From Agromyces mediolanus (GTDB lineage: Bacteria > Actinomycetota > Actinomycetes > Actinomycetales > Microbacteriaceae), in NCBI RefSeq assembly GCF_014648575.1, contig NZ_BMRJ01000001.1:232623-296622 (forward strand): a stretch of 64,000 bases of DNA, in the 5' to 3' direction. The position numbers were made by a program, and so were the translations under genes. Every line of letters begins with the position of its first letter. Position 1 is the stretch's first letter. The notes under the pieces were generated by a model that was not told where the DNA came from, searched no databases, and saw nothing but the letters and a program-made list of their open reading frames with translations. Positions 1 through 64,000 of this stretch are shown piece by piece.

Positions 1-217
1 GCCCGAAGTGCACGTGCTCGTCCCAGAGCCCGGAGGTGAGGAAGCGGCCCTCCGCGTCGATCGAGTCGGCCGTCGCGGGCGTGCTGTCGGCAGGGGTGAC
101 GGCGGCGATCCGGGCCTCGCCTGGGCGTCCGCCGGCGTGGAGGGTCACGTCGAGCAGCTCCGGGCGGCCGAGCAGTCGCACCGAGCGGAGCTGCGTGACC
201 GCCGCGGCTCCCGTCAC
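1..217 (-). CDS. amidohydrolase, N-terminal part (cut by window edge)
   Basis: The 72 visible codons begin at a GTG that overlaps the stop of the upstream amidohydrolase (GTGA). They end in a GLWDEHVHFG segment, the first metal-binding HxH strand (residues about 68-70) of the amidohydrolase superfamily after the short N-terminal beta-sandwich. It is the last visible gene of the minus-strand peptide operon, so it probably acts on the same imported substrate. The substrate cannot be told from this fragment. Confidence 0.75.
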   Translation of the reverse strand, partial: MTGAAAVTQLRSVRLLGRPELLDVTLHAGGRPGEARIAAVTPADSTPATADSIDAEGRFLTSGLWDEHVHFG

Positions 218-1893
218 GCCGGCCGCCCGCCGCTCGCGGTATCTCCGCCCGAGCGGTGGCTCACCCGCCCGCCGACGACGGTGAGTAGCACCTCCGTCTC
301 GGCGAAGCGCTCGGGCTCGCTCGTGAGCGGATCGTCGCGGAACACCGCGAGGTCGGCGATCGCGCCCGGGACGACGGCGCCGTCGCCCGGGCGGTCGATC
401 GAGGTCCAGGCGTTGCGGGTCATGGCGACGAGCGTCCGCGCCGGGGAGAGCGCCTGATGCGGGTCGACGGCGGGCCGGTCGGAGCCGTGCCGGCGCCGGG
501 TCACGTTCGCGGCGAACACGCGGCGTCCGTCGAACTCCTCGACGGGCCAGTCGGAGCCGAGCACGACGAGCGCGCCGGCGGCGTCGAGGTCGGCGATCCG
601 CCAGCCGTGCGCGGCGCGCTCCGTGCCGCGACCGAGGAGCGTCGTCCACATGTCCTGGCCGTCGGGCCGCTGCGCGAACGCGTGGATGGGTTGCACGCTC
701 GCCGGCACGCCGAGCTCCGCGAAGCGGGGCAGGAGCCGGTCGGGGATCGTCTCGAGGTGCTCGATGCGGTGCGTGACCCGCGGCGCATGCGCCGGGATGG
801 CGGCGACGGCGTCGAGCACGAACTCGACCGCGCGATCGCCGATCGCGTGCGTCGCGGTCGGCACCCCGCGCTCGGCGAGCGCGTGCAGCGCGCGGGTGAA
901 GGTCTCGGACGGCACCCAGTACGGCTGCAGTCCGCCGCCGGCGGTGTCGGCGTCGAACAGCCAGGCCGAGCCGTTGTCGATGCTGCCGTCGAGCATGAAC
1001 TTCACGCCCTCGACCTGCCAGCGCCGCCCGCCCACGCCCTGCAGCTCGACGAGACTGCGGAACGTCTGCTCCCAGGGATCGGTGGCCCGCCAGATCGGCG
1101 AGACCCGCACGCGCACCGGGAGCTCGCCCGCCGCCTCGATGGCGCGCAGCACGTCGAGGTCGCCGGGTTCCATGTTGAGCTGGTGCAGCGAGGTGTACCC
1201 GCTCGCCGCGAACTCGGCGAGCTTGTTGCGCACCGCCGCGACCCGCTCCTCGAACGGCATGCGCGGGTAGAGCTCCGTGACGAGCATCTCGGCGTCGGAC
1301 TCGACGAGATAGCCGGTCGGGCGGCCCGCCGCGTCGACCTCGATGGACGCGTTGTTGCCGAAGTCGCGCGGGCCGTCGATGCCGGCGAGTTCGAGGGCGC
1401 GCGGGCTCGCGATGATCGCGTGCCCGTCGAACAGCAGCAGATAACCGGGGCGTCCGCCGAAGGCCTCGGCGAAGGGGGCGTTCGTCAGCTCGCCGCCGAC
1501 GAAGAGGTCGAAGGAGAGGCCGAAGCCGCGGATCCACTCCTCGGGGCCGCGCTCGGCGGCGAAGGCGGCGAGGCGTTCGGCGACCTCCTCGACGGAGGTG
1601 CAGTCGTGCAGCAGCAGCGCCCGGTGCCGGGATTCCGCGCCGGAGAGCGGGTGCACGTGCCCGTCCACGAAGCCGGCCGTGATGGTCGCGTCGCCGAGTT
1701 CGACGAGCTCGGCATCCCTCGTGTCCCAGGCCGCGGCCTCGGCCCGGGAGCCGACGGCGACGATGCGCTGCCCGCTGACGGCGACCGCCTGCGGCGGCGC
1801 CTCGCTCGCCGAGCCCTCCGGCTCGTAGCCGGTGCGGACGAGGCCGCCGAGCAGTACGAGCTCCGCCCGGACGGCGGGGCCGGCGGCGGTCAC
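214..1893 (-). CDS. amidohydrolase, YtcJ-like family
   Basis: 559 aa, GTG start overlapping the stop of the ATPase gene (GTGA), so translation is coupled. The N-terminal composite sandwich leads into GFVDGHVHP (HxH at residues 79-81). Later features are THAIGD and RIEH-type metal ligands and a C-terminal SDWPVE segment with the catalytic Asp. Length and motif order match the YtcJ/LAF3 branch of PF01979, cytoplasmic metal-dependent hydrolases mostly of unknown substrate. Its place after a peptide transporter and before a second amidohydrolase suggests hydrolysis of imported N-acyl or peptide bonds; that is inference. Confidence 0.85.
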   Translation of the reverse strand: MTAAGPAVRAELVLLGGLVRTGYEPEGSASEAPPQAVAVSGQRIVAVGSRAEAAAWDTRDAELVELGDATITAGFVDGHVHPLSGAESRHRALLLHDCTSVEEVAERLAAFAAERGPEEWIRGFGLSFDLFVGGELTNAPFAEAFGGRPGYLLLFDGHAIIASPRALELAGIDGPRDFGNNASIEVDAAGRPTGYLVESDAEMLVTELYPRMPFEERVAAVRNKLAEFAASGYTSLHQLNMEPGDLDVLRAIEAAGELPVRVRVSPIWRATDPWEQTFRSLVELQGVGGRRWQVEGVKFMLDGSIDNGSAWLFDADTAGGGLQPYWVPSETFTRALHALAERGVPTATHAIGDRAVEFVLDAVAAIPAHAPRVTHRIEHLETIPDRLLPRFAELGVPASVQPIHAFAQRPDGQDMWTTLLGRGTERAAHGWRIADLDAAGALVVLGSDWPVEEFDGRRVFAANVTRRRHGSDRPAVDPHQALSPARTLVAMTRNAWTSIDRPGDGAVVPGAIADLAVFRDDPLTSEPERFAETEVLLTVVGGRVSHRSGGDTASGGRPA

Positions 1894-3629
1894 GCGATCG
1901 CCTCCGCGTCGAGCAGGGGGTGGCCCGGGTCCTCGGCCCGGCGCCGCAGCCGCTGCACCTCGGGGTCGGGCACCGGCACCGCGGCGATGAGCTGCTGGGT
2001 GTACGGATGCTGCGGGGCGTGCAGCACCTGCTCGGTCGCCCCGAGCTCGACGAGTTCGCCGCCCTGCAGCACGCCGACGCGGTCGGCGAGGAGCTCGACG
2101 ACGGCGAGGTCGTGGCTGATGAACAGCGCGGCGAAGCCGAGTTCGCGCTGCAGGGACGTGAAGATGTCGAGCACGCGCGCCTGCACCGAGACGTCGAGGG
2201 CGGAGGTGGGCTCGTCGGCGATCACGAGCTCCGGATCGAGGGCGAGCGCCCTGGCGAGGCCCACCCGCTGCCGCTGCCCGCCGGAGAGCTCGAAGGGGTA
2301 CCGGCGCGCGTAGGAGCCGGGGAGCTCGACGGCGTCGAGCAGCTCCGCCGCGCGGGCGCGGTGCGCCGAGCGGCCGCCGGGAACACGGTGGATGCGCATC
2401 GGCTCGATGACGCAGTCCTCGATCGTCATGAAGGAGTTGAAGGACGCCGCCGGGTCCTGGAAGACGAAGCCGATGCGGCGGCGGAGCTCGCGCAGGCGCC
2501 GCCGCGGCAGGCCGCGCAGCTCGGCGCCGAGCACCTCCAGGCGGCCGGCGGCGACGGTCTCGAGCCCGCCGATGGCGCGGCCGATCGTCGACTTGCCCGA
2601 GCCGGACTCGCCGACGAGCCCGACGACCTCGCCGCGGGCGATCTGCAGCGAGACCCCGCGCACGGCGCGCACGGGCTTGGTGCCGAAGCCGCTGCGGTAC
2701 TCGATATCGACGCCGTCGAGCAGCACGGCGGGGGCGGGCGCGGCCGGCGCGGCCGACACTGCAGTCGAGGTCGTGGAGTCGGATGCCCCCGTCGGGGCGG
2801 ATGCCGGCGAGGCATCCGGCTCCTCGCGTCCGCCGCCGAGCCGCGGGACCGCGGCGAGCAGCTGCCTCGTGTACGCCTCGCGCGGCGAACGGAACAGCTC
2901 GTCGACCGGGGCGACCTCGACGAGCTCGCCGCGGTACATGACCGCGACCCGGTCGGCGATGTCGGCCACGACGCCCATGTTGTGCGTGATCAGCACGATC
3001 GAGGCGCCGAAGTCGTCGCGGCACTCGCGGAGCAGATCGAGGATCTCGGCCTGCACCGTCACGTCGAGCGCCGTCGTGGGCTCGTCGGCGATGATGACCG
3101 ACGGTCGCAGGGCCAGCGCCATCGCGATCACGATGCGCTGCTTCTGGCCGCCCGAGAACTGGTGCGGGTAGTCGCCGAGGCGGCGCTCGGGGTCGGGGAT
3201 GCCGACCGCGCGCAGCATCTCGACCGTGCGCCGGCGGCGCTCGGCCGGCTCGGTCACCCCGTGCGCGCGCAGGCCCTCCTCGAGCTGCCAGCCGATCGGG
3301 AACACCGGGTTCAGCGCGGTCGAGGGCTCCTGGAAGATCATGGCCGCCTCGCCGCCGCGGATCGAGCGGAGCGCCTCGGGCGCGGCCTGCAGCACGTCGG
3401 CGCCGCCGAGCAGCACCCGGCCGCCCGTTCGCGTCCGCGGCGGCAGCAGGCCGAGCGCGGCCCGGGCGGTCAGCGTCTTGCCCGACCCCGACTCCCCGAC
3501 GATCGCGAGGATCTCGCCCCGCTGCAGCTCGAGCGTGACGCCGCGCACCGCGTGCACGGTGCCCTGCGGGGTGTCGATGTCGAGCGTGAGCTCCTCGAAG
3601 CGGAGCGGCGCGGTGGACTCGCCGGTCAT
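1890..3629 (-). CDS. peptide ABC transporter, fused double ATPase (DppD-DppF type)
   Basis: 579 aa with two complete ABC cassettes in one chain. The first has Walker A GESGSGKT (residues 45-52), signature LSGG-type FSGGQKQR and Walker B IIADEPTTALDV. The second has another GESGSGKS and an LSGGQRQR signature. A low-complexity Ala/Ser/Thr linker joins them. Each half carries the oligopeptide-ATPase C-terminal extension. The ATG start is preceded by AGGAGG and overlaps the upstream permease stop (ATGA). It energises the two permeases at 3626-5563. Fusion of the D and F subunits is common in actinobacteria. Confidence 0.93.
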   Translation of the reverse strand: MTGESTAPLRFEELTLDIDTPQGTVHAVRGVTLELQRGEILAIVGESGSGKTLTARAALGLLPPRTRTGGRVLLGGADVLQAAPEALRSIRGGEAAMIFQEPSTALNPVFPIGWQLEEGLRAHGVTEPAERRRRTVEMLRAVGIPDPERRLGDYPHQFSGGQKQRIVIAMALALRPSVIIADEPTTALDVTVQAEILDLLRECRDDFGASIVLITHNMGVVADIADRVAVMYRGELVEVAPVDELFRSPREAYTRQLLAAVPRLGGGREEPDASPASAPTGASDSTTSTAVSAAPAAPAPAVLLDGVDIEYRSGFGTKPVRAVRGVSLQIARGEVVGLVGESGSGKSTIGRAIGGLETVAAGRLEVLGAELRGLPRRRLRELRRRIGFVFQDPAASFNSFMTIEDCVIEPMRIHRVPGGRSAHRARAAELLDAVELPGSYARRYPFELSGGQRQRVGLARALALDPELVIADEPTSALDVSVQARVLDIFTSLQRELGFAALFISHDLAVVELLADRVGVLQGGELVELGATEQVLHAPQHPYTQQLIAAVPVPDPEVQRLRRRAEDPGHPLLDAEAIA

Positions 3630-4609
3630 CGCTTCACCTCCTGACGGAATCGGCCGGGCGTGACGACGGCGGCCATGCGGGCGAAGACGCCCGGCTTGCC
3701 GACGAGGGAGCGCGAGCGCTGGTCGACGAGGTCGCGCAGGCCGTCGCCGATGAGGTTCAGCGCGAGCACGGTCACGATCAGGAAGCCGCTCGTGATGAGG
3801 ATCATCTGCGGCGCCTGCATCAGCACCGACTTGCCGTCGTAGAGGATGTTGCCCCAGCTCGCCTGCGGGGCCGGCACGCCGGCGCCGAGGAAGCTCATCG
3901 CCGCCTCGGTGATGACCGACTCCGCGAAGGTGAACGTCGACTGCACGACGAGCACCGACAGCGTGTTCGGCAGGATGTGGCGCCACATCAGGTGCAGCAT
4001 GCCGGCGCCCTGCATGGTGCTCGCGGTGACGAACGTCTCCGACGTGACCGCGAGCGCCCGGGAGCGGACGAGCCGCGCGATGCCGGGCGTGTAGACGATG
4101 GTGAGGGCGATCACGAGGTTCGTGACGCTCGGCCCGAGCGCCGCGGTGAGGGCGACGGCGAGCAGGATGGCGGGGATCGCCATGAGGCCGTCACAGATGC
4201 GCATGAGCACCTGGTCGAGCACGCTGTTGAAGACGGCGGCGATGCCGATGATCGCGCCGAGCACGCCGCTGACGAGGGCGACGACGAAGCCGACGAGGAG
4301 CGAGGTCGAGGCGCCGGAGACGATGCGGGCGAACAGGTCGCGGCCGAAGTTGTCGGTGCCGAAGGGATGCGCGGCGGAGGGCGGCGCGAGGCGGTTCGCG
4401 GGGTCGACCGCGTAGGGGTCGAGGTGCAGCAGCGGCGGCAGCACGTAGGAGACGACGAAGATCACGAGGACGACGACGATGCCGGTCATCAGCCCGGTGT
4501 TGCCGAGCATCCGTCGCCACAGCGAGTCGCGGGCGGCGACGGGCTGCATGGCGAGCACCGTGGTGCTGGGCGCCGCGGTGTTCGTGGTCGCGGGGGAGTT
4601 CGGGGCCAT
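3626..4609 (-). CDS. peptide ABC transporter permease (DppC type)
   Basis: 327 aa. A hydrophilic N-terminus of about 35 residues precedes the first membrane helix; the OppC N-terminal domain follows, with HPFGTDNFGRDLFAR, the usual DppC signature, and the binding-protein-dependent transport loop EAA-like region further on. It sits 3 bp after the DppB stop and overlaps the ATPase gene. It forms the membrane channel with the preceding permease. Substrates of this family are peptides or, less often, nickel or opines. Confidence 0.93.
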   Translation of the reverse strand: MAPNSPATTNTAAPSTTVLAMQPVAARDSLWRRMLGNTGLMTGIVVVLVIFVVSYVLPPLLHLDPYAVDPANRLAPPSAAHPFGTDNFGRDLFARIVSGASTSLLVGFVVALVSGVLGAIIGIAAVFNSVLDQVLMRICDGLMAIPAILLAVALTAALGPSVTNLVIALTIVYTPGIARLVRSRALAVTSETFVTASTMQGAGMLHLMWRHILPNTLSVLVVQSTFTFAESVITEAAMSFLGAGVPAPQASWGNILYDGKSVLMQAPQMILITSGFLIVTVLALNLIGDGLRDLVDQRSRSLVGKPGVFARMAAVVTPGRFRQEVKR

Positions 4610-4612
4610 CGC

Positions 4613-5563
4613 TCAGGCCTTTCCGACGCGGACCCGCGGGTCGACGATGCCGTAGAGCAGGTCGATGAGCAGGTTCGTGAGCAGGTAGATGAGGGTGACG
4701 AAGAGGATGACGCCCTGGATGACGGGGTAGTCGCGGCGGGCGATCGAGGTGACGAGCAGCTGTCCGAGGCCCGGGATGTTGAAGATCGTCTCGGTGACCG
4801 CGGCCCCCGTGACGAGTCCGCCGAGCGAGAGGCCGATGATCGTGAGCACCGGCAGGCTCGCGTTCTTCAGGGTGTGGCTGAACAGCAGCCGGCCCTCGGC
4901 GACGCCGCGGGAGCGAGCCGCGTCGATGTAGTCGGCGTTCAGCACGTCGAGCACGGCGGCCCGCGTGGTGCGGGTGATCAGGGCGGCCGTGATCGCGCCG
5001 AGCGCGATGCCCGGCATGATCAGGGTGCGGATGCCGCCGGCGAAGTCCTCGAAGGGGTTCACGTAGCCGGAGATCGGCAGCCAGCGCAGCATCAGGCCGA
5101 ACACGACCATGAGAGCGAGGGCGAGCACGAAGCTCGGCACCGTCATGCCGATCAGCGTGAAGCCCATCACCGAGCGGTCGAGGCGACCGCCGCGGAACCG
5201 TGCGGCGAGGGTGCCGAACGGCACCGAGAGCACGATGGCGACGATGATCGCGATGACGGCGAGCTGGATGGTCGGCACGGCGTTGTCGCCGATCGCCTCC
5301 GTCACGCTCTTGCGCAGGAAGTAGGAGTCGCCGAAGTCGCCGGTGAGCACGCCGCCGACCCAGCCGAGGTACTGCTCGACGAGGGGCCGGTCGAGACCCA
5401 TGCTCTCGCGGAGCGCGGCGACCTGCTCGTTCGTCGCGTTCTGCCCCAGGATGGCGCGGGCCGGGTCGCCGGGCGTCAGGTGGATGAGCGAGAAGATCAC
5501 CACCGAGACGACGAAGAGGACGGGCAGCAGGCTGAGCAGCCGCCGGAAGATGAATCTGAGCAT
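4613..5563 (-). CDS. peptide ABC transporter permease (DppB type)
   Basis: 316 aa starting MLRFIFRRLLSLLPVLFVVS, the standard first helix of DppB proteins. I chose this ATG over upstream in-frame starts because it matches the family N-terminus exactly. The segment HLTPGDPAR and the C-terminal DPRVRVGKA are typical. It follows the binding-protein gene after an 88-bp gap that holds a strong hairpin, so it is probably made at lower level than the binding protein. Confidence 0.93.
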   Translation of the reverse strand: MLRFIFRRLLSLLPVLFVVSVVIFSLIHLTPGDPARAILGQNATNEQVAALRESMGLDRPLVEQYLGWVGGVLTGDFGDSYFLRKSVTEAIGDNAVPTIQLAVIAIIVAIVLSVPFGTLAARFRGGRLDRSVMGFTLIGMTVPSFVLALALMVVFGLMLRWLPISGYVNPFEDFAGGIRTLIMPGIALGAITAALITRTTRAAVLDVLNADYIDAARSRGVAEGRLLFSHTLKNASLPVLTIIGLSLGGLVTGAAVTETIFNIPGLGQLLVTSIARRDYPVIQGVILFVTLIYLLTNLLIDLLYGIVDPRVRVGKA

Positions 5564-5594
5564 CGGGTCTCCGGGGACGAGGGGAGCGGGGGAT

Positions 5595-5637
5595 GGGGCG
5601 GGCGGGGCGGAGCTTCGCGCTCCGACCCGCCCGCCCC
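5595..5637 (-). terminator. strong hairpin between binding-protein and permease genes
   Basis: A GC-only stem (GGGGCGGGCGGG..GCGGAGC against its complement, one bulged base) closes on a TTCGC loop. It has no T-run. Placed just after the binding-protein stop, it most likely acts as a partial terminator or mRNA 3'-end protector, giving excess binding protein over permease. A similar hairpin follows the binding-protein gene at 15252. Confidence 0.6.
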
Positions 5638-5651
5638 GGGCGTTCAGCCGG

Positions 5652-7259
5652 TCACTTCCAGCTGGCGTTCCACCACACGAAGTGCGAGTTGAACACCGGC
5701 AGCTCGAGGTCCTTGCTCGCGGCGTACACATTGTGCGCGTCGCCGAGGCGGGTGAGCGGGCGGTACGTCTCGATGTACTGCTGCATCTCGTCGAAGATCA
5801 GGGTCGCGTCGTCCTGCGTCGGCGCCGCGCGGAAGCGCGCGAGCAGATCGTGCAGCTCCGGGGTGTCGTAGTAGCCCGCGCGGTTCGGCAGGAAGCCGAC
5901 GGTCTGCGTCGGGTCGGTGACGGTGCCCTGCGGGATGATCGTGAGGTCCCACTCGTCGCGGCCCTCCTTGTACTTGTCGAAGTACGAGGCCCACTCGAGC
6001 GCCTCCAGCTTGACGTCGACCCCGATGCCCTTGAGCTGCTCGGCGACGACGACCGCGGCGTTGTAGGCCTCGGTGTAGTCGCGGGTGACGAGCAGCGTGA
6101 CGGGCTCGCCGGCGTAGCCGCCCTCGGCGAGGAGCGCCTTCGCCGCCGCGGTGTCGGCCGCGTTGAACTCGGCCTTGCCGACCTCGGTGTCCCAGATCGC
6201 CTGCTGCGGTTCGGTCATGTTGTGGTGCACGAGGTCGTAGAGCTCCTCGGAGCCGACCGAGGCGAGCATGATCGGATCGCGGTCGAGCGCCGTGTTGACC
6301 GCCTGCCGGTTGACGACGTTCTCGAACGGGCCGCCGGCGCGGTCGCTGTAGACGAGGTTGATCGGGCCGATCGTGTAGGTGCCGAGGACGAGGTTCGGGT
6401 CCTCCTGGAACTGCGTCAGCCCGTCGAACGGCAGCTCGGGGGTGACGTCGTACTGGCCCGACTGCATGCCCATGGTGCGGGTCGCGGCATCCGGCACGAA
6501 GCTGAAGACGACCTCGTTCAGGACGGCGTCCTTCGCCCCGGCGCGACCGCTCGACGGGGCGTCGACCGATTGGTAGTCGTCCCACTTCTCGATGACGATG
6601 CGCTGGTCGGCGTCCCATTCCTTGAGCGTGTACGGGCCGGTGCCGACGATGTCCTGCACGGGCTCGTCGCCGAACTCCTCGATGACCTCGGAGGGCATGA
6701 TCGCCGGGTACGAGGTGCCGATGTCCGAGAGGTACAGCAGGTGCAGGAAGCTCGCGGTGGGCACCGTGAGCTTGACGGTGTAGTCGTCGACCTCGGTCCA
6801 CTCGGAGCCGTCGAACGCGCCGTCGGCGGCGATCGAGACCCGCGTCCAGCGGTTCATCGAATCGACGACGTCGCTCGCGGTGAGCTCGGACCCGTCGTGG
6901 AACTTCACGCCCTCGCGCAGGACGAAGGTGTACTCGAGGCCGTCGTCGCTGCGCTCGAACGACTCGGCGAGCATCGGCTGCGGCACGAGGTTCTCGTCGG
7001 TGACGACGAGGGTCTCGTAGATCGAGCCGGTGATCTCGCCCATGATCGACTCGGTCGAGATCTGCGGGTCGAGCGTCGACGGCTGCGCGGGCGTCACGAC
7101 GTTGACGACGTCCTTCGCGGCGTCGCCGCCGTCGCCGGACGCCGCGCAGCCGCTCAGCACGAGCGCGCCGGACGCGACGATCGCGGAGACGGCGCTCGCA
7201 CGGCGGAGGCTCCGCCGACGGCGGGGGATGCCGGATGCTCCGGTCACGGGTGTGGGCAT
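5652..7259 (-). CDS. peptide-binding lipoprotein of ABC transporter (SBP family 5)
   Basis: 535 aa. A twin-Arg-rich N-terminus, a hydrophobic stretch and a lipobox LVLSGC mark a secreted lipoprotein, with the lipidated Cys near residue 37. The mature part shows SBP_bac_5 hallmarks: STLDPQ near the start, then LAESFE and TFVLREGVKFHDG. The ATG has a GAGGAAGG ribosome-binding site and lies inside the last codons of the S51 peptidase gene (16-bp overlap), so the two are co-translated. It captures the oligopeptide-like ligand for the adjacent permeases. Confidence 0.93.
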   Translation of the reverse strand: MPTPVTGASGIPRRRRSLRRASAVSAIVASGALVLSGCAASGDGGDAAKDVVNVVTPAQPSTLDPQISTESIMGEITGSIYETLVVTDENLVPQPMLAESFERSDDGLEYTFVLREGVKFHDGSELTASDVVDSMNRWTRVSIAADGAFDGSEWTEVDDYTVKLTVPTASFLHLLYLSDIGTSYPAIMPSEVIEEFGDEPVQDIVGTGPYTLKEWDADQRIVIEKWDDYQSVDAPSSGRAGAKDAVLNEVVFSFVPDAATRTMGMQSGQYDVTPELPFDGLTQFQEDPNLVLGTYTIGPINLVYSDRAGGPFENVVNRQAVNTALDRDPIMLASVGSEELYDLVHHNMTEPQQAIWDTEVGKAEFNAADTAAAKALLAEGGYAGEPVTLLVTRDYTEAYNAAVVVAEQLKGIGVDVKLEALEWASYFDKYKEGRDEWDLTIIPQGTVTDPTQTVGFLPNRAGYYDTPELHDLLARFRAAPTQDDATLIFDEMQQYIETYRPLTRLGDAHNVYAASKDLELPVFNSHFVWWNASWK

Positions 7260-8569
7260 GGTGCGCCTTCCTCTGTGGTGGTGGGGACTGCTGTGGTGAT
7301 GGGGACTGCTGCGGGGATGAGCTCGTCGGCATGGGGCGCCGGGGCGATCGAGACGAGCAGCTCGCCGAAGCCGCCGTCGGCGGTCCAGACGGTGCGCTCG
7401 TCGCGACGCAGGGTGGTGCGGTAGCGCGGCTCGGACTCGGCGGTGTCGCCGTGCGCGGTGCGCGCCCCGGAGGCGAGCAGCTGCGTGGCGAGCCGGAGGA
7501 GCGCTCGCGAGCCGTCGGCCGCCCAGGCGTCGTCGCTCGGCTCGGGCGCGGCGGCCTCGCCCAGACCGAGCAGCACCGCGCCCGCGCGCTCGACGCGGCC
7601 GGCGCCGAAATCGACGGCGTCGCCGCGGAGGAGCCGGCTCCAGCGCACCCCCGCGACCGCGTCGCCTGGGGTATGCGCGTCGGTCTCCTCGCTCTCGGCG
7701 ACGTCGACGAGATGCACGCCGCGCTCGCCGATGACCTCGCCGCGGCGGGTGGCGCGGTCGTACACGAGCGCCGTGTGCTCGTCGACGCCGACGAGCGATT
7801 CGCGGCCGAGCGCACGGGCGAGGCGGATGGCCCGGGGCAGCCGGCCCCACTCGGCGAAGTGCGAGTCGAGCAGCGCCTCGGAGAAGAGGCCGAGGCCCCC
7901 GGCCGGCACGTAGCGCAGCCGCTCGTCGTCGGCGTAGCCGGCCGAGGCGCCGAGGCGCCAGCTCTCGTGCACGCCGCCGCCAGAGACCATGCCGGCGCCC
8001 TGCTGCACCGCGAGCCCCGCGCTCGTGCCCGCGACGACGCCGCCGCGCGCGAGCACCCCGCGGATCGCGGTGAGCACGCGGGTGTCGCGGCGCTCGCCGA
8101 AGGGCGGTTCGCCGGCGAGGGCAGCGGCACCGGTGCTGCGGTGCAGCGCGAGCACGTAGTGCGTCTGGTCGCCGCCGCCGAGGAACACGCCGTCGCACGA
8201 GTCGACGAGGGCGGCGAGCTCGGCGCGCTCCGCGTGCTCGGCGAGGTAGCGCTGCCCGGGGAACCGGGGCGCCGCGGCGACGCCGACGGGGATGGGCACG
8301 CCCTCGGCGCCGTGCCGGGCGAAGAGGGCGGCGTAGTAGCGCCCGTCGGCGGCGTCGTGCTCGACGCCGGGGTCGTTCGTCGCCTCGTCGTCGGCGGAGC
8401 GGGCGGGCTCGGACGCCGTCGTGAGGATCGCGATGCGCGGCGGGCGGCCGGGCGCCGGGCTCGCGCTCGCCGCGAGCTGCACGATGCGGTCGAGGATGCC
8501 CGGATGCTCGTCGAGCGCGCCGCCGATCAGCACGAGGGTGCCGCGGTCGGCGTCGTGGGTGGCGGTCAC
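7244..8569 (-). CDS. peptidase S51 / cyanophycinase-like protein
   Basis: 441 aa from a GTG with AGGAG 5 bases upstream. An N-terminal LVLIGGAL strand, GVFLGGGDQTHY, and VVAGTSAGLAV with the serine nucleophile are the S51 (PepE, cyanophycinase) pattern; HESWRLG-type and later segments continue the fold. The family cuts Asp-X or beta-Asp-Arg bonds. At about 440 aa it is longer than PepE (about 230 aa) and closer to cyanophycinase-like proteins. As first gene of the transporter operon, it suggests the imported peptide contains aspartyl or isoaspartyl bonds (inference). Confidence 0.8.
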   Translation of the reverse strand: MTATHDADRGTLVLIGGALDEHPGILDRIVQLAASASPAPGRPPRIAILTTASEPARSADDEATNDPGVEHDAADGRYYAALFARHGAEGVPIPVGVAAAPRFPGQRYLAEHAERAELAALVDSCDGVFLGGGDQTHYVLALHRSTGAAALAGEPPFGERRDTRVLTAIRGVLARGGVVAGTSAGLAVQQGAGMVSGGGVHESWRLGASAGYADDERLRYVPAGGLGLFSEALLDSHFAEWGRLPRAIRLARALGRESLVGVDEHTALVYDRATRRGEVIGERGVHLVDVAESEETDAHTPGDAVAGVRWSRLLRGDAVDFGAGRVERAGAVLLGLGEAAAPEPSDDAWAADGSRALLRLATQLLASGARTAHGDTAESEPRYRTTLRRDERTVWTADGGFGELLVSIAPAPHADELIPAAVPITTAVPTTTEEGAPCPHP

Positions 8570-8658
8570 GGTACTCCTCTCCGAGTACGGGATCGGGCTC
8601 CGGCGGGGGCCGGATGCGCGGTGCAAGTATTTCACATCACGATAGAATGTCCAGAATC

Positions 8659-8672
8659 GAAATGAACATTTC
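8659..8672. promoter_or_regulatory. operator-like palindrome GAAATG-AA-CATTTC
   Basis: Perfect 6-bp arms around AA in the divergent space between the peptide operon (minus) and the RpiR gene (plus). The related GAAAC-GAGT-GTTTC at 9771-9784 sits before the M20 peptidase, so the shared form is GAAA-N6-TTTC. Probably the binding site of the neighbouring RpiR regulator. Confidence 0.5.
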
Positions 8673-8802
8673 AGTCGTTCGCCGCCCCGGCGGCCGGCTG
8701 GCCCGTTGCTAGACTCGCGACGTCCGATGTCGCGGTCGACCGGGTTCGCCATCGCCGGCCGGGGCTCGGCGACGGAGATGCGTCGCAGACCGAAGGACCC
8801 AG

Positions 8803-9705
8803 ATGAACCCCGATTCCCCTCGATCCGCCGCCGTCGCGCCGGGCGATCTCGCCGAGGAGTCGGTCGCCGCACGCATCCGCGAGCGCATGGGCGACTGCAG
8901 CCCGGCCGAGCGCAAGGTCGCGCGCACGCTGCTCGCCGCCTATCCGGTCGCGGGCTTCGAGACCGTCGCGGGCCTCGCCGAGCTCGCCGCGGTGAGCGGC
9001 GCCACCGTGGTGCGCTTCGCGACCCGGCTCGGCTACCGCGGCTTCCCCGACTTCCAGCGCGCGCTCCGGCACGAGCTCGAGCAGCGCAGCGCCTCGCCCG
9101 CCTCGCTCTACGAGCGGATCGGTGCGGCGGGCGCCTCGGCATCCAGCGATCTCGCCTCGCTCGGCGACGCCCCCGCCGACGACGTCCGCGCCACGTTCGC
9201 GGGCCTGTCCGAGCACGACTTCGCAACCACCGTCGACGCGATCGCGAACCCGAAGCACCGCGTCTGGCTCGCCGGCGGGCGCTACAGCGGCTTCCTTGCC
9301 GAGTACCTCCAGGCGAGTCTGCAGCAGCTGCGCCCAGCGGTCCAGATGGTGCCGCGCATGGCGAGCCTGCGCGCCGCGACCATGTCGGGCTTCGACGCGA
9401 AGGACGTGCTCGTCGTGTTCGACTTCCGCCGCTACGAGGCCGAGACCCGCCGGCTCGTGCAGCACGCGAAGGCGCGCAAGGCGACCGTGGTCCTCGTGAC
9501 CGATCGCTGGGTGTCGCCGTGCGCCGGCGACGCCGACACCGTGCTGTCGAGCCTCGCCTCCGAACGCGGCCCGTTCGACTCCGTCGTGCCCGTCATGGCG
9601 CTCATCGAGGCGATCTTCGAGGCGGTGCTGACCCGCCTCGGGCCGCCCGCGCGGGAGCGGATGGAGCGCATCGAGCGCACCGTGCAGGAGCTCGAGCTGC
9701 TCTGA
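8803..9705 (+). CDS. RpiR-family transcriptional regulator
   Basis: 300 aa. The N-terminal HTH_6 domain (about residues 20-100) has RMGDCSPAERKVARTLL and GATVVRFATRLGYRGFPDFQ. The SIS-like C-terminal part is less canonical and contains VWLAGGRYSGFLAEYLQ. RBS AAGGA. It is divergent from the peptide operon and followed by an M20 peptidase, so it likely controls both in response to a catabolic product. RpiR proteins usually sense phosphosugars, but peptide and amino-acid loci with RpiR regulators are common in actinobacteria. Confidence 0.88.
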   Translation: MNPDSPRSAAVAPGDLAEESVAARIRERMGDCSPAERKVARTLLAAYPVAGFETVAGLAELAAVSGATVVRFATRLGYRGFPDFQRALRHELEQRSASPASLYERIGAAGASASSDLASLGDAPADDVRATFAGLSEHDFATTVDAIANPKHRVWLAGGRYSGFLAEYLQASLQQLRPAVQMVPRMASLRAATMSGFDAKDVLVVFDFRRYEAETRRLVQHAKARKATVVLVTDRWVSPCAGDADTVLSSLASERGPFDSVVPVMALIEAIFEAVLTRLGPPARERMERIERTVQELELL

Positions 9706-9770
9706 GCGGCACGCCCCTCCGCGAGTCGCCCGACTTCCGTGGAGGTCGGGCGCGTCCGGCGCTCGGCTCG

Positions 9771-9784
9771 GAAACGAGTGTTTC
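9771..9784. promoter_or_regulatory. operator-like repeat GAAAC-GAGT-GTTTC
   Basis: Perfect 5-bp arms about 60 bp before the M20 peptidase start. It matches the GAAA-N6-TTTC form seen at 8659-8672. Confidence 0.4.
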
Positions 9785-9807
9785 TGTTCGTGTATGGTCG
9801 TCGGTGA

Positions 9808-9827
9808 TCTGCAACGGACGTTGCAGA
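9808..9827. promoter_or_regulatory. perfect 9-bp-arm palindrome before M20 peptidase
   Basis: TCTGCAACG-GA-CGTTGCAGA, ending 17 bp before the GTG start. Its sequence differs from the RpiR-like sites, so a second regulator (LacI- or GntR-type spacing) may act here. Confidence 0.4.
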
Positions 9828-9844
9828 CACCGAACGGAGGCCCC

Positions 9845-11020
9845 GTGCTCGCTGCCGAACTGCTCCGCCGCGCCGAAGACGCCCGGGCGGCGTACATCCG
9901 CGATCTCGCGGAGCTCGTCGGCATCGACTCGGGCTCGCTCGACCCGGAGGGGGTCGACCGCGTCGGCGACGTGGTCGCCGGCCGCCTCGCCGAGCTCGGC
10001 TTCGCCGTCGAGCGCCGCGCCTCCGTCGACCCGCGCTACGGCGCCACGGTCATCGGCCGGCGTCGCGGCACCGGCGTCGCGCGCATCCTGCTGTTCGCCC
10101 ACCTCGACACGGTCTTCGAGCGCGGGGATGCCGCGGCGCGGCCGTTCTCGATCGACGCCGCCGGGCACGCGCACGGGCCGGGCGTCACCGACGACAAGGC
10201 CGGCGTCGTCGCGGCCCTGCACGCCGCCGCGCACCTGATCGATGCCGGGGCCGAACGCTACGGCGAACTCGTGCTCGCCTTCACCCCCGACGAGGAGATC
10301 GGCTCGCCCGCCGGCGGTCCGGTGCTCCAGGAGCTCGCCGCGGGCGTGGACGCCGCCTTCAGCCTCGAGTGCGCGCGCGAGAACGGCGATCTCGTCGTCG
10401 GGCGCAAGGGCGTCGCCGACCTCGAGCTCGTCGTGCACGGCGTCGCCGCCCACTCCGGCATCGAGCCGGAGCGGGGCGCGCACGCCGCCCTCGAGGCCGC
10501 CCACCTCACCGTCTTCCTGCAGGCGCTCGCCGACCCCGCCGAGCAGCTGACCGTCAACGTCGGCGTGCTCCGAGCCGGCGAGCGCACGAACATCGTGCCC
10601 GACCGGGCGACCATGCACGTGGAGATGCGGGCGACGCGCACCGCGGTCATCGAGGGGGCGCTCGCCGCGCTCCGGGAGCGGGCGGCCGGTCCGCTCGTCG
10701 AGGGCACCCGCGTCGAGGTGCGCGTCGTCGACCAGTGCGCGCCGCTCGAGGAGACCGAGGCGGGGCGCGAGCTCGGCGAACTGGCGCTCCGGCTCGCGCG
10801 CGAACTGGGGTTCGAGCCGGGGCTCGCCCGCACCGGCGGGGTGTCCGACGCCAACCGGGTCGCCGCCCTCGGCGTGCCGACCCTCGACGGCCTCGGCCCC
10901 GTCGGCGGCGGCGACCACAGCCCGAGCGAATGGCTCGACCTCGCGAGCGTGCCGCAGCGGGTCGCACTCCTCGCCGCGCTCGTCGACGCGAGCGCCGCCC
11001 GCTCGGCCCTGGTTCCCTGA
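9845..11020 (+). CDS. M20-family metallopeptidase (ArgE/DapE/carboxypeptidase G2 type)
   Basis: 391 aa from a GTG after GGAGG. LLFAHLDTVF gives the first metal ligand His plus Asp, GPGVTDDKAG the bridging Asp, TPDEEIGSP the catalytic Glu pair, and GGVSDAN with VGGGDHSPSEW the C-terminal ligand His. The dimerisation domain lies in the middle. These cytoplasmic zinc enzymes remove acyl or C-terminal residues from small peptides, consistent with its place beside a peptide-uptake operon. The last residues and stop (LVP-stop) are encoded by the first copy of the intergenic repeat that follows, so the original C-terminus may have been overwritten. Confidence 0.92.
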   Translation: MLAAELLRRAEDARAAYIRDLAELVGIDSGSLDPEGVDRVGDVVAGRLAELGFAVERRASVDPRYGATVIGRRRGTGVARILLFAHLDTVFERGDAAARPFSIDAAGHAHGPGVTDDKAGVVAALHAAAHLIDAGAERYGELVLAFTPDEEIGSPAGGPVLQELAAGVDAAFSLECARENGDLVVGRKGVADLELVVHGVAAHSGIEPERGAHAALEAAHLTVFLQALADPAEQLTVNVGVLRAGERTNIVPDRATMHVEMRATRTAVIEGALAALRERAAGPLVEGTRVEVRVVDQCAPLEETEAGRELGELALRLARELGFEPGLARTGGVSDANRVAALGVPTLDGLGPVGGGDHSPSEWLDLASVPQRVALLAALVDASAARSALVP

Positions 11021-11203
11021 GCCTGTCGAAGGGACCTTCGCCGTGGTTCCCTGAGCCTGTCGAAGGGAACGCCGCCGCACTTCGACGGGCTCAGCGAACC
11101 AAGGCCGCGCTTCGACGAGCTCAGCGAACCAGTGGTTCCCTGAGCTTGTCGAAGGGAACGCCGCTTCGACGAGCTCAGCGAACCAAGCGGGCTCAGCGAG
11201 CCA
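11010..11203. repeat. cluster of REP-like hairpin repeats (cluster 1)
   Basis: Three forward units (TGGTTCCCTGAGC, then C or T, TGTCGAAGGGA) and three to four inverted units (CGCTTCGACGAGCTCAGCG-AACC). Each can fold, with CCC/GGG arms in one form and CGC/GCG arms in the other. No ORF. The same repeat is seen at 12729 and 26267. Confidence 0.9.
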
Positions 11204-11293
11204 TCCGTCCTTGACCTCGGCTGCGCCGGCCCGCTAGGGTTCCAAGGCTGCGCGATCGCGCGGCATCCCCGGAGTCTGGAAGCAGGTGGAATC

Positions 11294-11407
11294 GTGAGCG
11301 TGTCTCTGCAGCGCACCTTCACGCCCGCCTTCGCCGAGCCCGCGAACGCGGGGCGCCAGCAGCGCCCCGAAGCGAAGCTCGAGCAGGCTCTCGAGCCGGC
11401 ACCCTGA
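11294..11407 (+). CDS. possible small leader ORF upstream of rtcB
   Basis: 37 codons, GTG start preceded by AGGTGGA, rich in Ala, Pro and Gln. It ends 18 bp before the hairpins of the rtcB leader. No family recognised; it may be a chance ORF in GC-rich DNA. Confidence 0.25.
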   Translation: MSVSLQRTFTPAFAEPANAGRQQRPEAKLEQALEPAP

Positions 11408-11424
11408 CGCCAGCGAATCCATCG

Positions 11425-11520
11425 CCACCGTCACCCCGTGCCGCTTCGAGGCCCGGGGTGATTCCGTCTGCGCGCGACGGTGGACCCTCGGGCCCGAGGA
11501 CCCACCAGAACGGGGCCCGT
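11425..11520 (+). ncRNA. structured 5' leader of rtcB
   Basis: Three stacked elements can form. TCACCCCG (11431-11438) pairs perfectly with CGGGGTGA (11454-11461), and CCACCG (11425-11430) pairs with CGGTGG (11478-11483) outside it. CTCGGGCCCGAG (11487-11498) and ACGGGCCCGT-like sequence near 11510-11520 add two self-complementary hairpins. This could be a regulatory leader or a separate small RNA handled by the ligase. The fold is from reading alone, not computed. Confidence 0.4.
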
Positions 11521-11558
11521 CACCGCGAGCTCCGGGAAAGCAGACAGGAATCATCATC

Positions 11559-12725
11559 ATGGAGAGACTCTCCGATCGGCTCGTCTCCTGGGCGAGCCTG
11601 CTCGACGAGCAGACCGTCGCGCAGGCGCGCACCTCGTCGACGATGCCGTTCATCCACCCGCACCTGGCCCTGATGCCCGACGCCCACCTGGGCCTCGGCG
11701 CGACGGTCGGCTCGGTCATCCCGACGCTCGGGGCGATCATCCCCGCGGCGGTCGGCGTTGACATCGGCTGCGGCATGATCGCCGTGCGGACCCAGTTCCA
11801 CGCGAGCGAGCTGCCCGCCGACCGGCGGGAGCTGCGGGAGCAGATCGAGCGGGCCATCCCGCTGTCCGCGGGCAAGTACAACCGCAAGGTCGTCGCGACG
11901 GCGCAGCCCCGGATCGCCGAGCTCGAGGAGCTCGCGGAGCGGAGCGGCTTCGACCCGGCCTCCTACGCGGGGAACTGGCGGGAGCAGCTCGGCTCCCTCG
12001 GCAGCGGCAACCACTTCATCGAGGTCTCGCTCGACGAGGTCGACCGGGTGTGGCTGTTCCTGCACTCCGGCAGCCGGGGCGTCGGCAACAAGATCGCCCA
12101 GCGGCACATCGGCATCGCCAGGCGGCTCGCGAAGCAGTGGTGGATCGAGCTGCCCGACCCCGACCTCGCCTACCTCGTCGAGGGCACGCCGGAGTTCACC
12201 CGGTACATCGCCGAGCTCCGGTGGGCGCAGCACTTCGCGCTGCTCAACCGGGAGGAGATGATGGACCGGGTCATCCGGCAGGTGTCCGAGTGGACCGGGG
12301 TGCCGGTGGAGGAGCAGGAGCGGATCAACTGCCACCACAACTTCACCGAGAGCGAGGAGCACTTCGGCAAGCGGGTCTGGGTGTCGCGGAAGGGGGCGAT
12401 CCAGGCCGACGTCGGCCGGCCGGGCCTCATCCCGGGCTCGATGGGCACCGCCTCGTACGTCGTGGAGGGGCTCGGCGACCCGATGTCGCTGAACTCCTCG
12501 CCGCACGGCGCGGGCCGGGAGTACTCGCGGTCGAAGGCCAGGAAGACCTTCACCCACGAGCAGCTCCGGGAGGCGATGGTCGGCATCGAGTCCCGGGACA
12601 CGGAGGCCTTCATCGATGAGATCCCGCAGGCCTACAAGCCGATCGACCGGGTGATGGCGGATGCCTCGTCGCTCGTCGCGGTGCGGCACACGCTGCGGCA
12701 GATCGTCAACGTGAAGGGCGACTGA
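11559..12725 (+). CDS. rtcB: RtcB-family RNA ligase
   Basis: 388 aa. MPDAHLGLGATVGSVIP, GVDIGCGM (the metal-binding Asp/Cys), LGSGNHFIEV and HSGSRGVGN are all RtcB signatures; the guanylylated His region follows later. RtcB joins 2',3'-cyclic phosphate or 3'-phosphate RNA ends to 5'-OH ends using GTP and Mn2+, in RNA repair. It is shorter than E. coli RtcB (about 408 aa), as in the actinobacterial branch. RBS AGGAA. It stands alone, with repeats on both sides and a structured leader upstream. No RtcA or archease gene is nearby. Confidence 0.92.
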   Translation: MERLSDRLVSWASLLDEQTVAQARTSSTMPFIHPHLALMPDAHLGLGATVGSVIPTLGAIIPAAVGVDIGCGMIAVRTQFHASELPADRRELREQIERAIPLSAGKYNRKVVATAQPRIAELEELAERSGFDPASYAGNWREQLGSLGSGNHFIEVSLDEVDRVWLFLHSGSRGVGNKIAQRHIGIARRLAKQWWIELPDPDLAYLVEGTPEFTRYIAELRWAQHFALLNREEMMDRVIRQVSEWTGVPVEEQERINCHHNFTESEEHFGKRVWVSRKGAIQADVGRPGLIPGSMGTASYVVEGLGDPMSLNSSPHGAGREYSRSKARKTFTHEQLREAMVGIESRDTEAFIDEIPQAYKPIDRVMADASSLVAVRHTLRQIVNVKGD

Positions 12726-12728
12726 CCC

Positions 12729-12900
12729 TGGTTCCCTGAGCTTGTCGAAGGGAACGCCCTGGTTCCCTGAGCTTGTCGAAGGGAGCGACCCTGGTTCCCT
12801 GAGCTTGTCGAAGGGAACGCCGCTTCGACAAGCTCAGCGGGCCAACGCCGCTTCGACAAGCTCAGCGGACCAACCCCGCTTCGACGGGCTCAGCGGGCCA
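12729..12900. repeat. cluster of REP-like hairpin repeats (cluster 2)
   Basis: Three forward units and three inverted units of the same element as at 11010, filling the space between the convergent rtcB and cupin-regulator genes. It probably serves as a bidirectional terminator region. Confidence 0.9.
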
Positions 12901-12906
12901 GGCGGA

Positions 12907-13443
12907 CTACGGGGACGGCGGCGTCACCGCGATCACGATCGTGGTGACGTCGTCGCTCTCGTTCACGTAGCGGTGCGGCTCGCGCGAGTCGAACGTGACG
13001 GACTCGCCGGTCGCGAGGGTCACCCGCTCGGCGCCGAGCTCGACGGTCAGCTCGCCGGAGATGACGTAGGCGCACTCGGTCGAGGGGTGGCCCCACAGCC
13101 GGGGCGAGGTCGCCTGCCCCGGCGGGATCTCGGCGCGCAGCACCTCGAGGTCGCCGCGGCCCGGGGTGAGCCGCTCGTAGGCGAAGCTCGCGTCGGCGAC
13201 GCCGAGGCTGTGCCGTTCGCCCGGCCGGCTGATGTGGATGGCGGGCGCATCGGGGTCGCTGAAGAGGGTCGCGATGGATGCCTCGAACACCTCGGCGAGC
13301 TTACGCACCGAGCCGAGGCTCGGATCGGCGGCGCCGTTCTCGATCTGGCTCAGCATGCTGACCGACAAGCCCGTCCGCTCGGAGAGCTCGCGGAGGGTCA
13401 GGCCCTTGGCCTGGCGCAGGGCCTTCAATCGGTCACCGAGCAC
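12907..13443 (-). CDS. XRE-cupin transcriptional regulator
   Basis: 178 aa, GTG start. Residues 4-60 are a classic HTH_3 domain (LRQAKGLTLRELSERTGLS..LSQIENG). A cupin_2 domain follows, with WGHPSTECAYVISGELTVELG. This architecture (PuuR/SutR-like) commonly controls uptake and breakdown of amino acids or polyamines. It is divergent from the large 13647-26276 operon and is the likely regulator of it. AGGAAGG lies about 10 bases upstream of the GTG. Confidence 0.9.
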   Translation of the reverse strand: MLGDRLKALRQAKGLTLRELSERTGLSVSMLSQIENGAADPSLGSVRKLAEVFEASIATLFSDPDAPAIHISRPGERHSLGVADASFAYERLTPGRGDLEVLRAEIPPGQATSPRLWGHPSTECAYVISGELTVELGAERVTLATGESVTFDSREPHRYVNESDDVTTIVIAVTPPSP

Positions 13444-13497
13444 GCTGAGTCATCCTTCCTGTGCGTCCCCCGTGTGGGTGTGACGGGCGGCCGCGTT

Positions 13498-13527
13498 TTG
13501 ACATGTGAGTCCGCACGTGTTTAATGT
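13498..13527 (+). promoter_or_regulatory. sigma70-like promoter of the peptide/imino-acid operon
   Basis: TTGACA, an 18-bp spacer and TAATGT, about 120 bp before the binding-protein start. CACGTG-containing sequence lies in the spacer and the cupin regulator gene is adjacent, so repressor sites are likely here. Confidence 0.5.
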
Positions 13528-13646
13528 GCTTGAATTCATGGTACCTGGATTGAACATCATCCACACGACACCGGGCACTGACTGGCAGCGAGGCTGAGCG
13601 CTCCTCCAACTCCTTCGTCACCGTCGCCGACCGGGGAAAGAAGCAC

Positions 13647-15239
13647 ATGAGATCCCTCACAGCCAAGCTCGCCGTGCCCGCCGGCGCCGTCGCCTTGACG
13701 CTCGCGCTCGCCGGATGCGCCGGAGGCAACAGCACCTCCAACGCGGGCGACCAGACGCTCACCGTCGACACCTCATTCGTCGTGAAGACACTCGACCCCG
13801 GCACAGTGTACGAGCAGACGGGCAACATCGCCGTGCACGCGCTCTACGACACCCTGGTGACCTACGAGGGTTCGGACGTCACGACCCTCCAGCCCGAGCT
13901 CGCCGAGAGCTGGGAGCAGTCGAGCGACGGCACCACCTGGACCTTCACCCTCCGTGACGACGCGGTCTTCTCGGACGGCGCGGCCGTCACCGCCGAGGAC
14001 GCCGTCTTCAGCCTCAACCGCCTGAAGAACCTGCAGGGCTCCGCCTCGCAGACCGTGCAGGGCCTCGACTTCGCCGCTGAGGGGGACGACACGGTCGTCG
14101 TCACCTCCGAGACGCCGAACCCCGACGTCCCGGTCATCCTCGCGATGCCCGCGGCGAGCGTGCTGAACTCGGCCGAGGCCAAGAAGCTCGGCGCGACCGA
14201 CGCCGAGGACGCCGCCACGAGCGACCAGATCGGCACCCAGCTCGACACCGCCAGCCTCGGCAGCGGCCCGTACGTGCTGAAGAGCTACGACCCGAGCACG
14301 AAGATCGTGCTCACCGCGAACCCGAAGTACTGGGGCGAGCAGCCGGCTTACAGCCGCGTCGTCATCCAGAACGTCGACGTGCAGAACCAGAAGCTCACCA
14401 TCTCGAAGGCCAAGGGCGACGAGATCGCGCTCGACCTCTCGGGCCCGCAGGCCGCCGAGCTGTCCGACGACCTCCAGGTCTCGGGCGTCGCCGACACCTC
14501 GTACTTCCTGAGCCTCAACCAGGACCCGGCCGTCTCGGCCGTCACCTCGAACCCGGCGTTCGTCAAGGCCCTGCGCCTGACCGTCGACGGCGAGGGCCTC
14601 GCGAAGCTCTTCGGCGAGGGGGCGACCCCCGCGGCCGGCCTCGTGCCGCCCGCCTTCGCCGGCGCGCTCGACGAGTCGGAGAACCCCGTGCAGGACCTCG
14701 ACGGCGCGAAGAAGCTGCTCGCCGACGCGGGCCTCAGCGACGTGAAGGTGGCGCTCGTCTACCCGGCGATCACCTACCGCGGCGTCGACCTCGGCACCAT
14801 CGTCACGAAGGTGCAGCAGGACGCGAAGAAGGCCGGCATCGAGATCGAGCTCACCCCGCAGCCGATCAACGTGTTCCTGCAGTCGCAGTCCGAAGGTAAG
14901 AACGAGATCAACTTCTCGCCGAACAGCCTGAACTACCCGGCCTCGTCGTCGCTCGTGAACAACATGGCCCCCGGCGCCTCGACCTCGCTGCGCACCGGCT
15001 GGACCCTGGAGCGCGCCGACCAGTCGGCGATCGACGCCAGCAACGCCGTGACCGCGGAGCTCACCCCCGAGGGGCGCAACGAGGCCATGATCGAGTGGCA
15101 GCACGTGATGAACGAGGTCTCGCCCTACATCGCCCTGGCGAACAACGCCGGCATCGTCGTCGCGACGAGCGACCTGACCGGCGCGGACTACACGCCCGCC
15201 GGCTGGACGGTCGACCTCGCGGCGATCGCCGGCAAGTAG
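13647..15239 (+). CDS. peptide-binding lipoprotein of ABC transporter (SBP family 5)
   Basis: 530 aa. Signal sequence MRSLTAKLAVPAGAVALTLA and lipobox ALAGC, then TLDPGTVYEQTGN, LAESWEQSSDG and TFTLRDDAVFSDG, the family-5 order. First gene of a long operon; it delivers the ligand to the permeases at 15363 and 16382. The good AAAGAAG-type RBS and the following hairpin both fit high expression. Confidence 0.93.
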   Translation: MRSLTAKLAVPAGAVALTLALAGCAGGNSTSNAGDQTLTVDTSFVVKTLDPGTVYEQTGNIAVHALYDTLVTYEGSDVTTLQPELAESWEQSSDGTTWTFTLRDDAVFSDGAAVTAEDAVFSLNRLKNLQGSASQTVQGLDFAAEGDDTVVVTSETPNPDVPVILAMPAASVLNSAEAKKLGATDAEDAATSDQIGTQLDTASLGSGPYVLKSYDPSTKIVLTANPKYWGEQPAYSRVVIQNVDVQNQKLTISKAKGDEIALDLSGPQAAELSDDLQVSGVADTSYFLSLNQDPAVSAVTSNPAFVKALRLTVDGEGLAKLFGEGATPAAGLVPPAFAGALDESENPVQDLDGAKKLLADAGLSDVKVALVYPAITYRGVDLGTIVTKVQQDAKKAGIEIELTPQPINVFLQSQSEGKNEINFSPNSLNYPASSSLVNNMAPGASTSLRTGWTLERADQSAIDASNAVTAELTPEGRNEAMIEWQHVMNEVSPYIALANNAGIVVATSDLTGADYTPAGWTVDLAAIAGK

Positions 15240-15251
15240 CCGGAACGGACC

Positions 15252-15289
15252 GCGGGCGCCCCTGCTCTCTTCCTGTCAGGGGCGCCCGC
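15252..15289 (+). terminator. perfect 13-bp-stem hairpin after the binding-protein gene
   Basis: GCGGGCGCCCCTG pairs with CAGGGGCGCCCGC across a 12-base pyrimidine-rich loop. No T-run. It is probably an attenuator or 3'-end stabiliser that keeps binding-protein mRNA above that of the downstream genes, as at 5595-5637. Confidence 0.65.
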
Positions 15290-15362
15290 TTCCCCCGTCG
15301 CGCATGCGACCCCGTCGCGCGAGCGACCACCCGTCGCCACCGCGACCCGAGACGGAGCTTCG

Positions 15363-16385
15363 ATGCCACCCCTCCTCAAGATGATCGGCAAACGCCTGCT
15401 GAGCGCCCTCGTGCTGCTCTGGGGCGTCACGGTCGTGACCTTCCTGCTCGTGAACGTGGTCCCGGGCGACGCCGCCGCGGCGAACCTCTCGCAGCAGGCC
15501 TACGACGACCCGGAGATCCGGGCCGCCTTCGAGGCCAAGTGGGGCCTCGACCAGCCGATCTGGGTGCAGTACGTGCGCTACCTCGGCAACATCCTGCAGG
15601 GCGACCTCGGCACCTCGCAGCAGACGCACCGCCCGGTCGCCGAGGACCTCGGCCAGTACGTGCCGGCGACGATCGAGATCGCGCTGCCGGCCATGGCCCT
15701 CGCCATCGTGATCGCGGTCGGCCTCGGCATGCTCGCCGCGATGCGCAAGAACCGTCCGACCGACACCGGCATCCGCAGCGCCGCGCTCGTCGGCCTCTCC
15801 ACCCCGCCGTTCTGGCTCGCGCTCGTCGCGCTCTACGTCTTCTTCTACCTGCTCGGCTGGGTGCCCAACGGCGGCCGGCTCAGCAACATCTACGACCCGC
15901 CGCCCGCGGTCACCGGCATGTACACCGTCGACGCGGCCATCGCCGGGCAGTGGGACGTCTTCGGCGACGCGCTCTGGCACCTCGTGCTGCCGGTCGGCAT
16001 CCTCACCGCGCTCACCGTGTCGGGCCTCCTCCGTTTCGTGCGCTCGGCCATGATCGAGGTGCTGGATGCCGAGTACATCCGTTCGGCGATCGCGAAGGGC
16101 CTGCCGCGCCGCATCATCACCTGGCGGCACGTGTTCCGCGCGGGCCTGCTGCCGGTGCTCACCGTCTCGGGCCTCATGCTCGCCTCGCTGCTCGGCGGCG
16201 CCGTGCTCGTCGAGCAGGTGCTGTCCTGGCCGGGCCTCGGCCAGTACGCCTACAAGAGCGCCATCTCGCTCGACCTGCAGGCGATCCTCGGCGTGACCCT
16301 GTTCATCGCGGTCGTCTACACCCTCATCAACCTCCTCGTCGACGTGCTCTACAGCGTCATCGACCCGAGGATCGGAGCGAAATGA
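15363..16385 (+). CDS. peptide ABC transporter permease (DppB type)
   Basis: 340 aa. MIGKRLLSALVLLWGVTVVT is the first helix, VNVVPGDAAA the DppB loop, and the C-terminus SVIDPRIGAK is typical. Six membrane segments are expected. Its stop overlaps the next permease start (ATGA). Confidence 0.93.
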   Translation: MPPLLKMIGKRLLSALVLLWGVTVVTFLLVNVVPGDAAAANLSQQAYDDPEIRAAFEAKWGLDQPIWVQYVRYLGNILQGDLGTSQQTHRPVAEDLGQYVPATIEIALPAMALAIVIAVGLGMLAAMRKNRPTDTGIRSAALVGLSTPPFWLALVALYVFFYLLGWVPNGGRLSNIYDPPPAVTGMYTVDAAIAGQWDVFGDALWHLVLPVGILTALTVSGLLRFVRSAMIEVLDAEYIRSAIAKGLPRRIITWRHVFRAGLLPVLTVSGLMLASLLGGAVLVEQVLSWPGLGQYAYKSAISLDLQAILGVTLFIAVVYTLINLLVDVLYSVIDPRIGAK

Positions 16386-17290
16386 CCATCCTGCCCTCCG
16401 ACCGGGTCGCCGTCTCGCGCGCCTCGCGCTTCCGGCGCGACCGCCTGCGCGTCGGCGGCAGCCTCGGCACGGGGTCGTTCTGGCGACCGCTCACCGTGGT
16501 CTCCCTCGGCATCATCGTGCTCTGGTGCCTGCTCGCGGCCTTCGCGCCGTGGGTGGCGCCCTACGACCCGCTCGAGACCGTCGGCGACAACCTGCAGCCG
16601 CCGTCGGGCGCGCACTGGATGGGCACCGACGACCTCGGCCGCGACGTGCTCAGCCGGCTCATCTGGGGCTCGCGCCTCTCGCTGCCGCTCGCGGTCGCCA
16701 TCGTCGCGTGCTCGCTCCTCGTCGGCGGCATCGTCGGCCTCGCCGCCGGCTACTTCGGCAAGGCCGTCGACAACGTCGCGATGCGGCTCGCCGACCTCGT
16801 GCTCGCGTTCCCGCAGATCATCCTCGCGATGGCGGTTGCCGCGGCCTTCGGCCCGAGCGTCGGCAACGCGGTGCTCGCCCTCGTCATCGTGTCGTGGCCG
16901 CTCTACGCGCGCATCATCCGCAGTTCGGTGCTGAGCGTCCGCGAGCAGGAGTACGTCGTCGCCGGCCGGATGCTCGGCCTGCCGACGCTGCGCTCGATCG
17001 TGAAGGACGTCATCCCGAACAGTGCCGGCCCCGCCCTCGTCATGTCGACGATCGAGCTCGGCAACGCCATCCTCATGCTCGCCGCCCTGTCGTTCCTCGG
17101 CCTCGGCCCGCGGCCGCCGGCCGCCGAGTGGGGCGCGATGATCGCGCTCGGCTCGCAGAACCTCGGCAACTGGTGGGTGAGCCTGTTCCCCGGCCTCGCC
17201 ATCCTCACGATCGTGATGGCCTTCAACCTCCTGGGCGACGCCATCCAGGACCACCTCGACCCCCGGTCGCGGAATGCGAGGACGCGATGA
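16382..17290 (+). CDS. peptide ABC transporter permease (DppC type)
   Basis: 302 aa. An N-terminal cytoplasmic stretch is followed by a helix and APYDPLET, then HWMGTDDLGRDVLSRL, the DppC signature. ATG chosen at the overlap with the previous stop. Its own stop overlaps the first ATPase gene. Confidence 0.93.
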   Translation: MTILPSDRVAVSRASRFRRDRLRVGGSLGTGSFWRPLTVVSLGIIVLWCLLAAFAPWVAPYDPLETVGDNLQPPSGAHWMGTDDLGRDVLSRLIWGSRLSLPLAVAIVACSLLVGGIVGLAAGYFGKAVDNVAMRLADLVLAFPQIILAMAVAAAFGPSVGNAVLALVIVSWPLYARIIRSSVLSVREQEYVVAGRMLGLPTLRSIVKDVIPNSAGPALVMSTIELGNAILMLAALSFLGLGPRPPAAEWGAMIALGSQNLGNWWVSLFPGLAILTIVMAFNLLGDAIQDHLDPRSRNARTR

Positions 17291-18117
17291 CGACCGCAGC
17301 CGACCCCCTGCTCTCCATCGAGGGCCTCTCGGTGACCATGCCGACCCCCTCGGGGCCGGTCGAGCTCGTGCACCGCACCGATATCGAGATCGGCGAGGGC
17401 GAGATCGTCGGCCTCGCCGGCGAGAGCGGCTCGGGCAAGACGATGACCGCCTCGGCGATCATGGGCATCCTGCCGCCCGGCGCGCGCGCCGGCGGCCGGA
17501 TCATGTTCGAGGGCCGCGATCTGCTCTCGCTGAGCCGCGCCGAGCTCGACACGGTGCGCGGCAATCGCATCGCGATCGTGTTCCAGGACCCCTCGGCGGC
17601 GCTGCACCCGCTGCTCACGATCGGCACGCAGCTCACCGAGCACCTGATCCACCACAAGGGCGTCACGAAGAAGCAGGCGAACGCCCGCGCGGTCGAGCTG
17701 CTCGACCTCGTGCGCATCCGCGACCCGCACCACGCGGTGAAGGCGTTCCCGCACCAGTTCTCGGGCGGCATGCGCCAGCGCGCGGCGATCGCCATCGCGC
17801 TCGCCTGCGAGCCGCGGCTGCTCATCGCCGACGAGCCGACGACGGCGCTCGACGTGACGGTGCAGGCCGGCATCCTGCGCCTCTTCGACCGGCTCGCCCG
17901 GGAGACCGGGGTCTCGATGCTGTTCATCACCCACGACCTCGGCGTCATGAACTCGATCGCCGACCGCACCTACGTGTTCAAGGACGGCACCGTCGTCGAG
18001 TCGGGGGTCACCACCACCATCCTGAACGAGCCGAGCCACGAGTACACGAAGGCGCTCATCGCCTCGCGCGCGCAGTCGCTCGCCGAGGAGCGCGTGCAGC
18101 AGGAGGCCCGCCCATGA
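17287..18117 (+). CDS. peptide ABC transporter ATPase (DppD type)
   Basis: 276 aa. Walker A GESGSGKT near residue 45, signature FSGGMRQR, Walker B LLIADEPTTALDV and switch ITHDLGV. Separate from its DppF partner, unlike the fused pair at 1890. Coupled on both sides by 4-bp overlaps. Confidence 0.93.
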   Translation: MTTAADPLLSIEGLSVTMPTPSGPVELVHRTDIEIGEGEIVGLAGESGSGKTMTASAIMGILPPGARAGGRIMFEGRDLLSLSRAELDTVRGNRIAIVFQDPSAALHPLLTIGTQLTEHLIHHKGVTKKQANARAVELLDLVRIRDPHHAVKAFPHQFSGGMRQRAAIAIALACEPRLLIADEPTTALDVTVQAGILRLFDRLARETGVSMLFITHDLGVMNSIADRTYVFKDGTVVESGVTTTILNEPSHEYTKALIASRAQSLAEERVQQEARP

Positions 18118-18971
18118 CCGCCAACGTGCTCGAGCTCGAGGACATCGTCGTCACCCACCGCCGCAGCGGCGGCCCGGCGGTGCAGGCCGTCCGCGGCGTC
18201 TCGCTGACCGTCGCGCCCGGCCAGGTCGTCGGCCTCGTCGGCGAGTCGGGGTGCGGCAAGTCGTCGCTCGCGCGGGTCGCCTGCGGCATCCACGCCCCCA
18301 CCTCGGGCGCGGTGCGCTTCGAGGGTGCGCCGTTGGAACCGCTCCGGATGCGGCAGCGGCCCGCCGCCGACCGCAAGCTGCAGATGGTGTTCCAGAACCC
18401 CTACGCCTCGCTGAGCCCGCGCCGCACGATCGCGAGCCAGCTGCTCGACGGCGTGACGGAGCCGATCCCGCGCGAGCAGCGGGCCGCGGAGGTCGCGCGG
18501 CTGCTGGAGCTCGTCGGCCTCGACGCGGCGGCGGGCAGCCGCTACCCCTCGCAGTTCTCCGGCGGGCAGCGGCAGCGGCTCGCGATCGCCCGCGCCCTCG
18601 CCGCGAAGCCGAGCCTCGTCGTCGCCGACGAGCCGGTGACGGCGCTCGACGCCTTCTCCTCGGCGCAGATCGTGCAGCTGCTGCAGTCGCTCGTGCGCGA
18701 GCTCGGCATGGGGATGCTCTTCATCTCCCACGATCTCTCGCTCGTGCGGGCCATCGCCGACGAGACCGCGGTGATGTACGCCGGCGAGATCGTCGAGCGC
18801 GGCCCGAGCGAGCAGCTCTGGGAGCGGCCGACGCATCCCTACACCAAGACCCTCATCGCCGCGATCCCCGAGATCGGACCCGTCAAGAAGCTGCCGGGCC
18901 TCGACGAGGACGTCGCCGAGCCCGCAGCGGCCGGCATCGACGCGGCCGCCACGAACGGAGCATCAGCATGA
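18114..18971 (+). CDS. peptide ABC transporter ATPase (DppF type)
   Basis: 285 aa. GESGCGKS Walker A, FSGGQRQRLAIARAL signature, VADEPVTALD Walker B, and the oligopeptide C-terminal extension with HPYTKTLIAAIPE. It completes the second peptide transporter of the window. Confidence 0.93.
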   Translation: MTANVLELEDIVVTHRRSGGPAVQAVRGVSLTVAPGQVVGLVGESGCGKSSLARVACGIHAPTSGAVRFEGAPLEPLRMRQRPAADRKLQMVFQNPYASLSPRRTIASQLLDGVTEPIPREQRAAEVARLLELVGLDAAAGSRYPSQFSGGQRQRLAIARALAAKPSLVVADEPVTALDAFSSAQIVQLLQSLVRELGMGMLFISHDLSLVRAIADETAVMYAGEIVERGPSEQLWERPTHPYTKTLIAAIPEIGPVKKLPGLDEDVAEPAAAGIDAAATNGASA

Positions 18972-20206
18972 CCAGCGCGCCCACCGCCCCCACCCTGCTC
19001 GTCGGGGCCCGGATCTTCACCGGCACGGATGCCGAGCTCCTCGACGGCGCCGCGGTGCTCGTGGGCGTCGACGGCCGCATCGCGGCGCTCGGCCCGGAGG
19101 CGGAGCTGCGCGCCCGCGCCGACGCCGCCGACGCCCGCGTCGTCGAGCTCGCCGGCCGGGTGCTGAGCCCGGGCCTCGTGAACATGCACGTGCACCTCGG
19201 TCTCGCCCTGCCGGGCACGGCGGGCGCCGCGATCGCGAGCAAGTCGGACCCCGACCTGCTCCTCGTGATGGCCGACGGCGCGAAGCGCACGCTGCAGGCG
19301 GGCGTCACGACGACCCGCCTCGTCGGCGAGAGCCGCTACCTCGACTTCGCGCTGCGCCGCGGCATCGACGCGGGCATCGTGCCGGGCCCGCGCATCTTCA
19401 CCGCCGGCCACGCGCTGTGCTGCACGGGCGGCCACGGCTGGGACTCCGACGCCCTCGAGGGCGACGGCGCCGACGAGCTGCGCCGGCTCGCCCGGCTGCA
19501 GATCCGGCACGGCGCCGACCTCATCAAGGTCTGCATCTCGGGCGGCATCGCCGGCGAGCACGAGCAGATCGACACCCCGCAGCTCACCGACGAGGAGATG
19601 GCCTCCATCATCCAGGTCGCCCACGACTGGGGCCGCAAGGTCACCGCGCACGTCGGCCCCTCGGAGACGCTGCGCCGCGCGATCGAGCTCGGCCTCGACT
19701 GCGTCGAGCACGGCTACCAGCTCACGCGGGAGATCACCGAGCTCATGGCCGAGCGCGGCGTCTGGTACGTGCCGACGATCACGGTGAGCCGCTGCGAGGA
19801 GTTCTTCGACGCGCAGGGCGTGCCCGCGTGGATGAAGGAGCGCGCCCTCGGCGCGGGCCCCCGGCACTGGGAGAGCCTGCAGCACGCCATCGCGAGCGGC
19901 GTGCCGATCGCGATGGGCACGGACATGCCGCCGGCCGCCGACTTCGACGGCACGACGGCCACGGTCCGCGAGATGGAGTTCATGGTGGAGGCCGGGATGA
20001 CGGACCTCGACGTCATGCGCTCGGCGACCGGGCGGGCGGCGGAGCTCCTCGGCGCGCCCGGCATCGGGGTCGTCGAGCCCGGCGCCCACGCCGACTTCAT
20101 CGTCACGGACGCAGACCCGACGCGCGACGTCTCCGCGCTGCGGGGCATCGATTGGGTCATGAAGGACGGCGTCGTCGTGCGCGACGACCGGGCCGGCGCC
20201 CGATGA
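18968..20206 (+). CDS. amidohydrolase, Xaa-Pro dipeptidase/imidazolonepropionase-like
   Basis: 412 aa. GLVNMHVHLGL gives the HxH pair, DLIKVCISGGI the carboxylated Lys region, TAHVGPSETL and VEHGYQL the next His ligands, and AMGTDMPPA the catalytic Asp. This order matches the branch of PF01979 whose characterised members cleave Xaa-Pro, Xaa-Arg or Xaa-Lys dipeptides (established for that branch). Placed right after a peptide transporter, prolidase-like action on imported peptides is plausible. ATGA overlap with the ATPase gene. Confidence 0.87.
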   Translation: MTSAPTAPTLLVGARIFTGTDAELLDGAAVLVGVDGRIAALGPEAELRARADAADARVVELAGRVLSPGLVNMHVHLGLALPGTAGAAIASKSDPDLLLVMADGAKRTLQAGVTTTRLVGESRYLDFALRRGIDAGIVPGPRIFTAGHALCCTGGHGWDSDALEGDGADELRRLARLQIRHGADLIKVCISGGIAGEHEQIDTPQLTDEEMASIIQVAHDWGRKVTAHVGPSETLRRAIELGLDCVEHGYQLTREITELMAERGVWYVPTITVSRCEEFFDAQGVPAWMKERALGAGPRHWESLQHAIASGVPIAMGTDMPPAADFDGTTATVREMEFMVEAGMTDLDVMRSATGRAAELLGAPGIGVVEPGAHADFIVTDADPTRDVSALRGIDWVMKDGVVVRDDRAGAR

Positions 20207-21927
20207 CGGATCGCGCCACCGTCCGCTCCGTCGCCGACGCGCACCTCGCCGCCCTCGCCGAGCACGAGCCCGCCGCGGCGCAGGCGCTCGGCCGCGACGC
20301 CGCCGCGCGCCTCGCGGACTACGGCCCGGAGTGGGCGGAGGAGCGCCGGGCGCTGCTCGGCCGCACCGCCGCCGCGCTGGCCGCGCTGCCCGCCGAGGAG
20401 CGCGCCACCGACGCCGCCCTCGACGCCGCGCTCGCGGAGCGCGCCGCGAGCGAGGCGGAGCTCTTCGACACGGGCTTCACCGCGCGGCTGCTGGCCCCGC
20501 TCGCCTCGCCCGTGCAGGAGATCCGGGAGCGCTTCGACGACGTCACCGTCACGGACGACGAGGCGGGCGACGCGGTCATCGAACGGCTCGCCGCCGTCGA
20601 GCCCGCCCTCGGTGAGTTCCGCCGCCGCCTCGAGTGGGCGCGCGACGCCGGCCGCGCCGGCCGGTTCAGCGGCTCGGGGGTCGCGGCGGCGCGTCAGCTC
20701 GAGGTCGTCGCCGGGCAGATCGACAGCTGGATCGACCCGGCGGGCCTCGACTACTTCTCCCGCATCTCGGCGGCGCCGCTGAGCGGGCCGCGCGCCGCGG
20801 CCCTCGCGCGCGCCGGCGAGCGGGCGACGCGCGCCTTCGGCGAGCTGAGCGGATGGCTCCGCACCGAGCTGCTGCCGAGCGCGCCCGTCGAGGACGCCGT
20901 CGGCGAGCACGTCTACCGGCAGATCGCGCAGAGCTTCCTCGGCACCCGGCTCGACCTCGACGAGGTCTACGACTACGGCTGGTCCGAGCTCGACCGGCTG
21001 CTCGGCGAGGCCCGGCGCCTCGCCGCGATCGTGCTGGGCACCGGAACCGAGACCGGCGCCGTCACCGACGGCACCGAGGCGGTGCGCGCCGCGGCGCGCC
21101 TGCTCGACGCCGACCCGCGGTACCGGGTCGCGGGGCACGAACGCATCGTCGCCTGGCTGCAGGAGCGCCTCGAGGACACCTTCGCCCGCGTCGACGGCGT
21201 CGCCTTCGACCTGCCCCGGGCCATCCGCGACGTCGACGTCGTCGTGCCGACCGCCGCGAGCGGCGTCGTCTACTACACGCCCGGCGCGCCCGACGGCTCC
21301 GTGCGCAGCAAGATCGTCTGGACCATCCCCGAGGGCGCCGAGGCGATCGGCACCTGGCAGGAGGTCACGAGCTTCCACCACGAGGGCGTGCCCGGGCACC
21401 ACCTCGAGCACACGATCAACCGCAGCAATGCGGGCCTGCACCCGTGGCAGCGCTACCTGTGCGAGATCCACGGCTACGCCGAGGGCTGGGCGCACTACTC
21501 CGAGCAGCTGTCCGACTCGATCGGCCTGCTGCGCGACCCCGCCGAGCAGCTCGGGATGGTGCTCGGCCAGATCTGGCGCGCGGTGCGGATCGTCGTCGAC
21601 CTCGGCCTGCACACCGGCCGCGAGCTCCGGCCGAACCCGCTCGGCGCGACCGGTCGGTGGACGCCCGAGCTCGGCCGCCGCTTCCTCACCGAGCTCGCCC
21701 TCGTCGACCCCAGGACGGCCGGCTTCGAGGTCGACCGCTACCTCGCCTGGCCGGGGCAGGCGCTCGCCTTCAAGGTCGGCGCGAAGCTCTGGACCGAGGC
21801 GCGGGCCCGCGCCGAGGCATCCGGGATCGCCGCCAAGGACTTCCATCACCGAGCGCTGTCCTACGGCCCCATGGGCCTCGGACCGCTCCAGCACCTGCTC
21901 ACCACCGAATCGACGGACCGACCATGA
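20203..21927 (+). CDS. DUF885 family protein, probable metallopeptidase
   Basis: 574 aa, mostly helical. The motif SFHHEGVPGHHLEHTIN (around residue 390) holds an HExxxxH-like metal site typical of DUF885. EIHGYAEGWAHY further on supplies another Glu. Members are thought to be zinc peptidases, but few are characterised. The overlap with its neighbours puts it in the same peptide-degrading operon. No signal peptide, so cytoplasmic. Confidence 0.85.
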   Translation: MTDRATVRSVADAHLAALAEHEPAAAQALGRDAAARLADYGPEWAEERRALLGRTAAALAALPAEERATDAALDAALAERAASEAELFDTGFTARLLAPLASPVQEIRERFDDVTVTDDEAGDAVIERLAAVEPALGEFRRRLEWARDAGRAGRFSGSGVAAARQLEVVAGQIDSWIDPAGLDYFSRISAAPLSGPRAAALARAGERATRAFGELSGWLRTELLPSAPVEDAVGEHVYRQIAQSFLGTRLDLDEVYDYGWSELDRLLGEARRLAAIVLGTGTETGAVTDGTEAVRAAARLLDADPRYRVAGHERIVAWLQERLEDTFARVDGVAFDLPRAIRDVDVVVPTAASGVVYYTPGAPDGSVRSKIVWTIPEGAEAIGTWQEVTSFHHEGVPGHHLEHTINRSNAGLHPWQRYLCEIHGYAEGWAHYSEQLSDSIGLLRDPAEQLGMVLGQIWRAVRIVVDLGLHTGRELRPNPLGATGRWTPELGRRFLTELALVDPRTAGFEVDRYLAWPGQALAFKVGAKLWTEARARAEASGIAAKDFHHRALSYGPMGLGPLQHLLTTESTDRP

Positions 21928-22322
21928 CCTCTGCCTCCCTCGACGACTTCGTCGTCGCCCTCTACCGCGACCTCGGCGACCGCGCCGCCTTCGACGCCCG
22001 CCTCGACCCCGCGGTGACCGTGTGGGAGACGCCGTGGCCGACCCTCATGCGCGGCATCGCCGAGCTCGACGAGCTGCGCGGCCCCGCCGTCGCGCCCGAG
22101 GACCGCGCCGAGCCGCTGCCCGAGGTGCGCCCCGTCGAGATCGTCAGCGACGACTTCGGCGACGGCACCGGCCTCGTGCGCTACGTGCTCGAGGTGCGCG
22201 ACCCGGCCGACGGCCGCCTGCTCGAACGGGTGCGGGTGACCGATGTGCTCCGCCACGGCGACGAGGGCTGGCGCATCGTGCACCACCACGCGCAGGACCT
22301 GCCCGCCGACGGCGCGAACTGA
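21924..22322 (+). CDS. SnoaL/NTF2-like small protein
   Basis: 132 aa with the NTF2-like pattern: an N-terminal helix (LDDFVVALYRDLGDRAAFDA), then strands ending DVLRHGDEGWRIVHHHAQ. NTF2 folds serve as small enzymes or binding modules, so the job is unknown. Coupled by ATGA to the DUF885 gene. Confidence 0.7.
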   Translation: MTSASLDDFVVALYRDLGDRAAFDARLDPAVTVWETPWPTLMRGIAELDELRGPAVAPEDRAEPLPEVRPVEIVSDDFGDGTGLVRYVLEVRDPADGRLLERVRVTDVLRHGDEGWRIVHHHAQDLPADGAN

Positions 22323-22335
22323 GAGGACGAGGAAG

Positions 22336-23265
22336 ATGGATCGCACGAGCGTCGACTGGCACGGCTACATCCCGGCCATCACGACCCCGTTCACCCGGGA
22401 CGGCGACTTCGACGTCGCCGCCTTCGAGGGGCAGATGGGCTGGCTGGCCGACGAGGGCATGCACGGCGTCATCCTCGCCGGGACCTCGGGTGAGTGGTTC
22501 AGCCTGAACGAGGACGAGCGGGCCGAGCTGTTCGCACAGGGCGCCCGGCTCGGCGCCGGCATGCGCGTGCTCGGCGGCTGCAACGCCTTCACCGCGGCCG
22601 AGGCGATCCGGCACGCCCGCGCCGCCGAGCGGGCCGGGCTCGACGGCATCCTGCTCACCCCGCCGCCGTACCTCGTGCCCAGCCGCGCCGAGATCGTCGA
22701 GTTCTACCGCGAGGTCGCCGCCGGCACCGAGCTGCCGATCTGCGTCTACAACTGGCCGCGCGGCTGCATCGTCGACCTCGACGTCGACACCCTCGGCGAG
22801 CTCGCCGAGATCGACAACGTCGTGGCGATCAAGAACTCCACGGGGAACTTCGCCGGCTTCCTCGCGGGCCTCTACGCCCTCGGCGACCGGGTGCGCTACT
22901 TCGGCATCCCGACGAGCGAGCTCGGCGCCGACCTCGCCGCCCTCGGCCGCGGCGACGGCCTGATGGGCTCCGGCGCCCCGCTCGGCCGCGACCACCCCGA
23001 CTTCTGGAACGCGCTCGCCGCCGGCGAGCGCGAGCGCGCCATCGAGCTCGGCGCCCGCGACCGGGTCGTCATGACCCGGTGGTTCGGCCCCGACTACGGC
23101 GCGAAGTTCGGCAACCAGCAGGCGATCATGAAAACGGCGCTGCGCCTCCGCGGCGTCTCGGCCGGCTACGTCCGGCGCCCCCTCCTCGAGCTCGACGACG
23201 CGCAGGTCTCGATCGTCCGCTCGACCCTCGAGGACCTGGGGATCGCGACCGTTCCACTCTCGTGA
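22336..23265 (+). CDS. dihydrodipicolinate synthase/N-acetylneuraminate lyase family enzyme
   Basis: 309 aa TIM barrel. AGTSGEWFSL corresponds to the GTTGE motif, ICVYNWPRG carries the catalytic Tyr, and VVAIKNSTGN the Schiff-base Lys. RBS AGGAAG. In hydroxyproline catabolism, a family member deaminates pyrroline-4-hydroxy-2-carboxylate (established). Here it is directly followed by an HcnABC-like dehydrogenase, the same pairing as in those loci. True DapA is less likely in this context. Confidence 0.88.
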   Translation: MDRTSVDWHGYIPAITTPFTRDGDFDVAAFEGQMGWLADEGMHGVILAGTSGEWFSLNEDERAELFAQGARLGAGMRVLGGCNAFTAAEAIRHARAAERAGLDGILLTPPPYLVPSRAEIVEFYREVAAGTELPICVYNWPRGCIVDLDVDTLGELAEIDNVVAIKNSTGNFAGFLAGLYALGDRVRYFGIPTSELGADLAALGRGDGLMGSGAPLGRDHPDFWNALAAGERERAIELGARDRVVMTRWFGPDYGAKFGNQQAIMKTALRLRGVSAGYVRRPLLELDDAQVSIVRSTLEDLGIATVPLS

Positions 23266-24467
23266 GCGAGCGATACGACAGCATCGTCGTCGGCGGCGGA
23301 CTGCTCGGCGCCGCGCTCGCCTGGATGCTCGCCCGCGAGGGCGCCCGGGTGGCGCTCCTCGAGCGCGACCAGCTGAACCAGCACGCCTCCGGCCAGAACG
23401 CGGGCAGCCTGCACTTCCAGCTCGAGTACCGCATGGTCGAGCACGGCTGGGAGTCGGCGCGCACCGCCGCCGAGGCGATGCCGCTGCACCTCGAGGCCGC
23501 CCGCGAGTGGGCGGCGCTCGGCGACGAGCTCGGCGAATCCCTCGGGGTCGCCCAGCAGGGCGGCTTCATGCTCGCCGAGACGGCCGAGCAGGTGGAGGTG
23601 CTGCGGCGCAAGACCGCGCTGGAGCAGGAGTGGGGCCTCGACGTGCGCCTCCTCGACGGCGACGAGGCCCGCCGCCTCGCCCCGTACCTCTCCGACTCGG
23701 TGCTCGCCGCCGCGTTCTGCCCGCTCGAGGGCAAGGCCGACACCCGCATCGCCGGCCCGGCGCTCGCCCGCGGCGCGCTGCGGCTCGGCGCCGAGGTGCG
23801 CACCCGCACCGAGGTCGTCGACCTGGTGCCCGCCGGCTCCGGCTGGGCGGTGCACGCGGTCGAGCGCAGCGAGGCGGGGGAGCGGAGGCTCCGCCTGGAG
23901 GCCGACACGGTGATGCTCGCCGCCGGGGTCTGGACGACCCGGCTCGGGCAGCTCCTCGACGTCTCGCTGCCGACCATCCCGCTCGCGCTCATGATGAGCG
24001 TCAGCGCCCCGACCGCGCCGTTCGTGCCGCACCTCGTGCAGCACGCCGGCACGAAGCTCTCCCTGAAGCAGACCGGCAACGGCACCGTGCTCATCGGCGG
24101 CGGCTGGCCCGCCCGCCTGCCCCTCGCCGCCGACGGCACGCCCGACCTGGACAGCAGGCCGACGCTGCTGCAGTCCTCCCTCGTCGGGAACGCCGCCGCC
24201 GCGATCGGCGTCGTGCCGCGCACCGCCTCGCTGCCGATCGTGCGCAGCTGGGTCGGCACGACGACCGTCACCCCCGACCAGCTGCCGCTCGTCGGGCAGG
24301 TGCCCGGCCGACCCGGGGTGTTCGTCGCGACGGGCGGCTCGGCCTTCACCCTCGGGCCGAGCTTCGCCCGCTCGCTCATCGCCCTCGCCGACGGGCGGCC
24401 GCCCGGCATCGATCTGCACCCCTACGACCCCGCACGATTCGAAAGGCTGAGCCATGCCCGACGCTGA
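23262..24467 (+). CDS. FAD-dependent amino-acid oxidoreductase (DadA/HcnC-like subunit)
   Basis: 401 aa, GTG start overlapping the previous stop. SIVVGGGLLGAALAWMLA is the dinucleotide-binding loop; a DAO-fold C-terminal region ends with VATGGSAFTLGPSFARSL. Members oxidise D-amino acids, sarcosine, D-hydroxyproline or opines. Because the next two genes are HcnA- and HcnB-like, it is probably the catalytic subunit of a heterotrimer. Confidence 0.88.
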   Translation: MSERYDSIVVGGGLLGAALAWMLAREGARVALLERDQLNQHASGQNAGSLHFQLEYRMVEHGWESARTAAEAMPLHLEAAREWAALGDELGESLGVAQQGGFMLAETAEQVEVLRRKTALEQEWGLDVRLLDGDEARRLAPYLSDSVLAAAFCPLEGKADTRIAGPALARGALRLGAEVRTRTEVVDLVPAGSGWAVHAVERSEAGERRLRLEADTVMLAAGVWTTRLGQLLDVSLPTIPLALMMSVSAPTAPFVPHLVQHAGTKLSLKQTGNGTVLIGGGWPARLPLAADGTPDLDSRPTLLQSSLVGNAAAAIGVVPRTASLPIVRSWVGTTTVTPDQLPLVGQVPGRPGVFVATGGSAFTLGPSFARSLIALADGRPPGIDLHPYDPARFERLSHARR

Positions 24468-24753
24468 GGCCACGAGCGGGCGCGCCGCGCGCCTGCCCTC
24501 GGAGCGCGGCGAGCCCGCGGAGATCACCGTCGACGGTCGCCCCGTCGGCTGCTTCGCCGGCGAGACCGTCGCCACGGCGATGCTCGCCGCCGGGGTGCCC
24601 GCGTTCTCGCACCGCAACGGCGAGCCGCGCATCCCGCTCTGCAACATGGGCACCTGCTTCGAGTGCGGCGTGACCGTCGACGGCGTGCCGCTCACCCGCG
24701 CGTGCCTCACCACCGTGCGCGACGGCATGCGCGTCGAGACGAGCGAGCGATGA
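24454..24753 (+). CDS. (2Fe-2S)-binding small subunit (HcnA-like)
   Basis: 99 aa. CNMGTCFEC plus a later Cys in LTRACLTTV fit the Fer2_4 ferredoxin of HcnA and hydroxyproline-dehydrogenase gamma chains. It overlaps the preceding gene by 14 bp and the next by 4 bp, as usual for tight three-subunit complexes. It would carry electrons between the two flavin subunits. Confidence 0.87.
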   Translation: MPDAEATSGRAARLPSERGEPAEITVDGRPVGCFAGETVATAMLAAGVPAFSHRNGEPRIPLCNMGTCFECGVTVDGVPLTRACLTTVRDGMRVETSER

Positions 24754-26276
24754 GCGCCGCCCACGACCTCGTCGTCGTCGGGGCCGGTCCCGCGGGTGCC
24801 GCGGCCGCGCTCGCCGCCGCCGACGCCGGCCTCGACGTGCTCGTCGTCGACGAGCAGCGCGCCGCGGGCGGGCAGATCCTCCGCACCACGCCGCCGGAGT
24901 TCGGCGGGCGCCGGAAGCTGCCGACCGGCTACCCCTGGGCCGGCGAGCTCCTCGACCGCGCACGCTCGCACCCGGGCATCGCCTGGCGGCACGGCGCGAC
25001 CGTGTTCGGCATCCTGCCGGTCACGGCGGATGCCTCGTCGGCGGGTGGCGCGGATGCCTCGGCCGGGCCCGGCTCGGCGGATGGCGCGGATGCCTCGGCC
25101 GGGCCCGCTTCGGCGGGCTTCGACGTGCTGACGAGCGATCCGGCCGATCCCGCCGGCTCCGGCCGCGTGCGCGCGCGACGGGTGCTCATCGCCTCCGGCG
25201 CCTACGACATGCCCGTGGCGATCCCCGGCTGGACGCTGCCCGGCGTGATGATGGCGGGCGCGGTGCAGGGTTTCCTGAAGTCGCAGCGCCTGCGCGTCGC
25301 CGACCGCGTCGTGCTGGCCGGCTCCCACCCGCTCCTGCTCATCGTCGCCGACCAGCTGCTCGCGGCCGGGGCGCGGATCGAGGAGGTCGCGATCGCGCGA
25401 GGCATCCCGTCGCCCGTCGAGCTGCTGCGGGCGCTGCCCGCCGTGCCCGGTCACGTGCGCCTCCTCGGCGAGCTCGCCGGCTGCGTGCTGCGGCTGCTGC
25501 GGGCCGGCGTGCGGATCTCGACCGGCACGGTGCCGACCGAGGTGCTCGGCGACGGCCGCGTGCAGGGGGTGCGGCTCGCCCGCGCCGACCGCGGCTGGCG
25601 GCAGACCGGCCCGGCGCGGACCGTCGAGGCGGACGCGCTCGTGCTCGGCTACGGCTTCCACCCCTCGACCGAGCTCGCCCGCCAGCTCGGCTGCGCACTC
25701 GATTGGGACTCGGCGCAGGGCGGCTGGATCGTGCGCCACGATGCGCAGCTCGAGACGACCGTCCCCGGCGTGCACGTCGCGGGGGAGCCGAGCGGTGTGG
25801 CCGGCGCCGAACAGTCCCGGGCGGAGGGCGAGCTCGCCGGCCTCACCATCGCCGCGGCCCTCGGCCGCCCCGTGCCCGAGCGCGCGCTCGCCGGCGCCCG
25901 GCGACGCATCCGCTCGGCCTCGCGCTTCTCCGGAGTGGTGCAGCGGATGTTCGCCCCGCGCCGCGAGGCCCTGCTCGAGCTCGCGACGCCCGCGACGGAG
26001 ATCTGCCGCTGCGAGACGGTGACGCGGAGCACGATCGACGGCTTCCTGGACGAGAACCCCTTCGCCGGCACCGCGGATGCCGTGAAGCTCGCCTGCCGCA
26101 GCGGCATGGGCCCGTGCCAGGGGCGGTACTGCGAGTCCGCCGTCGCCGGCCTCGTCGCGAAGGCGCGCGGCACCGGCGTCGGCGAGGCCGGCCGCTTCGC
26201 CGCGCACATCCCGGTGAAGCCGGTGCCGCTGCAGGCCTACGTCGCCCTCGCCGACGACCCAGCGGAGGTTCCCTGA
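24750..26276 (+). CDS. FAD/NAD(P)-binding oxidoreductase with C-terminal BFD-like iron-sulfur domain (HcnB-like)
   Basis: 508 aa. LVVVGAGPAGAAAALAA is the FAD loop and a second nucleotide-binding region follows near residue 170. The C-terminus has CRCETVTRSTI and CRSGMGPCQGRYC, a Fer2_BFD cluster. Around residues 90-115 there is an odd Ala/Gly/Ser/Asp loop encoded by a two-copy DNA repeat containing GCGGATGCCTCGGCCGGGCC. The last residues and stop (EVP-stop) come from an intergenic repeat unit. It likely transfers electrons from the HcnC-like subunit to the respiratory chain or another acceptor. Confidence 0.87.
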   Translation: MSAAHDLVVVGAGPAGAAAALAAADAGLDVLVVDEQRAAGGQILRTTPPEFGGRRKLPTGYPWAGELLDRARSHPGIAWRHGATVFGILPVTADASSAGGADASAGPGSADGADASAGPASAGFDVLTSDPADPAGSGRVRARRVLIASGAYDMPVAIPGWTLPGVMMAGAVQGFLKSQRLRVADRVVLAGSHPLLLIVADQLLAAGARIEEVAIARGIPSPVELLRALPAVPGHVRLLGELAGCVLRLLRAGVRISTGTVPTEVLGDGRVQGVRLARADRGWRQTGPARTVEADALVLGYGFHPSTELARQLGCALDWDSAQGGWIVRHDAQLETTVPGVHVAGEPSGVAGAEQSRAEGELAGLTIAAALGRPVPERALAGARRRIRSASRFSGVVQRMFAPRREALLELATPATEICRCETVTRSTIDGFLDENPFAGTADAVKLACRSGMGPCQGRYCESAVAGLVAKARGTGVGEAGRFAAHIPVKPVPLQAYVALADDPAEVP

Positions 26277-26653
26277 GCCTGTGGTTCCCTGAGCCTGTCG
26301 AAGGGAACTGCGTGTTGGTTCCCTGAGCCTGTCGAAGGGAACTGCGTGTTGGTTCCCTGAGCCTGTCGAAGGGGACGCCGTGTTGGTTCCCTGAGCCTGT
26401 CGAATGGAGCAGCGCCCCGTCCCGCTTCGACAAGCTCAGCGAACCAACGCCCGCTTCGACAGGCTCAGCGAACCAACGCCCGCTTCGACAAGCTCAGCGA
26501 ACCAACGCCCGCTTCGACAGGCTCAGCGAACCAACCTCCGCTTCGACAGGCTCAGCGAACCAACCCGCGCTTCGACAGGCTCAGCGAACCAACCCGCGCT
26601 TCGACAAGCTCAGCGAACCAACCCGTGGTTCCCCAGCCCCGCCCAGCGAACCA
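26267..26653. repeat. cluster of REP-like hairpin repeats (cluster 3)
   Basis: Five forward units, the first truncated, followed by seven or eight inverted units (CGCTTCGACA-A/G-GCTCAGCGAACCAAC). This is the largest of three such clusters in the window. No gene in the interval. Confidence 0.9.
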
Positions 26654-26666
26654 TCCACCGCGGCAA

Positions 26667-26718
26667 GCCGTCAGTCTTTGCGGGTGCCGGCGCCGACGCA
26701 CCCGCAAATACTGACGGC
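26667..26718. repeat. long hairpin, 21-bp arms with one mismatch
   Basis: GCCGTCAGTCTTTGCGGGTGC pairs with its inverted copy at 26698-26718 (one T for G) around a 10-base GC-rich loop. GGCAAGCCG flanks both sides. It is not part of the REP cluster and could be a bidirectional terminator or the core of a small mobile hairpin. Confidence 0.6.
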
Positions 26719-26814
26719 AAGCCGGCCGGACCCCGCCCCCGAGGTGGCCGGATGTCGCGGGAGGACGGCAGCCATGCCCGCGCGCTCGGGCCCGCGACGC
26801 AGCAGAATGGGCGG

Positions 26815-27726
26815 GTGACTCGCCGGGGGATCATCCTGTTCGCCGCGCTCGGGATCGCGTGGGGCATCCCCTACCTCTTCATCAAGGTGGCGGTGTCGGA
26901 ACTCGACCCGGGCATGGTCGTGCTCGCGCGCTCGGGGCTCGCGGCCATCCTGCTGCTGCCGCTCGCGCTCTTCCGCCACCAGGTCTGGCCCGTGCTGAAG
27001 CGGTGGAAGCCGATGCTCGCGTACACGCTCGTCGAGATCGTGTTCCCCTGGTACTTCCTGAGCTCCGCCGAGCAGCACCTGCCGAGCTCGACCGCGGGAC
27101 TCCTGCTCGCGGCCGTCCCGCTCGCGGGCGTCGCGATCGCCTTCCTGATGGGCCGCCCGGAGCGCCTGTCCGGAGTGAACTGGCTCGGCATCCTGCTCGG
27201 CATGCTCGGCGTCGCCGCGCTCGTCGGCCTCGACGTCGCGGGCTCCGACCTCTTCGCCGTGGCGGAGATGGGCGTCGTGGTGGTGGGCTACGCGCTCGGC
27301 CCCGCCATCCTCGCCCGCTGGATGTCCGATCTGCCGGGCGTCGGCATCGTCGCCGTCTCGCTCGCGGGGGCGGCCGTCGTGTTCGTGCCGTTCGTGCTGC
27401 TCACCGGCGGGGTGCCGACGAGCTGGCCCTCGACGGAGGTCGTCGTGGCGGTGCTCGTGCTCGCGGTGGTCTGCAGCGCGCTCGCGTTCCTGCTGATGGT
27501 CGGGCTCATCGCCGAGATCGGCCCGGTGAAGGCGACGACGATCACCTACGTGAACCCCGCGGTCGCGATCGTCGCGGGCGTGCTCGTGCTCGGCGAGCGG
27601 GTCACGGTGTGGACGGTGGTCGGCTTCGTCCTCGTGCTGCTCGGCTCCTACCTCGTGACCCGACATCGGCAGGATGCCTCGGTCGGGGAAGCAATCGCCC
27701 CGCCGGAGCGTTCCACCTCTGCATGA
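26815..27726 (+). CDS. EamA/DMT-family transporter
   Basis: 303 aa, ten predicted membrane helices as two five-helix EamA halves (first helix IILFAALGIAWGIPYLFIKVA; second half starts near MGVVVVGYALGP). The GTG at 26815 starts just before the first helix; an in-frame ATG at 26752 with GAGGTGG upstream would add 21 residues and is the alternative. Drug/metabolite exporters of this type release amino acids, nucleosides or toxic solutes; the substrate is unknown. ATGA overlap with the next gene. Confidence 0.85.
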   Translation: MTRRGIILFAALGIAWGIPYLFIKVAVSELDPGMVVLARSGLAAILLLPLALFRHQVWPVLKRWKPMLAYTLVEIVFPWYFLSSAEQHLPSSTAGLLLAAVPLAGVAIAFLMGRPERLSGVNWLGILLGMLGVAALVGLDVAGSDLFAVAEMGVVVVGYALGPAILARWMSDLPGVGIVAVSLAGAAVVFVPFVLLTGGVPTSWPSTEVVVAVLVLAVVCSALAFLLMVGLIAEIGPVKATTITYVNPAVAIVAGVLVLGERVTVWTVVGFVLVLLGSYLVTRHRQDASVGEAIAPPERSTSA

Positions 27727-28367
27727 CGACCCTCGGAATCATCGGCGCAGGACACATCGGCAGTCAGATCGCCCGAGCGGCGGTGGCGAACGGCTATGAG
27801 GTCGTGATCGCCAACTCGCGCGGCCCGGAGACGCTCGCGGAGCTCGTGGCCGAGCTCGGCCCGCAGGCGCGCGCGGCCACCGCGGAGGAGGCCGCGGCGG
27901 CGGCGGACCTCGCGGTGGTGACCGTGCCGTTCAAGGCGTACCCGTCGGTGCCGGTCGAGCCGCTCGCCGGCAAGATCGTGATCGACACGAACAACTACTA
28001 CTGGGAGCGCGACGGGCACGTCCCCGTCCTCGACGAGGGGCGCGACACCGTGAGCGGCATGCTCCAGGCGCACCTGCCGACGAGCCGGGTCGCGAAGGGC
28101 TTCAACCACATCACCGCCGCCGACATCACCACCGAGGGGCGCCCGGCCGGTGCCCCGAACCGTCGCGCGCTCGCCACCGCGAGCGACTACGAGGATGCCG
28201 CGGCCGCCGTCGCCCGGATCTACGACGAGTTCGGCTACGACACCGTGAACGTCGGGCCGCTCGCCGAGAGCTGGCGGGTCGAGCGCGATCAGCCCGCGTA
28301 CTCGGCCGGCGCGCAGGGCCGTGAGGAACTCGTCGCGAACCTCGCGAAGGCCGAGCGCGCCGCGTAG
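27723..28367 (+). CDS. NADP-dependent oxidoreductase, F420-reductase-like
   Basis: 214 aa. LGIIGAGHIGSQIARAAV is the Rossmann loop and IANSRGPETL the NADP phosphate-binding turn. DTNNYYWERDG and KGFNHITAADI are typical of the coenzyme-F420-dependent NADP reductase-like family (PF03807). Coupled to the transporter. The substrate is unassigned. Confidence 0.8.
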   Translation: MTTLGIIGAGHIGSQIARAAVANGYEVVIANSRGPETLAELVAELGPQARAATAEEAAAAADLAVVTVPFKAYPSVPVEPLAGKIVIDTNNYYWERDGHVPVLDEGRDTVSGMLQAHLPTSRVAKGFNHITAADITTEGRPAGAPNRRALATASDYEDAAAAVARIYDEFGYDTVNVGPLAESWRVERDQPAYSAGAQGREELVANLAKAERAA

Positions 28368-28397
28368 GCGCGCTCGAGCCTGCTGCGCGCTCGGGCG

Positions 28398-29822
28398 TCA
28401 GTCGCGCTGCTCGGAGGCCAGGATCACGAGCGGTGACGTCGGGAACGCGATCGTCTGGGTGCTCTCGTAGACGAGCACGACGGCATCGTCGACGACCCGC
28501 GCGGTGAACCCGGTCTCGCCGAAGAGTCCCGACGGGATCTCCCAGCTCTCGGTGCTCTCGCCCGTCTCCGGGTCGATGCGGTTCAGTGCGGTGTCGCCGT
28601 TCACGAGGCCGATGCTCAGCGCGTACAGCTCGCCGTCGGTGCCGATGCTCACGTCCTGCAGGGTCGCCGTGAACGGCGCCGGCGGCGTCGTGCGCCAGCG
28701 CTCCTCGCCGGTGACGAGGTCGTAGCCGACGAGGTCGAGCGAGCCGCCGTCGGGATCCTTCGCGCCGGTGACGAGCAGATCGCCGACGACCTCGTAGGCG
28801 CCGTGGCCGTCCGTGAGCCCCGCCGCGAAGTCGACCGGCGTGGCCGGTGAGATCGGCGCCGGCATCCGCCCGGTCTCGGGGTCGAGACGGCCGAGCACCG
28901 CGCTGCCGTCGGCGAGCTCGGCGATGGCGAGCACGCCCGGTTCGCGGTCGTCGACGAAGAGGAACGGGTCGGCTGCGTCGAGTTCGCCGACCCCGAGCGC
29001 GGCGTTGCCGTCGATGGTGTCGCCGAACTTCCAGACCACCTCGGCCTCGGTGCCGTCGACACGGATGCCGTAGACGTCGGAGGCGGGCGCGTCGCCGATC
29101 AGCTCGCCGTGCAGCAGGGTCGTGACGAGCAGCCCGGATTCGGGATCGACGGCGAGCGAGCTGACGTGCGCCCGCCCGCTGTCGTCGCTGAAGGCTCCCA
29201 GCTCGGCGGAATCGAGGACGCCCTCGGGCTCGCCCGTCTTCGGGTCGAGGAAGCCGAGCCCGTGGTACGCGGTGACGAACCATAGCCGGCCGTCGACGGC
29301 CGCGGTGCCGGTGACCTGCTCGTAGCTCTTCGTGCCCTGGTATTCCGCCGTCACGAACTCGAAGCCGTCGACCGCCTCGCCGCTCTCGAGGTCGTAGACG
29401 ACGAAGCGCGAGCAGGGCCCGCCGCCCTCGATACCGGTGAGCAGCACGAGCCGCTGCTCGGAGAGGAAGTACGGCTCGCCGCACGGACCCCAGTCGGCCG
29501 GGCCGCCGGAAACGGACCAGGCTTCGTCGAGGGTGGCCCGGTCGAACACCGTGAGCGTACCGGCCGGCGCCGAGGCGACGGCGATCCAGCGCTCGGAGAT
29601 CGAGACGCCCGGCTGCATGATCGGACTCGTGCTGCGGTCGACCTCGCTGACCTGCGGCGCCTGGTACACCACCTCGAGTTCGCCCGCCGGGAGCGGCGGG
29701 GTCGCTGCCGCGCTCGGCGGTGCGCTCGGCGTGGGCGTGGCGGTCGGCGGGGCGGTGCACGCCGTGAGGGCGGCGAGCGCGAGCGCGCACGAGGCGAGCG
29801 CGGTGGTGCGAAGCTTCGACAT
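28398..29822 (-). CDS. secreted beta-propeller lipoprotein (PQQ-like repeats)
   Basis: 474 aa. MSKLRTTALASCALALAALTAC is a lipoprotein signal; a Pro/Thr/Ser linker follows. The rest has repeated beta-blades with Asp-Gly turns (for example DPETGES, DLESGEAV, DPKTGEP), as in PQQ-like propellers. The ATG used has GGGGGA upstream and places the signal at the very N-terminus. Function unknown; probably extracytoplasmic binding or scaffold. Confidence 0.8.
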   Translation of the reverse strand: MSKLRTTALASCALALAALTACTAPPTATPTPSAPPSAAATPPLPAGELEVVYQAPQVSEVDRSTSPIMQPGVSISERWIAVASAPAGTLTVFDRATLDEAWSVSGGPADWGPCGEPYFLSEQRLVLLTGIEGGGPCSRFVVYDLESGEAVDGFEFVTAEYQGTKSYEQVTGTAAVDGRLWFVTAYHGLGFLDPKTGEPEGVLDSAELGAFSDDSGRAHVSSLAVDPESGLLVTTLLHGELIGDAPASDVYGIRVDGTEAEVVWKFGDTIDGNAALGVGELDAADPFLFVDDREPGVLAIAELADGSAVLGRLDPETGRMPAPISPATPVDFAAGLTDGHGAYEVVGDLLVTGAKDPDGGSLDLVGYDLVTGEERWRTTPPAPFTATLQDVSIGTDGELYALSIGLVNGDTALNRIDPETGESTESWEIPSGLFGETGFTARVVDDAVVLVYESTQTIAFPTSPLVILASEQRD

Positions 29823-29858
29823 ATGTCCCCCGTCTGGCATCCCCAGTGCTGGCGGCCT

Positions 29859-30683
29859 CTACTGTAGCCGTTCCGGGAATCGGCGGGCGAGCGCCGACTG
29901 CAGCCAGCCGCTCACGATCTCGTCGTAGGCGCGGGCGGCGGCGGTCTGGGGCGCGGGTTCGTCGCCCGGCCACTCGGCGAGGGCGTGCTCGACGCCGGGC
30001 ACGTAGCGCACCTCGGCGAGCTCGAGCCGGTCGAATGCGCGAACCGCGTCGAGGAAGGGCGCCTCGTCGGCGTCGCCTTCGACGATGAGCAACGGGGTGC
30101 CGAGCCTGCGGAGCTCGTCGGCGCGGGCCACGAAGTCCATGCGGGCGGCGACGGCGCTCGAGGCATCCGTCCAGCGGTAGGGCTCGGGCAGGAACTCGGC
30201 CATCGCGTCGACCATGGGCCGCAGCCGCAGCATCGGGTTCACGAGCACCGCGGCGCGGAGGCCGAGCGCTGCGCCGTGGGTCACGGCGACCTCGGCGGCG
30301 ACCGACGCGCCCGCGGAGCCGCCGAGGACGACGAGGGGTGCCTCGGGGGCGGCGCCGAGCCGTTCGCGGAGCTCGGCGAGCGCGCCCGGGAACTCGTCGT
30401 TCGCCTGCTCGTGCATGGGCCCGAAGAACTCGGTGACCAGATCGATGCCGCTGCCGAGCAGCGCCTCGAAGCCGTCGTGCACGGCGCGCGCCCCGCTGAG
30501 CGGCAGGCCGAGGCAGAGGAGGTGCGCGTCGAGACCGGCGAGCGGCAGCGCCGAGGCCATGGCGGCGGGCGTGTTCGGCGGGTCGAGCAGGTGCCAGGCG
30601 GCCACAACGGGGGCGTCGGGATGCCTCGCCGCGCGCGCCGTGTAGGGGACTCCGCCGCTCGTCGTGCCCGAGATCTCGCTCAT
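29859..30683 (-). CDS. alpha/beta hydrolase
   Basis: 274 aa. VVLGGSAGASVAAE carries the nucleophile elbow G-x-S-x-G, LLIVEGDADEAPF the acid, and GVEHALAEWP the catalytic His, the full triad in order. No signal peptide. The substrate cannot be read from the sequence. Confidence 0.8.
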   Translation of the reverse strand: MSEISGTTSGGVPYTARAARHPDAPVVAAWHLLDPPNTPAAMASALPLAGLDAHLLCLGLPLSGARAVHDGFEALLGSGIDLVTEFFGPMHEQANDEFPGALAELRERLGAAPEAPLVVLGGSAGASVAAEVAVTHGAALGLRAAVLVNPMLRLRPMVDAMAEFLPEPYRWTDASSAVAARMDFVARADELRRLGTPLLIVEGDADEAPFLDAVRAFDRLELAEVRYVPGVEHALAEWPGDEPAPQTAAARAYDEIVSGWLQSALARRFPERLQ

Positions 30684-30715
30684 GGGGTGACGCTACCCGC
30701 GGCCGCCGACACCCC

Positions 30716-31003
30716 TCAACCGTCGTGCACGTCGAGCGAGACGAGCACGGTGTCGCCCTCGCCCACCTGTTCGGCGCGGAGCACCGCCCGCTTCAGCGGC
30801 AGCACGTAGACCCCGCCGCTCGGGAAGATCGAGGTGCTCCAGGTGCTGCCGCCGAGCGAGACCGTGACCTTGACCGCCCCGAAGCCGCGGGGCATGCGCG
30901 GCTGCTCGGAGATGTCGGCGCTCGGCTCGGGCGGCACATCGACGAAGAACCAGTTGCGCCGGGCCTCCCACTCGTAGATCTCGGCCTCGAATCGGATGCG
31001 CAT
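30716..31003 (-). CDS. DUF1905 domain protein
   Basis: 95 aa matching the DUF1905 core: FEAEIYEWE at the start, WFFVDVPPE, WSTSIFPSGGVYVLPLK and a C-terminal GDTVLVSLDV. These small beta-barrel proteins often stand beside YdeI-type proteins; none is here. Function unknown. Confidence 0.8.
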   Translation of the reverse strand: MRIRFEAEIYEWEARRNWFFVDVPPEPSADISEQPRMPRGFGAVKVTVSLGGSTWSTSIFPSGGVYVLPLKRAVLRAEQVGEGDTVLVSLDVHDG

Positions 31004-31034
31004 GCGCCGAGCGTAGCGGCCGCCGCCGACGTCG

Positions 31035-32144
31035 CTACCGCGCGGCGGCGAGAATCTCCCGGTGCAGGGCGAGCAGCGCGGCGGTGCGCTCGGCGGGCCC
31101 GCGGCCGAAGCCGCACTCGGTGCCGATGCCGAATTCGGCGACGCCCGCGGCGGCGAACGCCTCGCGCGCGGGGGCGAGGCGGGCGAGCGCGCCGTCGACC
31201 CCGTCCTCGTGGTGCACGAGCCCGAGGAACGGCGTCGTCGCGGCGGTCAGCGCCCAGCCGGCGAGCGGGGCCGCGTAGGCGGCATCCGTCCGCTCGATCG
31301 GCACCGGCAGGTGCACCCAGTCGATGCGGCGGGAGACGGCGGCACCGAGCGCGTTGGCGACGGCGACGAGGCGGCCGGCGTCCTGCGGCTCGACGAAGTG
31401 CTTCTCGCCGACGTCGCCGTAGCAGAGGTGGAAGCCGAGTTCGGCGCCCGCCGGCACGGCGTCGGCGAGCTCGGCGGCGAGGCGCGCGACCTCGGTTGCG
31501 AGCGCGTCGGCGCCGCGGTCGTCGGCTGCACCGTCCGCGGCCGCGAAGAAGGCCTCGAGCGGACCGCCGCCCAGGCTGATCCCCTCGAGGTAGGCGAACT
31601 CGGTGGCGAGGTCGAGCTGCACCGCGAGCTCCTCGGCGGGGATCGCCGCCGCGATCGCGCGCAGCTCCCCGACGAGCGCCGCGGCGTAGGCCGGATACAC
31701 GGCGGCGCGATCGTCCGGCGCCACGAAGCTCGTCACCGGCGCGAGCGGCGACGGCAGGCAGACCTGGAAGCGGGTGCCGTCGGGGATGACGCCCGCCTCC
31801 CGCAGCCGCACGAACTCGGCGTGGCTCTCGATCGCGGCGGCGGCGTAGCCGAGCGGGCCGAACGACAGTTCCTCGGCCGGCACCGTGCCGTCGAGCAGGA
31901 GCGGCCGCAGGTCGAAGCCGGCGACGACGATCGGGTCGATGGGCGCGCGCACGAGCCCGGCGACGCGGTCGAACGCGGCGCCCTGGAACAGGATCCAGTG
32001 GAAGCGCTCGCCCACCTCGCCGTCGGGGATGCGGGGCAGCGCCGCGCCGAGCTCGCCCGCCGCCAGGCGGAAGACAGCCTCGGCGGTGGGCTGGTTGACG
32101 GATCCGACGAGGTGCGCGCCGGCGACGCGGGGGAGCTGAGGCAT
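31035..32144 (-). CDS. MetE C-terminal-like protein
   Basis: 369 aa, a single barrel related to the catalytic half of cobalamin-independent methionine synthase. LGFHLCYGD supplies the His-x-Cys pair and FGIGTECGFGR the third Cys, so the zinc site seems kept. The N-terminal half of true MetE is absent. Related single-barrel proteins include methyltransferases and uncharacterised actinobacterial proteins, so methyl transfer to a thiol is only a guess. Confidence 0.75.
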   Translation of the reverse strand: MPQLPRVAGAHLVGSVNQPTAEAVFRLAAGELGAALPRIPDGEVGERFHWILFQGAAFDRVAGLVRAPIDPIVVAGFDLRPLLLDGTVPAEELSFGPLGYAAAAIESHAEFVRLREAGVIPDGTRFQVCLPSPLAPVTSFVAPDDRAAVYPAYAAALVGELRAIAAAIPAEELAVQLDLATEFAYLEGISLGGGPLEAFFAAADGAADDRGADALATEVARLAAELADAVPAGAELGFHLCYGDVGEKHFVEPQDAGRLVAVANALGAAVSRRIDWVHLPVPIERTDAAYAAPLAGWALTAATTPFLGLVHHEDGVDGALARLAPAREAFAAAGVAEFGIGTECGFGRGPAERTAALLALHREILAAAR

Positions 32145-32228
32145 CCGATCAGCCTAGTCCGGCGCAGAGGTCCGAATTCCGCTGTCCGATGCGGCTCCCG
32201 CCCGCCGCGGCGCGGCGAGAATGGGGGC

Positions 32229-32741
32229 ATGACCCGCCGCCATGCCACCCTGCCGACCGCGCTCGGCGAGCTGCTCGTCGTCGCGGACGCGGGCGGGATC
32301 GCCGGGCTCTACTTCCCGGCGCACTGGCACCCGCCGGCCGCGGGCTCGCTGGGGGCGTCGGCGGATGCCTCGGCCGACCCGCTGCTCACGGAGCTCGCGC
32401 GGCAGCTCGACGACTACCTCGCCGGGCACCGCCGCGACTTCGACGTGCCGATGGATCCGGCCGGCGACGAGTTCGAGCACCGGGTGTGGGGGATGCTTCG
32501 GGAGATCCCGTTCGGCGAGACCACGACGTACGGCGAGCTCGCGCTCCGGCTCGGCGACCGGAACCTGGCCCGCATGGTGGGGCGCGCGGTCGGCCACAAC
32601 CCGATCAGCATCCTGGTGCCGTGCCACCGGGTCGTCGGCGCCGACGGCTCGCTCACGGGCTATGCGGGCGGGCTGGAGCGCAAGCGCACGCTGCTCGAGC
32701 TTGAGGGCGCCGAGGTGGTGGCGCAGCGGCGGCTGTTCTGA
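32229..32741 (+). CDS. ogt: methylated-DNA--protein-cysteine methyltransferase
   Basis: 170 aa. ILVPCHRVVGADGSLTGYAGG holds the acceptor Cys (PCHR) and FGETTTYGELA the DNA-recognition helix. It moves methyl groups from O6-methylguanine or O4-methylthymine to itself, a suicide repair. An extra Ala/Asp-rich loop (ASADASADP) lies near residue 40. Divergent from the MetE-like gene. Confidence 0.92.
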   Translation: MTRRHATLPTALGELLVVADAGGIAGLYFPAHWHPPAAGSLGASADASADPLLTELARQLDDYLAGHRRDFDVPMDPAGDEFEHRVWGMLREIPFGETTTYGELALRLGDRNLARMVGRAVGHNPISILVPCHRVVGADGSLTGYAGGLERKRTLLELEGAEVVAQRRLF

Positions 32742-32753
32742 GCCCTCGCAGCG

Positions 32754-32780
32754 TTGGCACTCTCCTGGGTCGAGTGCTAA
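32754..32780. promoter_or_regulatory. CIRCE element (HrcA operator) overlapping hsp20 promoter
   Basis: TTGGCACTC, nine bases, GAGTGCTAA: the CIRCE consensus TTAGCACTC-N9-GAGTGCTAA with one change. TTGGCA within it and TAATCT (32778-32783) 18 bp on also make a good promoter, so HrcA would block RNA polymerase directly. Confidence 0.88.
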
Positions 32781-32790
32781 TCTGACTGTG

Positions 32791-32809
32791 TTGAGTCGAT
32801 GCGACTCAA
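32791..32809. promoter_or_regulatory. HAIR element (HspR operator) downstream of the hsp20 promoter
   Basis: TTGAGT-N7-ACTCAA within a perfect 8-bp-arm palindrome (TTGAGTCG-ATG-CGACTCAA). It agrees with the HspR consensus CTTGAGT-N7-ACTCAAG except at the outermost base on each side. It lies between the promoter and the hsp20 start. Confidence 0.82.
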
Positions 32810-32864
32810 CTCTGAAACCTCGGGCCGCTCACCCGCGGCCCGCACCGAGTGAGAGGAGACGCTC

Positions 32865-33299
32865 ATGGCACTGACCTGGGACCCGTTCCGCGACCTCGAC
32901 CGGCTCGCGGCCACCATGCTCGACTCGCGGCAGGGGCCGCGCATGATGCCGATCGATCTGCACCGCGACGGCGATCACTACGTGCTCTCCGCCGATCTCC
33001 CCGGCGTCGACCCGGGCTCGATCGACATCGACATCGACGGCCAGCTGCTGACCATCCGCGCCGAGCGCACGCTGCGCGGCGACGAGGGCGTGAAGTGGCT
33101 CGCGCACGAGCGGCCGAGCGGCTCGTTCCTCCGCCAGCTCAGCGTCGGCGAGGGCATCGACACCGCGTCGATCAGCGCGCACTACGACAACGGCGTCCTG
33201 AGCGTGCTGCTGCCCGTGTCCGAGCGGGCGAAGCCGCGCAAGGTCGAGGTGCGTCAGGCCGCCGGCGCGGACGCACCCAAGGAGGTCGCGGCGAGCTGA
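32865..33299 (+). CDS. Hsp20/alpha-crystallin small heat-shock protein
   Basis: 144 aa. The alpha-crystallin domain spans about residues 28-130, with DHYVLSADLPGVDPGSIDI and the closing YDNGVLSVLLPV (the A-x-x-x-NGVL motif). RBS GAGAGGAG. ATP-independent holdase that keeps unfolding proteins soluble. It sits alone behind CIRCE and HAIR operators and ahead of a strong terminator. Confidence 0.93.
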   Translation: MALTWDPFRDLDRLAATMLDSRQGPRMMPIDLHRDGDHYVLSADLPGVDPGSIDIDIDGQLLTIRAERTLRGDEGVKWLAHERPSGSFLRQLSVGEGIDTASISAHYDNGVLSVLLPVSERAKPRKVEVRQAAGADAPKEVAAS

Positions 33300-33318
33300 G
33301 CCGCGGCGAGACGGAGAA

Positions 33319-33347
33319 CGGGGCGGTGCGCACGGCGCACCGCCCCG
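33319..33347. terminator. bidirectional terminator, perfect 13-bp stem
   Basis: CGGGGCGGTGCGC, a 3-base loop, and its exact complement, between the convergent hsp20 and serine hydrolase genes. Confidence 0.75.
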
Positions 33348-33367
33348 CTCCGTTCCTGACCGTCCGG

Positions 33368-36022
33368 CTATCGCATCGCGCGGCGGCGACGGATGCCGAG
33401 GCCGGCGAGGAGTGCGCCGAGCGCGAGCACGAGCGCACCGAGTCCGGCCCAGAGCCCGGCCGGAATGCCGGTCTCCGCGAGGTCGCCGGACGACGAGCCG
33501 CCGCCCTGGCCGGTGCCCGGCCCGCCCGTTCCGGGCTGACCCGTTCCGGGCTGACCCGTCCCCGGCCCGCCAGTACCTGGACCGCCCGTGCCCGGCCCCT
33601 CGGCCGCCCGCACCGTCACCGTCGCCTGGGCGGTGAGCAGCTCGGCGCCGTCCGCGGCCACCAGCCAGGCCGGTCGCTGCAGCTCGCCCGTGGCGGCGTA
33701 GTCGCCCGCGCGGGCTCCGTCGTATCCCGCGAGCGACCAGGCGACGGGCAGCTCGTGATCGGCCCCGTCCTCGTCGCGGACGACGACCGTCGCGGGCAGC
33801 GCGGCGAGCGCCTCGGCCTCGCTCGTGCCGTGGTCCACGGTCACCGGGTCGACGGCGGCGACCGTGCGCTCGGCGGTGAAGTCGGGCTCGTCGCCCACGA
33901 GGGCACGGTACACCATCGCCGAGACCGGCGCGAGGTCGGACACGTCGTACTCCGCCCCGGCGAAGCCGTTCGGCGGGCTGACGACCGGCGAGTGGCGCAT
34001 GTTCGTGAGGATCGTGATCGTCATCTGGTGCAGCGGGTCGATCACGGTGAGCGTGCCCGTCCACCCCTGGTGGCCGTAGGTGCTGCGGCTCGGGCCCCAG
34101 TTGAAGTAGTAGTACGCGGCCGCGTTCTGCGAGTGCAGGCGCCAGCCGAGCCCGATGGTCGAGGCCCCGAGCCCGGAGGGGCTCACCGCGAAGGGCTGCA
34201 CGAAGGCATCCGCCACGTCCGTCGGGAAGTACTCGCGACCGTCGTAGACGCCGCCGTTCAGCATGAGCTGCGTGAGCACGGCCATGTCGCCCGCGGTCGA
34301 GAACAGCCCGGCGTGGCCGGCGACGCCGCCCATCGAGTAGAACGCCTTCTCGTCGTGCACCTCGCCGCGCAGGGTCTCGTGGCGCATCGGCACCGGGGTG
34401 CCGTCGCCCTGCACGCCGAACGTCACGTTGCCGTCGCGGGTGTTGCCGTTCAGCTCGGTCGCGGCGATGCGGGCCGGGTCGACGCCGGCCTCGAGCGGGC
34501 GGAAGCCCGTGTCGGCGAGCCCGAGCGGGCCGTAGAACTCCTGCTCCAGGTAGACGTCGAGGCGCTGGCCCGTGATCTGCTCGACGAGCAGGCCGAGGAT
34601 CATGTAGTCGACGTCGCTGTACGCGAAGACCGTGCGCGGGGTGTAGCGCAGCGGCGTCCGCGAGATCGCGTCGATGATGCCGGCGCGCTGGTCGGGGTCG
34701 TCGTTCTGGTACCAGAGGCCGCCGGCCGAGGTGAGGTTCGGGTACTCGGGGTCGGGGATCATGCCGCCGACGTGGTGCAGGATGTCCCGGATCGTGACGG
34801 TCTCCTTGCCGGTGTAGACGGCGGGGATGCCGCCAGGACCGCCGACCGTCCACTTGCCCGTGTACTCGGAGTTCGCGTCGGTGAAGTCCTCCCAGCCGGG
34901 GAAGCTCTGCAGGGTGCGGTCGAGGTCGAGCCGGCCCTCGCCGACGAGGCGCTGGATGGCGTAGTTCGTCGCGTACATCTTGCTGTTCGAGGCGAGGTCG
35001 AAGATCGTGTCGCTCGTCGCGGGGGTCCACTCCGATTCCGGCAGCAGCGCCGCGGGCACGGTCTCGCCGTCGGGGCCGGTGCTCGTCGAGTACTTCTCGG
35101 CGAAGCCCCAGGCGTCGTCCTTCACGAGGCGTCCGTCCTTGGTGACGGAGACGGCGACGGCGGGACCGCCGGCGTCGACCTGGCGCTGCACGAAGGCGTC
35201 GAGCTCGGCGAGCTTCGCCTCGTCGAAGCCCACGCTCGCGGGGGCCGCTTCGACGAGGCGGTCGTGCGCGACGCGCTGCGGCTCGAGCAGGTAGGTGCCG
35301 TTCGGGTGCACGAGGGTGCCGAGCTGCAGGGTGCGCTCGATGGCGCCGAGCGAGAGGTAGTACTCGCCGCCGTCGCGGAAGCCCTCGACGTCGTCGAAGA
35401 CGAGCTCCGTGTAGGCGTTCAGCATGTTCCCCGTGACGTTCGAGCCGATGCGGTTCGTGTCGACGGCGATCTCGAAGTAGTCGCGGCCGCGGTACAGGGT
35501 CAGGATGTCGAGGCTGCCGGTCGGCGAGCCGTCGAAACGGTAACCGTTCTTGCCGTACTGGTAGCGGAGGTCGACGAGCTCGGCGAGGGCGCTCACCGGC
35601 AGGTAGGCGCGGCGGTCCTGCACGCGGAGCTTCGCGGGGTCGATCTCGATCGGCGCGCCGTAGACGCGGGGGTCGCCGTCGACGAGCCAGACCTCGGCAC
35701 TGCCGCCCTCGGCCTGGACGTAGCGCAGGTCGTCGGCGAAGGCCGAGTCGCCCGTGACGCGCAGCCCGACGGTGCCGTCGATCGGCGCGTCGAAGGCGAA
35801 GCTCGTGACCTCGCCGTAGGCGTCGGCGCCGACCTCGGTCGAGCTGGGGGCGGTGCCGTCGAGCAGCTGCGCGGTGACGGCGCCGGACGGGCTGGCGGTG
35901 GCGTCGCTGTAGTGCACGACGAGGCCGGGCGGCGCGGCGGCCTGGGCCGCGGGTGCGTCGACGAGCAGGGCGAGGGCGAGCGAGCTCGCCGCGACGACGG
36001 CGAGCCGTCTCATGATCTTCAC
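33368..36022 (-). CDS. cell-wall-anchored serine hydrolase (class C beta-lactamase/PBP4*-like)
   Basis: 884 aa. Signal peptide (residues 1-28, ending AQA); a copper-amine-oxidase-N-like region precedes the hydrolase domain from about residue 235. The latter has SNSK (S-x-x-K), YSDVD (Y-x-N-like) and HQGWTGT (H-x-G). A bacterial Ig-like segment, a run of PGTG repeats and a C-terminal LAETG, hydrophobic helix and RRRR tail follow: a class E-type sortase signal. The GTG start has GGAG 9 bases upstream. Beside MurNAc genes it probably trims peptide from cell-wall fragments outside the membrane (inference; B. subtilis has a related hydrolase in its MurNAc operon). Confidence 0.88.
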   Translation of the reverse strand: MKIMRRLAVVAASSLALALLVDAPAAQAAAPPGLVVHYSDATASPSGAVTAQLLDGTAPSSTEVGADAYGEVTSFAFDAPIDGTVGLRVTGDSAFADDLRYVQAEGGSAEVWLVDGDPRVYGAPIEIDPAKLRVQDRRAYLPVSALAELVDLRYQYGKNGYRFDGSPTGSLDILTLYRGRDYFEIAVDTNRIGSNVTGNMLNAYTELVFDDVEGFRDGGEYYLSLGAIERTLQLGTLVHPNGTYLLEPQRVAHDRLVEAAPASVGFDEAKLAELDAFVQRQVDAGGPAVAVSVTKDGRLVKDDAWGFAEKYSTSTGPDGETVPAALLPESEWTPATSDTIFDLASNSKMYATNYAIQRLVGEGRLDLDRTLQSFPGWEDFTDANSEYTGKWTVGGPGGIPAVYTGKETVTIRDILHHVGGMIPDPEYPNLTSAGGLWYQNDDPDQRAGIIDAISRTPLRYTPRTVFAYSDVDYMILGLLVEQITGQRLDVYLEQEFYGPLGLADTGFRPLEAGVDPARIAATELNGNTRDGNVTFGVQGDGTPVPMRHETLRGEVHDEKAFYSMGGVAGHAGLFSTAGDMAVLTQLMLNGGVYDGREYFPTDVADAFVQPFAVSPSGLGASTIGLGWRLHSQNAAAYYYFNWGPSRSTYGHQGWTGTLTVIDPLHQMTITILTNMRHSPVVSPPNGFAGAEYDVSDLAPVSAMVYRALVGDEPDFTAERTVAAVDPVTVDHGTSEAEALAALPATVVVRDEDGADHELPVAWSLAGYDGARAGDYAATGELQRPAWLVAADGAELLTAQATVTVRAAEGPGTGGPGTGGPGTGQPGTGQPGTGGPGTGQGGGSSSGDLAETGIPAGLWAGLGALVLALGALLAGLGIRRRRAMR

Positions 36023-36164
36023 GTTGAATGCTCCAGTGCGTTCTGACGGGAATCGTGTCGGCGGGTACGCCGCATCGGCGCCCGACCGGAGGGCTCGGGA
36101 TCGGAGCCGGGGGAGTCGGCCGGGGGCGTTGATGGAAGAAATTATCAGAACTGATCGGATTGGT

Positions 36165-36179
36165 GAAGTATTTTTTCAG
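36165..36179. promoter_or_regulatory. RpiR/MurR-type operator candidate
   Basis: TGAAGTATTTTTTCA, an imperfect palindrome in an AT-rich patch. Its minus-strand reading TGAAAAAATACT resembles TGAAAAAAATAAT at 38303 in the other intergenic region of the locus. It lies between the regulator and the exported hydrolase. Confidence 0.4.
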
Positions 36180-36227
36180 AGGTCCGATCCGCTGCGGTCG
36201 CGCCCCTCTGCCCAGCGGGCCGGGCGC

Positions 36228-37094
36228 TCAGCCGTCGAGCCGGTGCGCCTGCACGGCCTCGTAGGTGAGCCGCAGCAGCTCGCCCGCCCGGTCGATCTCG
36301 CCCTGGAGCAGTCGGACGACGAGGAAGTCGACGATCGCCATCTGCGCGAGCCGGCTCGACATGGCCCCGGTCCGGTACCGGGACTCCCTGGCGCTCGTCA
36401 CGAGCAGCCGGTCGGCCGCGGCGGCGAGGGGCGAGTCGGGGTAGTTCGTGATCGCGACGGTCGTCGCGCCGCGGCTGCGGGCGAGCGCGAGCATCTGGTT
36501 CGGCTCGAGGGTCTGCCCCGAGTGCGAGATGCCGATCGCGACACTGCCCGGGCCGGTCAGGGCGAAGGAGGTGAGGGCGAGGTGCGCGTCGGTCCAGCAG
36601 AAGCTCGGGATGCCGATCCGGTGCAGCTTCAGCTGCAGGTCCTGGGCGGTGAGCCCGCTCGAGCCGGCGCCGAAGATGTCGATCCGCGGAGCCGTGCGCA
36701 GCGCGGCCACCACCGCGTCGAGGGCGTCGAGGTCGATGCCGCGCGCGGTCTCCTCGATCGCCCTCGCCTCCTGGTAGGCGACCTTCGTGACGACGTCGAG
36801 GGCGGAGTCCGAGGCGTCGATCTCGGCGTCGTCGACGCGGAACAGTTCGCGCGCGGCCTCCTCGCGGCTGTTCGCGGCGGCGATCGCGATGCGGAACTCC
36901 TTGTAGCCGGCGTAGCCGACGGCCCGGCAGAAGCGGGCGACGGAGGCGGGGGAGGTGTCGGCGAGCTCGGCGAGCCGGGTGATCGTGGACTCCACGACGA
37001 CGGCCGGACGCTCGAGCACGAGCTCCGCGATGTGCCGCTCGGACTTGGACAGCTGCGGCATCCGTTGGCGGAGGGCGACGAACACGTCGGTCAT
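36228..37094 (-). CDS. RpiR-family regulator, probable MurR-like
   Basis: 288 aa. The HTH_6 domain (residues 1-85) has MPQLSKSERHIAELVLERP and TSPASVARFCRAVGYAGYKEF. A SIS domain follows (IDIFGAGSSGLTAQDLQLKL and IGISHSGQTLEP). The SIS domain normally binds a phosphosugar; beside murQ the expected effector is MurNAc-6-phosphate. ATG chosen where the family N-terminus begins. Confidence 0.9.
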   Translation of the reverse strand: MTDVFVALRQRMPQLSKSERHIAELVLERPAVVVESTITRLAELADTSPASVARFCRAVGYAGYKEFRIAIAAANSREEAARELFRVDDAEIDASDSALDVVTKVAYQEARAIEETARGIDLDALDAVVAALRTAPRIDIFGAGSSGLTAQDLQLKLHRIGIPSFCWTDAHLALTSFALTGPGSVAIGISHSGQTLEPNQMLALARSRGATTVAITNYPDSPLAAAADRLLVTSARESRYRTGAMSSRLAQMAIVDFLVVRLLQGEIDRAGELLRLTYEAVQAHRLDG

Positions 37095-37242
37095 GAGCGG
37101 CCTCCCACGGCGTCGGCGGCGCCCGAGCGGCGTCGCGGCCGGCGGGATGTGCGCCCACCGCGGGGCACCGGCCTGGAGTCGAATACTACCGATCCCGGCC
37201 CCGTGCGGCCGGGCACACGCGGGCGGCCGCGGAGCGGCGCGC

Positions 37243-38301
37243 TCATCGCCCGGCCGCCTCGGCGACACGGGCGCGGAGCGTGTGGATCGCGTCGGAGTCC
37301 CGCGAGGGGTGCACCCGGTTCACGAGCAGCACGAGCGAGCGGCGGCCGCCGGGCTCGGTCGCGAACGCGGTGCCGGTGAAGCCGGTGTGGCCCGCGGTCG
37401 ACGGGCCGAGCCCGCGCATCCAGCCCTCGTCGAGCCGCGGCCCGAGGGCCTGGCCGAACCCCGGGTCGTCCGGCAGCGGGGCCGGCCGGGTCATGGCCTC
37501 GACCACCGACGGTGCGAGGCCCCGCCCGGCGTCCGCCGTGCCGCCGGTGCGCAGTGCCTCGGCGAAGCGCAGCAGGTCGGCCGAGGTGCCGAAGAGCCCG
37601 GCGTTGCCGCTCACCCCGCCGATGGCCGCCGCGGTCTCGTCGTGCACCTCCCCGTGCACGAGCCCGCGCCCGGGCTGCCACTCGGTCGCGGCGATCCGCT
37701 CGCGCAGCTCGGGCGCCGGCCGGAAGCCGGTCTCGCGCATGCCGAGGGGGTCGAGCACTCGGCGCTGCACCACGGCGTCGAGCGGGGCGGCGGCGAGCGC
37801 CTCGGCGGCGAGGCCGGCCCAGATGAAGCCGACGCAGGAGTACCGGTGGGCGGACCCGGCCGGCGCGACGGGCCGCGCCCCGGCGCGGAACCGCACGGCG
37901 CCGGGGTCGGGGGCGCGGTCGGGCCACTCGGGCGCGAAGCCCGCGGTGTGCGAGAGCAGCCGGGCGAGCGGGACCGTGCGGAGCGCCGGTTCGCGGAACT
38001 CGGGCAGCAGCTCCGCCGCCGGCAGCGCGGCGTCGAGGCCGCGGGCGTCGAGCTCGGCGAGCAGGGCGGCTGCGACGATCGGCTTCGTCACCGAGGCGAG
38101 GTCGAAGCGGGTGGATGCGCCGACGGCGGCATGCTCGCCGGTGCTCGCGACGCCGGGGGCGTCCCAGCGGCGCACGGTCCCCGCGTGGTGCTCGAGCTGC
38201 GGCACGCCGTCGACGGCGAGGATCGCGGACGCGGCCGAGCCGATGCCGCGGCGGAGGGCGTCGTCGACGAGCCCCTCGATGGTGACGGTTTCGCAACGCA
38301 T
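37243..38301 (-). CDS. cytoplasmic serine hydrolase, beta-lactamase family
   Basis: 352 aa without a signal peptide. DLASVTKPIVA gives S-x-x-K, YSCVGFIW the Tyr motif, and GHTGFTGT the H-T-G box, so all three class C elements are present. The start ATG has no clear ribosome-binding site (TTTTTTTCAT upstream), so the mRNA may be leaderless. Divergent from murQ. A peptidase or esterase on internalised muropeptides is plausible but unproven. Confidence 0.85.
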   Translation of the reverse strand: MRCETVTIEGLVDDALRRGIGSAASAILAVDGVPQLEHHAGTVRRWDAPGVASTGEHAAVGASTRFDLASVTKPIVAAALLAELDARGLDAALPAAELLPEFREPALRTVPLARLLSHTAGFAPEWPDRAPDPGAVRFRAGARPVAPAGSAHRYSCVGFIWAGLAAEALAAAPLDAVVQRRVLDPLGMRETGFRPAPELRERIAATEWQPGRGLVHGEVHDETAAAIGGVSGNAGLFGTSADLLRFAEALRTGGTADAGRGLAPSVVEAMTRPAPLPDDPGFGQALGPRLDEGWMRGLGPSTAGHTGFTGTAFATEPGGRRSLVLLVNRVHPSRDSDAIHTLRARVAEAAGR

Positions 38302-38302
38302 A

Positions 38303-38315
38303 TGAAAAAAATAAT
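38303..38315. promoter_or_regulatory. AT-rich operator candidate in murQ divergent promoter
   Basis: TGAAAAAAATAAT, matching TGAAAAAATACT at 36178-36167 (minus). It overlaps the start of the divergent hydrolase gene and precedes murQ by about 80 bp. Confidence 0.4.
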
Positions 38316-38395
38316 CCCTGAACTTCCCAAACGCGACACTTTTGTACATACTGAGTCGGAACCAGCCCGCCGAAGTGAAGGATTCAGCACCGCTG

Positions 38396-39331
38396 ATGAG
38401 CACCAACGACCTCCTGCTCGATCGCCGAAACGACGGCGAGCGCCCGCTCTCGCCCACCGAGGAGCGGCTCGAGGCCTCGTCCGAGCTCGACGCGAAGTCG
38501 AGCCTCGAGGTGCTCCGCCTGCTGAACGCCGAAGACCGCGTCGCCGTCGAGGCCGTCGCCGCCGTGCTGCCCGAGCTCGCCGAGCTCGTCGACCTCGCCG
38601 CCGAGCGCTTCCGTCGTGGCGGCACCATCCACTACTTCGGCGCCGGCACCTCCGGGCGGCTCGGCGTGCTCGACGCCGCCGAACTCCTGCCCACCTTCAA
38701 CCTCGAAGCCGGACGCGTCGTCGCGCACATCGCCGGCGGCCCGGCCGCCCTCGTGAACGCCGTCGAGGACGCCGAGGACTCCGAGGCCGAGGGGCGTCTC
38801 GCCGCCGCCGGCGTCGGACCCGACGACGTCGCCATCGGCCTCGCCGCGAGCGGCAACACCCCCTACGTCGGCGGCGCGCTCGCCGCGGCCCGCGCCGCCG
38901 GGGCCCGCACCGCGCTCATCTCCAGCAACCCGCACGCGGCCCTCGCCCCGCTGGCCGACGTCGACCTCGTGCTCGCCACCGGCGCCGAGGTGCTCACCGG
39001 CTCGACCCGGCTGAAGGCCGCGACCGCCGAGAAGCTCGTCCTGAACGGCTTCTCCACCGCGCTCATGGTCGCCGTCGGACGCACGTGGTCGAATCTCATG
39101 GTCGACGTCGTCGCGACGAACGACAAGCTCCGGCTGCGCACCGTGCGCATCCTCGAGCAGGCCACCGGCCTCGACCGCGACGCCGCCCTCGAACTGCTCG
39201 GCGCCGCCGGCGGCGAGCTGAAGACCGCGATCGTCGCGGCCAACGGCGGACTCGCCGTCGACGAGGCCCGGCGGCTGCTCGCCGCGCACGGCGGCGCGGT
39301 CCGAGACGCGCTCGCCGCGGCATCCCACTGA
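38396..39331 (+). CDS. murQ: N-acetylmuramic acid 6-phosphate etherase
   Basis: 311 aa. IHYFGAGTSGRLGVLDAAELLPTF is the MurQ/GCKR SIS signature with the catalytic Glu, and NAVEDAEDSE and LTGSTRLKAATAEKLVLN follow. It splits the lactyl ether of MurNAc-6-P, giving GlcNAc-6-P and D-lactate. The ATG has GAAGGA about 13 bases upstream; an in-frame GTG at 38375 is an alternative. First gene of the sugar operon. Confidence 0.92.
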   Translation: MSTNDLLLDRRNDGERPLSPTEERLEASSELDAKSSLEVLRLLNAEDRVAVEAVAAVLPELAELVDLAAERFRRGGTIHYFGAGTSGRLGVLDAAELLPTFNLEAGRVVAHIAGGPAALVNAVEDAEDSEAEGRLAAAGVGPDDVAIGLAASGNTPYVGGALAAARAAGARTALISSNPHAALAPLADVDLVLATGAEVLTGSTRLKAATAEKLVLNGFSTALMVAVGRTWSNLMVDVVATNDKLRLRTVRILEQATGLDRDAALELLGAAGGELKTAIVAANGGLAVDEARRLLAAHGGAVRDALAAASH

Positions 39332-39375
39332 CCTGCACCATCCCCCATGCACCACCACAACGAAGGAGAATCACG

Positions 39376-40662
39376 ATGAGGCGACGTATCCTTGCGAGCG
39401 CGGCCCTCCTGGCCGGCTCCGCCCTCCTGCTCAGCGCGTGCGCGCCGAGCGGATCGAGCGGCGGCGAGCAGGCGACGGGCGACGACGTCACGCTGAAGGT
39501 CTGGTCCTGGCGCACCGAAGACGTCGAGGCGTACAACAAGATCTTCGACGTGTTCGAGGAGGAGCACCCCGGCATCACCGTCGAGTTCGAGGCGTTCCAG
39601 AACACCGAGTACAACCAGATCCTGACCACCGGCCTCGCCGGCAGCGACGGCCCCGACGTGCCCATGGTGCGCGCCTACGGCCAGCTGCAGCCGAACGTCG
39701 AGGCCGGCCAGCTCGAGCCCATCGACGGCGACGTCGACGGCCTCGACGCGATCGCCCCGAGCGTCATCGCCGGTGCGAAGGGCAAGGCCGACGGCAAGAC
39801 CTACGCCGTCCCGCTCGCCACGCAGACGCTGCAGATGTTCTACAACAAGCAGATCTTCAAGGAGCAGGGCCTCGAGGTGCCCACCACCTGGGCCGAGTTC
39901 ATCGACGTCCAGGAGAAGCTCCTCGCCGCCGGGATCACCCCGATGGCGCTCGGCGCGAAGGACGACTGGATCCTGCCGATCTTCGCCGACATCGTGGGCA
40001 GCGCCCGCTACGGCGGCTCGGAGTTCGAGCAGAAGGTGCTCTCCGGCGAGACCGACTTCAACGACCCCGACTACGTCGCGTCGCTCGGCATCATCACGGA
40101 GCTGCAGAAGTACCTCACCCCCGACGTCGTCGGCGTGAGCTACACCGACAGCCAGATCCAGTTCACCTCGGGCCAGGCCGCGCAGTTCCCGGGCGGCTCC
40201 TTCGAGATCGCCACCTTCCGCAACCAGGCGCCCGACCTCGAGTTCGGCTCCTACCAGGTGCCGGTCCCGGACGGCGCGGTCCTCGACGCCCCCGTCTCGC
40301 CGGCGTACGCCGACGGCAACTTCGCGATCAACGCCAAGTCGAAGAACAAGGAGGCGGCCCTCGAGCTGCTGAACTGGTTCGCGACGCCCGAGTTCGGCCA
40401 GCTCGTCGCCGACGAGCTGAACCAGTTCTCCGCGATCCCCGGCGTCGAGTACGAGGATGCCGTCATGAAGGAGGCGTGGGCGAACTACGAGGACGGCCAG
40501 GCGCCCTACCTCCTGCTCGTCGACTTCCGGTACGGTGAGCCGCTCGGCACCGCCGTGCTCGGCGCCGAGGTGCAGAAGATGTTCCTGGGGCAGACCGACG
40601 CCGCCGGCGCCGCCGCCGCGCTCCAGACCGGCATCTCGCAGTGGTTCACGCCCGGCGAGTGA
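39376..40662 (+). CDS. sugar-binding lipoprotein of CUT1 ABC transporter
   Basis: 428 aa. Lipoprotein signal ending LLSAC near residue 22; then VTLKVWSWRTEDVEAYNKIF, DVPMVRAYGQLQ and AVPLATQTLQMFYNKQIF, typical of SBP family 1. RBS GAAGGAG. In this locus MurNAc or a muropeptide disaccharide is the likely ligand. Confidence 0.92.
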   Translation: MRRRILASAALLAGSALLLSACAPSGSSGGEQATGDDVTLKVWSWRTEDVEAYNKIFDVFEEEHPGITVEFEAFQNTEYNQILTTGLAGSDGPDVPMVRAYGQLQPNVEAGQLEPIDGDVDGLDAIAPSVIAGAKGKADGKTYAVPLATQTLQMFYNKQIFKEQGLEVPTTWAEFIDVQEKLLAAGITPMALGAKDDWILPIFADIVGSARYGGSEFEQKVLSGETDFNDPDYVASLGIITELQKYLTPDVVGVSYTDSQIQFTSGQAAQFPGGSFEIATFRNQAPDLEFGSYQVPVPDGAVLDAPVSPAYADGNFAINAKSKNKEAALELLNWFATPEFGQLVADELNQFSAIPGVEYEDAVMKEAWANYEDGQAPYLLLVDFRYGEPLGTAVLGAEVQKMFLGQTDAAGAAAALQTGISQWFTPGE

Positions 40663-40703
40663 CCGCCTTCCCGAGTACCGCCCGATAGCGAGGAACGAAG
40701 ACC

Positions 40704-41657
40704 ATGTCCGCCACCAGCATGACCACGGCGCCCCGCCGCCGAGGGAACACGGGCATCGCCCTGACCCGACGGACGGGCATGGTCTTCGTCCTCCCGGCGC
40801 TGATCCTCTTCGGAGTGTTCATCGCCTACCCGCTGCTCACCGCGCTCAGCTACTCGTTCTTCGGGTGGACGGGCATCGTGCGCGGCGACTTCGTCGGCCT
40901 CGAGAACTACCTGACGCTGTTCACGAAGCTGCCCTACAGCGAGGACATCCCGAACGCCTTCGTGCACAATGTGCTGCTCTTCGTCGGCGCGATGCTGTTC
41001 CAGAACACGGTCGGCCTCGGACTGGCCACGCTGCTGCACCGGGTGCGCCGCTTCAAGCGCTTCTTCCAGACGATGTACACGCTGCCGTACCTCGTCTCCC
41101 CGCTCGTCATCGGCTACCTGTGGTCGCTGATGCTCTCGCCGCTGTTCGGCCCGGTGAACGCGGTGCTCCGCACGATCGGCCTCGGCGAGATCGCCCAGCC
41201 CTGGCTCGGCAACCCGCAGACCGCGATCTGGGTCGTCGTCTTCGTCACGGCCTGGCAGTGGATCGGCTTCCCCGTGCTGCTCTACGGCGCCGCCCTCGGC
41301 GGCATCCCCGAGGAGATCGAGGAGGCCGCCTCGCTCGACGGCGCGAGCTCGTGGCAGCGCTTCCGCTCGATCACGCTGCCGATGCTCGTCCCCGCGATCG
41401 GCACGGTCAGCGTGCTGACCTTCATCGGCGCGATGGAGGCGTTCCCGATCCCGTACGCCCTCGGCGGCTCGCAGGGCAACCCGGCCGGCGCGACCGACGT
41501 GCTCAGCCTGCTGTTCTACCGCACGGCCTTCGAGTCCGGCTCCTCGAACGCGATCGGCACGAGCTCGGCCATCGCGACCCTGCTGTTCCTCTTCATCTTC
41601 GGCATCTCGATGCTGATCACCTGGCTCATGCGCCGGGCCGAACGGAAGCTCTTCTGA
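40704..41657 (+). CDS. sugar ABC transporter permease (MalF/UgpA type)
   Basis: 317 aa, six helices; the EAA loop EIEEAASLDGASSWQRFRSITLP is complete. TGATG overlap with its partner. No ATPase gene is present in the locus, so a shared MsmK-like ATPase coded elsewhere must drive it. Confidence 0.92.
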   Translation: MSATSMTTAPRRRGNTGIALTRRTGMVFVLPALILFGVFIAYPLLTALSYSFFGWTGIVRGDFVGLENYLTLFTKLPYSEDIPNAFVHNVLLFVGAMLFQNTVGLGLATLLHRVRRFKRFFQTMYTLPYLVSPLVIGYLWSLMLSPLFGPVNAVLRTIGLGEIAQPWLGNPQTAIWVVVFVTAWQWIGFPVLLYGAALGGIPEEIEEAASLDGASSWQRFRSITLPMLVPAIGTVSVLTFIGAMEAFPIPYALGGSQGNPAGATDVLSLLFYRTAFESGSSNAIGTSSAIATLLFLFIFGISMLITWLMRRAERKLF

Positions 41658-42568
41658 TGACCGCGACGATCTCCCCCAGCACCGCCGACGCGGCACCCGG
41701 CGAGCGCCCACCCGCCCGGCGGCGCCCCGCGGCCCCGCGCCGCCGCCAGAAGGTCACGGCCGGCGGCGTCGCCTCGAGCACCTTCCTCTGGCTGTACGCC
41801 GCGATCTCGATCGCCCCGCTGCTGCTCATGCTCTCCAACTCGCTGCGCACGACGCAGGACATGGCGAAGCATCCGCTCGGGCTGCCGCTGCCGCCGAACT
41901 TCACGAGCTACCAGAAGGCGTGGATCACCGCGTCCTTCGACACCTACTTCTTCAACTCGATCTTCGTGACGGTGGCGTCGGTGCTGCTGTCGACGGCGGT
42001 GTCGCTGCTCGCGGCGTACGCGTTCGCCCGCACGAAGTCGAAGCTGTTCGCGACGCTCGAGGGGCTCTTCCTCTCCGGGCTGATGCTGCCCGTGTACCTC
42101 GCGATCCTGCCGCTGTTCTTCATGCTCGACGCGGCCGGCCTGATCTCGAACCTCGGCGGCCTGATCCTCGTCTACGGCGCCCTCGGCATCCCGTTCTCGA
42201 CGTTCGTGCTCGCGAGCTTCTTCCGGCAGCTGCCGATCGAGCTCGACGAGGCCGCACGCCTCGACGGCGCGGGGCCGTTCATGACCTTCTGGCGGGTGCA
42301 CCTGCCGCTCGTGCGCCCGGCGATCGCGACGGTCATCGTGTTCCGCTTCGTGCCGGTGTGGAACGACTTCTTCTACCCGCTGATCCTGATCCGCGACCAG
42401 TCGGCGTACACGCTGCCGGTCGGCATCACGCGCTTCTTCGGCGAGTACCAGACCGACTGGGCGACGCTCTTCGCGGGCCTCACGCTCGCGACGATCCCGC
42501 TCGTCGTGCTGTTCCTGCTCGCGACGAAGCAGATCGTCTCGGGCCTCACCGCCGGCATGAGCAAGTGA
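41657..42568 (+). CDS. sugar ABC transporter permease (MalG/UgpE type)
   Basis: 303 aa. An Arg/Pro-rich cytoplasmic tail precedes the first helix; EAA loop ELDEAARLDGAGPFMTFWRVHLP. Stop overlaps the kinase GTG (GTGA). Confidence 0.92.
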   Translation: MTATISPSTADAAPGERPPARRRPAAPRRRQKVTAGGVASSTFLWLYAAISIAPLLLMLSNSLRTTQDMAKHPLGLPLPPNFTSYQKAWITASFDTYFFNSIFVTVASVLLSTAVSLLAAYAFARTKSKLFATLEGLFLSGLMLPVYLAILPLFFMLDAAGLISNLGGLILVYGALGIPFSTFVLASFFRQLPIELDEAARLDGAGPFMTFWRVHLPLVRPAIATVIVFRFVPVWNDFFYPLILIRDQSAYTLPVGITRFFGEYQTDWATLFAGLTLATIPLVVLFLLATKQIVSGLTAGMSK

Positions 42569-43530
42569 CCCTGCGGCTCGGCATCGACCTCGGCGGCTCC
42601 GGCAGTCGCCTCGCGCTGCTGGGCGTCGCCGGGCCGCGCCGGGAGCTCGCGGGGGAGCGGGTCGGGGTGACCGGATCCGGCAGCTCGGCGCCGGCGACGG
42701 CGCTCGCCCTGCTCCGCCGGGCGCGCGAGCAGTGGCCGGACGACGTCGCCGCGGTCGAGGGCGTCGGCCTCGGCTCGACGGGGCTCGGCACGCTCGTCGC
42801 CGATCCTGCCGCGCTGGCCGTCGAGCTGCGAGCGCAGCTCGAGTCCGCTCGGCCCGCGGACGCCCCGGCGCCCGCCGTGGCCGTCGCGATCGACGCCGTC
42901 ACCGCCCACCTCGGCGCGCTCGGCGGCGAGTCGGGCGCGATCGTCGCCCTCGGCACCGGGGCGATCGCCTTCGGTTCCGACGGGCACGAGATCTGGCACC
43001 GCGTGGACGGCTGGGGGCATCTGCTCGGCGACCGCGGCGGCGGCGCGTGGATCGGACGGCGCGGCCTCGAGGCCGCCCTGCTCGCGCACGACGGAGTGGA
43101 TGCCTCGGGCGCCGCCCTGCTCGAGGCCGCGCGCGCCCGCTTCGGAGAACCGCTCGGCTGGCCGGCGCAGCTCTACACCCGGGACGACCGTGCCGGGGTG
43201 CTCGCGGGCTTCGTGCCCGATGTCGTCGCGCTCGCCGCCGACGGCGACGGGGCCGCCCTCGCGATCGTCTCCCAGGCGGGGGCGGAGGCCGCCCGGAGCG
43301 CCGCCGCGGCGCTCGTGCCCGGACTCGCGCCGCGGGTTGCGGCGACCGGCGGCCTGTTCGGCGCGGGCGGGACGCTCGTGGAACGCTTCGGGGCGACGCT
43401 TGCCGCGCTGCGCCCTGACGCGGAGGTGCGGGCGCCGCTCGGCGATCCGCTCGACGGCGCGCTGCTGCTCGCCGAGCGGGCGGCGCGGGGCGAGCTCGTC
43501 GCCCGCGCGCCGTCGCTCTGGCTCGGCTGA
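42565..43530 (+). CDS. BadF/BadG-family sugar kinase (GlcNAc/MurNAc kinase-like)
   Basis: 321 aa. LRLGIDLGGSGSRLAL is phosphate 1, IVALGTGAIAFG phosphate 2, GWGHLLGDRGGGAWIGRRGL the family signature, and VAATGGLFGAG the adenosine loop. Clostridial MurK of this family phosphorylates MurNAc and GlcNAc (established). With an ABC importer instead of a PTS, a kinase is needed to make the MurQ substrate, which this gene supplies. Confidence 0.88.
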   Translation: MTLRLGIDLGGSGSRLALLGVAGPRRELAGERVGVTGSGSSAPATALALLRRAREQWPDDVAAVEGVGLGSTGLGTLVADPAALAVELRAQLESARPADAPAPAVAVAIDAVTAHLGALGGESGAIVALGTGAIAFGSDGHEIWHRVDGWGHLLGDRGGGAWIGRRGLEAALLAHDGVDASGAALLEAARARFGEPLGWPAQLYTRDDRAGVLAGFVPDVVALAADGDGAALAIVSQAGAEAARSAAAALVPGLAPRVAATGGLFGAGGTLVERFGATLAALRPDAEVRAPLGDPLDGALLLAERAARGELVARAPSLWLG

Positions 43531-43547
43531 GCAGCCGGGGCGCGCTT

Positions 43548-43563
43548 CCGCGGCCGGCCGCGG
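43548..43563. terminator. palindrome between convergent kinase and QorB-like genes
   Basis: CCGCGGCCGGCCGCGG, perfect, in the 34-bp gap; likely a bidirectional terminator, though without a T-run. Confidence 0.4.
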
Positions 43564-43564
43564 C

Positions 43565-44425
43565 TCAGGCGGAGATCGCCTGGCGGAGGCCGTCGACGAG
43601 CGAGGTCGTCGGGCGGCCGATGAGGCGTGCGAGCGTGCCGTCGGCGTTCGCGAGGACGCCGCGGCGGATGCCGTCGTCGATGCCCGCGACGAAGCCGGCC
43701 GTGCCCGCGTCGAGGCCGGCCGCCTCGAGGGCGGCGACGTGCTCCTCGCTCGAGACCGGGGTGAACGCGACCTCGCGGCCGGTGAGCTCGGATGCCGCGG
43801 CGGCGAGCTCCTCGTAGCCCCAGGCGTGCTCGCCCGAGAAGTCGTAGACGGCGCCGAGGTGGCCGTCCTCGGTCAGCAGCGCCGCGAGCCCCGCGGCGAG
43901 GTCGGCCCGGGTGGCGCTCGCGACCTTGCCGTCGCCGACGCTCGCGACGATCGTGCCCGACTCGGCGGCCTGCTGCACGTCGCCGACGTAGTTCTCGGTG
44001 TACCAGTTGTGCCGGGCGATGACGGCGGGCACGCCCGAGGCGGCGATCGCCTCCTCGGTGGCCTTGTGGTCGGGCGCGAGCACGAACTCGGCGGTGGTCG
44101 CGTTCGGCACGCTCGTGTAGACGAGCTTCGCGACCCCGGCGGCCTTCGCGGCGTCGATGACGTTGCGGTGACCGACGGCGCGGGCGCCTGGCGCGCTGCC
44201 CGAGATGAGCAGCACGGTGTCGACGCCGTCGAGGGCGGCGGAGATGGTCTCGGGGCGGTCGTAGTCGAGCACAGCGGTGCGCACGCCGCGCTCGGCGGCG
44301 GACTGCAGCTTCGCGGCGTCGCGGGCGGTGGCGACGAGCTCGGCGGGGGCGACCCCGCGCTCGAGCAGAGCGTCGACGACGAGGCGGCCGAGCTGGCCGG
44401 AGGCGGCGGTGACGAGGATGGTCAT
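43565..44425 (-). CDS. NAD(P)H-dependent quinone oxidoreductase, QorB/NmrA family
   Basis: 286 aa. ILVTAASGQLGRLVVDALL is the NADPH loop; VYTSVPNATT, DHKATEEAI and ARHNWYTENY match E. coli QorB (YtfG). Cytoplasmic reductase of quinones. In E. coli it is divergent from the HxlR regulator YtfH; here the divergent YtfH-like gene is cut by a transposon, so this gene may be deregulated. Confidence 0.88.
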   Translation of the reverse strand: MTILVTAASGQLGRLVVDALLERGVAPAELVATARDAAKLQSAAERGVRTAVLDYDRPETISAALDGVDTVLLISGSAPGARAVGHRNVIDAAKAAGVAKLVYTSVPNATTAEFVLAPDHKATEEAIAASGVPAVIARHNWYTENYVGDVQQAAESGTIVASVGDGKVASATRADLAAGLAALLTEDGHLGAVYDFSGEHAWGYEELAAAASELTGREVAFTPVSSEEHVAALEAAGLDAGTAGFVAGIDDGIRRGVLANADGTLARLIGRPTTSLVDGLRQAISA

Positions 44426-44508
44426 GCGGTGGTCCTTTCGGAAGCGCCGGCCCCTCCGGCGTCATCAAGGGCCAACCGGATGCCTCGGGCCGTGCATTCC
44501 TTCTGGCG

Positions 44509-44536
44509 GGTACCCACTTTCCGGTAAGGTACCCAC
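44509..44536. promoter_or_regulatory. direct repeat GGTACCCAC, 19 bp apart
   Basis: Two identical 9-mers (44509-44517 and 44528-44536) fill the divergent qorB/hxlR promoter and abut the hxlR ATG. Spacing suits a dimeric HxlR regulator binding on one face. Confidence 0.5.
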
Positions 44537-44596
44537 ATGCAGGTAAGTCTTGCGGATCTGCGCATCGAGCGCCCGAAGATCTTCACCCACGGCTGC
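44537..44596 (+). pseudogene. HxlR-family (YtfH-like) regulator, 5' fragment
   Basis: Twenty codons, MQVSLADLRIERPKIFTHGC, match the N-terminus of YtfH-like regulators up to the conserved Cys. The sequence then switches to transposon DNA and the frame stops at 44614. The remainder of the gene is not found in the window. Direct loss of function is expected. Confidence 0.75.
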
Positions 44597-44680
44597 TGTG
44601 AGGTCTCCGCTTAACTGGCAGCATCTCGAATTGTCCGGCAGCGGACGAATCTCGGCTGGCAGTAGAAATCCGGTTGGCAG
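44597..44680. repeat. left end of Tn7-like transposon with four TnsB-type sites
   Basis: Begins TGTGAGGTC directly after the hxlR Cys codon. TGGCAG/CGGCAG cores occur at 44616, 44636, 44657 and 44675, 18-21 bp apart, each preceded by an A/T-rich half. Regular overlapping 20-bp sites are the hallmark of Tn7-family ends. Confidence 0.7.
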
Positions 44681-44813
44681 CGACAGACCCCAGTGGCCAG
44701 GATCCAGCCGCCGTCGGTGTGCGCCGCTGTTGCGGCTGGGCCGGTCAACCCATCGTAGGTAGTCAGTGTTAGTCAGTAGGTAACGTCAGCCGCGCCCGGG
44801 TAACGTCCACACC
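44681..44813. other. spacer between transposon end and cargo gene
   Basis: Holds TAGTCAGTGTTAGTCAG and two GGTAACGTC copies 20 bp apart (44779 and 44799) just before the cargo start. The GGTAAC hexamer recurs in the 59007-59308 array. Confidence 0.5.
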
Positions 44814-46697
44814 GTGGAAAGCACGCCGGAAGAACTCGTTGCCGCGCTCGAACAGCACAACTGGCGTGCTGTCTTCGATCTCGATCCGATGGAGGCCTGG
44901 CGGCGTCTCGGGGAGCTCGCCGAACAGTTGCAAGATGAAGACCCGATCGCCTCCGAAGGTCTGCGCATCGTTCAGACGGTGAGTGGCATGATGCTCGACG
45001 GCGACAGCTGGGACATGCCGTATAAACCGCTCGCACAGTTCGAAGACTGGCGGTCCGCCCTTCCTTCAGACCTTGATGAGGGGCAGCTTCGATTCCTTCA
45101 CGAACTGGCGCCAACCCTCCCGGGTTCACAGCTCGCTGCACGAGTGAGCGATGTACTCCACCTCCGAACGACCAGCAGAACTGAGCGGATCGAACATGCT
45201 GCCCGCGCCGTGGAACTCTGGATTGCATCCGGGTTCACACGTGTGCTCGCAAGAAGCGAGGGCGAAGATTGGATACGCGCTGCAGAGATTGCCGCGCGCT
45301 ACCGCATGGCTGAATCGGCGGGGCGACTTACGGAGCAGGCGCTCGCTGTCCTTCGGTCCGATGACGATATTGCCGCCCTTCGGGCAGCCGGAGTGATGCG
45401 CCGGGCGAGGTACTTCGGCGAGCATGACGACGAAGTCGCGCTTCAGATGGAATCGAGAGGGCTGCGCTCCGCAGTGGCCCGCCGCCAGCGGACGTTCCTC
45501 GAAGAGGCGTTGCGCTGGGTCCGCGGCGGCGACGCAGCCGAGCGTCACGCGCGGCTACACGAGCTCATTGGCGACACGTGGTGGGATGAAGCGGTCAGCC
45601 GTGCAGAAGATTCGCATCTGGTGGCACGTGACTTCTTCGCCAACGCCTACAACACCTATCGGGCGATTCCCCGCAAGTTCCGAAGCGCCGCCGTGACAGA
45701 GCGCCTCAGCCGTCTTCCGGCGATTGTTCGCGAGCACGGCGAACAGGCGCTGGGCGAGTTCACATCTTTCGTCAGCGACCCAATTGACGTCAGCTCGATC
45801 CGTGAACTCGCGGAGTCGTTCGCTGCCGAGGAAATGCCGATCGACGCGTTGGCGAGTTGGTTCGTCAACTATGAGCTCGACGCATTCGAAACCGCCAAGA
45901 GCGATGCGGAGATGCTCATTCGCGAGCACCCACTGACACACATATTCGGTAGTTCGACCGTCGCGGCGGATGGGCGGAAACTGCACAGCTCGTCAAGTAG
46001 TCGCACGCATATGGGAGTTGAGAACGGTGTCTGGTCTCAGATGGTCAAGCACTTCCATCAGAGGATTGATCTCCTTGCTCAGAGTTACATCCGGCCGGGT
46101 CTCTGGAGCCTCAGTGCGGCCTTCCGTCTTTCGTTGGGCGACTTCAAATTGATGGTGAGCGCGTCACCGTTCGTGCCGCCGGAGGTCGAGAATCTGTACG
46201 CGCGGGGTCTGCACCACGGCTACTACGGGAGGTTTGCCGAAGCTGTTCACCTGTTGGCGCCCGTCACAGAAGCCTGCGTTCGTGCCGCGCTGCACCGGGA
46301 TGGAATAGAAACTCGCAACCTTCGTGTGGACGACACCGAGATCGAACCCGGTCTAAGTGCGTTGATGGAACTCGACGGGGCGGATGAGGCGCTCGGGTAC
46401 GACCTGGCATGGAACATGCGGGCGTTGTACTGCGGCCCGCTCGGACCGAACCTCCGTAACCGAGTAGCGCATGGGCTTGTCAGCGACGTTGAAGCAGCTG
46501 GCGCTGACGTGGTCTTCGCTTGGTGGCTCGCCCTTCGGTTGGCCTTCGTTCCCTACTTCAACATGGTTCGGGCAGAGGAGCACCGCAGCGAGCACGACTC
46601 GGGTGTGGGCCCGAAGCTGTGCGGTAAGGCCCGCGCGAACGGCCGCGGTACGTGTCAGCGCAGGGTGGGTGCGCGCGGGTGTCCCTTCCACGGGTAG
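44814..46697 (+). CDS. DUF4209-like protein, candidate HEPN effector
   Basis: 627 aa, GTG start without a clear ribosome-binding site. Mostly helical. The C-terminal part has GPNLRNRVAHGL, in which R548-N-x3-H553 fits the HEPN RNase motif R-x4-6-H and the DUF4209 family end. A 25-residue tail with CGKARANGRGTCQ and GCPFHG looks like a small Cys/His zinc knot. DUF4209 proteins occur in defence-rich islands. As the only gene between the transposon end and tniQ it is probably anti-phage cargo; this is inference. Lower GC than the host genes. Confidence 0.6.
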   Translation: MESTPEELVAALEQHNWRAVFDLDPMEAWRRLGELAEQLQDEDPIASEGLRIVQTVSGMMLDGDSWDMPYKPLAQFEDWRSALPSDLDEGQLRFLHELAPTLPGSQLAARVSDVLHLRTTSRTERIEHAARAVELWIASGFTRVLARSEGEDWIRAAEIAARYRMAESAGRLTEQALAVLRSDDDIAALRAAGVMRRARYFGEHDDEVALQMESRGLRSAVARRQRTFLEEALRWVRGGDAAERHARLHELIGDTWWDEAVSRAEDSHLVARDFFANAYNTYRAIPRKFRSAAVTERLSRLPAIVREHGEQALGEFTSFVSDPIDVSSIRELAESFAAEEMPIDALASWFVNYELDAFETAKSDAEMLIREHPLTHIFGSSTVAADGRKLHSSSSSRTHMGVENGVWSQMVKHFHQRIDLLAQSYIRPGLWSLSAAFRLSLGDFKLMVSASPFVPPEVENLYARGLHHGYYGRFAEAVHLLAPVTEACVRAALHRDGIETRNLRVDDTEIEPGLSALMELDGADEALGYDLAWNMRALYCGPLGPNLRNRVAHGLVSDVEAAGADVVFAWWLALRLAFVPYFNMVRAEEHRSEHDSGVGPKLCGKARANGRGTCQRRVGARGCPFHG

Positions 46698-46715
46698 CTT
46701 GCAGCAAGCGGCGGG

Positions 46716-48614
46716 TCAGCACTCTTTGCATCCGCGTTTCGCGCGCACACGAGTAGTTGTTTGTTCTGTATGCCCCTTCTGGCACAACCAATCGATCGGA
46801 ACGCTGAGGTTCATGACCTTGTTCGGCGGCAACGGGTTCGAGTCTGCCCAGTCGATCACTGTCTCCGGAAAGCGGGTGGCGAGGTCGTTGACGCCTTCGA
46901 CTAGGCGCTTGTTGTTGCAGACGCTGCAGCCGGTGCCGCGATGTACTCGGAATCGTGCGGACGCAGGGTAGGAATGACCTTTCGGGCAGACCCACCAGAG
47001 GACGCGGGCTGTTCCTGCATGGACTCGGTCCGGGGTGATCCCGTTCTTCTCGACGTCAAACTCCGGCACAAGGTGCGGCGCGACCTCCGCGATATCGTTC
47101 TTGCCAGGGATCGTATGTCGATTGGTGCACTTCCCGCAGCCGGCAGTTGTCATCTTCACTCGTACGATGACCGGGAGCTGGTACGCATGCCCTTCATCGC
47201 AGAGCCACCACATGGTTCTGGGCGAGGTGTGCTTGATCTGAGACGCGGACAGCGAGTTGCGGGTGGGGTGTAACCTCGGTGCGAGGTCTGGATGGGTGAC
47301 GTCTAGCGTGTTCACTCCTTCGTCGGCTGTCCGTCCGGTACAGATGCCGCACCGCCCTTGTGTCTGCTGCATCACCCAGATGGTGCGGCGGAACCGATGA
47401 CCGTTGTCGCACTTCCAGTGGTATTTGCGCGCACCGCCGCCGAGCGTCTCTGAGGGGTTGCACCCGTTTTCCGGCACGTCAAACCACTTCACGAACTGCG
47501 GGAAGAGCGTCGCTAGGTCGTTGACACCGATCACGAGCTCGCGCATCGAACAGACTCGGCAGTTGACGCGCTGGTTGCGATACGCGGTCATGACGGTTGC
47601 GCGGTGGGTTTGTCGGACGTGGCCGTTGCGGCAGATCACTTGCGCTGACCCGTTCACCGATGGAAGTTCTGACCGTGTGAGTCCAAGTTCTCCGTTGTGG
47701 TGGATGAACGCCGCGGTGTGGTCCGCGAGCGTCTCAACGGTGAAACCTACTGCTTTGAGGTAGCCCCCGAAATGCTGGAACGGACCCTGGATCTGGGACC
47801 ATGCGGTCGAGGCTGCTGTCACGTCCAAATCGTGCGCCCAGGCGCCCGCAGCAGCACTCCGGGTGGCTGCGCTGGCCGCGACAGGTCTGAGCAGCAGCGC
47901 CAGGTGTTGCGCGACAAGCTCGGCGTTTTCAGGTACACGGTGTTGGGTCTCGGTAAGCAGAAGTTCCCAGCGTCGTTCGAAGCTACGGAGCGGGTTGAAG
48001 TAGTCGGCGATGAACCACGGTGCGGTGATCAGACCGATCAGCCGGACAAGGACCGGGAACAGGAGATAGTCAGCATCGGAGTGTGAGCCTCGAGAGATTC
48101 TGCGGAGAATGTCTCGCACCTCCATGTGTAGCCGTGCGGAGATCCGATCTCGGGCGAGCAGACGCCGGTACTTCCGCTCAGCATTGACATGCGCGGGTGA
48201 AACAGACCGCTGCTCCGTTGCGGCGACGCCCGGGGCCGTCCATCGCCGGTGACGGAGGCACACGTTTCCGCCAAGGTGTGGTACTTGGGGGTACGGCTCC
48301 CCGTGAGCGCAGCGGGAGCATCCGACTCGGGACTCCAAACCCATGGTGCAGCAGGGGTGGCAAGAACCGTCCTGGTGTGCTCTGAGTTTCGCTTCCCAGT
48401 GGAATCGGGCAGACTCGACCAACCCCTTCTCCTGCACGTAGATCAGCAGCCGGGCGTCATCACCACCATCGTGTGAGTGCTGCAACCCTCGGAGGTACGC
48501 AGCAACATGGAGGTCCGACTCGCCGTTCGCTTGAGCCAGTCGTTGTGCGTAGCTCGCCGGCGTCTCCATGTTCAGGACACGGGGACGGGAAAGGTACGGG
48601 ATGGCGCCGATCAT
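46716..48614 (-). CDS. tniQ: TniQ-like target-selection protein fused to five zinc ribbons
   Basis: 632 aa. The N-terminus has ETPASYAQRLAQANG (TniQ start motif, residues 17-31) and a zinc knuckle at C85/C88, C99/C102, C119/H122. From residue 328 to the end there are five C-x3-GH..C-x2-C units (C328-C355, C402-C425, C472-C496, C543-C566, C611-C632), each with W-x-C-x3-GH and separated by GVNDLAT-like segments, matching the DUF4379 treble-clef zinc ribbon. ATGA overlap with tnsC. TniQ/TnsD proteins choose the insertion site; the ribbon array is probably the DNA-reading module in place of the usual TnsD C-terminus. Confidence 0.82.
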   Translation of the reverse strand: MIGAIPYLSRPRVLNMETPASYAQRLAQANGESDLHVAAYLRGLQHSHDGGDDARLLIYVQEKGLVESARFHWEAKLRAHQDGSCHPCCTMGLESRVGCSRCAHGEPYPQVPHLGGNVCLRHRRWTAPGVAATEQRSVSPAHVNAERKYRRLLARDRISARLHMEVRDILRRISRGSHSDADYLLFPVLVRLIGLITAPWFIADYFNPLRSFERRWELLLTETQHRVPENAELVAQHLALLLRPVAASAATRSAAAGAWAHDLDVTAASTAWSQIQGPFQHFGGYLKAVGFTVETLADHTAAFIHHNGELGLTRSELPSVNGSAQVICRNGHVRQTHRATVMTAYRNQRVNCRVCSMRELVIGVNDLATLFPQFVKWFDVPENGCNPSETLGGGARKYHWKCDNGHRFRRTIWVMQQTQGRCGICTGRTADEGVNTLDVTHPDLAPRLHPTRNSLSASQIKHTSPRTMWWLCDEGHAYQLPVIVRVKMTTAGCGKCTNRHTIPGKNDIAEVAPHLVPEFDVEKNGITPDRVHAGTARVLWWVCPKGHSYPASARFRVHRGTGCSVCNNKRLVEGVNDLATRFPETVIDWADSNPLPPNKVMNLSVPIDWLCQKGHTEQTTTRVRAKRGCKEC

Positions 48615-49651
48615 GCTACTGCCGTGACCCGTTTCATCAGATCGACCGCCGCCATGCTCGGCTGCAGCGCCAATACGTCTTCGATCCGGATAGTCTCGGG
48701 CGCCTCCGCACCGCGCTGGCGAATCTGCCGCGTCGCTGCCATCCGCATCAGCCGCACCAAGTCCCCGATTGATCCTCCGCTGTGTCGGTGGAGCTCCTGG
48801 GCGTGTCGACGGAGCGAGCCCACTTTGTGGTCGAACAGCGGAAGTTCACGCTCGACTGCTGAGATGAGCTCCTTCCAGAGCTCCTTCTCGGTCGGGGTCG
48901 TGTATCGGTACCGTTCGACACGGTGGGTCTGCACCCTGCCGCGAATCTGGGTCGCGAAGTCACCGCTGAACGCTTCGCCTGGCGTGATCTCGGCGCTCAG
49001 GTACAGGAACGTGACTCCCGCCGCTTGGTTGTGCAGGTCCTTCAGGAAAGACAACGACTGGCGGCCGAACCGGTCCCGAGGTGAGAGGTGCTGCAACTCG
49101 TCGATCACGATCAGCTTCGTGCGGGCTTTCGCGATCGTGGCGCAGATTCGGGTGGTAAGCGAGTTCAGCGTCTCCTTCGAGCGAACGGTCAATCCGTAGA
49201 ACTCAGCGATCCTCGTCGCGAGCGCGACAGCTCCGGACTCTGAAGGGATGAGCACGTAGGCGACGGGCACACGTCCGTCGGCGAGCCAACCTGGATGCCG
49301 TCGCACTTCTTGCAAGTGCACAGTTCGCATTGCGATCAGGGCTGCGGTTGTCTTCCCGAGGGTGCCCGGCCCTGAGACGTGGAGGCCTGCATGCCCCGAG
49401 CTGAGGCCCGCGTTCTCATACAGCAAGTCTTGGACCGTCTCGATAATCCGACCAACCTCGGGGGTCTGGATGACGAACCCGGTGTTCATGTGAAGGAGGC
49501 GCCGTTCGTCGTATCGGTTCCGGTCGGTCTTGCTCATTGACCGATAGGCGTCGCGACTCTCTCGCGGAAACTCCTCAAGCGGCCGACCGAGGAACTCGGT
49601 CAGCCCATCCCATCGGGTGAGCGGTCGGTTCGGGGTTTCAGGGGGCAGCAT
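48611..49651 (-). CDS. tnsC: TnsC/TniB-like AAA+ transposition regulator
   Basis: 346 aa. Walker A GPGTLGKTT (94-102), Walker B KLIVIDELQHL (D184, E185) and a sensor-like LYLSAEIT. It would bridge TniQ at the target and the transposase. Walker A is slightly unusual, with Leu between the Thr and Gly. Start overlaps the tnsB stop (TGATG). Confidence 0.88.
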   Translation of the reverse strand: MLPPETPNRPLTRWDGLTEFLGRPLEEFPRESRDAYRSMSKTDRNRYDERRLLHMNTGFVIQTPEVGRIIETVQDLLYENAGLSSGHAGLHVSGPGTLGKTTAALIAMRTVHLQEVRRHPGWLADGRVPVAYVLIPSESGAVALATRIAEFYGLTVRSKETLNSLTTRICATIAKARTKLIVIDELQHLSPRDRFGRQSLSFLKDLHNQAAGVTFLYLSAEITPGEAFSGDFATQIRGRVQTHRVERYRYTTPTEKELWKELISAVERELPLFDHKVGSLRRHAQELHRHSGGSIGDLVRLMRMAATRQIRQRGAEAPETIRIEDVLALQPSMAAVDLMKRVTAVA

Positions 49652-51648
49652 CAGTCTTCCTCCTCGTCCACAATGAACCGGACTGACTGCATCGCAACGA
49701 CCGACTCCGGTTCTGTCTCGGCTTCCGGCAGGGCGGGCACGGGTGGTGGTGCGTACGGTCCGCGGAGTTGCTCCTTCGCAGCCAGCCGGCGTGCGGCCGC
49801 TACGCGTGGGGTGGCGTACCGCAGGTCGTCCCCACTCCGCGCGAGAATCGCGGCTTCGTCCGCACTGACCGCCTCGCGATGATCGTCTGCCCTTGCAGCG
49901 CGCGCCGCTCGATACCGGTCGGAGCTGTCGATGGCGAACGGCAGGCTGAAGACGTGCTCATCGCGGCGGAGGCATTCGACGGGAGCGTCATGACCGGGAA
50001 GCCAGACCCAGATGCGGCTCGGATCGTACGGATGGTAGTGGTACCGGTAGCCTCCGTTCTCAGGTCCCGGAACCAGTCGGAACTGGTTGAGGGTGGGAGA
50101 GTCGTAGCTGATGTTCGCGTGACGCATTCCGGTCTTTTGGATTGAGACGGTCTTTGTCGGCAGGCCGTAGATGAAGTCGAGCTGGGAGATCGGCACCGGG
50201 ATGCAGGCGCTCAGGTCCCACATGGCGGTGTACGCCTCAAGCGGTGTCAGCTTCACATTTGGGAAGTACGGGTCGTGGAGCCCGTCGAGCGGGGTGTTGT
50301 GCCACACACGGGTGACCCAGTCGTCGAACAGTTCATTGAGCGCGTCGAGAGTCAGGAGAGGCTTCTTCTCGAGCGCGTGCCCCCGCCGGTCGACCGACCC
50401 GCCGGTGAAACCGGCGAGATGCGCGGCGAACTTGGTTGAGATGGTTCCCCAGTACCGTTCGATGTGCGGTTTGTCGGTCGCGGTCCTGGACCGCGCCCGG
50501 TTGATCCGGATCCCGAACCGCGCGCATACCGCGGCGAACTCCGGCGCGAGGTAGTCCTTCCCGTTGTCGGTTGTGATCGCGGTCGGGACGATATACGGCC
50601 TAGTCAGATCGAGCTGTGCGCGCTCGTTAGCCGGGATGTGTTCCGCCCATCGAAGCTGGGGCCCGAGTTTGGCCCAAGCATCATCTCGCCCCGGTTGAAG
50701 TTCGCGTGGGGTGAGCGCGCGAAGCAGCACGAACGCGTGGTCCGAACCCTTGGTGCCCCCGAGGCGGAACGCGCTGCCCGCGATGCACCCTGTTGCAACG
50801 TCGAATAGGACTGTGAGCAGCGGGCGTACGGGGTTTCCGTCATCGTCAAGGCAGATCACATCGAACGTCGTCGTGTCCATTTCGCAGAGCTGCCCAGGAC
50901 GCAGGACCCGCGTCTTTCGGTACGTCGAGTCCGGCTTTCCAGCGTTGGTGCGTCGATTCTTCGCGTTCCCGGTGGTGTACGCACCCTTGGTCAGGTAGGC
51001 GAGGTGCCGGTGAAAGGAAGACCGTGCCGGGACGGGGACGGCTTGACCTGGGTGCTTATCCAGCAGGCGACGCTTGACCCTCGCGAGGAGTACCGGGGCG
51101 GGCAACGTGGACTCCTGCGTCTGCTCTGCGATGACGAGCTTCAGCTCTTCGACGTACCGGGGATCTGCCCGGTCGAGGGGCAACTCGTCACGGGTCTTTG
51201 TCTCTACGAGCGCGGGTAGACCACCGTTCTCGTAGGCGTCCTTCAGTCGCCAAAGGTTGCGCTCGGAGAATCCCTTGAGATTGGCGTTTCTAAGCTCAGC
51301 CGCTTTGCGCTTGATTCGGGTTGAGAGCGAGCTGTCCTCTGGGTCGTACTCATCACGAGGCGGGTCTTGTTCGCGGAGCGGTGTCCCATGGAGCACTTCG
51401 AGTAGGTGCTTTTCGATGAACCGCGCCCTCTCCTTGGCGTCGTTGTCGAGGGCCGACCACGCCGGAAGCTCGGTGAGCACAGGCGAGGGGGGTGTAGCGA
51501 GTCGTTCCCCCAGTTCCCTCAGGGCTAGCAGCAGATAGTCCCCGCTCGTTACGTTCCGAAGCTTCAGCCGCGCGAAGTCGTATGCGTCGACGACGTAATC
51601 TCCGTCGTCCAGCTCGACGACGGAGCCGACACGGATGGCCGCGGTCAA
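49651..51648 (-). CDS. tnsB: TnsB/TniA-like DDE transposase
   Basis: 665 aa from a TTG that overlaps the tnsA stop (TTGA), with GAGGTG 6 bases upstream. Helix-turn-helix regions occupy about residues 100-240. The rve core has D258 (CEMDTTTFD), D361 (ITTDNGKDY) and E397 (KPHIERYW). A Mu-transposase-type beta barrel follows, and an acidic tail (VDEEED) that would contact TnsC. It cuts the 3' ends and joins them to the target. Confidence 0.9.
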   Translation of the reverse strand: MTAAIRVGSVVELDDGDYVVDAYDFARLKLRNVTSGDYLLLALRELGERLATPPSPVLTELPAWSALDNDAKERARFIEKHLLEVLHGTPLREQDPPRDEYDPEDSSLSTRIKRKAAELRNANLKGFSERNLWRLKDAYENGGLPALVETKTRDELPLDRADPRYVEELKLVIAEQTQESTLPAPVLLARVKRRLLDKHPGQAVPVPARSSFHRHLAYLTKGAYTTGNAKNRRTNAGKPDSTYRKTRVLRPGQLCEMDTTTFDVICLDDDGNPVRPLLTVLFDVATGCIAGSAFRLGGTKGSDHAFVLLRALTPRELQPGRDDAWAKLGPQLRWAEHIPANERAQLDLTRPYIVPTAITTDNGKDYLAPEFAAVCARFGIRINRARSRTATDKPHIERYWGTISTKFAAHLAGFTGGSVDRRGHALEKKPLLTLDALNELFDDWVTRVWHNTPLDGLHDPYFPNVKLTPLEAYTAMWDLSACIPVPISQLDFIYGLPTKTVSIQKTGMRHANISYDSPTLNQFRLVPGPENGGYRYHYHPYDPSRIWVWLPGHDAPVECLRRDEHVFSLPFAIDSSDRYRAARAARADDHREAVSADEAAILARSGDDLRYATPRVAAARRLAAKEQLRGPYAPPPVPALPEAETEPESVVAMQSVRFIVDEEED

Positions 51649-52535
51649 CGGGCACCTCGGGAGGGGTGGACGGGGTTCAACGGTGCGGGGTTAGTCATGG
51701 CGGGGTTAGTCCAAACAACGGTTTCGAGGGACATCGGGGAGCTGAGGTCTAGCTGCAGGTCTTGGTCCCACAGCATCCGAAAGACATGTGGCGAACTGAG
51801 CGGTGCGGCGTTTTCCAGTACGTCCCCCAAGCGGGCCCCGCGGCCGACGATGCCGAAGACGGTGGAGCGCACCTCTTTCGGAGGAGTCAGATCCGGACGT
51901 CGGAACGCCGAAAGCCACTCCAGGTTGGTCTCAGCAGCTCCGGGCAGGCCGGTGTAGATCTCGTAGTCCCACCCCAGAGTCGCGGCGGCCTTCGCCGTCG
52001 CGTCAGAGACTGCCGCGAAGCCGCTGAGAGCAGCCGGCCACTTCGCGTCGATCAGGGTCCGGCCCCCGTCGGGACGCGTGACCAGGATGTCGGGGATGTG
52101 CGTGGTGCTGTCCTCGAACGTCAGCTGCAATGGCTGAGGGAGCAGATCGGCGACCATCCCTCGGTACTCGGCGTACAGCATCGCTCGGGACTCGAGCAGG
52201 GACTCATGCCAGTGATGGCGGCCCGTCGCCGCAGACCAGTACAGCCCCTGCATCGCTCGGGAGCTCGGGCCGTTGTAGCTCTTACGAAGCTGCTGCGCAC
52301 CCGACATCGCCATCGCGCCCGTCTCACGGGATATGACGTGGTTGTGCCGGCGTCCGCTGAGGTCGATCCATGAAATCCCCGCAACGCCGGGAGTGATGAC
52401 ATTGGGGAGGCGGGTCCGTGTCGTTGGTTTGTAGCTCACACCTTGAGGTATGTGGCGGACCTGGCGCGCGGCCCGTCGGCGGCGATCCCGTGAGGTCGCC
52501 CGCTGTGGACTGTGTAGCTGAACGATTGCGTCCAT
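51645..52535 (-). CDS. tnsA: TnsA-like endonuclease
   Basis: 296 aa. The TnsA nuclease triad is visible as HESLLES (E111/E115), HIPDILV (D149) and LIDAKW (D163-x-K165). A basic N-terminus precedes it and a longer, weakly conserved C-terminal domain follows. TnsA cuts the 5' strands so that the element moves by cut-and-paste rather than by cointegrate. First gene of the coupled tns operon. Confidence 0.88.
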   Translation of the reverse strand: MDAIVQLHSPQRATSRDRRRRAARQVRHIPQGVSYKPTTRTRLPNVITPGVAGISWIDLSGRRHNHVISRETGAMAMSGAQQLRKSYNGPSSRAMQGLYWSAATGRHHWHESLLESRAMLYAEYRGMVADLLPQPLQLTFEDSTTHIPDILVTRPDGGRTLIDAKWPAALSGFAAVSDATAKAAATLGWDYEIYTGLPGAAETNLEWLSAFRRPDLTPPKEVRSTVFGIVGRGARLGDVLENAAPLSSPHVFRMLWDQDLQLDLSSPMSLETVVWTNPAMTNPAPLNPVHPSRGAR

Positions 52536-52855
52536 GTCGTCACCGAGTGGTTAATGTAATAACACATGGGGTGGCTGTAGTCGAGTGTTAGGCGGGTGTT
52601 CGCCGTTGTATTCGGTGGGTGCTGAAAGCCGAGAACTGGTTCGCGACAGTCGGCTCGGAGTTAGTCAGCGCAGTTGACGGACTGGCAGGCCCACTTTGGG
52701 GCTAACGCACAGCTCAAGGTGTGGGATGCGCCGCCCCCGTCGCGCCAGCAGGTGCGCCGCGAACGCGGGTCGGAGTCACCGCGACCCCGAAGTGGGGTGT
52801 TGTTGCCTTGAACCGCCGAAAGTAGCGTCCTCATCATCTCGTCGAAGGAGGCGCA
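52536..52855. other. intergenic region upstream of tnsA, possible transposon right end
   Basis: No gene. It has an AT-richer patch TTAATGTAATAACACATG at 52550-52567 (tnsA promoter side), GTTAGTCAG as in the left end, a TGGCAG at 52683, and the ACA at 52709-52711 discussed for the element boundary. No regular CTGCCA sites as expected for an inverted end. Confidence 0.4.
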
Positions 52856-53179
52856 GTGGCCTGGAGGATCTCGGCTGGCAAGACGCAGGGGCCGGAGTAC
52901 AGTTGGTGGTTGTACGCGGGCAATGGTGAGCAGGTCGCCTGGGCGGGTGAGACGTTCCCAAGCCAGCACAACGCGGGCCGCGCTGCCGCGGCTTTCAAGA
53001 TTGGCTCAGCGACCGCGCGTTACGAGGTATTCGCTGACGCTGCTGGGGAGTATCGATGGCGAGCATGGCGCGGGAGCGAGAAGGTTGCGGCTTCTGGCGA
53101 GGCGTTTGCGAGCAAGTACAACGCGGAGCGAGCTGCCGAGACGGTCCGGTTGAACGCATGGGCAGCCGAAGGGCCCTGA
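52856..53179 (+). CDS. DUF1508 (YegP-like) protein
   Basis: 107 aa, GTG with AAGGAG 5 bases upstream. Two tandem DUF1508 copies: residues 1-48 (WWLYAGNGEQVAWAGETF) and 51-99 (YRWRAWRGSEKVAASGEAF), both ending in SxxNAxRAAxxx-type helices. Small beta-beta-alpha protein, function not known. Confidence 0.8.
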   Translation: MAWRISAGKTQGPEYSWWLYAGNGEQVAWAGETFPSQHNAGRAAAAFKIGSATARYEVFADAAGEYRWRAWRGSEKVAASGEAFASKYNAERAAETVRLNAWAAEGP

Positions 53180-53261
53180 TCTCTTGCGCACTGCTCGGTG
53201 GTACGTCGTCGGCGAGCGTCGCTACGTGCTCGGGGTAGAGGAGTGAAGGTACTCTCTCAAT

Positions 53262-53555
53262 ATGGCGAGGACGGTGCGTGCGAGCCCGGCTGAGTTGGTT
53301 GATGGTTGGCCGGATGGGGTGCCGTCTGATCCGATCGCTCGTGTGGCGCAGCAGTTCGCCTTGAATTTGCGGGAGGCGGTCGGTGATCGTTCACTTCGCG
53401 CTGTCGCGGATCTCGCGGGCGTGCATCATGTGACCCTGTTGGCGATCTTGGCGGGCCGGACCTGGCCTGACATGTCGACGATCAGCAAGCTGGAGCGCGG
53501 TTTGGGTCAGAGCCTGTGGCCGGCAGGTGTGAGCATCGAGGGTCTTGACCGCTGA
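53262..53555 (+). CDS. small helix-turn-helix protein
   Basis: 97 aa; residues 35-88 look like an XRE HTH (LREAVGDRSLRAVADLAGVHHVTLLAILAGRTWPDMSTISKLERGLG). Probably a DNA-binding regulator. Its 3' end overlaps the tail-to-tail gene at 53482 by 74 bp. Confidence 0.65.
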   Translation: MARTVRASPAELVDGWPDGVPSDPIARVAQQFALNLREAVGDRSLRAVADLAGVHHVTLLAILAGRTWPDMSTISKLERGLGQSLWPAGVSIEGLDR

Positions 53556-53844
53556 CGCCGGGGGACCTGAGGGCCGCTACGAGCTCGTCCGTCAGGATCG
53601 ATTTCCTGAGGATCGGCGCATCAAGCGGGACGGTGCGCGCCGGTTTCAGTTCAACGTTGAGCTCGAGTGCATCGAGCACCGCAAGCAGTATCCGTCCGTT
53701 GACGTCGCGGGCACCATTTTCGATCCGCGAGATGAGTTGGCGGGTGGTGCCTGCTTGCGCAGCGAGCTCGCTTTGGGTGATGCCTCGGCTGCGCCGTCGT
53801 TGACGGACGACTGGGCCGATGTCTTCGAGGGTGCGGACGAGCAC
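53482..53844 (-). CDS. XRE-family regulator, HipB-like
   Basis: 120 aa, GTG start 3 bp after the upstream stop. VVRQRRRSRGITQSELAAQAGTTRQLISRIENG is a textbook HTH_3; LDALELNVELKP continues as in HipB antitoxins. A HipA toxin gene is missing. The last 40 residues overlap the opposite gene and may be read-through sequence. Confidence 0.75.
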   Translation of the reverse strand: MLVRTLEDIGPVVRQRRRSRGITQSELAAQAGTTRQLISRIENGARDVNGRILLAVLDALELNVELKPARTVPLDAPILRKSILTDELVAALRSPGVSGQDPRCSHLPATGSDPNRAPAC

Positions 53845-53847
53845 TGG

Positions 53848-54480
53848 TCAGCTTTGGTTGAGACGTTCGGCTTGCATCATGAGTTGGGTGGCGTCTGGGC
53901 CGGCGACGGTGATGGAGCGCCACCATCGGCGGAGGGCGACCCGATCCCCATTCGTAATGGCGTCGGAGAGTTCGGTTGCGCTGACGATGTCGATGTGCGG
54001 TTGTCGGCCGACCATCGGCGGGACGACTGATCTGTAGATGCGGGCGACCTCTGCAGCGTCCGCGGAGTGGTCCGGTTCGTGGATGAGCAGCACGCCGATC
54101 TTGGTCGGGTCTGGCTGTGCGTAGACGGCGACGGTGAGATCGCTTCCGGCTTCTTCGGCGAGGCGCCTCATTCTGTTGAGCGCTGCCTGGCGGGCGTCGA
54201 GGGCTTCTCGGAGCGTGCCGGCCAGCATGTTGCCGTCGTTGATTAGGTAGTGCGTGCCGCGCTCGATCACCAGGCCCGCATTCACTAGGCGGCGGAGTGC
54301 GCGCTTGACCTTCCGTTTGGATAGATCGACATGTCTTGCGGCGTTCGCTTCGGTGATCGGTTCGTAGTCGCGGACCGTGCGGAGCGTGGCGGCGAGTGCC
54401 GGGCCCATGAGTTCCGCGACTGGGTCACTGAGGATCGTGTCGAGTGACCATCGGGGTGTCGTTCTCACCGGTTCCTCCAT
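53848..54480 (-). CDS. winged-helix regulator
   Basis: 210 aa. Residues 40-85 form a winged helix (EANAARHVDLSKRKVKRALRRLVNAGLVIERGTHYLI), then a helical NDGNMLAGTLREALDARQAALNRMRRL. The C-terminal part (LTVAVYAQPDPTKIGVLLIHEPD) resembles a nucleotidyltransferase-like fold but without a clear GSxxxG, so it may be sensory. It forms an operon with the HipB-like gene and has a paralogue at 58362. Divergent from 54549. Confidence 0.65.
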   Translation of the reverse strand: MEEPVRTTPRWSLDTILSDPVAELMGPALAATLRTVRDYEPITEANAARHVDLSKRKVKRALRRLVNAGLVIERGTHYLINDGNMLAGTLREALDARQAALNRMRRLAEEAGSDLTVAVYAQPDPTKIGVLLIHEPDHSADAAEVARIYRSVVPPMVGRQPHIDIVSATELSDAITNGDRVALRRWWRSITVAGPDATQLMMQAERLNQS

Positions 54481-54548
54481 TGCCTCTGGCGGTTGTGCGC
54501 CGCACCGCGTATCCTGTGCTGATTATATTCACCATTGGAGGTGAGTGT

Positions 54549-55529
54549 GTGAACGAGAGCTCCAGGCTCAGCGACGCGGCGCTCATCGGTGTCGTCGGTG
54601 CGCTGAACGACCGATGGGGTGCCTTGTCCCAGGTTCTTGACACCATGGCGACCCGTCGCGTCCGAACCGTCTACCAACTGGGTGGCCTGTTCGACGAGAT
54701 CGCCGAGACCCCGGCTGAGTTGGACAGGACGCTCGCCCGGAATCGTCAAGCCGTGCGGATGGTGAGCCGGGTTGGCGGCGACACTGGAGTCCGCGCCCGG
54801 GTTACAGGCTCTGCCGGTGAACTGATGGGGGAGACCGCACATGCGACAGTGCTCGGACGTGCCGACCGGGACCAGCTGTTTGGCGGGCACAGTGTGGCCT
54901 CGATGTCGGGAGACGGTCGGCGCACCGATTTCGCATCCTCCGCCGAGATCCTCCAGGGGACTGGCTCAAGCCCGGCCGACGTGGTGCTCACCGATCTCGT
55001 GCCGGCGTTGATCCTCCGTGGGAGAGGAGCGCCGGCGGTGAACCGTCGTCAGGCGTTGCTGCGTCTTCGGCCCTGGGCGTTCGTCGGTCCCTCCCCGAGG
55101 TTCGTCGTCCGAGACGAATCGTTCCGCCCGCCGCACGGCGAGCCCTTCACCACCACGTGCATCGAGCTCCCCCGCGTCCCGGACGTCGCGGTGATCGTCG
55201 ATCTCAGGAAGAAGTCGATCGAGTACATCGACAACCGCGGCACACGGATACCGGTGAACCGCGACGACCCGCCGCTCGAGCTGGCAGCGGGCGGACGATG
55301 GCTGGTCACCGCGGCGAACGGGCGATGGCGCCTAGACCTTGACCGGATGACCGTCGAACAGATGGCAGGCGACCCGACCAAACCGTGGGGAAATCGAACA
55401 CTGGTTGAGCTGCAAACCATCCGGATTGGAGAACAGGCTGTGCTGACGATCGCCGCACGCGACGGGAGCTACACGATGACCGAGAACCTCGGGCAGGTCG
55501 CAGCCATCCAACCGTGGGAGCGGGACTGA
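54549..55529 (+). CDS. unknown protein, accessory region
   Basis: 326 aa from a GTG with GGAGGT 6 bases upstream. Helical N-terminal 90 residues, Gly/Ala-rich middle, then a beta-rich C-terminal half (VAVIVDLRKKSIEYIDNRG, RWLVTAANGRWRLDLDR). No recognised motif, no membrane segment. Translationally coupled (TGATG) to the next gene, so the two products probably act together. Confidence 0.6.
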   Translation: MNESSRLSDAALIGVVGALNDRWGALSQVLDTMATRRVRTVYQLGGLFDEIAETPAELDRTLARNRQAVRMVSRVGGDTGVRARVTGSAGELMGETAHATVLGRADRDQLFGGHSVASMSGDGRRTDFASSAEILQGTGSSPADVVLTDLVPALILRGRGAPAVNRRQALLRLRPWAFVGPSPRFVVRDESFRPPHGEPFTTTCIELPRVPDVAVIVDLRKKSIEYIDNRGTRIPVNRDDPPLELAAGGRWLVTAANGRWRLDLDRMTVEQMAGDPTKPWGNRTLVELQTIRIGEQAVLTIAARDGSYTMTENLGQVAAIQPWERD

Positions 55530-55834
55530 TGTTCGGCGACCTGATCACGCTCGACGGCGTCACGGACGGTACGTACAGGATCGAGACCATCTCCGGCTCC
55601 GTGTACCTCCTGGATCTGAACCGTCGAGTCTTCACACGGACCCCGCTCGACGACCCCGAACTGACCCTCCGCCGCGACCGCAAAGAAGTCCGCCTCCTCG
55701 AGCTGGTCGATTGCACCATCGGGCGGAGGATGCTGCTGATTATCGACCTTCGAGTGGACGACGTCCTCTACACGACCAGGGACACCACGCCTGTCGTTGC
55801 AATCCACAAGCTCGCGGACGGCGAGACGGACTAG
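55529..55834 (+). CDS. unknown small beta-rich protein
   Basis: 101 aa. Starts FGDLITLDGVTDGTYRIETI, a KOW/SH3-like strand pattern, with charged LRRDRKEVRLLELVD in the middle. No family recognised. Coupled to 54549. Confidence 0.55.
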   Translation: MFGDLITLDGVTDGTYRIETISGSVYLLDLNRRVFTRTPLDDPELTLRRDRKEVRLLELVDCTIGRRMLLIIDLRVDDVLYTTRDTTPVVAIHKLADGETD

Positions 55835-56119
55835 CGGCGAGGCGCCGCATCGTTGGTTGCGCGCCAGCCGGCGGGGAGCGCATACGGGAGCTCGTCCGGC
55901 CTGGCTGCGCCTTCGGCGCCGGAGCGGCCGGTAGGCCGCAGCGAGCGGAGGGTTCGGTCAGCCGCGGTTCTCCAGAGCTGATTGGGCTCCGCGTGGTTCG
56001 AGTTCGGTGCCGGGCGTTAGGGGTGTACCTCGTTTTGGGGGGTGCGCGTTGCGTCGAAACAGGCCGGGTGCCGCGCATGTATATTTCGGGCCGGAAATCA
56101 ACTCGGCGAACACTGTTCC
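55835..56119. other. non-coding stretch before the hairpin repeats
   Basis: No ORF with coding character. A possible -10 TATATT (56080-56085) lies 35 bp before the first 33-bp repeat and could start a small RNA. Confidence 0.4.
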
Positions 56120-56219
56120 TTCCCCGCGTCAGCGGGGGTGACCCAGAGCCAACCGGAGCACTAGACCAGACGGTCGAAAGCACTAGTTCCCCGCGTCAGC
56201 GGGGGTGACCCAGAGCCAA
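56120..56219 (+). CRISPR. two 33-bp direct repeats with type I-E-like core (minimal CRISPR-like array)
   Basis: Identical copies at 56120-56152 and 56187-56219, start-to-start 67 bp. The core TCCCCGCGTCAGCGGGGG folds into a 7-bp-stem hairpin. The second copy, read from AGTT, aligns closely to the E. coli I-E repeat (AGTTCCCCGCGCCAGCGGGG). Against a classical array: only two copies, a 34-base spacer rather than 32, CTAGACC shared 8 bases after each copy, and no cas genes. It may be an orphan mini-array or a duplicated RNA hairpin. Confidence 0.45.
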
Positions 56220-56264
56220 GCAAAGGCCTAGACCCACCTGCGGCAGTATCAGTTCAAGCAGTAT

Positions 56265-56293
56265 GAGGGGCGGAGCAAGTAGCTCCGCCCCTC
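56265..56293. terminator. intrinsic terminator-like hairpin after the repeat pair
   Basis: GAGGGGCGGAGC, loop AAGTA, GCTCCGCCCCTC: a perfect 12-bp stem followed by TTC. It lies 46 bp after the second repeat and also just beyond the stop of a possible minus-strand small ORF. Confidence 0.65.
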
Positions 56294-56324
56294 TTCGCAT
56301 CCCCACTCTTGCTCGTGAACAGCT

Positions 56325-56438
56325 TCAGGGGCGGAACGTCGACCAGCCGCTGCTTCGAACCTCTCCGAGGATGCCAGGCATCTGCCAGCCCGCGCTTTCG
56401 ATCCTTGTCGTCAACTCGGCAAGCCAAGGGATCACCAT
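56325..56438 (-). CDS. possible small ORF or gene remnant
   Basis: 37 codons, starting MVIPWLAELTTRIESAGWQM, ATG without a clear ribosome-binding site. Protein-like composition (Trp, Ile, Glu) unlike the Arg/Pro-rich shadows around it. Divergent from the ATPase gene. Could be the end of a decayed gene. Confidence 0.25.
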   Translation of the reverse strand: MVIPWLAELTTRIESAGWQMPGILGEVRSSGWSTFRP

Positions 56439-56504
56439 GGGGCGGCGCTACGCCGGGCCGGTACTGCACCAAATACAGTGGCAACTGACATTGCAGGAGG
56501 TCCG

Positions 56505-57833
56505 GTGCCCAGAGAAGTCGTTTCCGTCGACGAGGTGTTCCCCGTAGCCGGCGATCCTCGCTACACGTATAAGCGACGGGTAGCGCTCGAAGATGAGGTG
56601 AAGCAGTACGCGGCTCATGGCAGCGGCGTTCTCTTAGTGCACGGCCCGACGAAGACAGGTAAGTCGGTGCTTGTGCAGCGACAGCTGAAAGAAGCGGTGT
56701 ACGTCCGGGGTGACTTGGCGACGGCCGCCGAGCTTTGGGAAGCCGCAACCACGAAGCTGAACCTGTTCACCACGCGGTCACGTGAAGATTCGACGGCGAC
56801 GAGCGCGAAGCTCACGCTCGGGGCGCGCATCAAGCTCGCAGTCGCGGGGTTCAAGGGCGAGGTCGGCTATGAGGCCACCAAGGGCGAGAAGGCCGGTCGC
56901 AGCGCTTCCGACAATCCCCAAGTGCTCGTCGCTGACCGCTTGATTCAGACGCGCGGTGTTCTCATCATCGACGACCTGCACCTGATGCCTCGTGATGAAC
57001 AGCGGAAAGTCATGACGACCGTAAAGGGCATCACGGATGGCGGCGGCCGAGTTGTTGTCGTAATGGCGGGCTACCGGGTGCAGTACCTTGCGACTCTGGT
57101 GCCCAACCTCGGGGGACGCATTGCGCAGCTCGAGGTGGAGCTTTGGAGTGTGGATGATCTGGTCGCGATCGCGAAGCTTGGGTTCGACAAGCTCGCGGTG
57201 ACCGATCCGGAGGGCACGCTTGCTCGCGAGCTCGCTGAGAACAGTCTCGGAAGTCCGCAACTTATGCAGCGCCTTTGCGCTTCACTTGTTCGTGATGCGA
57301 ACGGAATCCGTTCACGCACCATGACCAAGCACACCCAGCCGGTCGAATTGAAGGCGCCCGATGACTGGGCCACCTTCTACGGTCACACCTTGTCGAAGGT
57401 ACTGCTCGAGGTGCAGTGGTTGCTTGAGCTCCGTCGCGGCCCTGTGGAACGCCGTCCTCGGAATACTCACTCCACGCGAGGCCATGACGGGCGGGTCGAG
57501 CAGCAGGACGGCTACGAGCTCATCATTCGTGCGCTTGGAACGCTCGTCCCGAACGTGAACCCGACGCGTGATCAGATCCATGCCGAAGTGACGCGGAGCA
57601 TCATCGGCCATCCCAGGCCAACTCCGCAGACGACCGGGAGCAAACTTAAGTACCTGAGCCGCATTGCGTCCGCGCCCTTGCATGCCGCACTCGACGAAGA
57701 AGGTCTAGACCGAATGGGTGGAGACGAGGCCGACCATGACCCGGTGCTCGAGTATCAGGAAGTCGGGGCGAACGCAGTTCTCCGGATCACTGATCCGTTG
57801 TTCGCGTTCACGCTGAAGTGGTGGCGGGATTAG
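56505..57833 (+). CDS. AAA/STAND-like ATPase, accessory region
   Basis: 442 aa, GTG 4 bases after AGGAGG (an in-frame GTG at 56478 is less likely). VLLVHGPTKTGKSVLV is Walker A near residue 50; GVLIIDDLHLMPRDEQ is Walker B. Between them a Gly/Lys-rich insert (KLTLGARIKLAVAGFKGEV). The C-terminal 150 residues are helical with no enzyme motif. It may be a TnsC-like or defence NTPase; I cannot decide. Lower GC than the host. Confidence 0.65.
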   Translation: MPREVVSVDEVFPVAGDPRYTYKRRVALEDEVKQYAAHGSGVLLVHGPTKTGKSVLVQRQLKEAVYVRGDLATAAELWEAATTKLNLFTTRSREDSTATSAKLTLGARIKLAVAGFKGEVGYEATKGEKAGRSASDNPQVLVADRLIQTRGVLIIDDLHLMPRDEQRKVMTTVKGITDGGGRVVVVMAGYRVQYLATLVPNLGGRIAQLEVELWSVDDLVAIAKLGFDKLAVTDPEGTLARELAENSLGSPQLMQRLCASLVRDANGIRSRTMTKHTQPVELKAPDDWATFYGHTLSKVLLEVQWLLELRRGPVERRPRNTHSTRGHDGRVEQQDGYELIIRALGTLVPNVNPTRDQIHAEVTRSIIGHPRPTPQTTGSKLKYLSRIASAPLHAALDEEGLDRMGGDEADHDPVLEYQEVGANAVLRITDPLFAFTLKWWRD

Positions 57834-58361
57834 GCTTTGCGAGCGGCCGCAAGTGTACCGCGAGCGGCGCAACGTGCCGGTCTGGGTGAGGTGACATGGC
57901 TGCAGCTTGAGGTCTGTGATCCGTGGTCCACGACAGAGCCGCGGCTGCAGCGCCGGGAGCCGTTGTCCCGCTCACGGCGGCCGGTCCTTGGCGAGCAGTC
58001 GTCCCTCGAGCGCTTCGGCGCCGGCGGCCGGGCCACAAGGCCGTCCTGGCGACCGTGCACTCGTTTTGCCAGGGCTCTCTCGTGGCCGTCCGCATGCGCA
58101 GCACCTTCACGTGGTTCGTCGCCCCCGTGACCCTCGTCGGTGTCCCGTGTAGCAACTCGGAGACATTTCGGTCGTAGCGACGATCAGCCGAGAACCGCGC
58201 TGCGGCCGATATGTTTGCCCCACACGACGGCACACTGGGGCCCCGGGCCGATTGAAGCCGCCCAGGGGGCGCAGGCCGTTACTCGCTTGAGCGACTCTCG
58301 GCCGGGCTGGGGCTGGTCACATCGGCAGGTCGAACTGAGTGAAAGCGTGTGGCCGGGACGG
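57834..58361. other. 528-bp stretch without a recognisable gene
   Basis: Only Arg/Ala-rich frames of shadow type on both strands. No repeat or hairpin stood out. Confidence 0.5.
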
Positions 58362-58832
58362 TCAGCATGAGGGTACTCGTGTGGTGCAAGTCACGTCGAT
58401 GTCCTGGCCAGTCCACGCTCTCCAGTTCCGCTTGGTATTGGCGGTTGCTGTCGCAGTTTTGTGCGCGCGCTCGGTAGGGGCGGTTAGGTGGATCGTTCGG
58501 TCTTTCAGCTCCGCTTCCCAGCCGTGCTTCATGAGCGCTCGGAGCCGGCGTTCGAGTTCCGTTGTCGCGTCCGCGATCTGGCGGAGGGGGCCGGCCATTA
58601 CGTGGTCTTGGTTGAGGGTGAATGTGTTGTGGCGGCCGGTGCCGTGCTGGATGACAAGGCCCAGGCCGCTGAGTTTCTTGAGGGCAGTGTGAATGGTTTT
58701 GCGGTCGAGTTGTAGCTCGGCGGCGAGTTGTGTCGGCCGGAGATGAGAGTCGGGTGCGTCGAGAAAGAGTTCATACACCCGGGCGGGGGTTCGTGAGAGC
58801 AGGCTGCTGAGAGGCGCGGCGGGATCGAACAT
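58362..58832 (-). CDS. winged-helix regulator, autoregulated
   Basis: 156 aa. Winged helix at residues 15-70 (LRPTQLAAELQLDRKTIHTALKKLSGLGLVIQHG) and a helical QDHVMAGPLRQIADATTELERRLRALM. This repeats the layout of 53848-54480 (GLVI..GT, then a MAG..LR helix), so they are paralogues. The C-terminal 45 residues are Thr/Arg-rich. ATG at 58832 chosen because upstream DNA holds four operators that an earlier start would translate. Confidence 0.7.
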   Translation of the reverse strand: MFDPAAPLSSLLSRTPARVYELFLDAPDSHLRPTQLAAELQLDRKTIHTALKKLSGLGLVIQHGTGRHNTFTLNQDHVMAGPLRQIADATTELERRLRALMKHGWEAELKDRTIHLTAPTERAHKTATATANTKRNWRAWTGQDIDVTCTTRVPSC

Positions 58833-58856
58833 CGTGCGAACGAGCCTAGCAATCTC

Positions 58857-58986
58857 GTGGTAGTTTCCACCACGGCAGTCGTGGCAATTTCTCCCACGAG
58901 GGTTGGCGCTTCGTGGTGGTTTCTGCCACCGGGCTATCAAATAGCCTCTGATCAGGATTGTTTCAAATCGTGGTAGTTTCTGCCAC
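58857..58986. promoter_or_regulatory. four operators GTGG-N3-TTTC-N2-CCAC
   Basis: 17-bp sites at 58857-58873, 58881-58897, 58913-58929 and 58970-58986, centres 24, 32 and 57 bp apart. Each is an inverted GTGG/CCAC pair around a constant TTTC. The first lies 25 bp before the winged-helix start. Confidence 0.75.
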
Positions 58987-59006
58987 AATAGTTCGGTCTG
59001 CCCTCA

Positions 59007-59308
59007 GTTACCCCAGTTACCCCGGGTTACCCGGTCCGGGTAACCGCCAACTCCCGCGGAATCACTGGGCTCCTGTAGTAGTAAGTAGTAGTAGTTACCC
59101 AGTTACCCAATAGATAGATAGTTAAGAGAGAACCAAGGGGTGTGCTCTCGCAAACACCCCTACCCTCCCCTGCCTATATGCATGTACCCCCCAAAATCGG
59201 GTAACCGGGTAACCGGAGGCCTAAACCCCAGGTCAGGACTCATAAAAACGGTTACCAACGGGTGGTAACTGCTTGGTAGGCAGGTAACTCCCCGAAGTTC
59301 CAGGTAAC
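59007..59308. repeat. array of twelve GTTACC/GGTAAC boxes
   Basis: GTTACC at 59007, 59016, 59026, 59094, 59102 and 59251; GGTAAC at 59039, 59200, 59208, 59264, 59283 and 59303. Locally AT-richer, with TAGTAGTAAGTAGTAGTAG and TAGATAGATAG in between. Iteron-like; could be a replication origin or a dense operator cluster. Confidence 0.7.
59136..59161. terminator. hairpin AGGGGTGT..ACACCCCT inside the box array
   Basis: Perfect 8-bp arms around a 10-base loop. May end transcripts entering from either side or be part of an origin structure. Confidence 0.45.
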
Positions 59309-59392
59309 GGCGGATTTCTTGCCAGGCCTGGGAATTAATCTCCTCGGCGGCGGTTGCATCCTGTGAAGCCCGCACAACCGAAGGGAGATTTC

Positions 59393-59674
59393 GTGGCTGA
59401 GACAGTGGTCCTCGCGCCTCGCGGCATCCACCCGGATGTGCCCGAGCGCGGCGGTCGCCCGCGAGAGCGGGCGCTGCGTCATCGAAACACCCAGCCTTCT
59501 GCCATCAGTGTTCGATCCCCCCGCCCCGATTCCGGGGGTAGAGCCGCGGCGTCAATCGCAATCGCCGGGGGCTGGAAACCTCAGACCCATCACCGTGCTG
59601 CGAGCGCCCCCGGCTCCCCGGTCTCGGACAATCCGGCACCACGTCCGTCGAAAAACTCCGAGTGCCGCGCATGA
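59393..59674 (+). CDS. possible small protein gene downstream of the box array
   Basis: 93 codons, GTG after AAGGGAGA. N-terminus VAETVVLAPRGIHPDVPERG, remainder Pro/Arg/Ser-rich. No family seen. Could be a leader or a decayed gene. Confidence 0.3.
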   Translation: MAETVVLAPRGIHPDVPERGGRPRERALRHRNTQPSAISVRSPRPDSGGRAAASIAIAGGWKPQTHHRAASAPGSPVSDNPAPRPSKNSECRA

Positions 59675-59728
59675 CTCCGTCCGAGTCCAGCATCTGCTGG
59701 GGCGCACCGGCTTTCGGAGGAGAATCCT

Positions 59729-59941
59729 GTGAACCAGACCACCGCCACCAACCCGCCCGGTTGTCTGCATCGAGCTGAGCTGAGCGCGGGGCTCATCGCG
59801 TGAAGCGCGCTGGAGGTTGGCCTGTTGGGTGCGGGGCTGGGTGCTCGACAGGCAGAATCCGGTCACCTTCTCGTCGCCGCAGAGTTCGCCCTGGTGGCGA
59901 GCGCGCTCTGCCAGAGGGGCTTGACCTGCCCGCTGTTCTGA
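59729..59941 (+). pseudogene. small ORF with an in-frame TGA, possible nonsense-broken gene
   Basis: GTG with a strong GGAGGAG 6 bases upstream. The first 24 codons end at TGA 59801-59803. The same frame continues as SALEVGLLGAGLGARQAESG and on to CQRGLTCPLF, then TGA. The continuation looks protein-like, so a single change may have split a 70-residue gene. A GTGA-overlapping frame 59800-60036 is the alternative. Confidence 0.3.
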
Positions 59942-60099
59942 GGCGAGCGAGTTCTCTGACGCGCAGGTGCGCGGCCCATCACTGCAAGGTCACGCGCCCA
60001 GGGTGGGGGGTCCTTGGCGGGGTCCGGTCCGGATGAACTTCTGGTGACAAAAAGTCGGATGCGCTCGCGGGCTGCTTCGATAGATGTCAATATAGATGC

Positions 60100-61074
60100 A
60101 TGTCGAATCAAGAAGTCGAATTGATCATCATCGGGTCCGGTCCCGCGGGGTACACGTCGGCGGTTTACGCGGCGCGTGCGGGTCTCGCTCCGGTGGTGAT
60201 CGCGGGTTCGGTGACCGCGGGCGGTGCGTTGATGACGACGACCGAGGTGGAGAACTTCCCGGGCTTCGTCGATGGCGTGCAGGGGCCGGAGCTGATGGAG
60301 TCGATGCGGGCGCAGGCCGAGCGATTCGGCGCTCAGATTGTCTACGATGACGCGATCCGCCTCCAGCTCGACGGCGACGTGAAGACCATCGAGACCGGTG
60401 CCGGGGCGACGTATCTGGCGCGGGCGGTGGTCCTGACGATGGGCTCGGCGTACCGGAAGCTCGGCCTTCCCGAGGAAGAGCGCCTGTCTGGGCACGGTGT
60501 GTCGTGGTGTGCGACGTGCGACGGGTTCTTCTTCCGCGAGCAGGAGATCGTCGTGGTCGGCGGCGGGGACTCCGCGATGGAGGAGGCACTGTTCCTCACC
60601 CGCTTCGCGTCGAAGGTGACCGTGGTGCACCGGCGGGACGAGTTCCGCGCGTCGAGGATCATGGCGCAGCGCGTGCTCGACGACCCGAAGATCGAGGTCG
60701 CCTGGAACAGCGAGGTCGCCGCGATCCTCGGCGATGAGCAGGTCACCGGGCTGACGCTGCGCGACACGATCACCGGGGCCGAGCGCACGCTCGACTCGAC
60801 GGGGGTGTTCGTCGCGATCGGGCACGACCCGCGCTCCGAGCTCGTGACCGGGCAGGTCGACACTGACGCGGACGGGTACGTGCGGGTCGCGCACCCGTCG
60901 ACACGGACGAACCTGGCCGGGGTGTTCGCGGCCGGGGACCTCGTCGACCACACGTACCGGCAGGCGATCACCGCCGCGGGCACCGGCTGTGCGGCCGCGC
61001 AGGACGCCCAGCACTACCTGTCGAGCCTCGCACGGGCCACTGTTTCCGCACCCGTCATGGAGATCTCCGCATGA
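60100..61074 (+). CDS. trxB: thioredoxin reductase
   Basis: 324 aa. [19 protein letters not shown] is the FAD loop, [10 protein letters not shown] the redox [19 protein letters not shown] the NADPH loop, [10 protein letters not shown] the C-terminal FAD motif. First gene of the arsenic operon; it recycles the thioredoxin used by arsenate reductase. A TAGATG direct repeat lies at 60081-60098 just before the ATG and may be part of the ArsR operator. Stop overlaps trxA (ATGA). Confidence 0.93.
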
Positions 61075-61397
61075 GCACCGTCACCGCTGTCACCGACGCG
61101 ACCTTCCAGGCGGAGGTGCTCGAGTCCGAGCTGCCGGTCGTGGTCGACATCTGGGCGAGCTGGTGCGGCCCGTGCAGGGCGATCGCCCCGATCCTGGAGC
61201 AGCTCGCCGGCAAGTACGCGGGCCGGGTGAAGATCGTGAAGGTCGACGCCGACCAGAACCCCGAGACCGTGACCGCAGCCGGCGTGACCTCGATCCCGAC
61301 CCTCGGCTTCTACCGGAACGGGGAACGCGTCGACATGCTGATCGGCGCGCACCCGAAACCCGTCTACCTCGCGAAGATCGAGGAACTGCTCGCATGA
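61071..61397 (+). CDS. trxA: thioredoxin
   Basis: 108 aa, [19 protein letters not shown] with the WCGPC site near residue 35 and TSIPTLGFY with the cis-Pro. Electron donor for ArsC, fed by TrxB. Coupled by ATGA to both neighbours. Confidence 0.93.
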
Positions 61398-62482
61398 CCG
61401 ACACCCTGACCCGCACCGCCCCGAAACGGCTCTCCACCCTCGACAAATGGCTGCCTCTCTGGATCGGCCTCGCCATGGTCGTAGGCCTCCTGCTTGGCCG
61501 TTTCGTGCCCGCGCTTTCAGACGCGCTGTCCGCGATGGAGATCGGCGGGATCTCGATCCCGATCGGGCTGGGCCTGCTGGTGATGATGTACCCGGTGCTC
61601 GCGAAAGTCCGCTACGACAAGGTCGCCGCCGTCACTGGCGACAAGAAGCTCCTGGTCTCGTCGCTGCTGCTGAACTGGCTCGTGGGGCCTGCGGTGATGT
61701 TCGCGCTCGCGTGGATCTTCCTGCCGGACCTGCCCGAGTACCGGACCGGGCTGATCATCGTCGGGCTGGCCCGCTGCATCGCGATGGTCGTGATCTGGAA
61801 CGACCTCGCCTGCGGCGACCGCGAGGCGACCGCGGTGCTGGTCGCAATCAACTCCGTCTTCCAGGTCGTGATGTTCTCGGTGCTGGGCTGGTTCTACCTG
61901 ACCGTGCTGCCAGGCTGGCTCGGACTGGACGCGCAGGGACTGGAGATCTCGGTCTGGCAGATCGCGCTGAACGTGCTCGTGTTCCTCGGGATCCCGCTCG
62001 TCGCGGGCTTCGCTACCCGTTTCATCGGCGAGAAGCGCAAGGGGCGCGACTGGTACGAGGAGAGGTTCCTCCCGAGGATCGGACCGTGGGCGCTCTACGG
62101 GCTGCTGTTCACGATCGTGCTGCTGTTCGCACTGCAGGGCAACGCGGTGCTGGCGAAGCCTCTCGACGTGGCGCGCATCGCGCTGCCGCTGCTGGTCTAC
62201 TTCGGCCTGATGTGGTTCGCGGGGCTGCTGCTCGGCAAGGGCCTCGGTCTCGGCTACGCACGGTCGACGACGCTGGCGTTCACCGCAGCGGGCAACAACT
62301 TCGAGCTCGCCATCGCGGTCGCGATCGGCACCTTCGGCGCGGCATCCGGCCAGGCCTTGGCCGGGGTCGTCGGCCCGCTCATCGAAGTGCCCGTGCTCGT
62401 GGGCCTGGTCTACGTCTCGCTCTGGGCCGCGAAGGCCTGGTTCCACACCGACCCCTACGCCACCGAATCGAGGACGTCATGA
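61394..62482 (+). CDS. acr3: Acr3-type arsenite efflux permease
   Basis: 362 aa, ten membrane helices. GLLVMMYPVLAKVRYDKV, VGLARCIAMVVIWNDLACGD (with the essential Cys) and FTAAGNNFELAIAVAIGTFG are Acr3 signatures. Exports As(III) by proton motive force. No ArsA ATPase is present. Confidence 0.94.
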   Translation: MTDTLTRTAPKRLSTLDKWLPLWIGLAMVVGLLLGRFVPALSDALSAMEIGGISIPIGLGLLVMMYPVLAKVRYDKVAAVTGDKKLLVSSLLLNWLVGPAVMFALAWIFLPDLPEYRTGLIIVGLARCIAMVVIWNDLACGDREATAVLVAINSVFQVVMFSVLGWFYLTVLPGWLGLDAQGLEISVWQIALNVLVFLGIPLVAGFATRFIGEKRKGRDWYEERFLPRIGPWALYGLLFTIVLLFALQGNAVLAKPLDVARIALPLLVYFGLMWFAGLLLGKGLGLGYARSTTLAFTAAGNNFELAIAVAIGTFGAASGQALAGVVGPLIEVPVLVGLVYVSLWAAKAWFHTDPYATESRTS

Positions 62483-63483
62483 CCGACACGACCGTCATCT
62501 CCGACGCCGACGCGTGCGCGCCGTCCACGGCGCACGCGATCGGCACCGAGGCCGCCACGACCGTGGCCGGGGCACTGAAAGCGCTCGCTGACCCGCTGCG
62601 GCTGCGGATGCTCTCGGCGATCGCGACCGACCCGCGCGGCGAGTCCTGCGTGTGCGATCTTGCCGAGCTCGCCGAGGTGTCGCAACCGACGGTCTCGCAC
62701 CACTTGAAGGTGCTGAAGGAGACCGGGATGCTGCTCTCAGAGCGCCGTGGCACCTGGGTCTGGTACCGGATCGCGCCGGGCAAGCAGCGCGCCGTCGCGT
62801 CCCTCCTCGACGCGTTCGCTCCCGCCGCAGCCGTCACCGACGAACCCGAAGACACCGCAGCACGGGCCGCGGCCCTGCAGCAGATGGACGCCCGCGTGAC
62901 CCGGCTCGCCGAAGAGCTCGCGGACGAGCTGACCGGGCTGCACCGTGATGTCGTGATTGCGATCGTGCGCGAGTCCTACGCGGGCCTGGTGCGTTCGGCG
63001 AAGCTGACGGCGCACATGATCCCGCTCACCGAGCGGTTCGCCCGGCAGCGTCTGGCCGATCTGACGCGGGACCGCTCGGCCGGGGTGCCGCAGGTGCTGT
63101 TCGTGTGCGTGCAGAACGCGGGCCGCTCCCAGCTCGCCGCCGCGATCGTCAACCGGCTCGCCGAAGGCCGTGTGATCGCCCGCTCCGCAGGCTCCACCCC
63201 CGCGTCGGACGTGCACCCGCACGTGCGCTCCCTGCTCACCGAGATCGAGGGCGCACAGGAGGCTGAGACGGCGTTCCCGAAGCCCCTCACCGACGACGCC
63301 GTGCGCGCGGCCGACGTGGTGGTCACGATGGGCTGCGGCGACGTCTGCCCGATCATCCCCGGCGTCCGCTACGAGGACTGGGCCGTGGGCGACCCGGCTC
63401 TCGCTTCCCCGGACGGGGTCGACGCGATCCGCCACGATATCGAGGGCCGCGTCCGCGAGCTCCTCGCCACGCTCACCGACTGA
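62479..63483 (+). CDS. ArsR-ArsC fusion: arsenic regulator and arsenate reductase
   Basis: 334 aa. Residues 25-115 are an ArsR HTH with SCVCDLAELAEVSQPTVSHHLKVLKETG, including the CVCD metal-binding pair. A three-helix linker (about 130-200) follows. Residues 205-334 are an LMW-phosphatase-type arsenate reductase: LFVCVQNAGRSQLAAA holds the catalytic Cys, VTMGCGDVCP the second redox Cys pair. The reductase half retains all key residues, so both halves may work. Coupled by ATGA to acr3. Confidence 0.92.
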   Translation: MTDTTVISDADACAPSTAHAIGTEAATTVAGALKALADPLRLRMLSAIATDPRGESCVCDLAELAEVSQPTVSHHLKVLKETGMLLSERRGTWVWYRIAPGKQRAVASLLDAFAPAAAVTDEPEDTAARAAALQQMDARVTRLAEELADELTGLHRDVVIAIVRESYAGLVRSAKLTAHMIPLTERFARQRLADLTRDRSAGVPQVLFVCVQNAGRSQLAAAIVNRLAEGRVIARSAGSTPASDVHPHVRSLLTEIEGAQEAETAFPKPLTDDAVRAADVVVTMGCGDVCPIIPGVRYEDWAVGDPALASPDGVDAIRHDIEGRVRELLATLTD

Positions 63484-63499
63484 ACGAAAGCGAACAACA

Positions 63500-63904
63500 A
63501 TGACTGACCAGAAGCCTTCCGTCCTCTTCGTCTGCGTCCACAACGCCGGGCGCTCCCAGATGGCCGCCGGCTGGCTCCGCGAGCTCGCAGGCGACCGCGT
63601 CGAGGTCCGCTCCGCCGGGTCCATACCCGCCGACCAGATCAACTCCGTCGCCGTCGAGGCGATGCGCGAAGTCGGCGTCGACATCACCGCCGAACAGCCG
63701 AAAGTGCTCACCACCGAAGCGGTGCAGGACTCCGACGTGGTGATCACCATGGGCTGCGGCGACGCGTGCCCGTTCTTCCCCGGCAAGCGCTACGAGGACT
63801 GGAAGCTCGACGACCCGGCCGGACAGGGCATCGATGCCGTGCGCCCGATCCGGGACGAGATCAAAGGTCGCGTCGAAACGCTGCTGGCGGAACTGCTCGT
63901 CTGA
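63500..63904 (+). CDS. arsC: thioredoxin-coupled arsenate reductase
   Basis: 134 aa. VLFVCVHNAGRSQMAAGWL is the P-loop with nucleophile Cys, ITMGCGDACPFFPGKRYEDW gives the two redox cysteines. Reduces As(V) to As(III) for export by Acr3. Closely similar to the reductase half of the preceding fusion, so the operon has two arsenate reductases. Confidence 0.93.
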   Translation: MTDQKPSVLFVCVHNAGRSQMAAGWLRELAGDRVEVRSAGSIPADQINSVAVEAMREVGVDITAEQPKVLTTEAVQDSDVVITMGCGDACPFFPGKRYEDWKLDDPAGQGIDAVRPIRDEIKGRVETLLAELLV

Positions 63905-64000
63905 GGGACTGCGAGGGACTGCGAGCACGGGAGGGGCAGCGGCCAATGGCCCTGCCTCTCCGCTGTGTTTCCGGGTTTCCTGGTCCCTGCGGCGAACACC
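63905..64000. other. end of window, no gene seen
   Basis: Contains the direct repeat GGGACTGCGAG (two tandem copies) after arsC; nothing else recognised. Confidence 0.4.

Follow-up and report, generated by a model that had tools for sequence, protein, structure and literature searches.

A TniQ-type protein with a C-terminal DUF4379 array, a putative target selector in a Tn7-like element of Agromyces mediolanus

A Tn7-like transposon in Agromyces mediolanus closes its transposition operon with a gene for a 632-aa protein that joins a TniQ-type core to a C-terminal array of DUF4379 modules, here called ribbon units. By analogy with TnsD, we consider it probable (roughly 60%) that this protein is a TniQ/TnsD-type target selector in which the DUF4379 array replaces the TnsD HTH array as the DNA reader. 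This version of the Tn7-like target selector is genuine and recurs; its array is a putative DNA reader, and the two to seven ribbon units, or none, seen in relatives suggest a little-explored way to choose a landing site. Target choice in Tn7-like elements is known to work through HTH arrays (TnsD), TnsE, TnsF or CRISPR effectors; joined to an array known from nuclease-type and helicase-methyltransferase proteins, a TniQ core would constitute a further independent solution. Relatives have anywhere from 0 to 7 units, which makes the role of the array directly testable.

An intact Tn7-like element

The window analysed is a stretch of 64,000 nt from the A. mediolanus assembly GCF_014648575.1 (contig NZ_BMRJ01000001.1, 232,623 to 296,622, forward strand). 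Positions are counted within it, and genome coordinates beyond it carry the prefix C1. The tniQ-type gene with its array occupies 46716..48614 on the minus strand, as defined by its open reading frame, the Pfam DUF4379 matches and family alignments. The frame is uninterrupted from ATG to stop, and its start overlaps the stop codon of tnsC (ATGA). It is the final gene of a tnsA-tnsB-tnsC-tniQ operon, all on the minus strand. The tnsA gene (51645..52535) matches NCBIfam NF033179, TnsA_like_Actin, at 115.5 bits against a cut-off of 110. The gene for the DDE transposase, tnsB (49651..51648), is assigned from domain matches below their cut-offs (NCBIfam IS481-type, 2.1e-13; Pfam rve and Mu-transpos_C) together with homologues in 21 of 22 loci. 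The AAA+/TniB gene tnsC (48611..49651) matches Pfam AAA_22 (2.9e-12) and TniB (2.1e-10), both above cut-off.

The element is intact, measures 24,604 bp (C1:277219-301822) and was read at both ends. Its part inside the window spans 44597..64000 on the plus strand and continues to C1:301822. The left end (44597..44700, plus strand) opens with TGTGAGGTC, the 9-bp inverted end of TGT...ACA type present at both junctions, followed by GGCAG repeats at +21, +41, +62 and +80. At the right end, GGCAG recurs at +21 and +41, in register with the left end. Four GGCAG copies within 100 bp occurred in 3 of 5516 windows sampled from the element, the end itself included. A 5-bp target-site duplication, GCTGC, was read at both junctions, with the left copy at 44592..44596 (plus strand) and the right copy at C1:301823-301827, beyond the window.

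The element interrupts a gene which we take, by eye, to encode an HxlR-type regulator. Its 5' part lies at 44537..44596 on the plus strand, as placed by the junction and by sister-genome comparison, and the remainder resumes at about C1:301819-301823. The same gene is whole in the sister genome G033 (locus L004), where GCTGC is single-copy. The left flank is conserved up to 44596, alignments ending exactly there in seven of nine relatives and 34-40 bp earlier in the other two. Pairs of target-site duplication and terminal inverted repeat numbered 24 in the locus and 4-13 per shuffle, a count not significant alone in such GC-rich DNA. The boundaries are convincing because the sister genomes are uninterrupted at this site; duplication and inverted repeats alone would be insufficient. 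The Tn7-like context claimed by the sequence-only reading is confirmed by the tnsABC operon, both ends, the GGCAG repeats and the 5-bp duplication.

The TniQ-type core and its relatives

The 632-aa protein is laid out in two parts, a TniQ-type core (residues ~1-320) and then the DUF4379 array, whose last Cys pair (...GCKEC) forms the C-terminus. The core was placed at residues 1 to ~321 (47652..48614, minus strand) from alignment A2, homology to ribbonless TniQ proteins and hhalign. The Pfam TniQ model (PF06527) gave no match to the whole protein at E up to 10, nor, at E up to 1, to the 330 N-terminal residues scanned by themselves. It also missed the 16 other ribbon-bearing proteins when these were scanned whole at E up to 1 (0/17 in all). 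The ten ribbonless relatives all match the model at E up to 1, with 10.9 to 27.1 bits, and one of them (G812a) barely passes the cut-off of 27 bits, at 27.1. With the scan restricted to residues 1-330, a match was obtained for 13 of the 27 members (best 7e-6); given the ten ribbonless matches, at most about three of the 13 are ribbon-bearing. Because Pfam TniQ is absent from the 632-aa protein itself, the assignment leans on relatives. The TniQ N-terminus first proposed from the letters thus stands through homologous ribbonless proteins that match PF06527, and not through a Pfam match within residues 1-330.

Several comparisons carry this homology. The core aligns with the ribbonless relatives G188 (4.5e-13), G057 (4.1e-10), G718b (2e-9) and G812a (3.2e-4), and hhalign related the family to seven curated TniQ domains with 76.9% probability (E 2.1e-5, 39 columns). 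The PADLOC TniQ model matched residues 10-124 weakly (E 0.12). Searching PDB sequences with the family profile (E up to 10) returned three matches, all TniQ (E 0.048, 0.056 and 0.24), namely the CRISPR-associated Tn7-like proteins 7n6i, 8rdu and 8fcu, aligned weakly over the N-terminal motif. Those TniQ proteins are short and Cas-guided, whereas the protein here is large and no cas effector was named among the 21 element proteins scanned. The sole cas-related matches among the 21 were a Csa3/WYL-type HTH at 53848-54480 (E 4e-4, weak) and the TniQ model.

The family shows the pair of features typical of TniQ, an N-terminal E..S[YW]..RL-type motif and a CxxC...CxxH zinc finger. This finger, the zinc knuckle of the initial description, spans residues 99-122 (48249..48320, minus strand) and is invariant in 27/27 members. 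Alignment A2 holds E17, R25, C99, C102, G105, C119, H122 and A145 invariant in all 27 proteins, and the E, CxxC and CxxH are invariant also in the curated TniQ alignment A3. In E. coli TnsD, the corresponding finger (C124, C127, C152, H155) is reported to be required for DNA binding (PMC2918618). AlphaFold modelled the N-terminus alone at a mean pLDDT of 36, too low to judge the TniQ fold (Hel1, ZF, Hel2), and the full model stayed below 50 over residues 1-20, 34-138, 198-231 and 233-349. A fold search returned no TniQ chains, which is uninformative given the low confidence of the N-terminal model. From its relatives, then, the 632-aa protein is judged TniQ-type by homology, short of the Pfam cut-off.

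The family set comprises 27 proteins from 19 genomes. A family-level search matched 22 of 398 genomes, of which 14 (18 genes, E < 1e-10) were kept; eight genomes with weak matches (E 3e-5 to 7e-4) were dropped, and so were two further weak hits, from G060 and G332. An order-level search over an overlapping genome set matched 12 of 396 and added G649, G718, G812 and G495, while the weak G579 and G761, and likewise G004 and G054, were dropped. A genus search matched 4 of 60 genomes (the own genome, G043, G057 and G021), and G043 was taken from it. The G021 match (E 6e-4) was spurious, overlapping another gene in L042. Homologues of tnsA, tnsB and tnsC stand beside the TniQ-type gene in 21 of 22 loci, the own locus and 20 others (L040, L041, L077-L090, L104-L107). 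In the 22nd, L108, a 3.7-kb contig of G461 that contributed no protein to the set, a tnsC match alone was seen. The tnsB of L086 and the tnsC of L107 each lie in two frames, and L105 holds a second operon cut at the end of the stretch.

Beyond these genomes, a profile scan of viral contigs with family alignment A1 gave no match. A profile search of genome contigs matched 14 loci; none of the alignments starts before residue 243, so all run through the ribbon half. A tblastn search of plasmids returned 60 records; among the best 40 of these, the TniQ side was matched solely in H35 (Nocardia). The gene table, itself incomplete, lists no annotated tns gene in the H35 stretch or in five other listed plasmid regions. 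On a Rhodococcus plasmid, a DUF559 gene lies directly behind a DUF4379 array.

Ribbon units number 2-7 in 17 proteins (14 genomes) and are lacking in 10 proteins (6 genomes); G313 has proteins of both kinds. A TnsB tree with 22 rows accommodates the ribbon label in 2 changes, against a shuffled mean of 6.2, and 0 of 500 shuffles were as low. Several rows, the own included, sit on long branches of unsure place. Because only 41% of bootstrap trees need a single label change, the tree does not fix the direction of gain or loss. These distributions bear on the idea that the tail, as a decayed or chance fusion, plays no part in transposition. A ribbonless sister lineage with the same operon would suit that idea, but the regular units in 17 proteins from 14 genomes and the separation of ribbon and ribbonless elements on the TnsB tree make it very improbable.

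The DUF4379 array

Five C-x3-H...C-x2-C modules begin at residues 328, 402, 472, 543 and 611. Shuffling the same residues 1000 times, and counting with the slightly looser pattern C-x2-4-H...C-x2-C, yielded a mean of 0.09 modules and a maximum of 2. Pfam DUF4379 (PF14311) matches four stretches with E 1.9e-24 and 86.1 bits (cut-off 24.5), so the five C-terminal zinc modules of DUF4379 type recognised at the outset are borne out. Their description as five ribbons needs adjustment: the first is a half unit, and according to Pfam the DUF4379 module is probably a treble clef rather than a zinc ribbon. A family ribbon model resolves one C-terminal half unit and four full units with a period of 70-71 aa, all on the minus strand. 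Unit 1, the half unit, covers residues 322-355 (47550..47651; 5.1 bits), unit 2 residues 367-425 (47340..47516; 52.8 bits), unit 3 residues 437-496 (47127..47306; 59.1 bits), unit 4 residues 508-566 (46917..47093; 67.3 bits) and unit 5 residues 578-632 (46719..46883; 29.8 bits).

In 69 full units aligned over 70 columns across the family, the residues W, C, GH, R, C and C form a constant frame, and many columns are variable. In a clade of seven, identity between units is 0.44 at equal index and 0.30 at different index, and the unit number is 4-5 throughout. Judged from these alignments, the units of the closest clade are collinear and appear to have diverged in place rather than by shuffling. 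The arrays of G043 and G313c are more uniform internally (mean unit identity 0.42 and 0.39), the pattern expected of units duplicated inside an array. The sequence-only reading had called the row possibly evolvable, which fits the unit number (0 to 7) but not the collinear, unshuffled units of the closest clade. A modular target reader is the bold reading, and an unlikely one: each ~70-aa unit would contact a short run of bases, the gain, loss or exchange of units would retarget the element, and the code would be common to DUF4379 nucleases. If true, it would make the element a counterpart of CRISPR-guided Tn7 that can be reprogrammed through protein alone.

AlphaFold models the array with more confidence, at 74-96 pLDDT in 10-residue blocks from residue 351 to 590. 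In a fold search, the array model matched 9hny_Fd (Z 10.1, rmsd 4.5, 83 aligned). This chain is the same sequence entry as 6sga_Fd, which is named DUF4379 domain-containing. The HTH extension of TnsD is absent from the 632-aa protein, where DUF4379 forms the extension. In the relative G649a, Pfam HTH_20 follows the ribbons at 24.1 of 27 bits, below cut-off.

What DUF4379 arrays accompany elsewhere gives a first indication of their function. Nine other DUF4379 proteins were scanned: five carry Vsr/DUF559/MTES_1575/DUF2726-type nuclease stretches, all below Pfam cut-offs, one carries a ResIII helicase and a methyltransferase, and three have neither partner. Arrays on Vsr-like nucleases and on a helicase-methyltransferase fit DNA recognition. 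The solved DUF4379 chains that were matched belong to trypanosome mitoribosomes or their assembly intermediates, and for this reason binding to RNA or protein has as much documentation as binding to DNA. Hence the array might instead bind a protein or RNA (for instance a nucleoid or replication factor of the host, or a target associated with RNA), with the site chosen through that partner. Short TniQ proteins that work with Cas effectors or TnsF offer a precedent, and Faure et al. describe TniQ acting through partner selectors (PMC10293859). In the available text of that account, however, partner selectors are tied to small TniQ proteins without a large extension, and the protein here is large. 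The nuclease-type and helicase-methyltransferase company of DUF4379 arrays elsewhere also speaks against a partner, and Rfam gave no family match between 44000 and 64000 at E up to 1, although an undescribed RNA may lie there. Overall, we regard a partner-mediated choice as unlikely. Direct reading of a DNA target by the array is inferred from the TnsD C-terminus and from DUF4379 arrays on DNA enzymes. The initial interpretation thus holds for the core, the array, the operon and the variable unit number, and its DNA-target reading would follow by analogy.

Target sites and known selectors

In the described systems, TniQ/TnsD recruits TnsC, and TnsC calls TnsA/TnsB (PMC2918618, PMC10293859). 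Under the preferred reading, the TniQ core would dock on TnsC while the DUF4379 array would grip DNA beside the future insertion point, performing the job of the TnsD HTH array. TnsC would then call TnsA/TnsB to the site, where insertion would leave a 5-bp duplication. If the Tn7 arrangement applies on the tnsA side, the contacted DNA is predicted to lie in the interrupted HxlR-type gene, immediately past the right end. In Tn7, TnsD binds one flank of the insertion point, from +23 to +58 (PMC2918618). The equivalent stretch on the tnsA side has a conservation of 0.953 across ten sequences, the 93rd percentile of 36-bp windows in 1.5 kb aligned, and only the 85th percentile within the HxlR-type gene and what follows. 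The mirror side of the target reaches the 37th percentile. As a predicted contact site chosen after the fact, this conservation is suggestive.

Insertion sites could be resolved to some degree for four elements (own, G188, G332 and G060), and all differ. The own element is the single ribbon element delimited at both ends. The ribbonless G188 element was delimited by duplication and inverted repeats alone (12-bp inverted repeat, duplication CGGTG), and a de novo search for such ends, run on 16 relatives and then with the own element, was convincing for G188 alone. Empty-site searches recovered incomplete junctions in G332 and G060; G065 and G043 yielded no junction. In G332, one side falls somewhere in the interval from an acyltransferase-type gene to tniQ; in G060, one side is narrowed as well. 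An end candidate for G332 was set aside as chance, its left end falling inside the intact acyltransferase-type gene. A gene near the G332 and G423 elements, named by eye and presumably of the 2-oxoacid dehydrogenase E2 type, was rejected as one common site, another gene lying between it and the G423 element. In 2 of 22 contexts, those of G060 and of the own element, a gene likewise named by eye, as FBP-domain type, lies nearby; the two stand on different sides and were left out of the count.

The proposed comparison of homologues with insertion sites therefore bore out tnsABC neighbours at nearly every locus but yielded no site shared between any two elements, few being resolvable. With one ribbon element delimited at both ends and whole proteins at most 51% identical, this comparison is not decisive. 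It bears on a further alternative, in which the array is a non-specific grip on DNA and insertion occurs at many sites with little choice of sequence. The ribbons would then merely raise affinity for DNA or for a DNA state (plasmid, replicating or bent). The own insertion breaks a coding gene and shows no safe-site logic, in line with such a grip, as is the lack of a common site found among ribbon elements. The net charge of the array, mildly positive in 14 of 17 proteins (own +11), suits a grip as well; it is zero in G147b, -6 in G147c and -5 in G649a, values that speak against DNA reading. However, the position-specific unit identity in the clade of seven exceeds what a generic grip would need, and the steady unit number there argues in the same direction. 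A non-specific grip is consequently somewhat unlikely, and a target-reading array is preferred.

The closest described counterpart is E. coli Tn7 TnsD, which shares the TniQ-type core, a CxxC...CxxH finger, a long C-terminal extension and TnsABC (PMC2918618, PMC10293859). Its extension is reported to consist of multiple HTH domains (PMC10293859), whereas a DUF4379 array stands here, and the extended C-terminus of TnsD is needed for att DNA binding (PMC2918618). TnsD has a known conserved att site; no such counterpart emerged among the few sites resolved here. TnsF of Tn6022 also brings zinc fingers into a target selector, and one fusion of the N-terminal region of TnsF to TniQ is reported (PMC10293859). 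Otherwise TnsF is a separate protein with XerH-like domains, and its zinc fingers match a LIM-type domain by HHpred; the available text of this account does not mention DUF4379 (PMC10293859). The same text describes Tn7-like target selection by HTH extensions, TnsE and TnsF, with DUF4379 absent from its available part. The Actinobacteria-dominated clade 2 of Benler et al. 2021 is Tn7-like and perhaps the same kind of element; according to the portion available, none of its members is experimentally characterised, and ribbon arrays go unmentioned (PMC8649781).

Outside transposons, proteins of phage group II introns resemble the array in having three to five ~60-aa domains in a row (PMC12350094). 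There, domains with distant kinship to DUF4379, CapR and DUF723 precede a Vsr-type homing endonuclease. The CapR-like domain is held to be likely DNA-binding and is taken to add DNA specificity (PMC12350094). The partner in these introns is a nuclease, whereas here it is a transposition core. In the literature library searched, DUF4379 occurs in three papers; none among the matches listed pairs it with TniQ, and no paper there pairs TniQ with zinc ribbons or TnsD with a treble clef.

The element also carries cargo and accessory genes, those with coordinates here on the plus strand. A DUF7380+DUF4209 gene (44814..46697) is a PADLOC candidate defence gene (PDC-S39), and an ATPase gene (56478..57833) is another (PDC-S59, 6.2e-26). 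Two accessory open reading frames of 361 and 106 aa lie at 54444..55834, and by single linkage the 106-aa one is related to genes close to tnsA in five other elements. Further cargo at 60100..63904 encodes a redox enzyme, an SBF-family transporter, an ArsR-type regulator and LMWPc (arsenate-reductase-type) proteins, and an E1-E2 ATPase is also among the cargo. A palindromic repeat occurs in two copies, at 56120 and 56187.

Cargo and neighbouring genes

The Tn7-like transposon carries two candidate defence proteins identified by PADLOC as part of its cargo, PDC-S39 (window 44814-46697, 8.5e-134) and PDC-S59 (window 56478-57833, 6.2e-26). A further 4.7 kb of metal-resistance-type cargo adjoins its right end. 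This stretch is 94.5% identical to L082:15300-20000, which adjoins the tns operon in the locus of a relative, G060. The DNA comparison of L034 (C1:288000-303500 of the Agromyces genome) with L082 yielded no match besides this stretch, which points to an exchange of cargo between the two elements.

Genes of FBP-domain type, named by eye, lie near both elements (near C1:302950 and at L082:6030-6800, respectively), on opposite sides of the element in the two genomes. Their occurrence beside both is perhaps due to chance.

In seven loci (L078, L080, L081, L084, L087, L088, and L090), a companion gene adjoins tnsA. The two copies scanned, those of L087 and L088, contain a helicase-associated HA domain (PF03457) above its cut-off. 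This gene could encode a further DNA-binding accessory.

A palindromic repeat pair within the transposon

A CRISPR-like palindromic repeat of 33 nt, TTCCCCGCGTCAGCGGGGGTGACCCAGAGCCAA, occurs in two copies spaced 67 nt apart at window 56120-56234. Similarity between the copies extends to 48 nt at 90% identity, and the pair may therefore be a plain 67-nt duplication. An Rfam search of window 44000-64000 (E up to 1) assigned the repeat to no family, and its 22-nt core has one other exact match in viral contigs.

TniQ genes and ribbon arrays in relatives

TniQ-ribbon genes, which encode TniQ-type proteins with C-terminal DUF4379 units (ribbons), occur twice in each of L104 (G649) and L078 (G147). 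In G649a, a winged-helix-type HTH_20 match, below its cut-off, follows the ribbons, indicating a predicted hybrid of ribbon and HTH extension. The ribbonless elements of L105, L106, and L085 contain two short TniQ genes in tandem.

An additional, out-of-frame ribbon unit lies 3' of the stop of the G043 gene (L040:10104-10300), as if the number of units were decaying. A DUF4379 array of six stretches is found on a helicase-methyltransferase type protein in L020; L023 was taken to be of the same type from its length and ends only.
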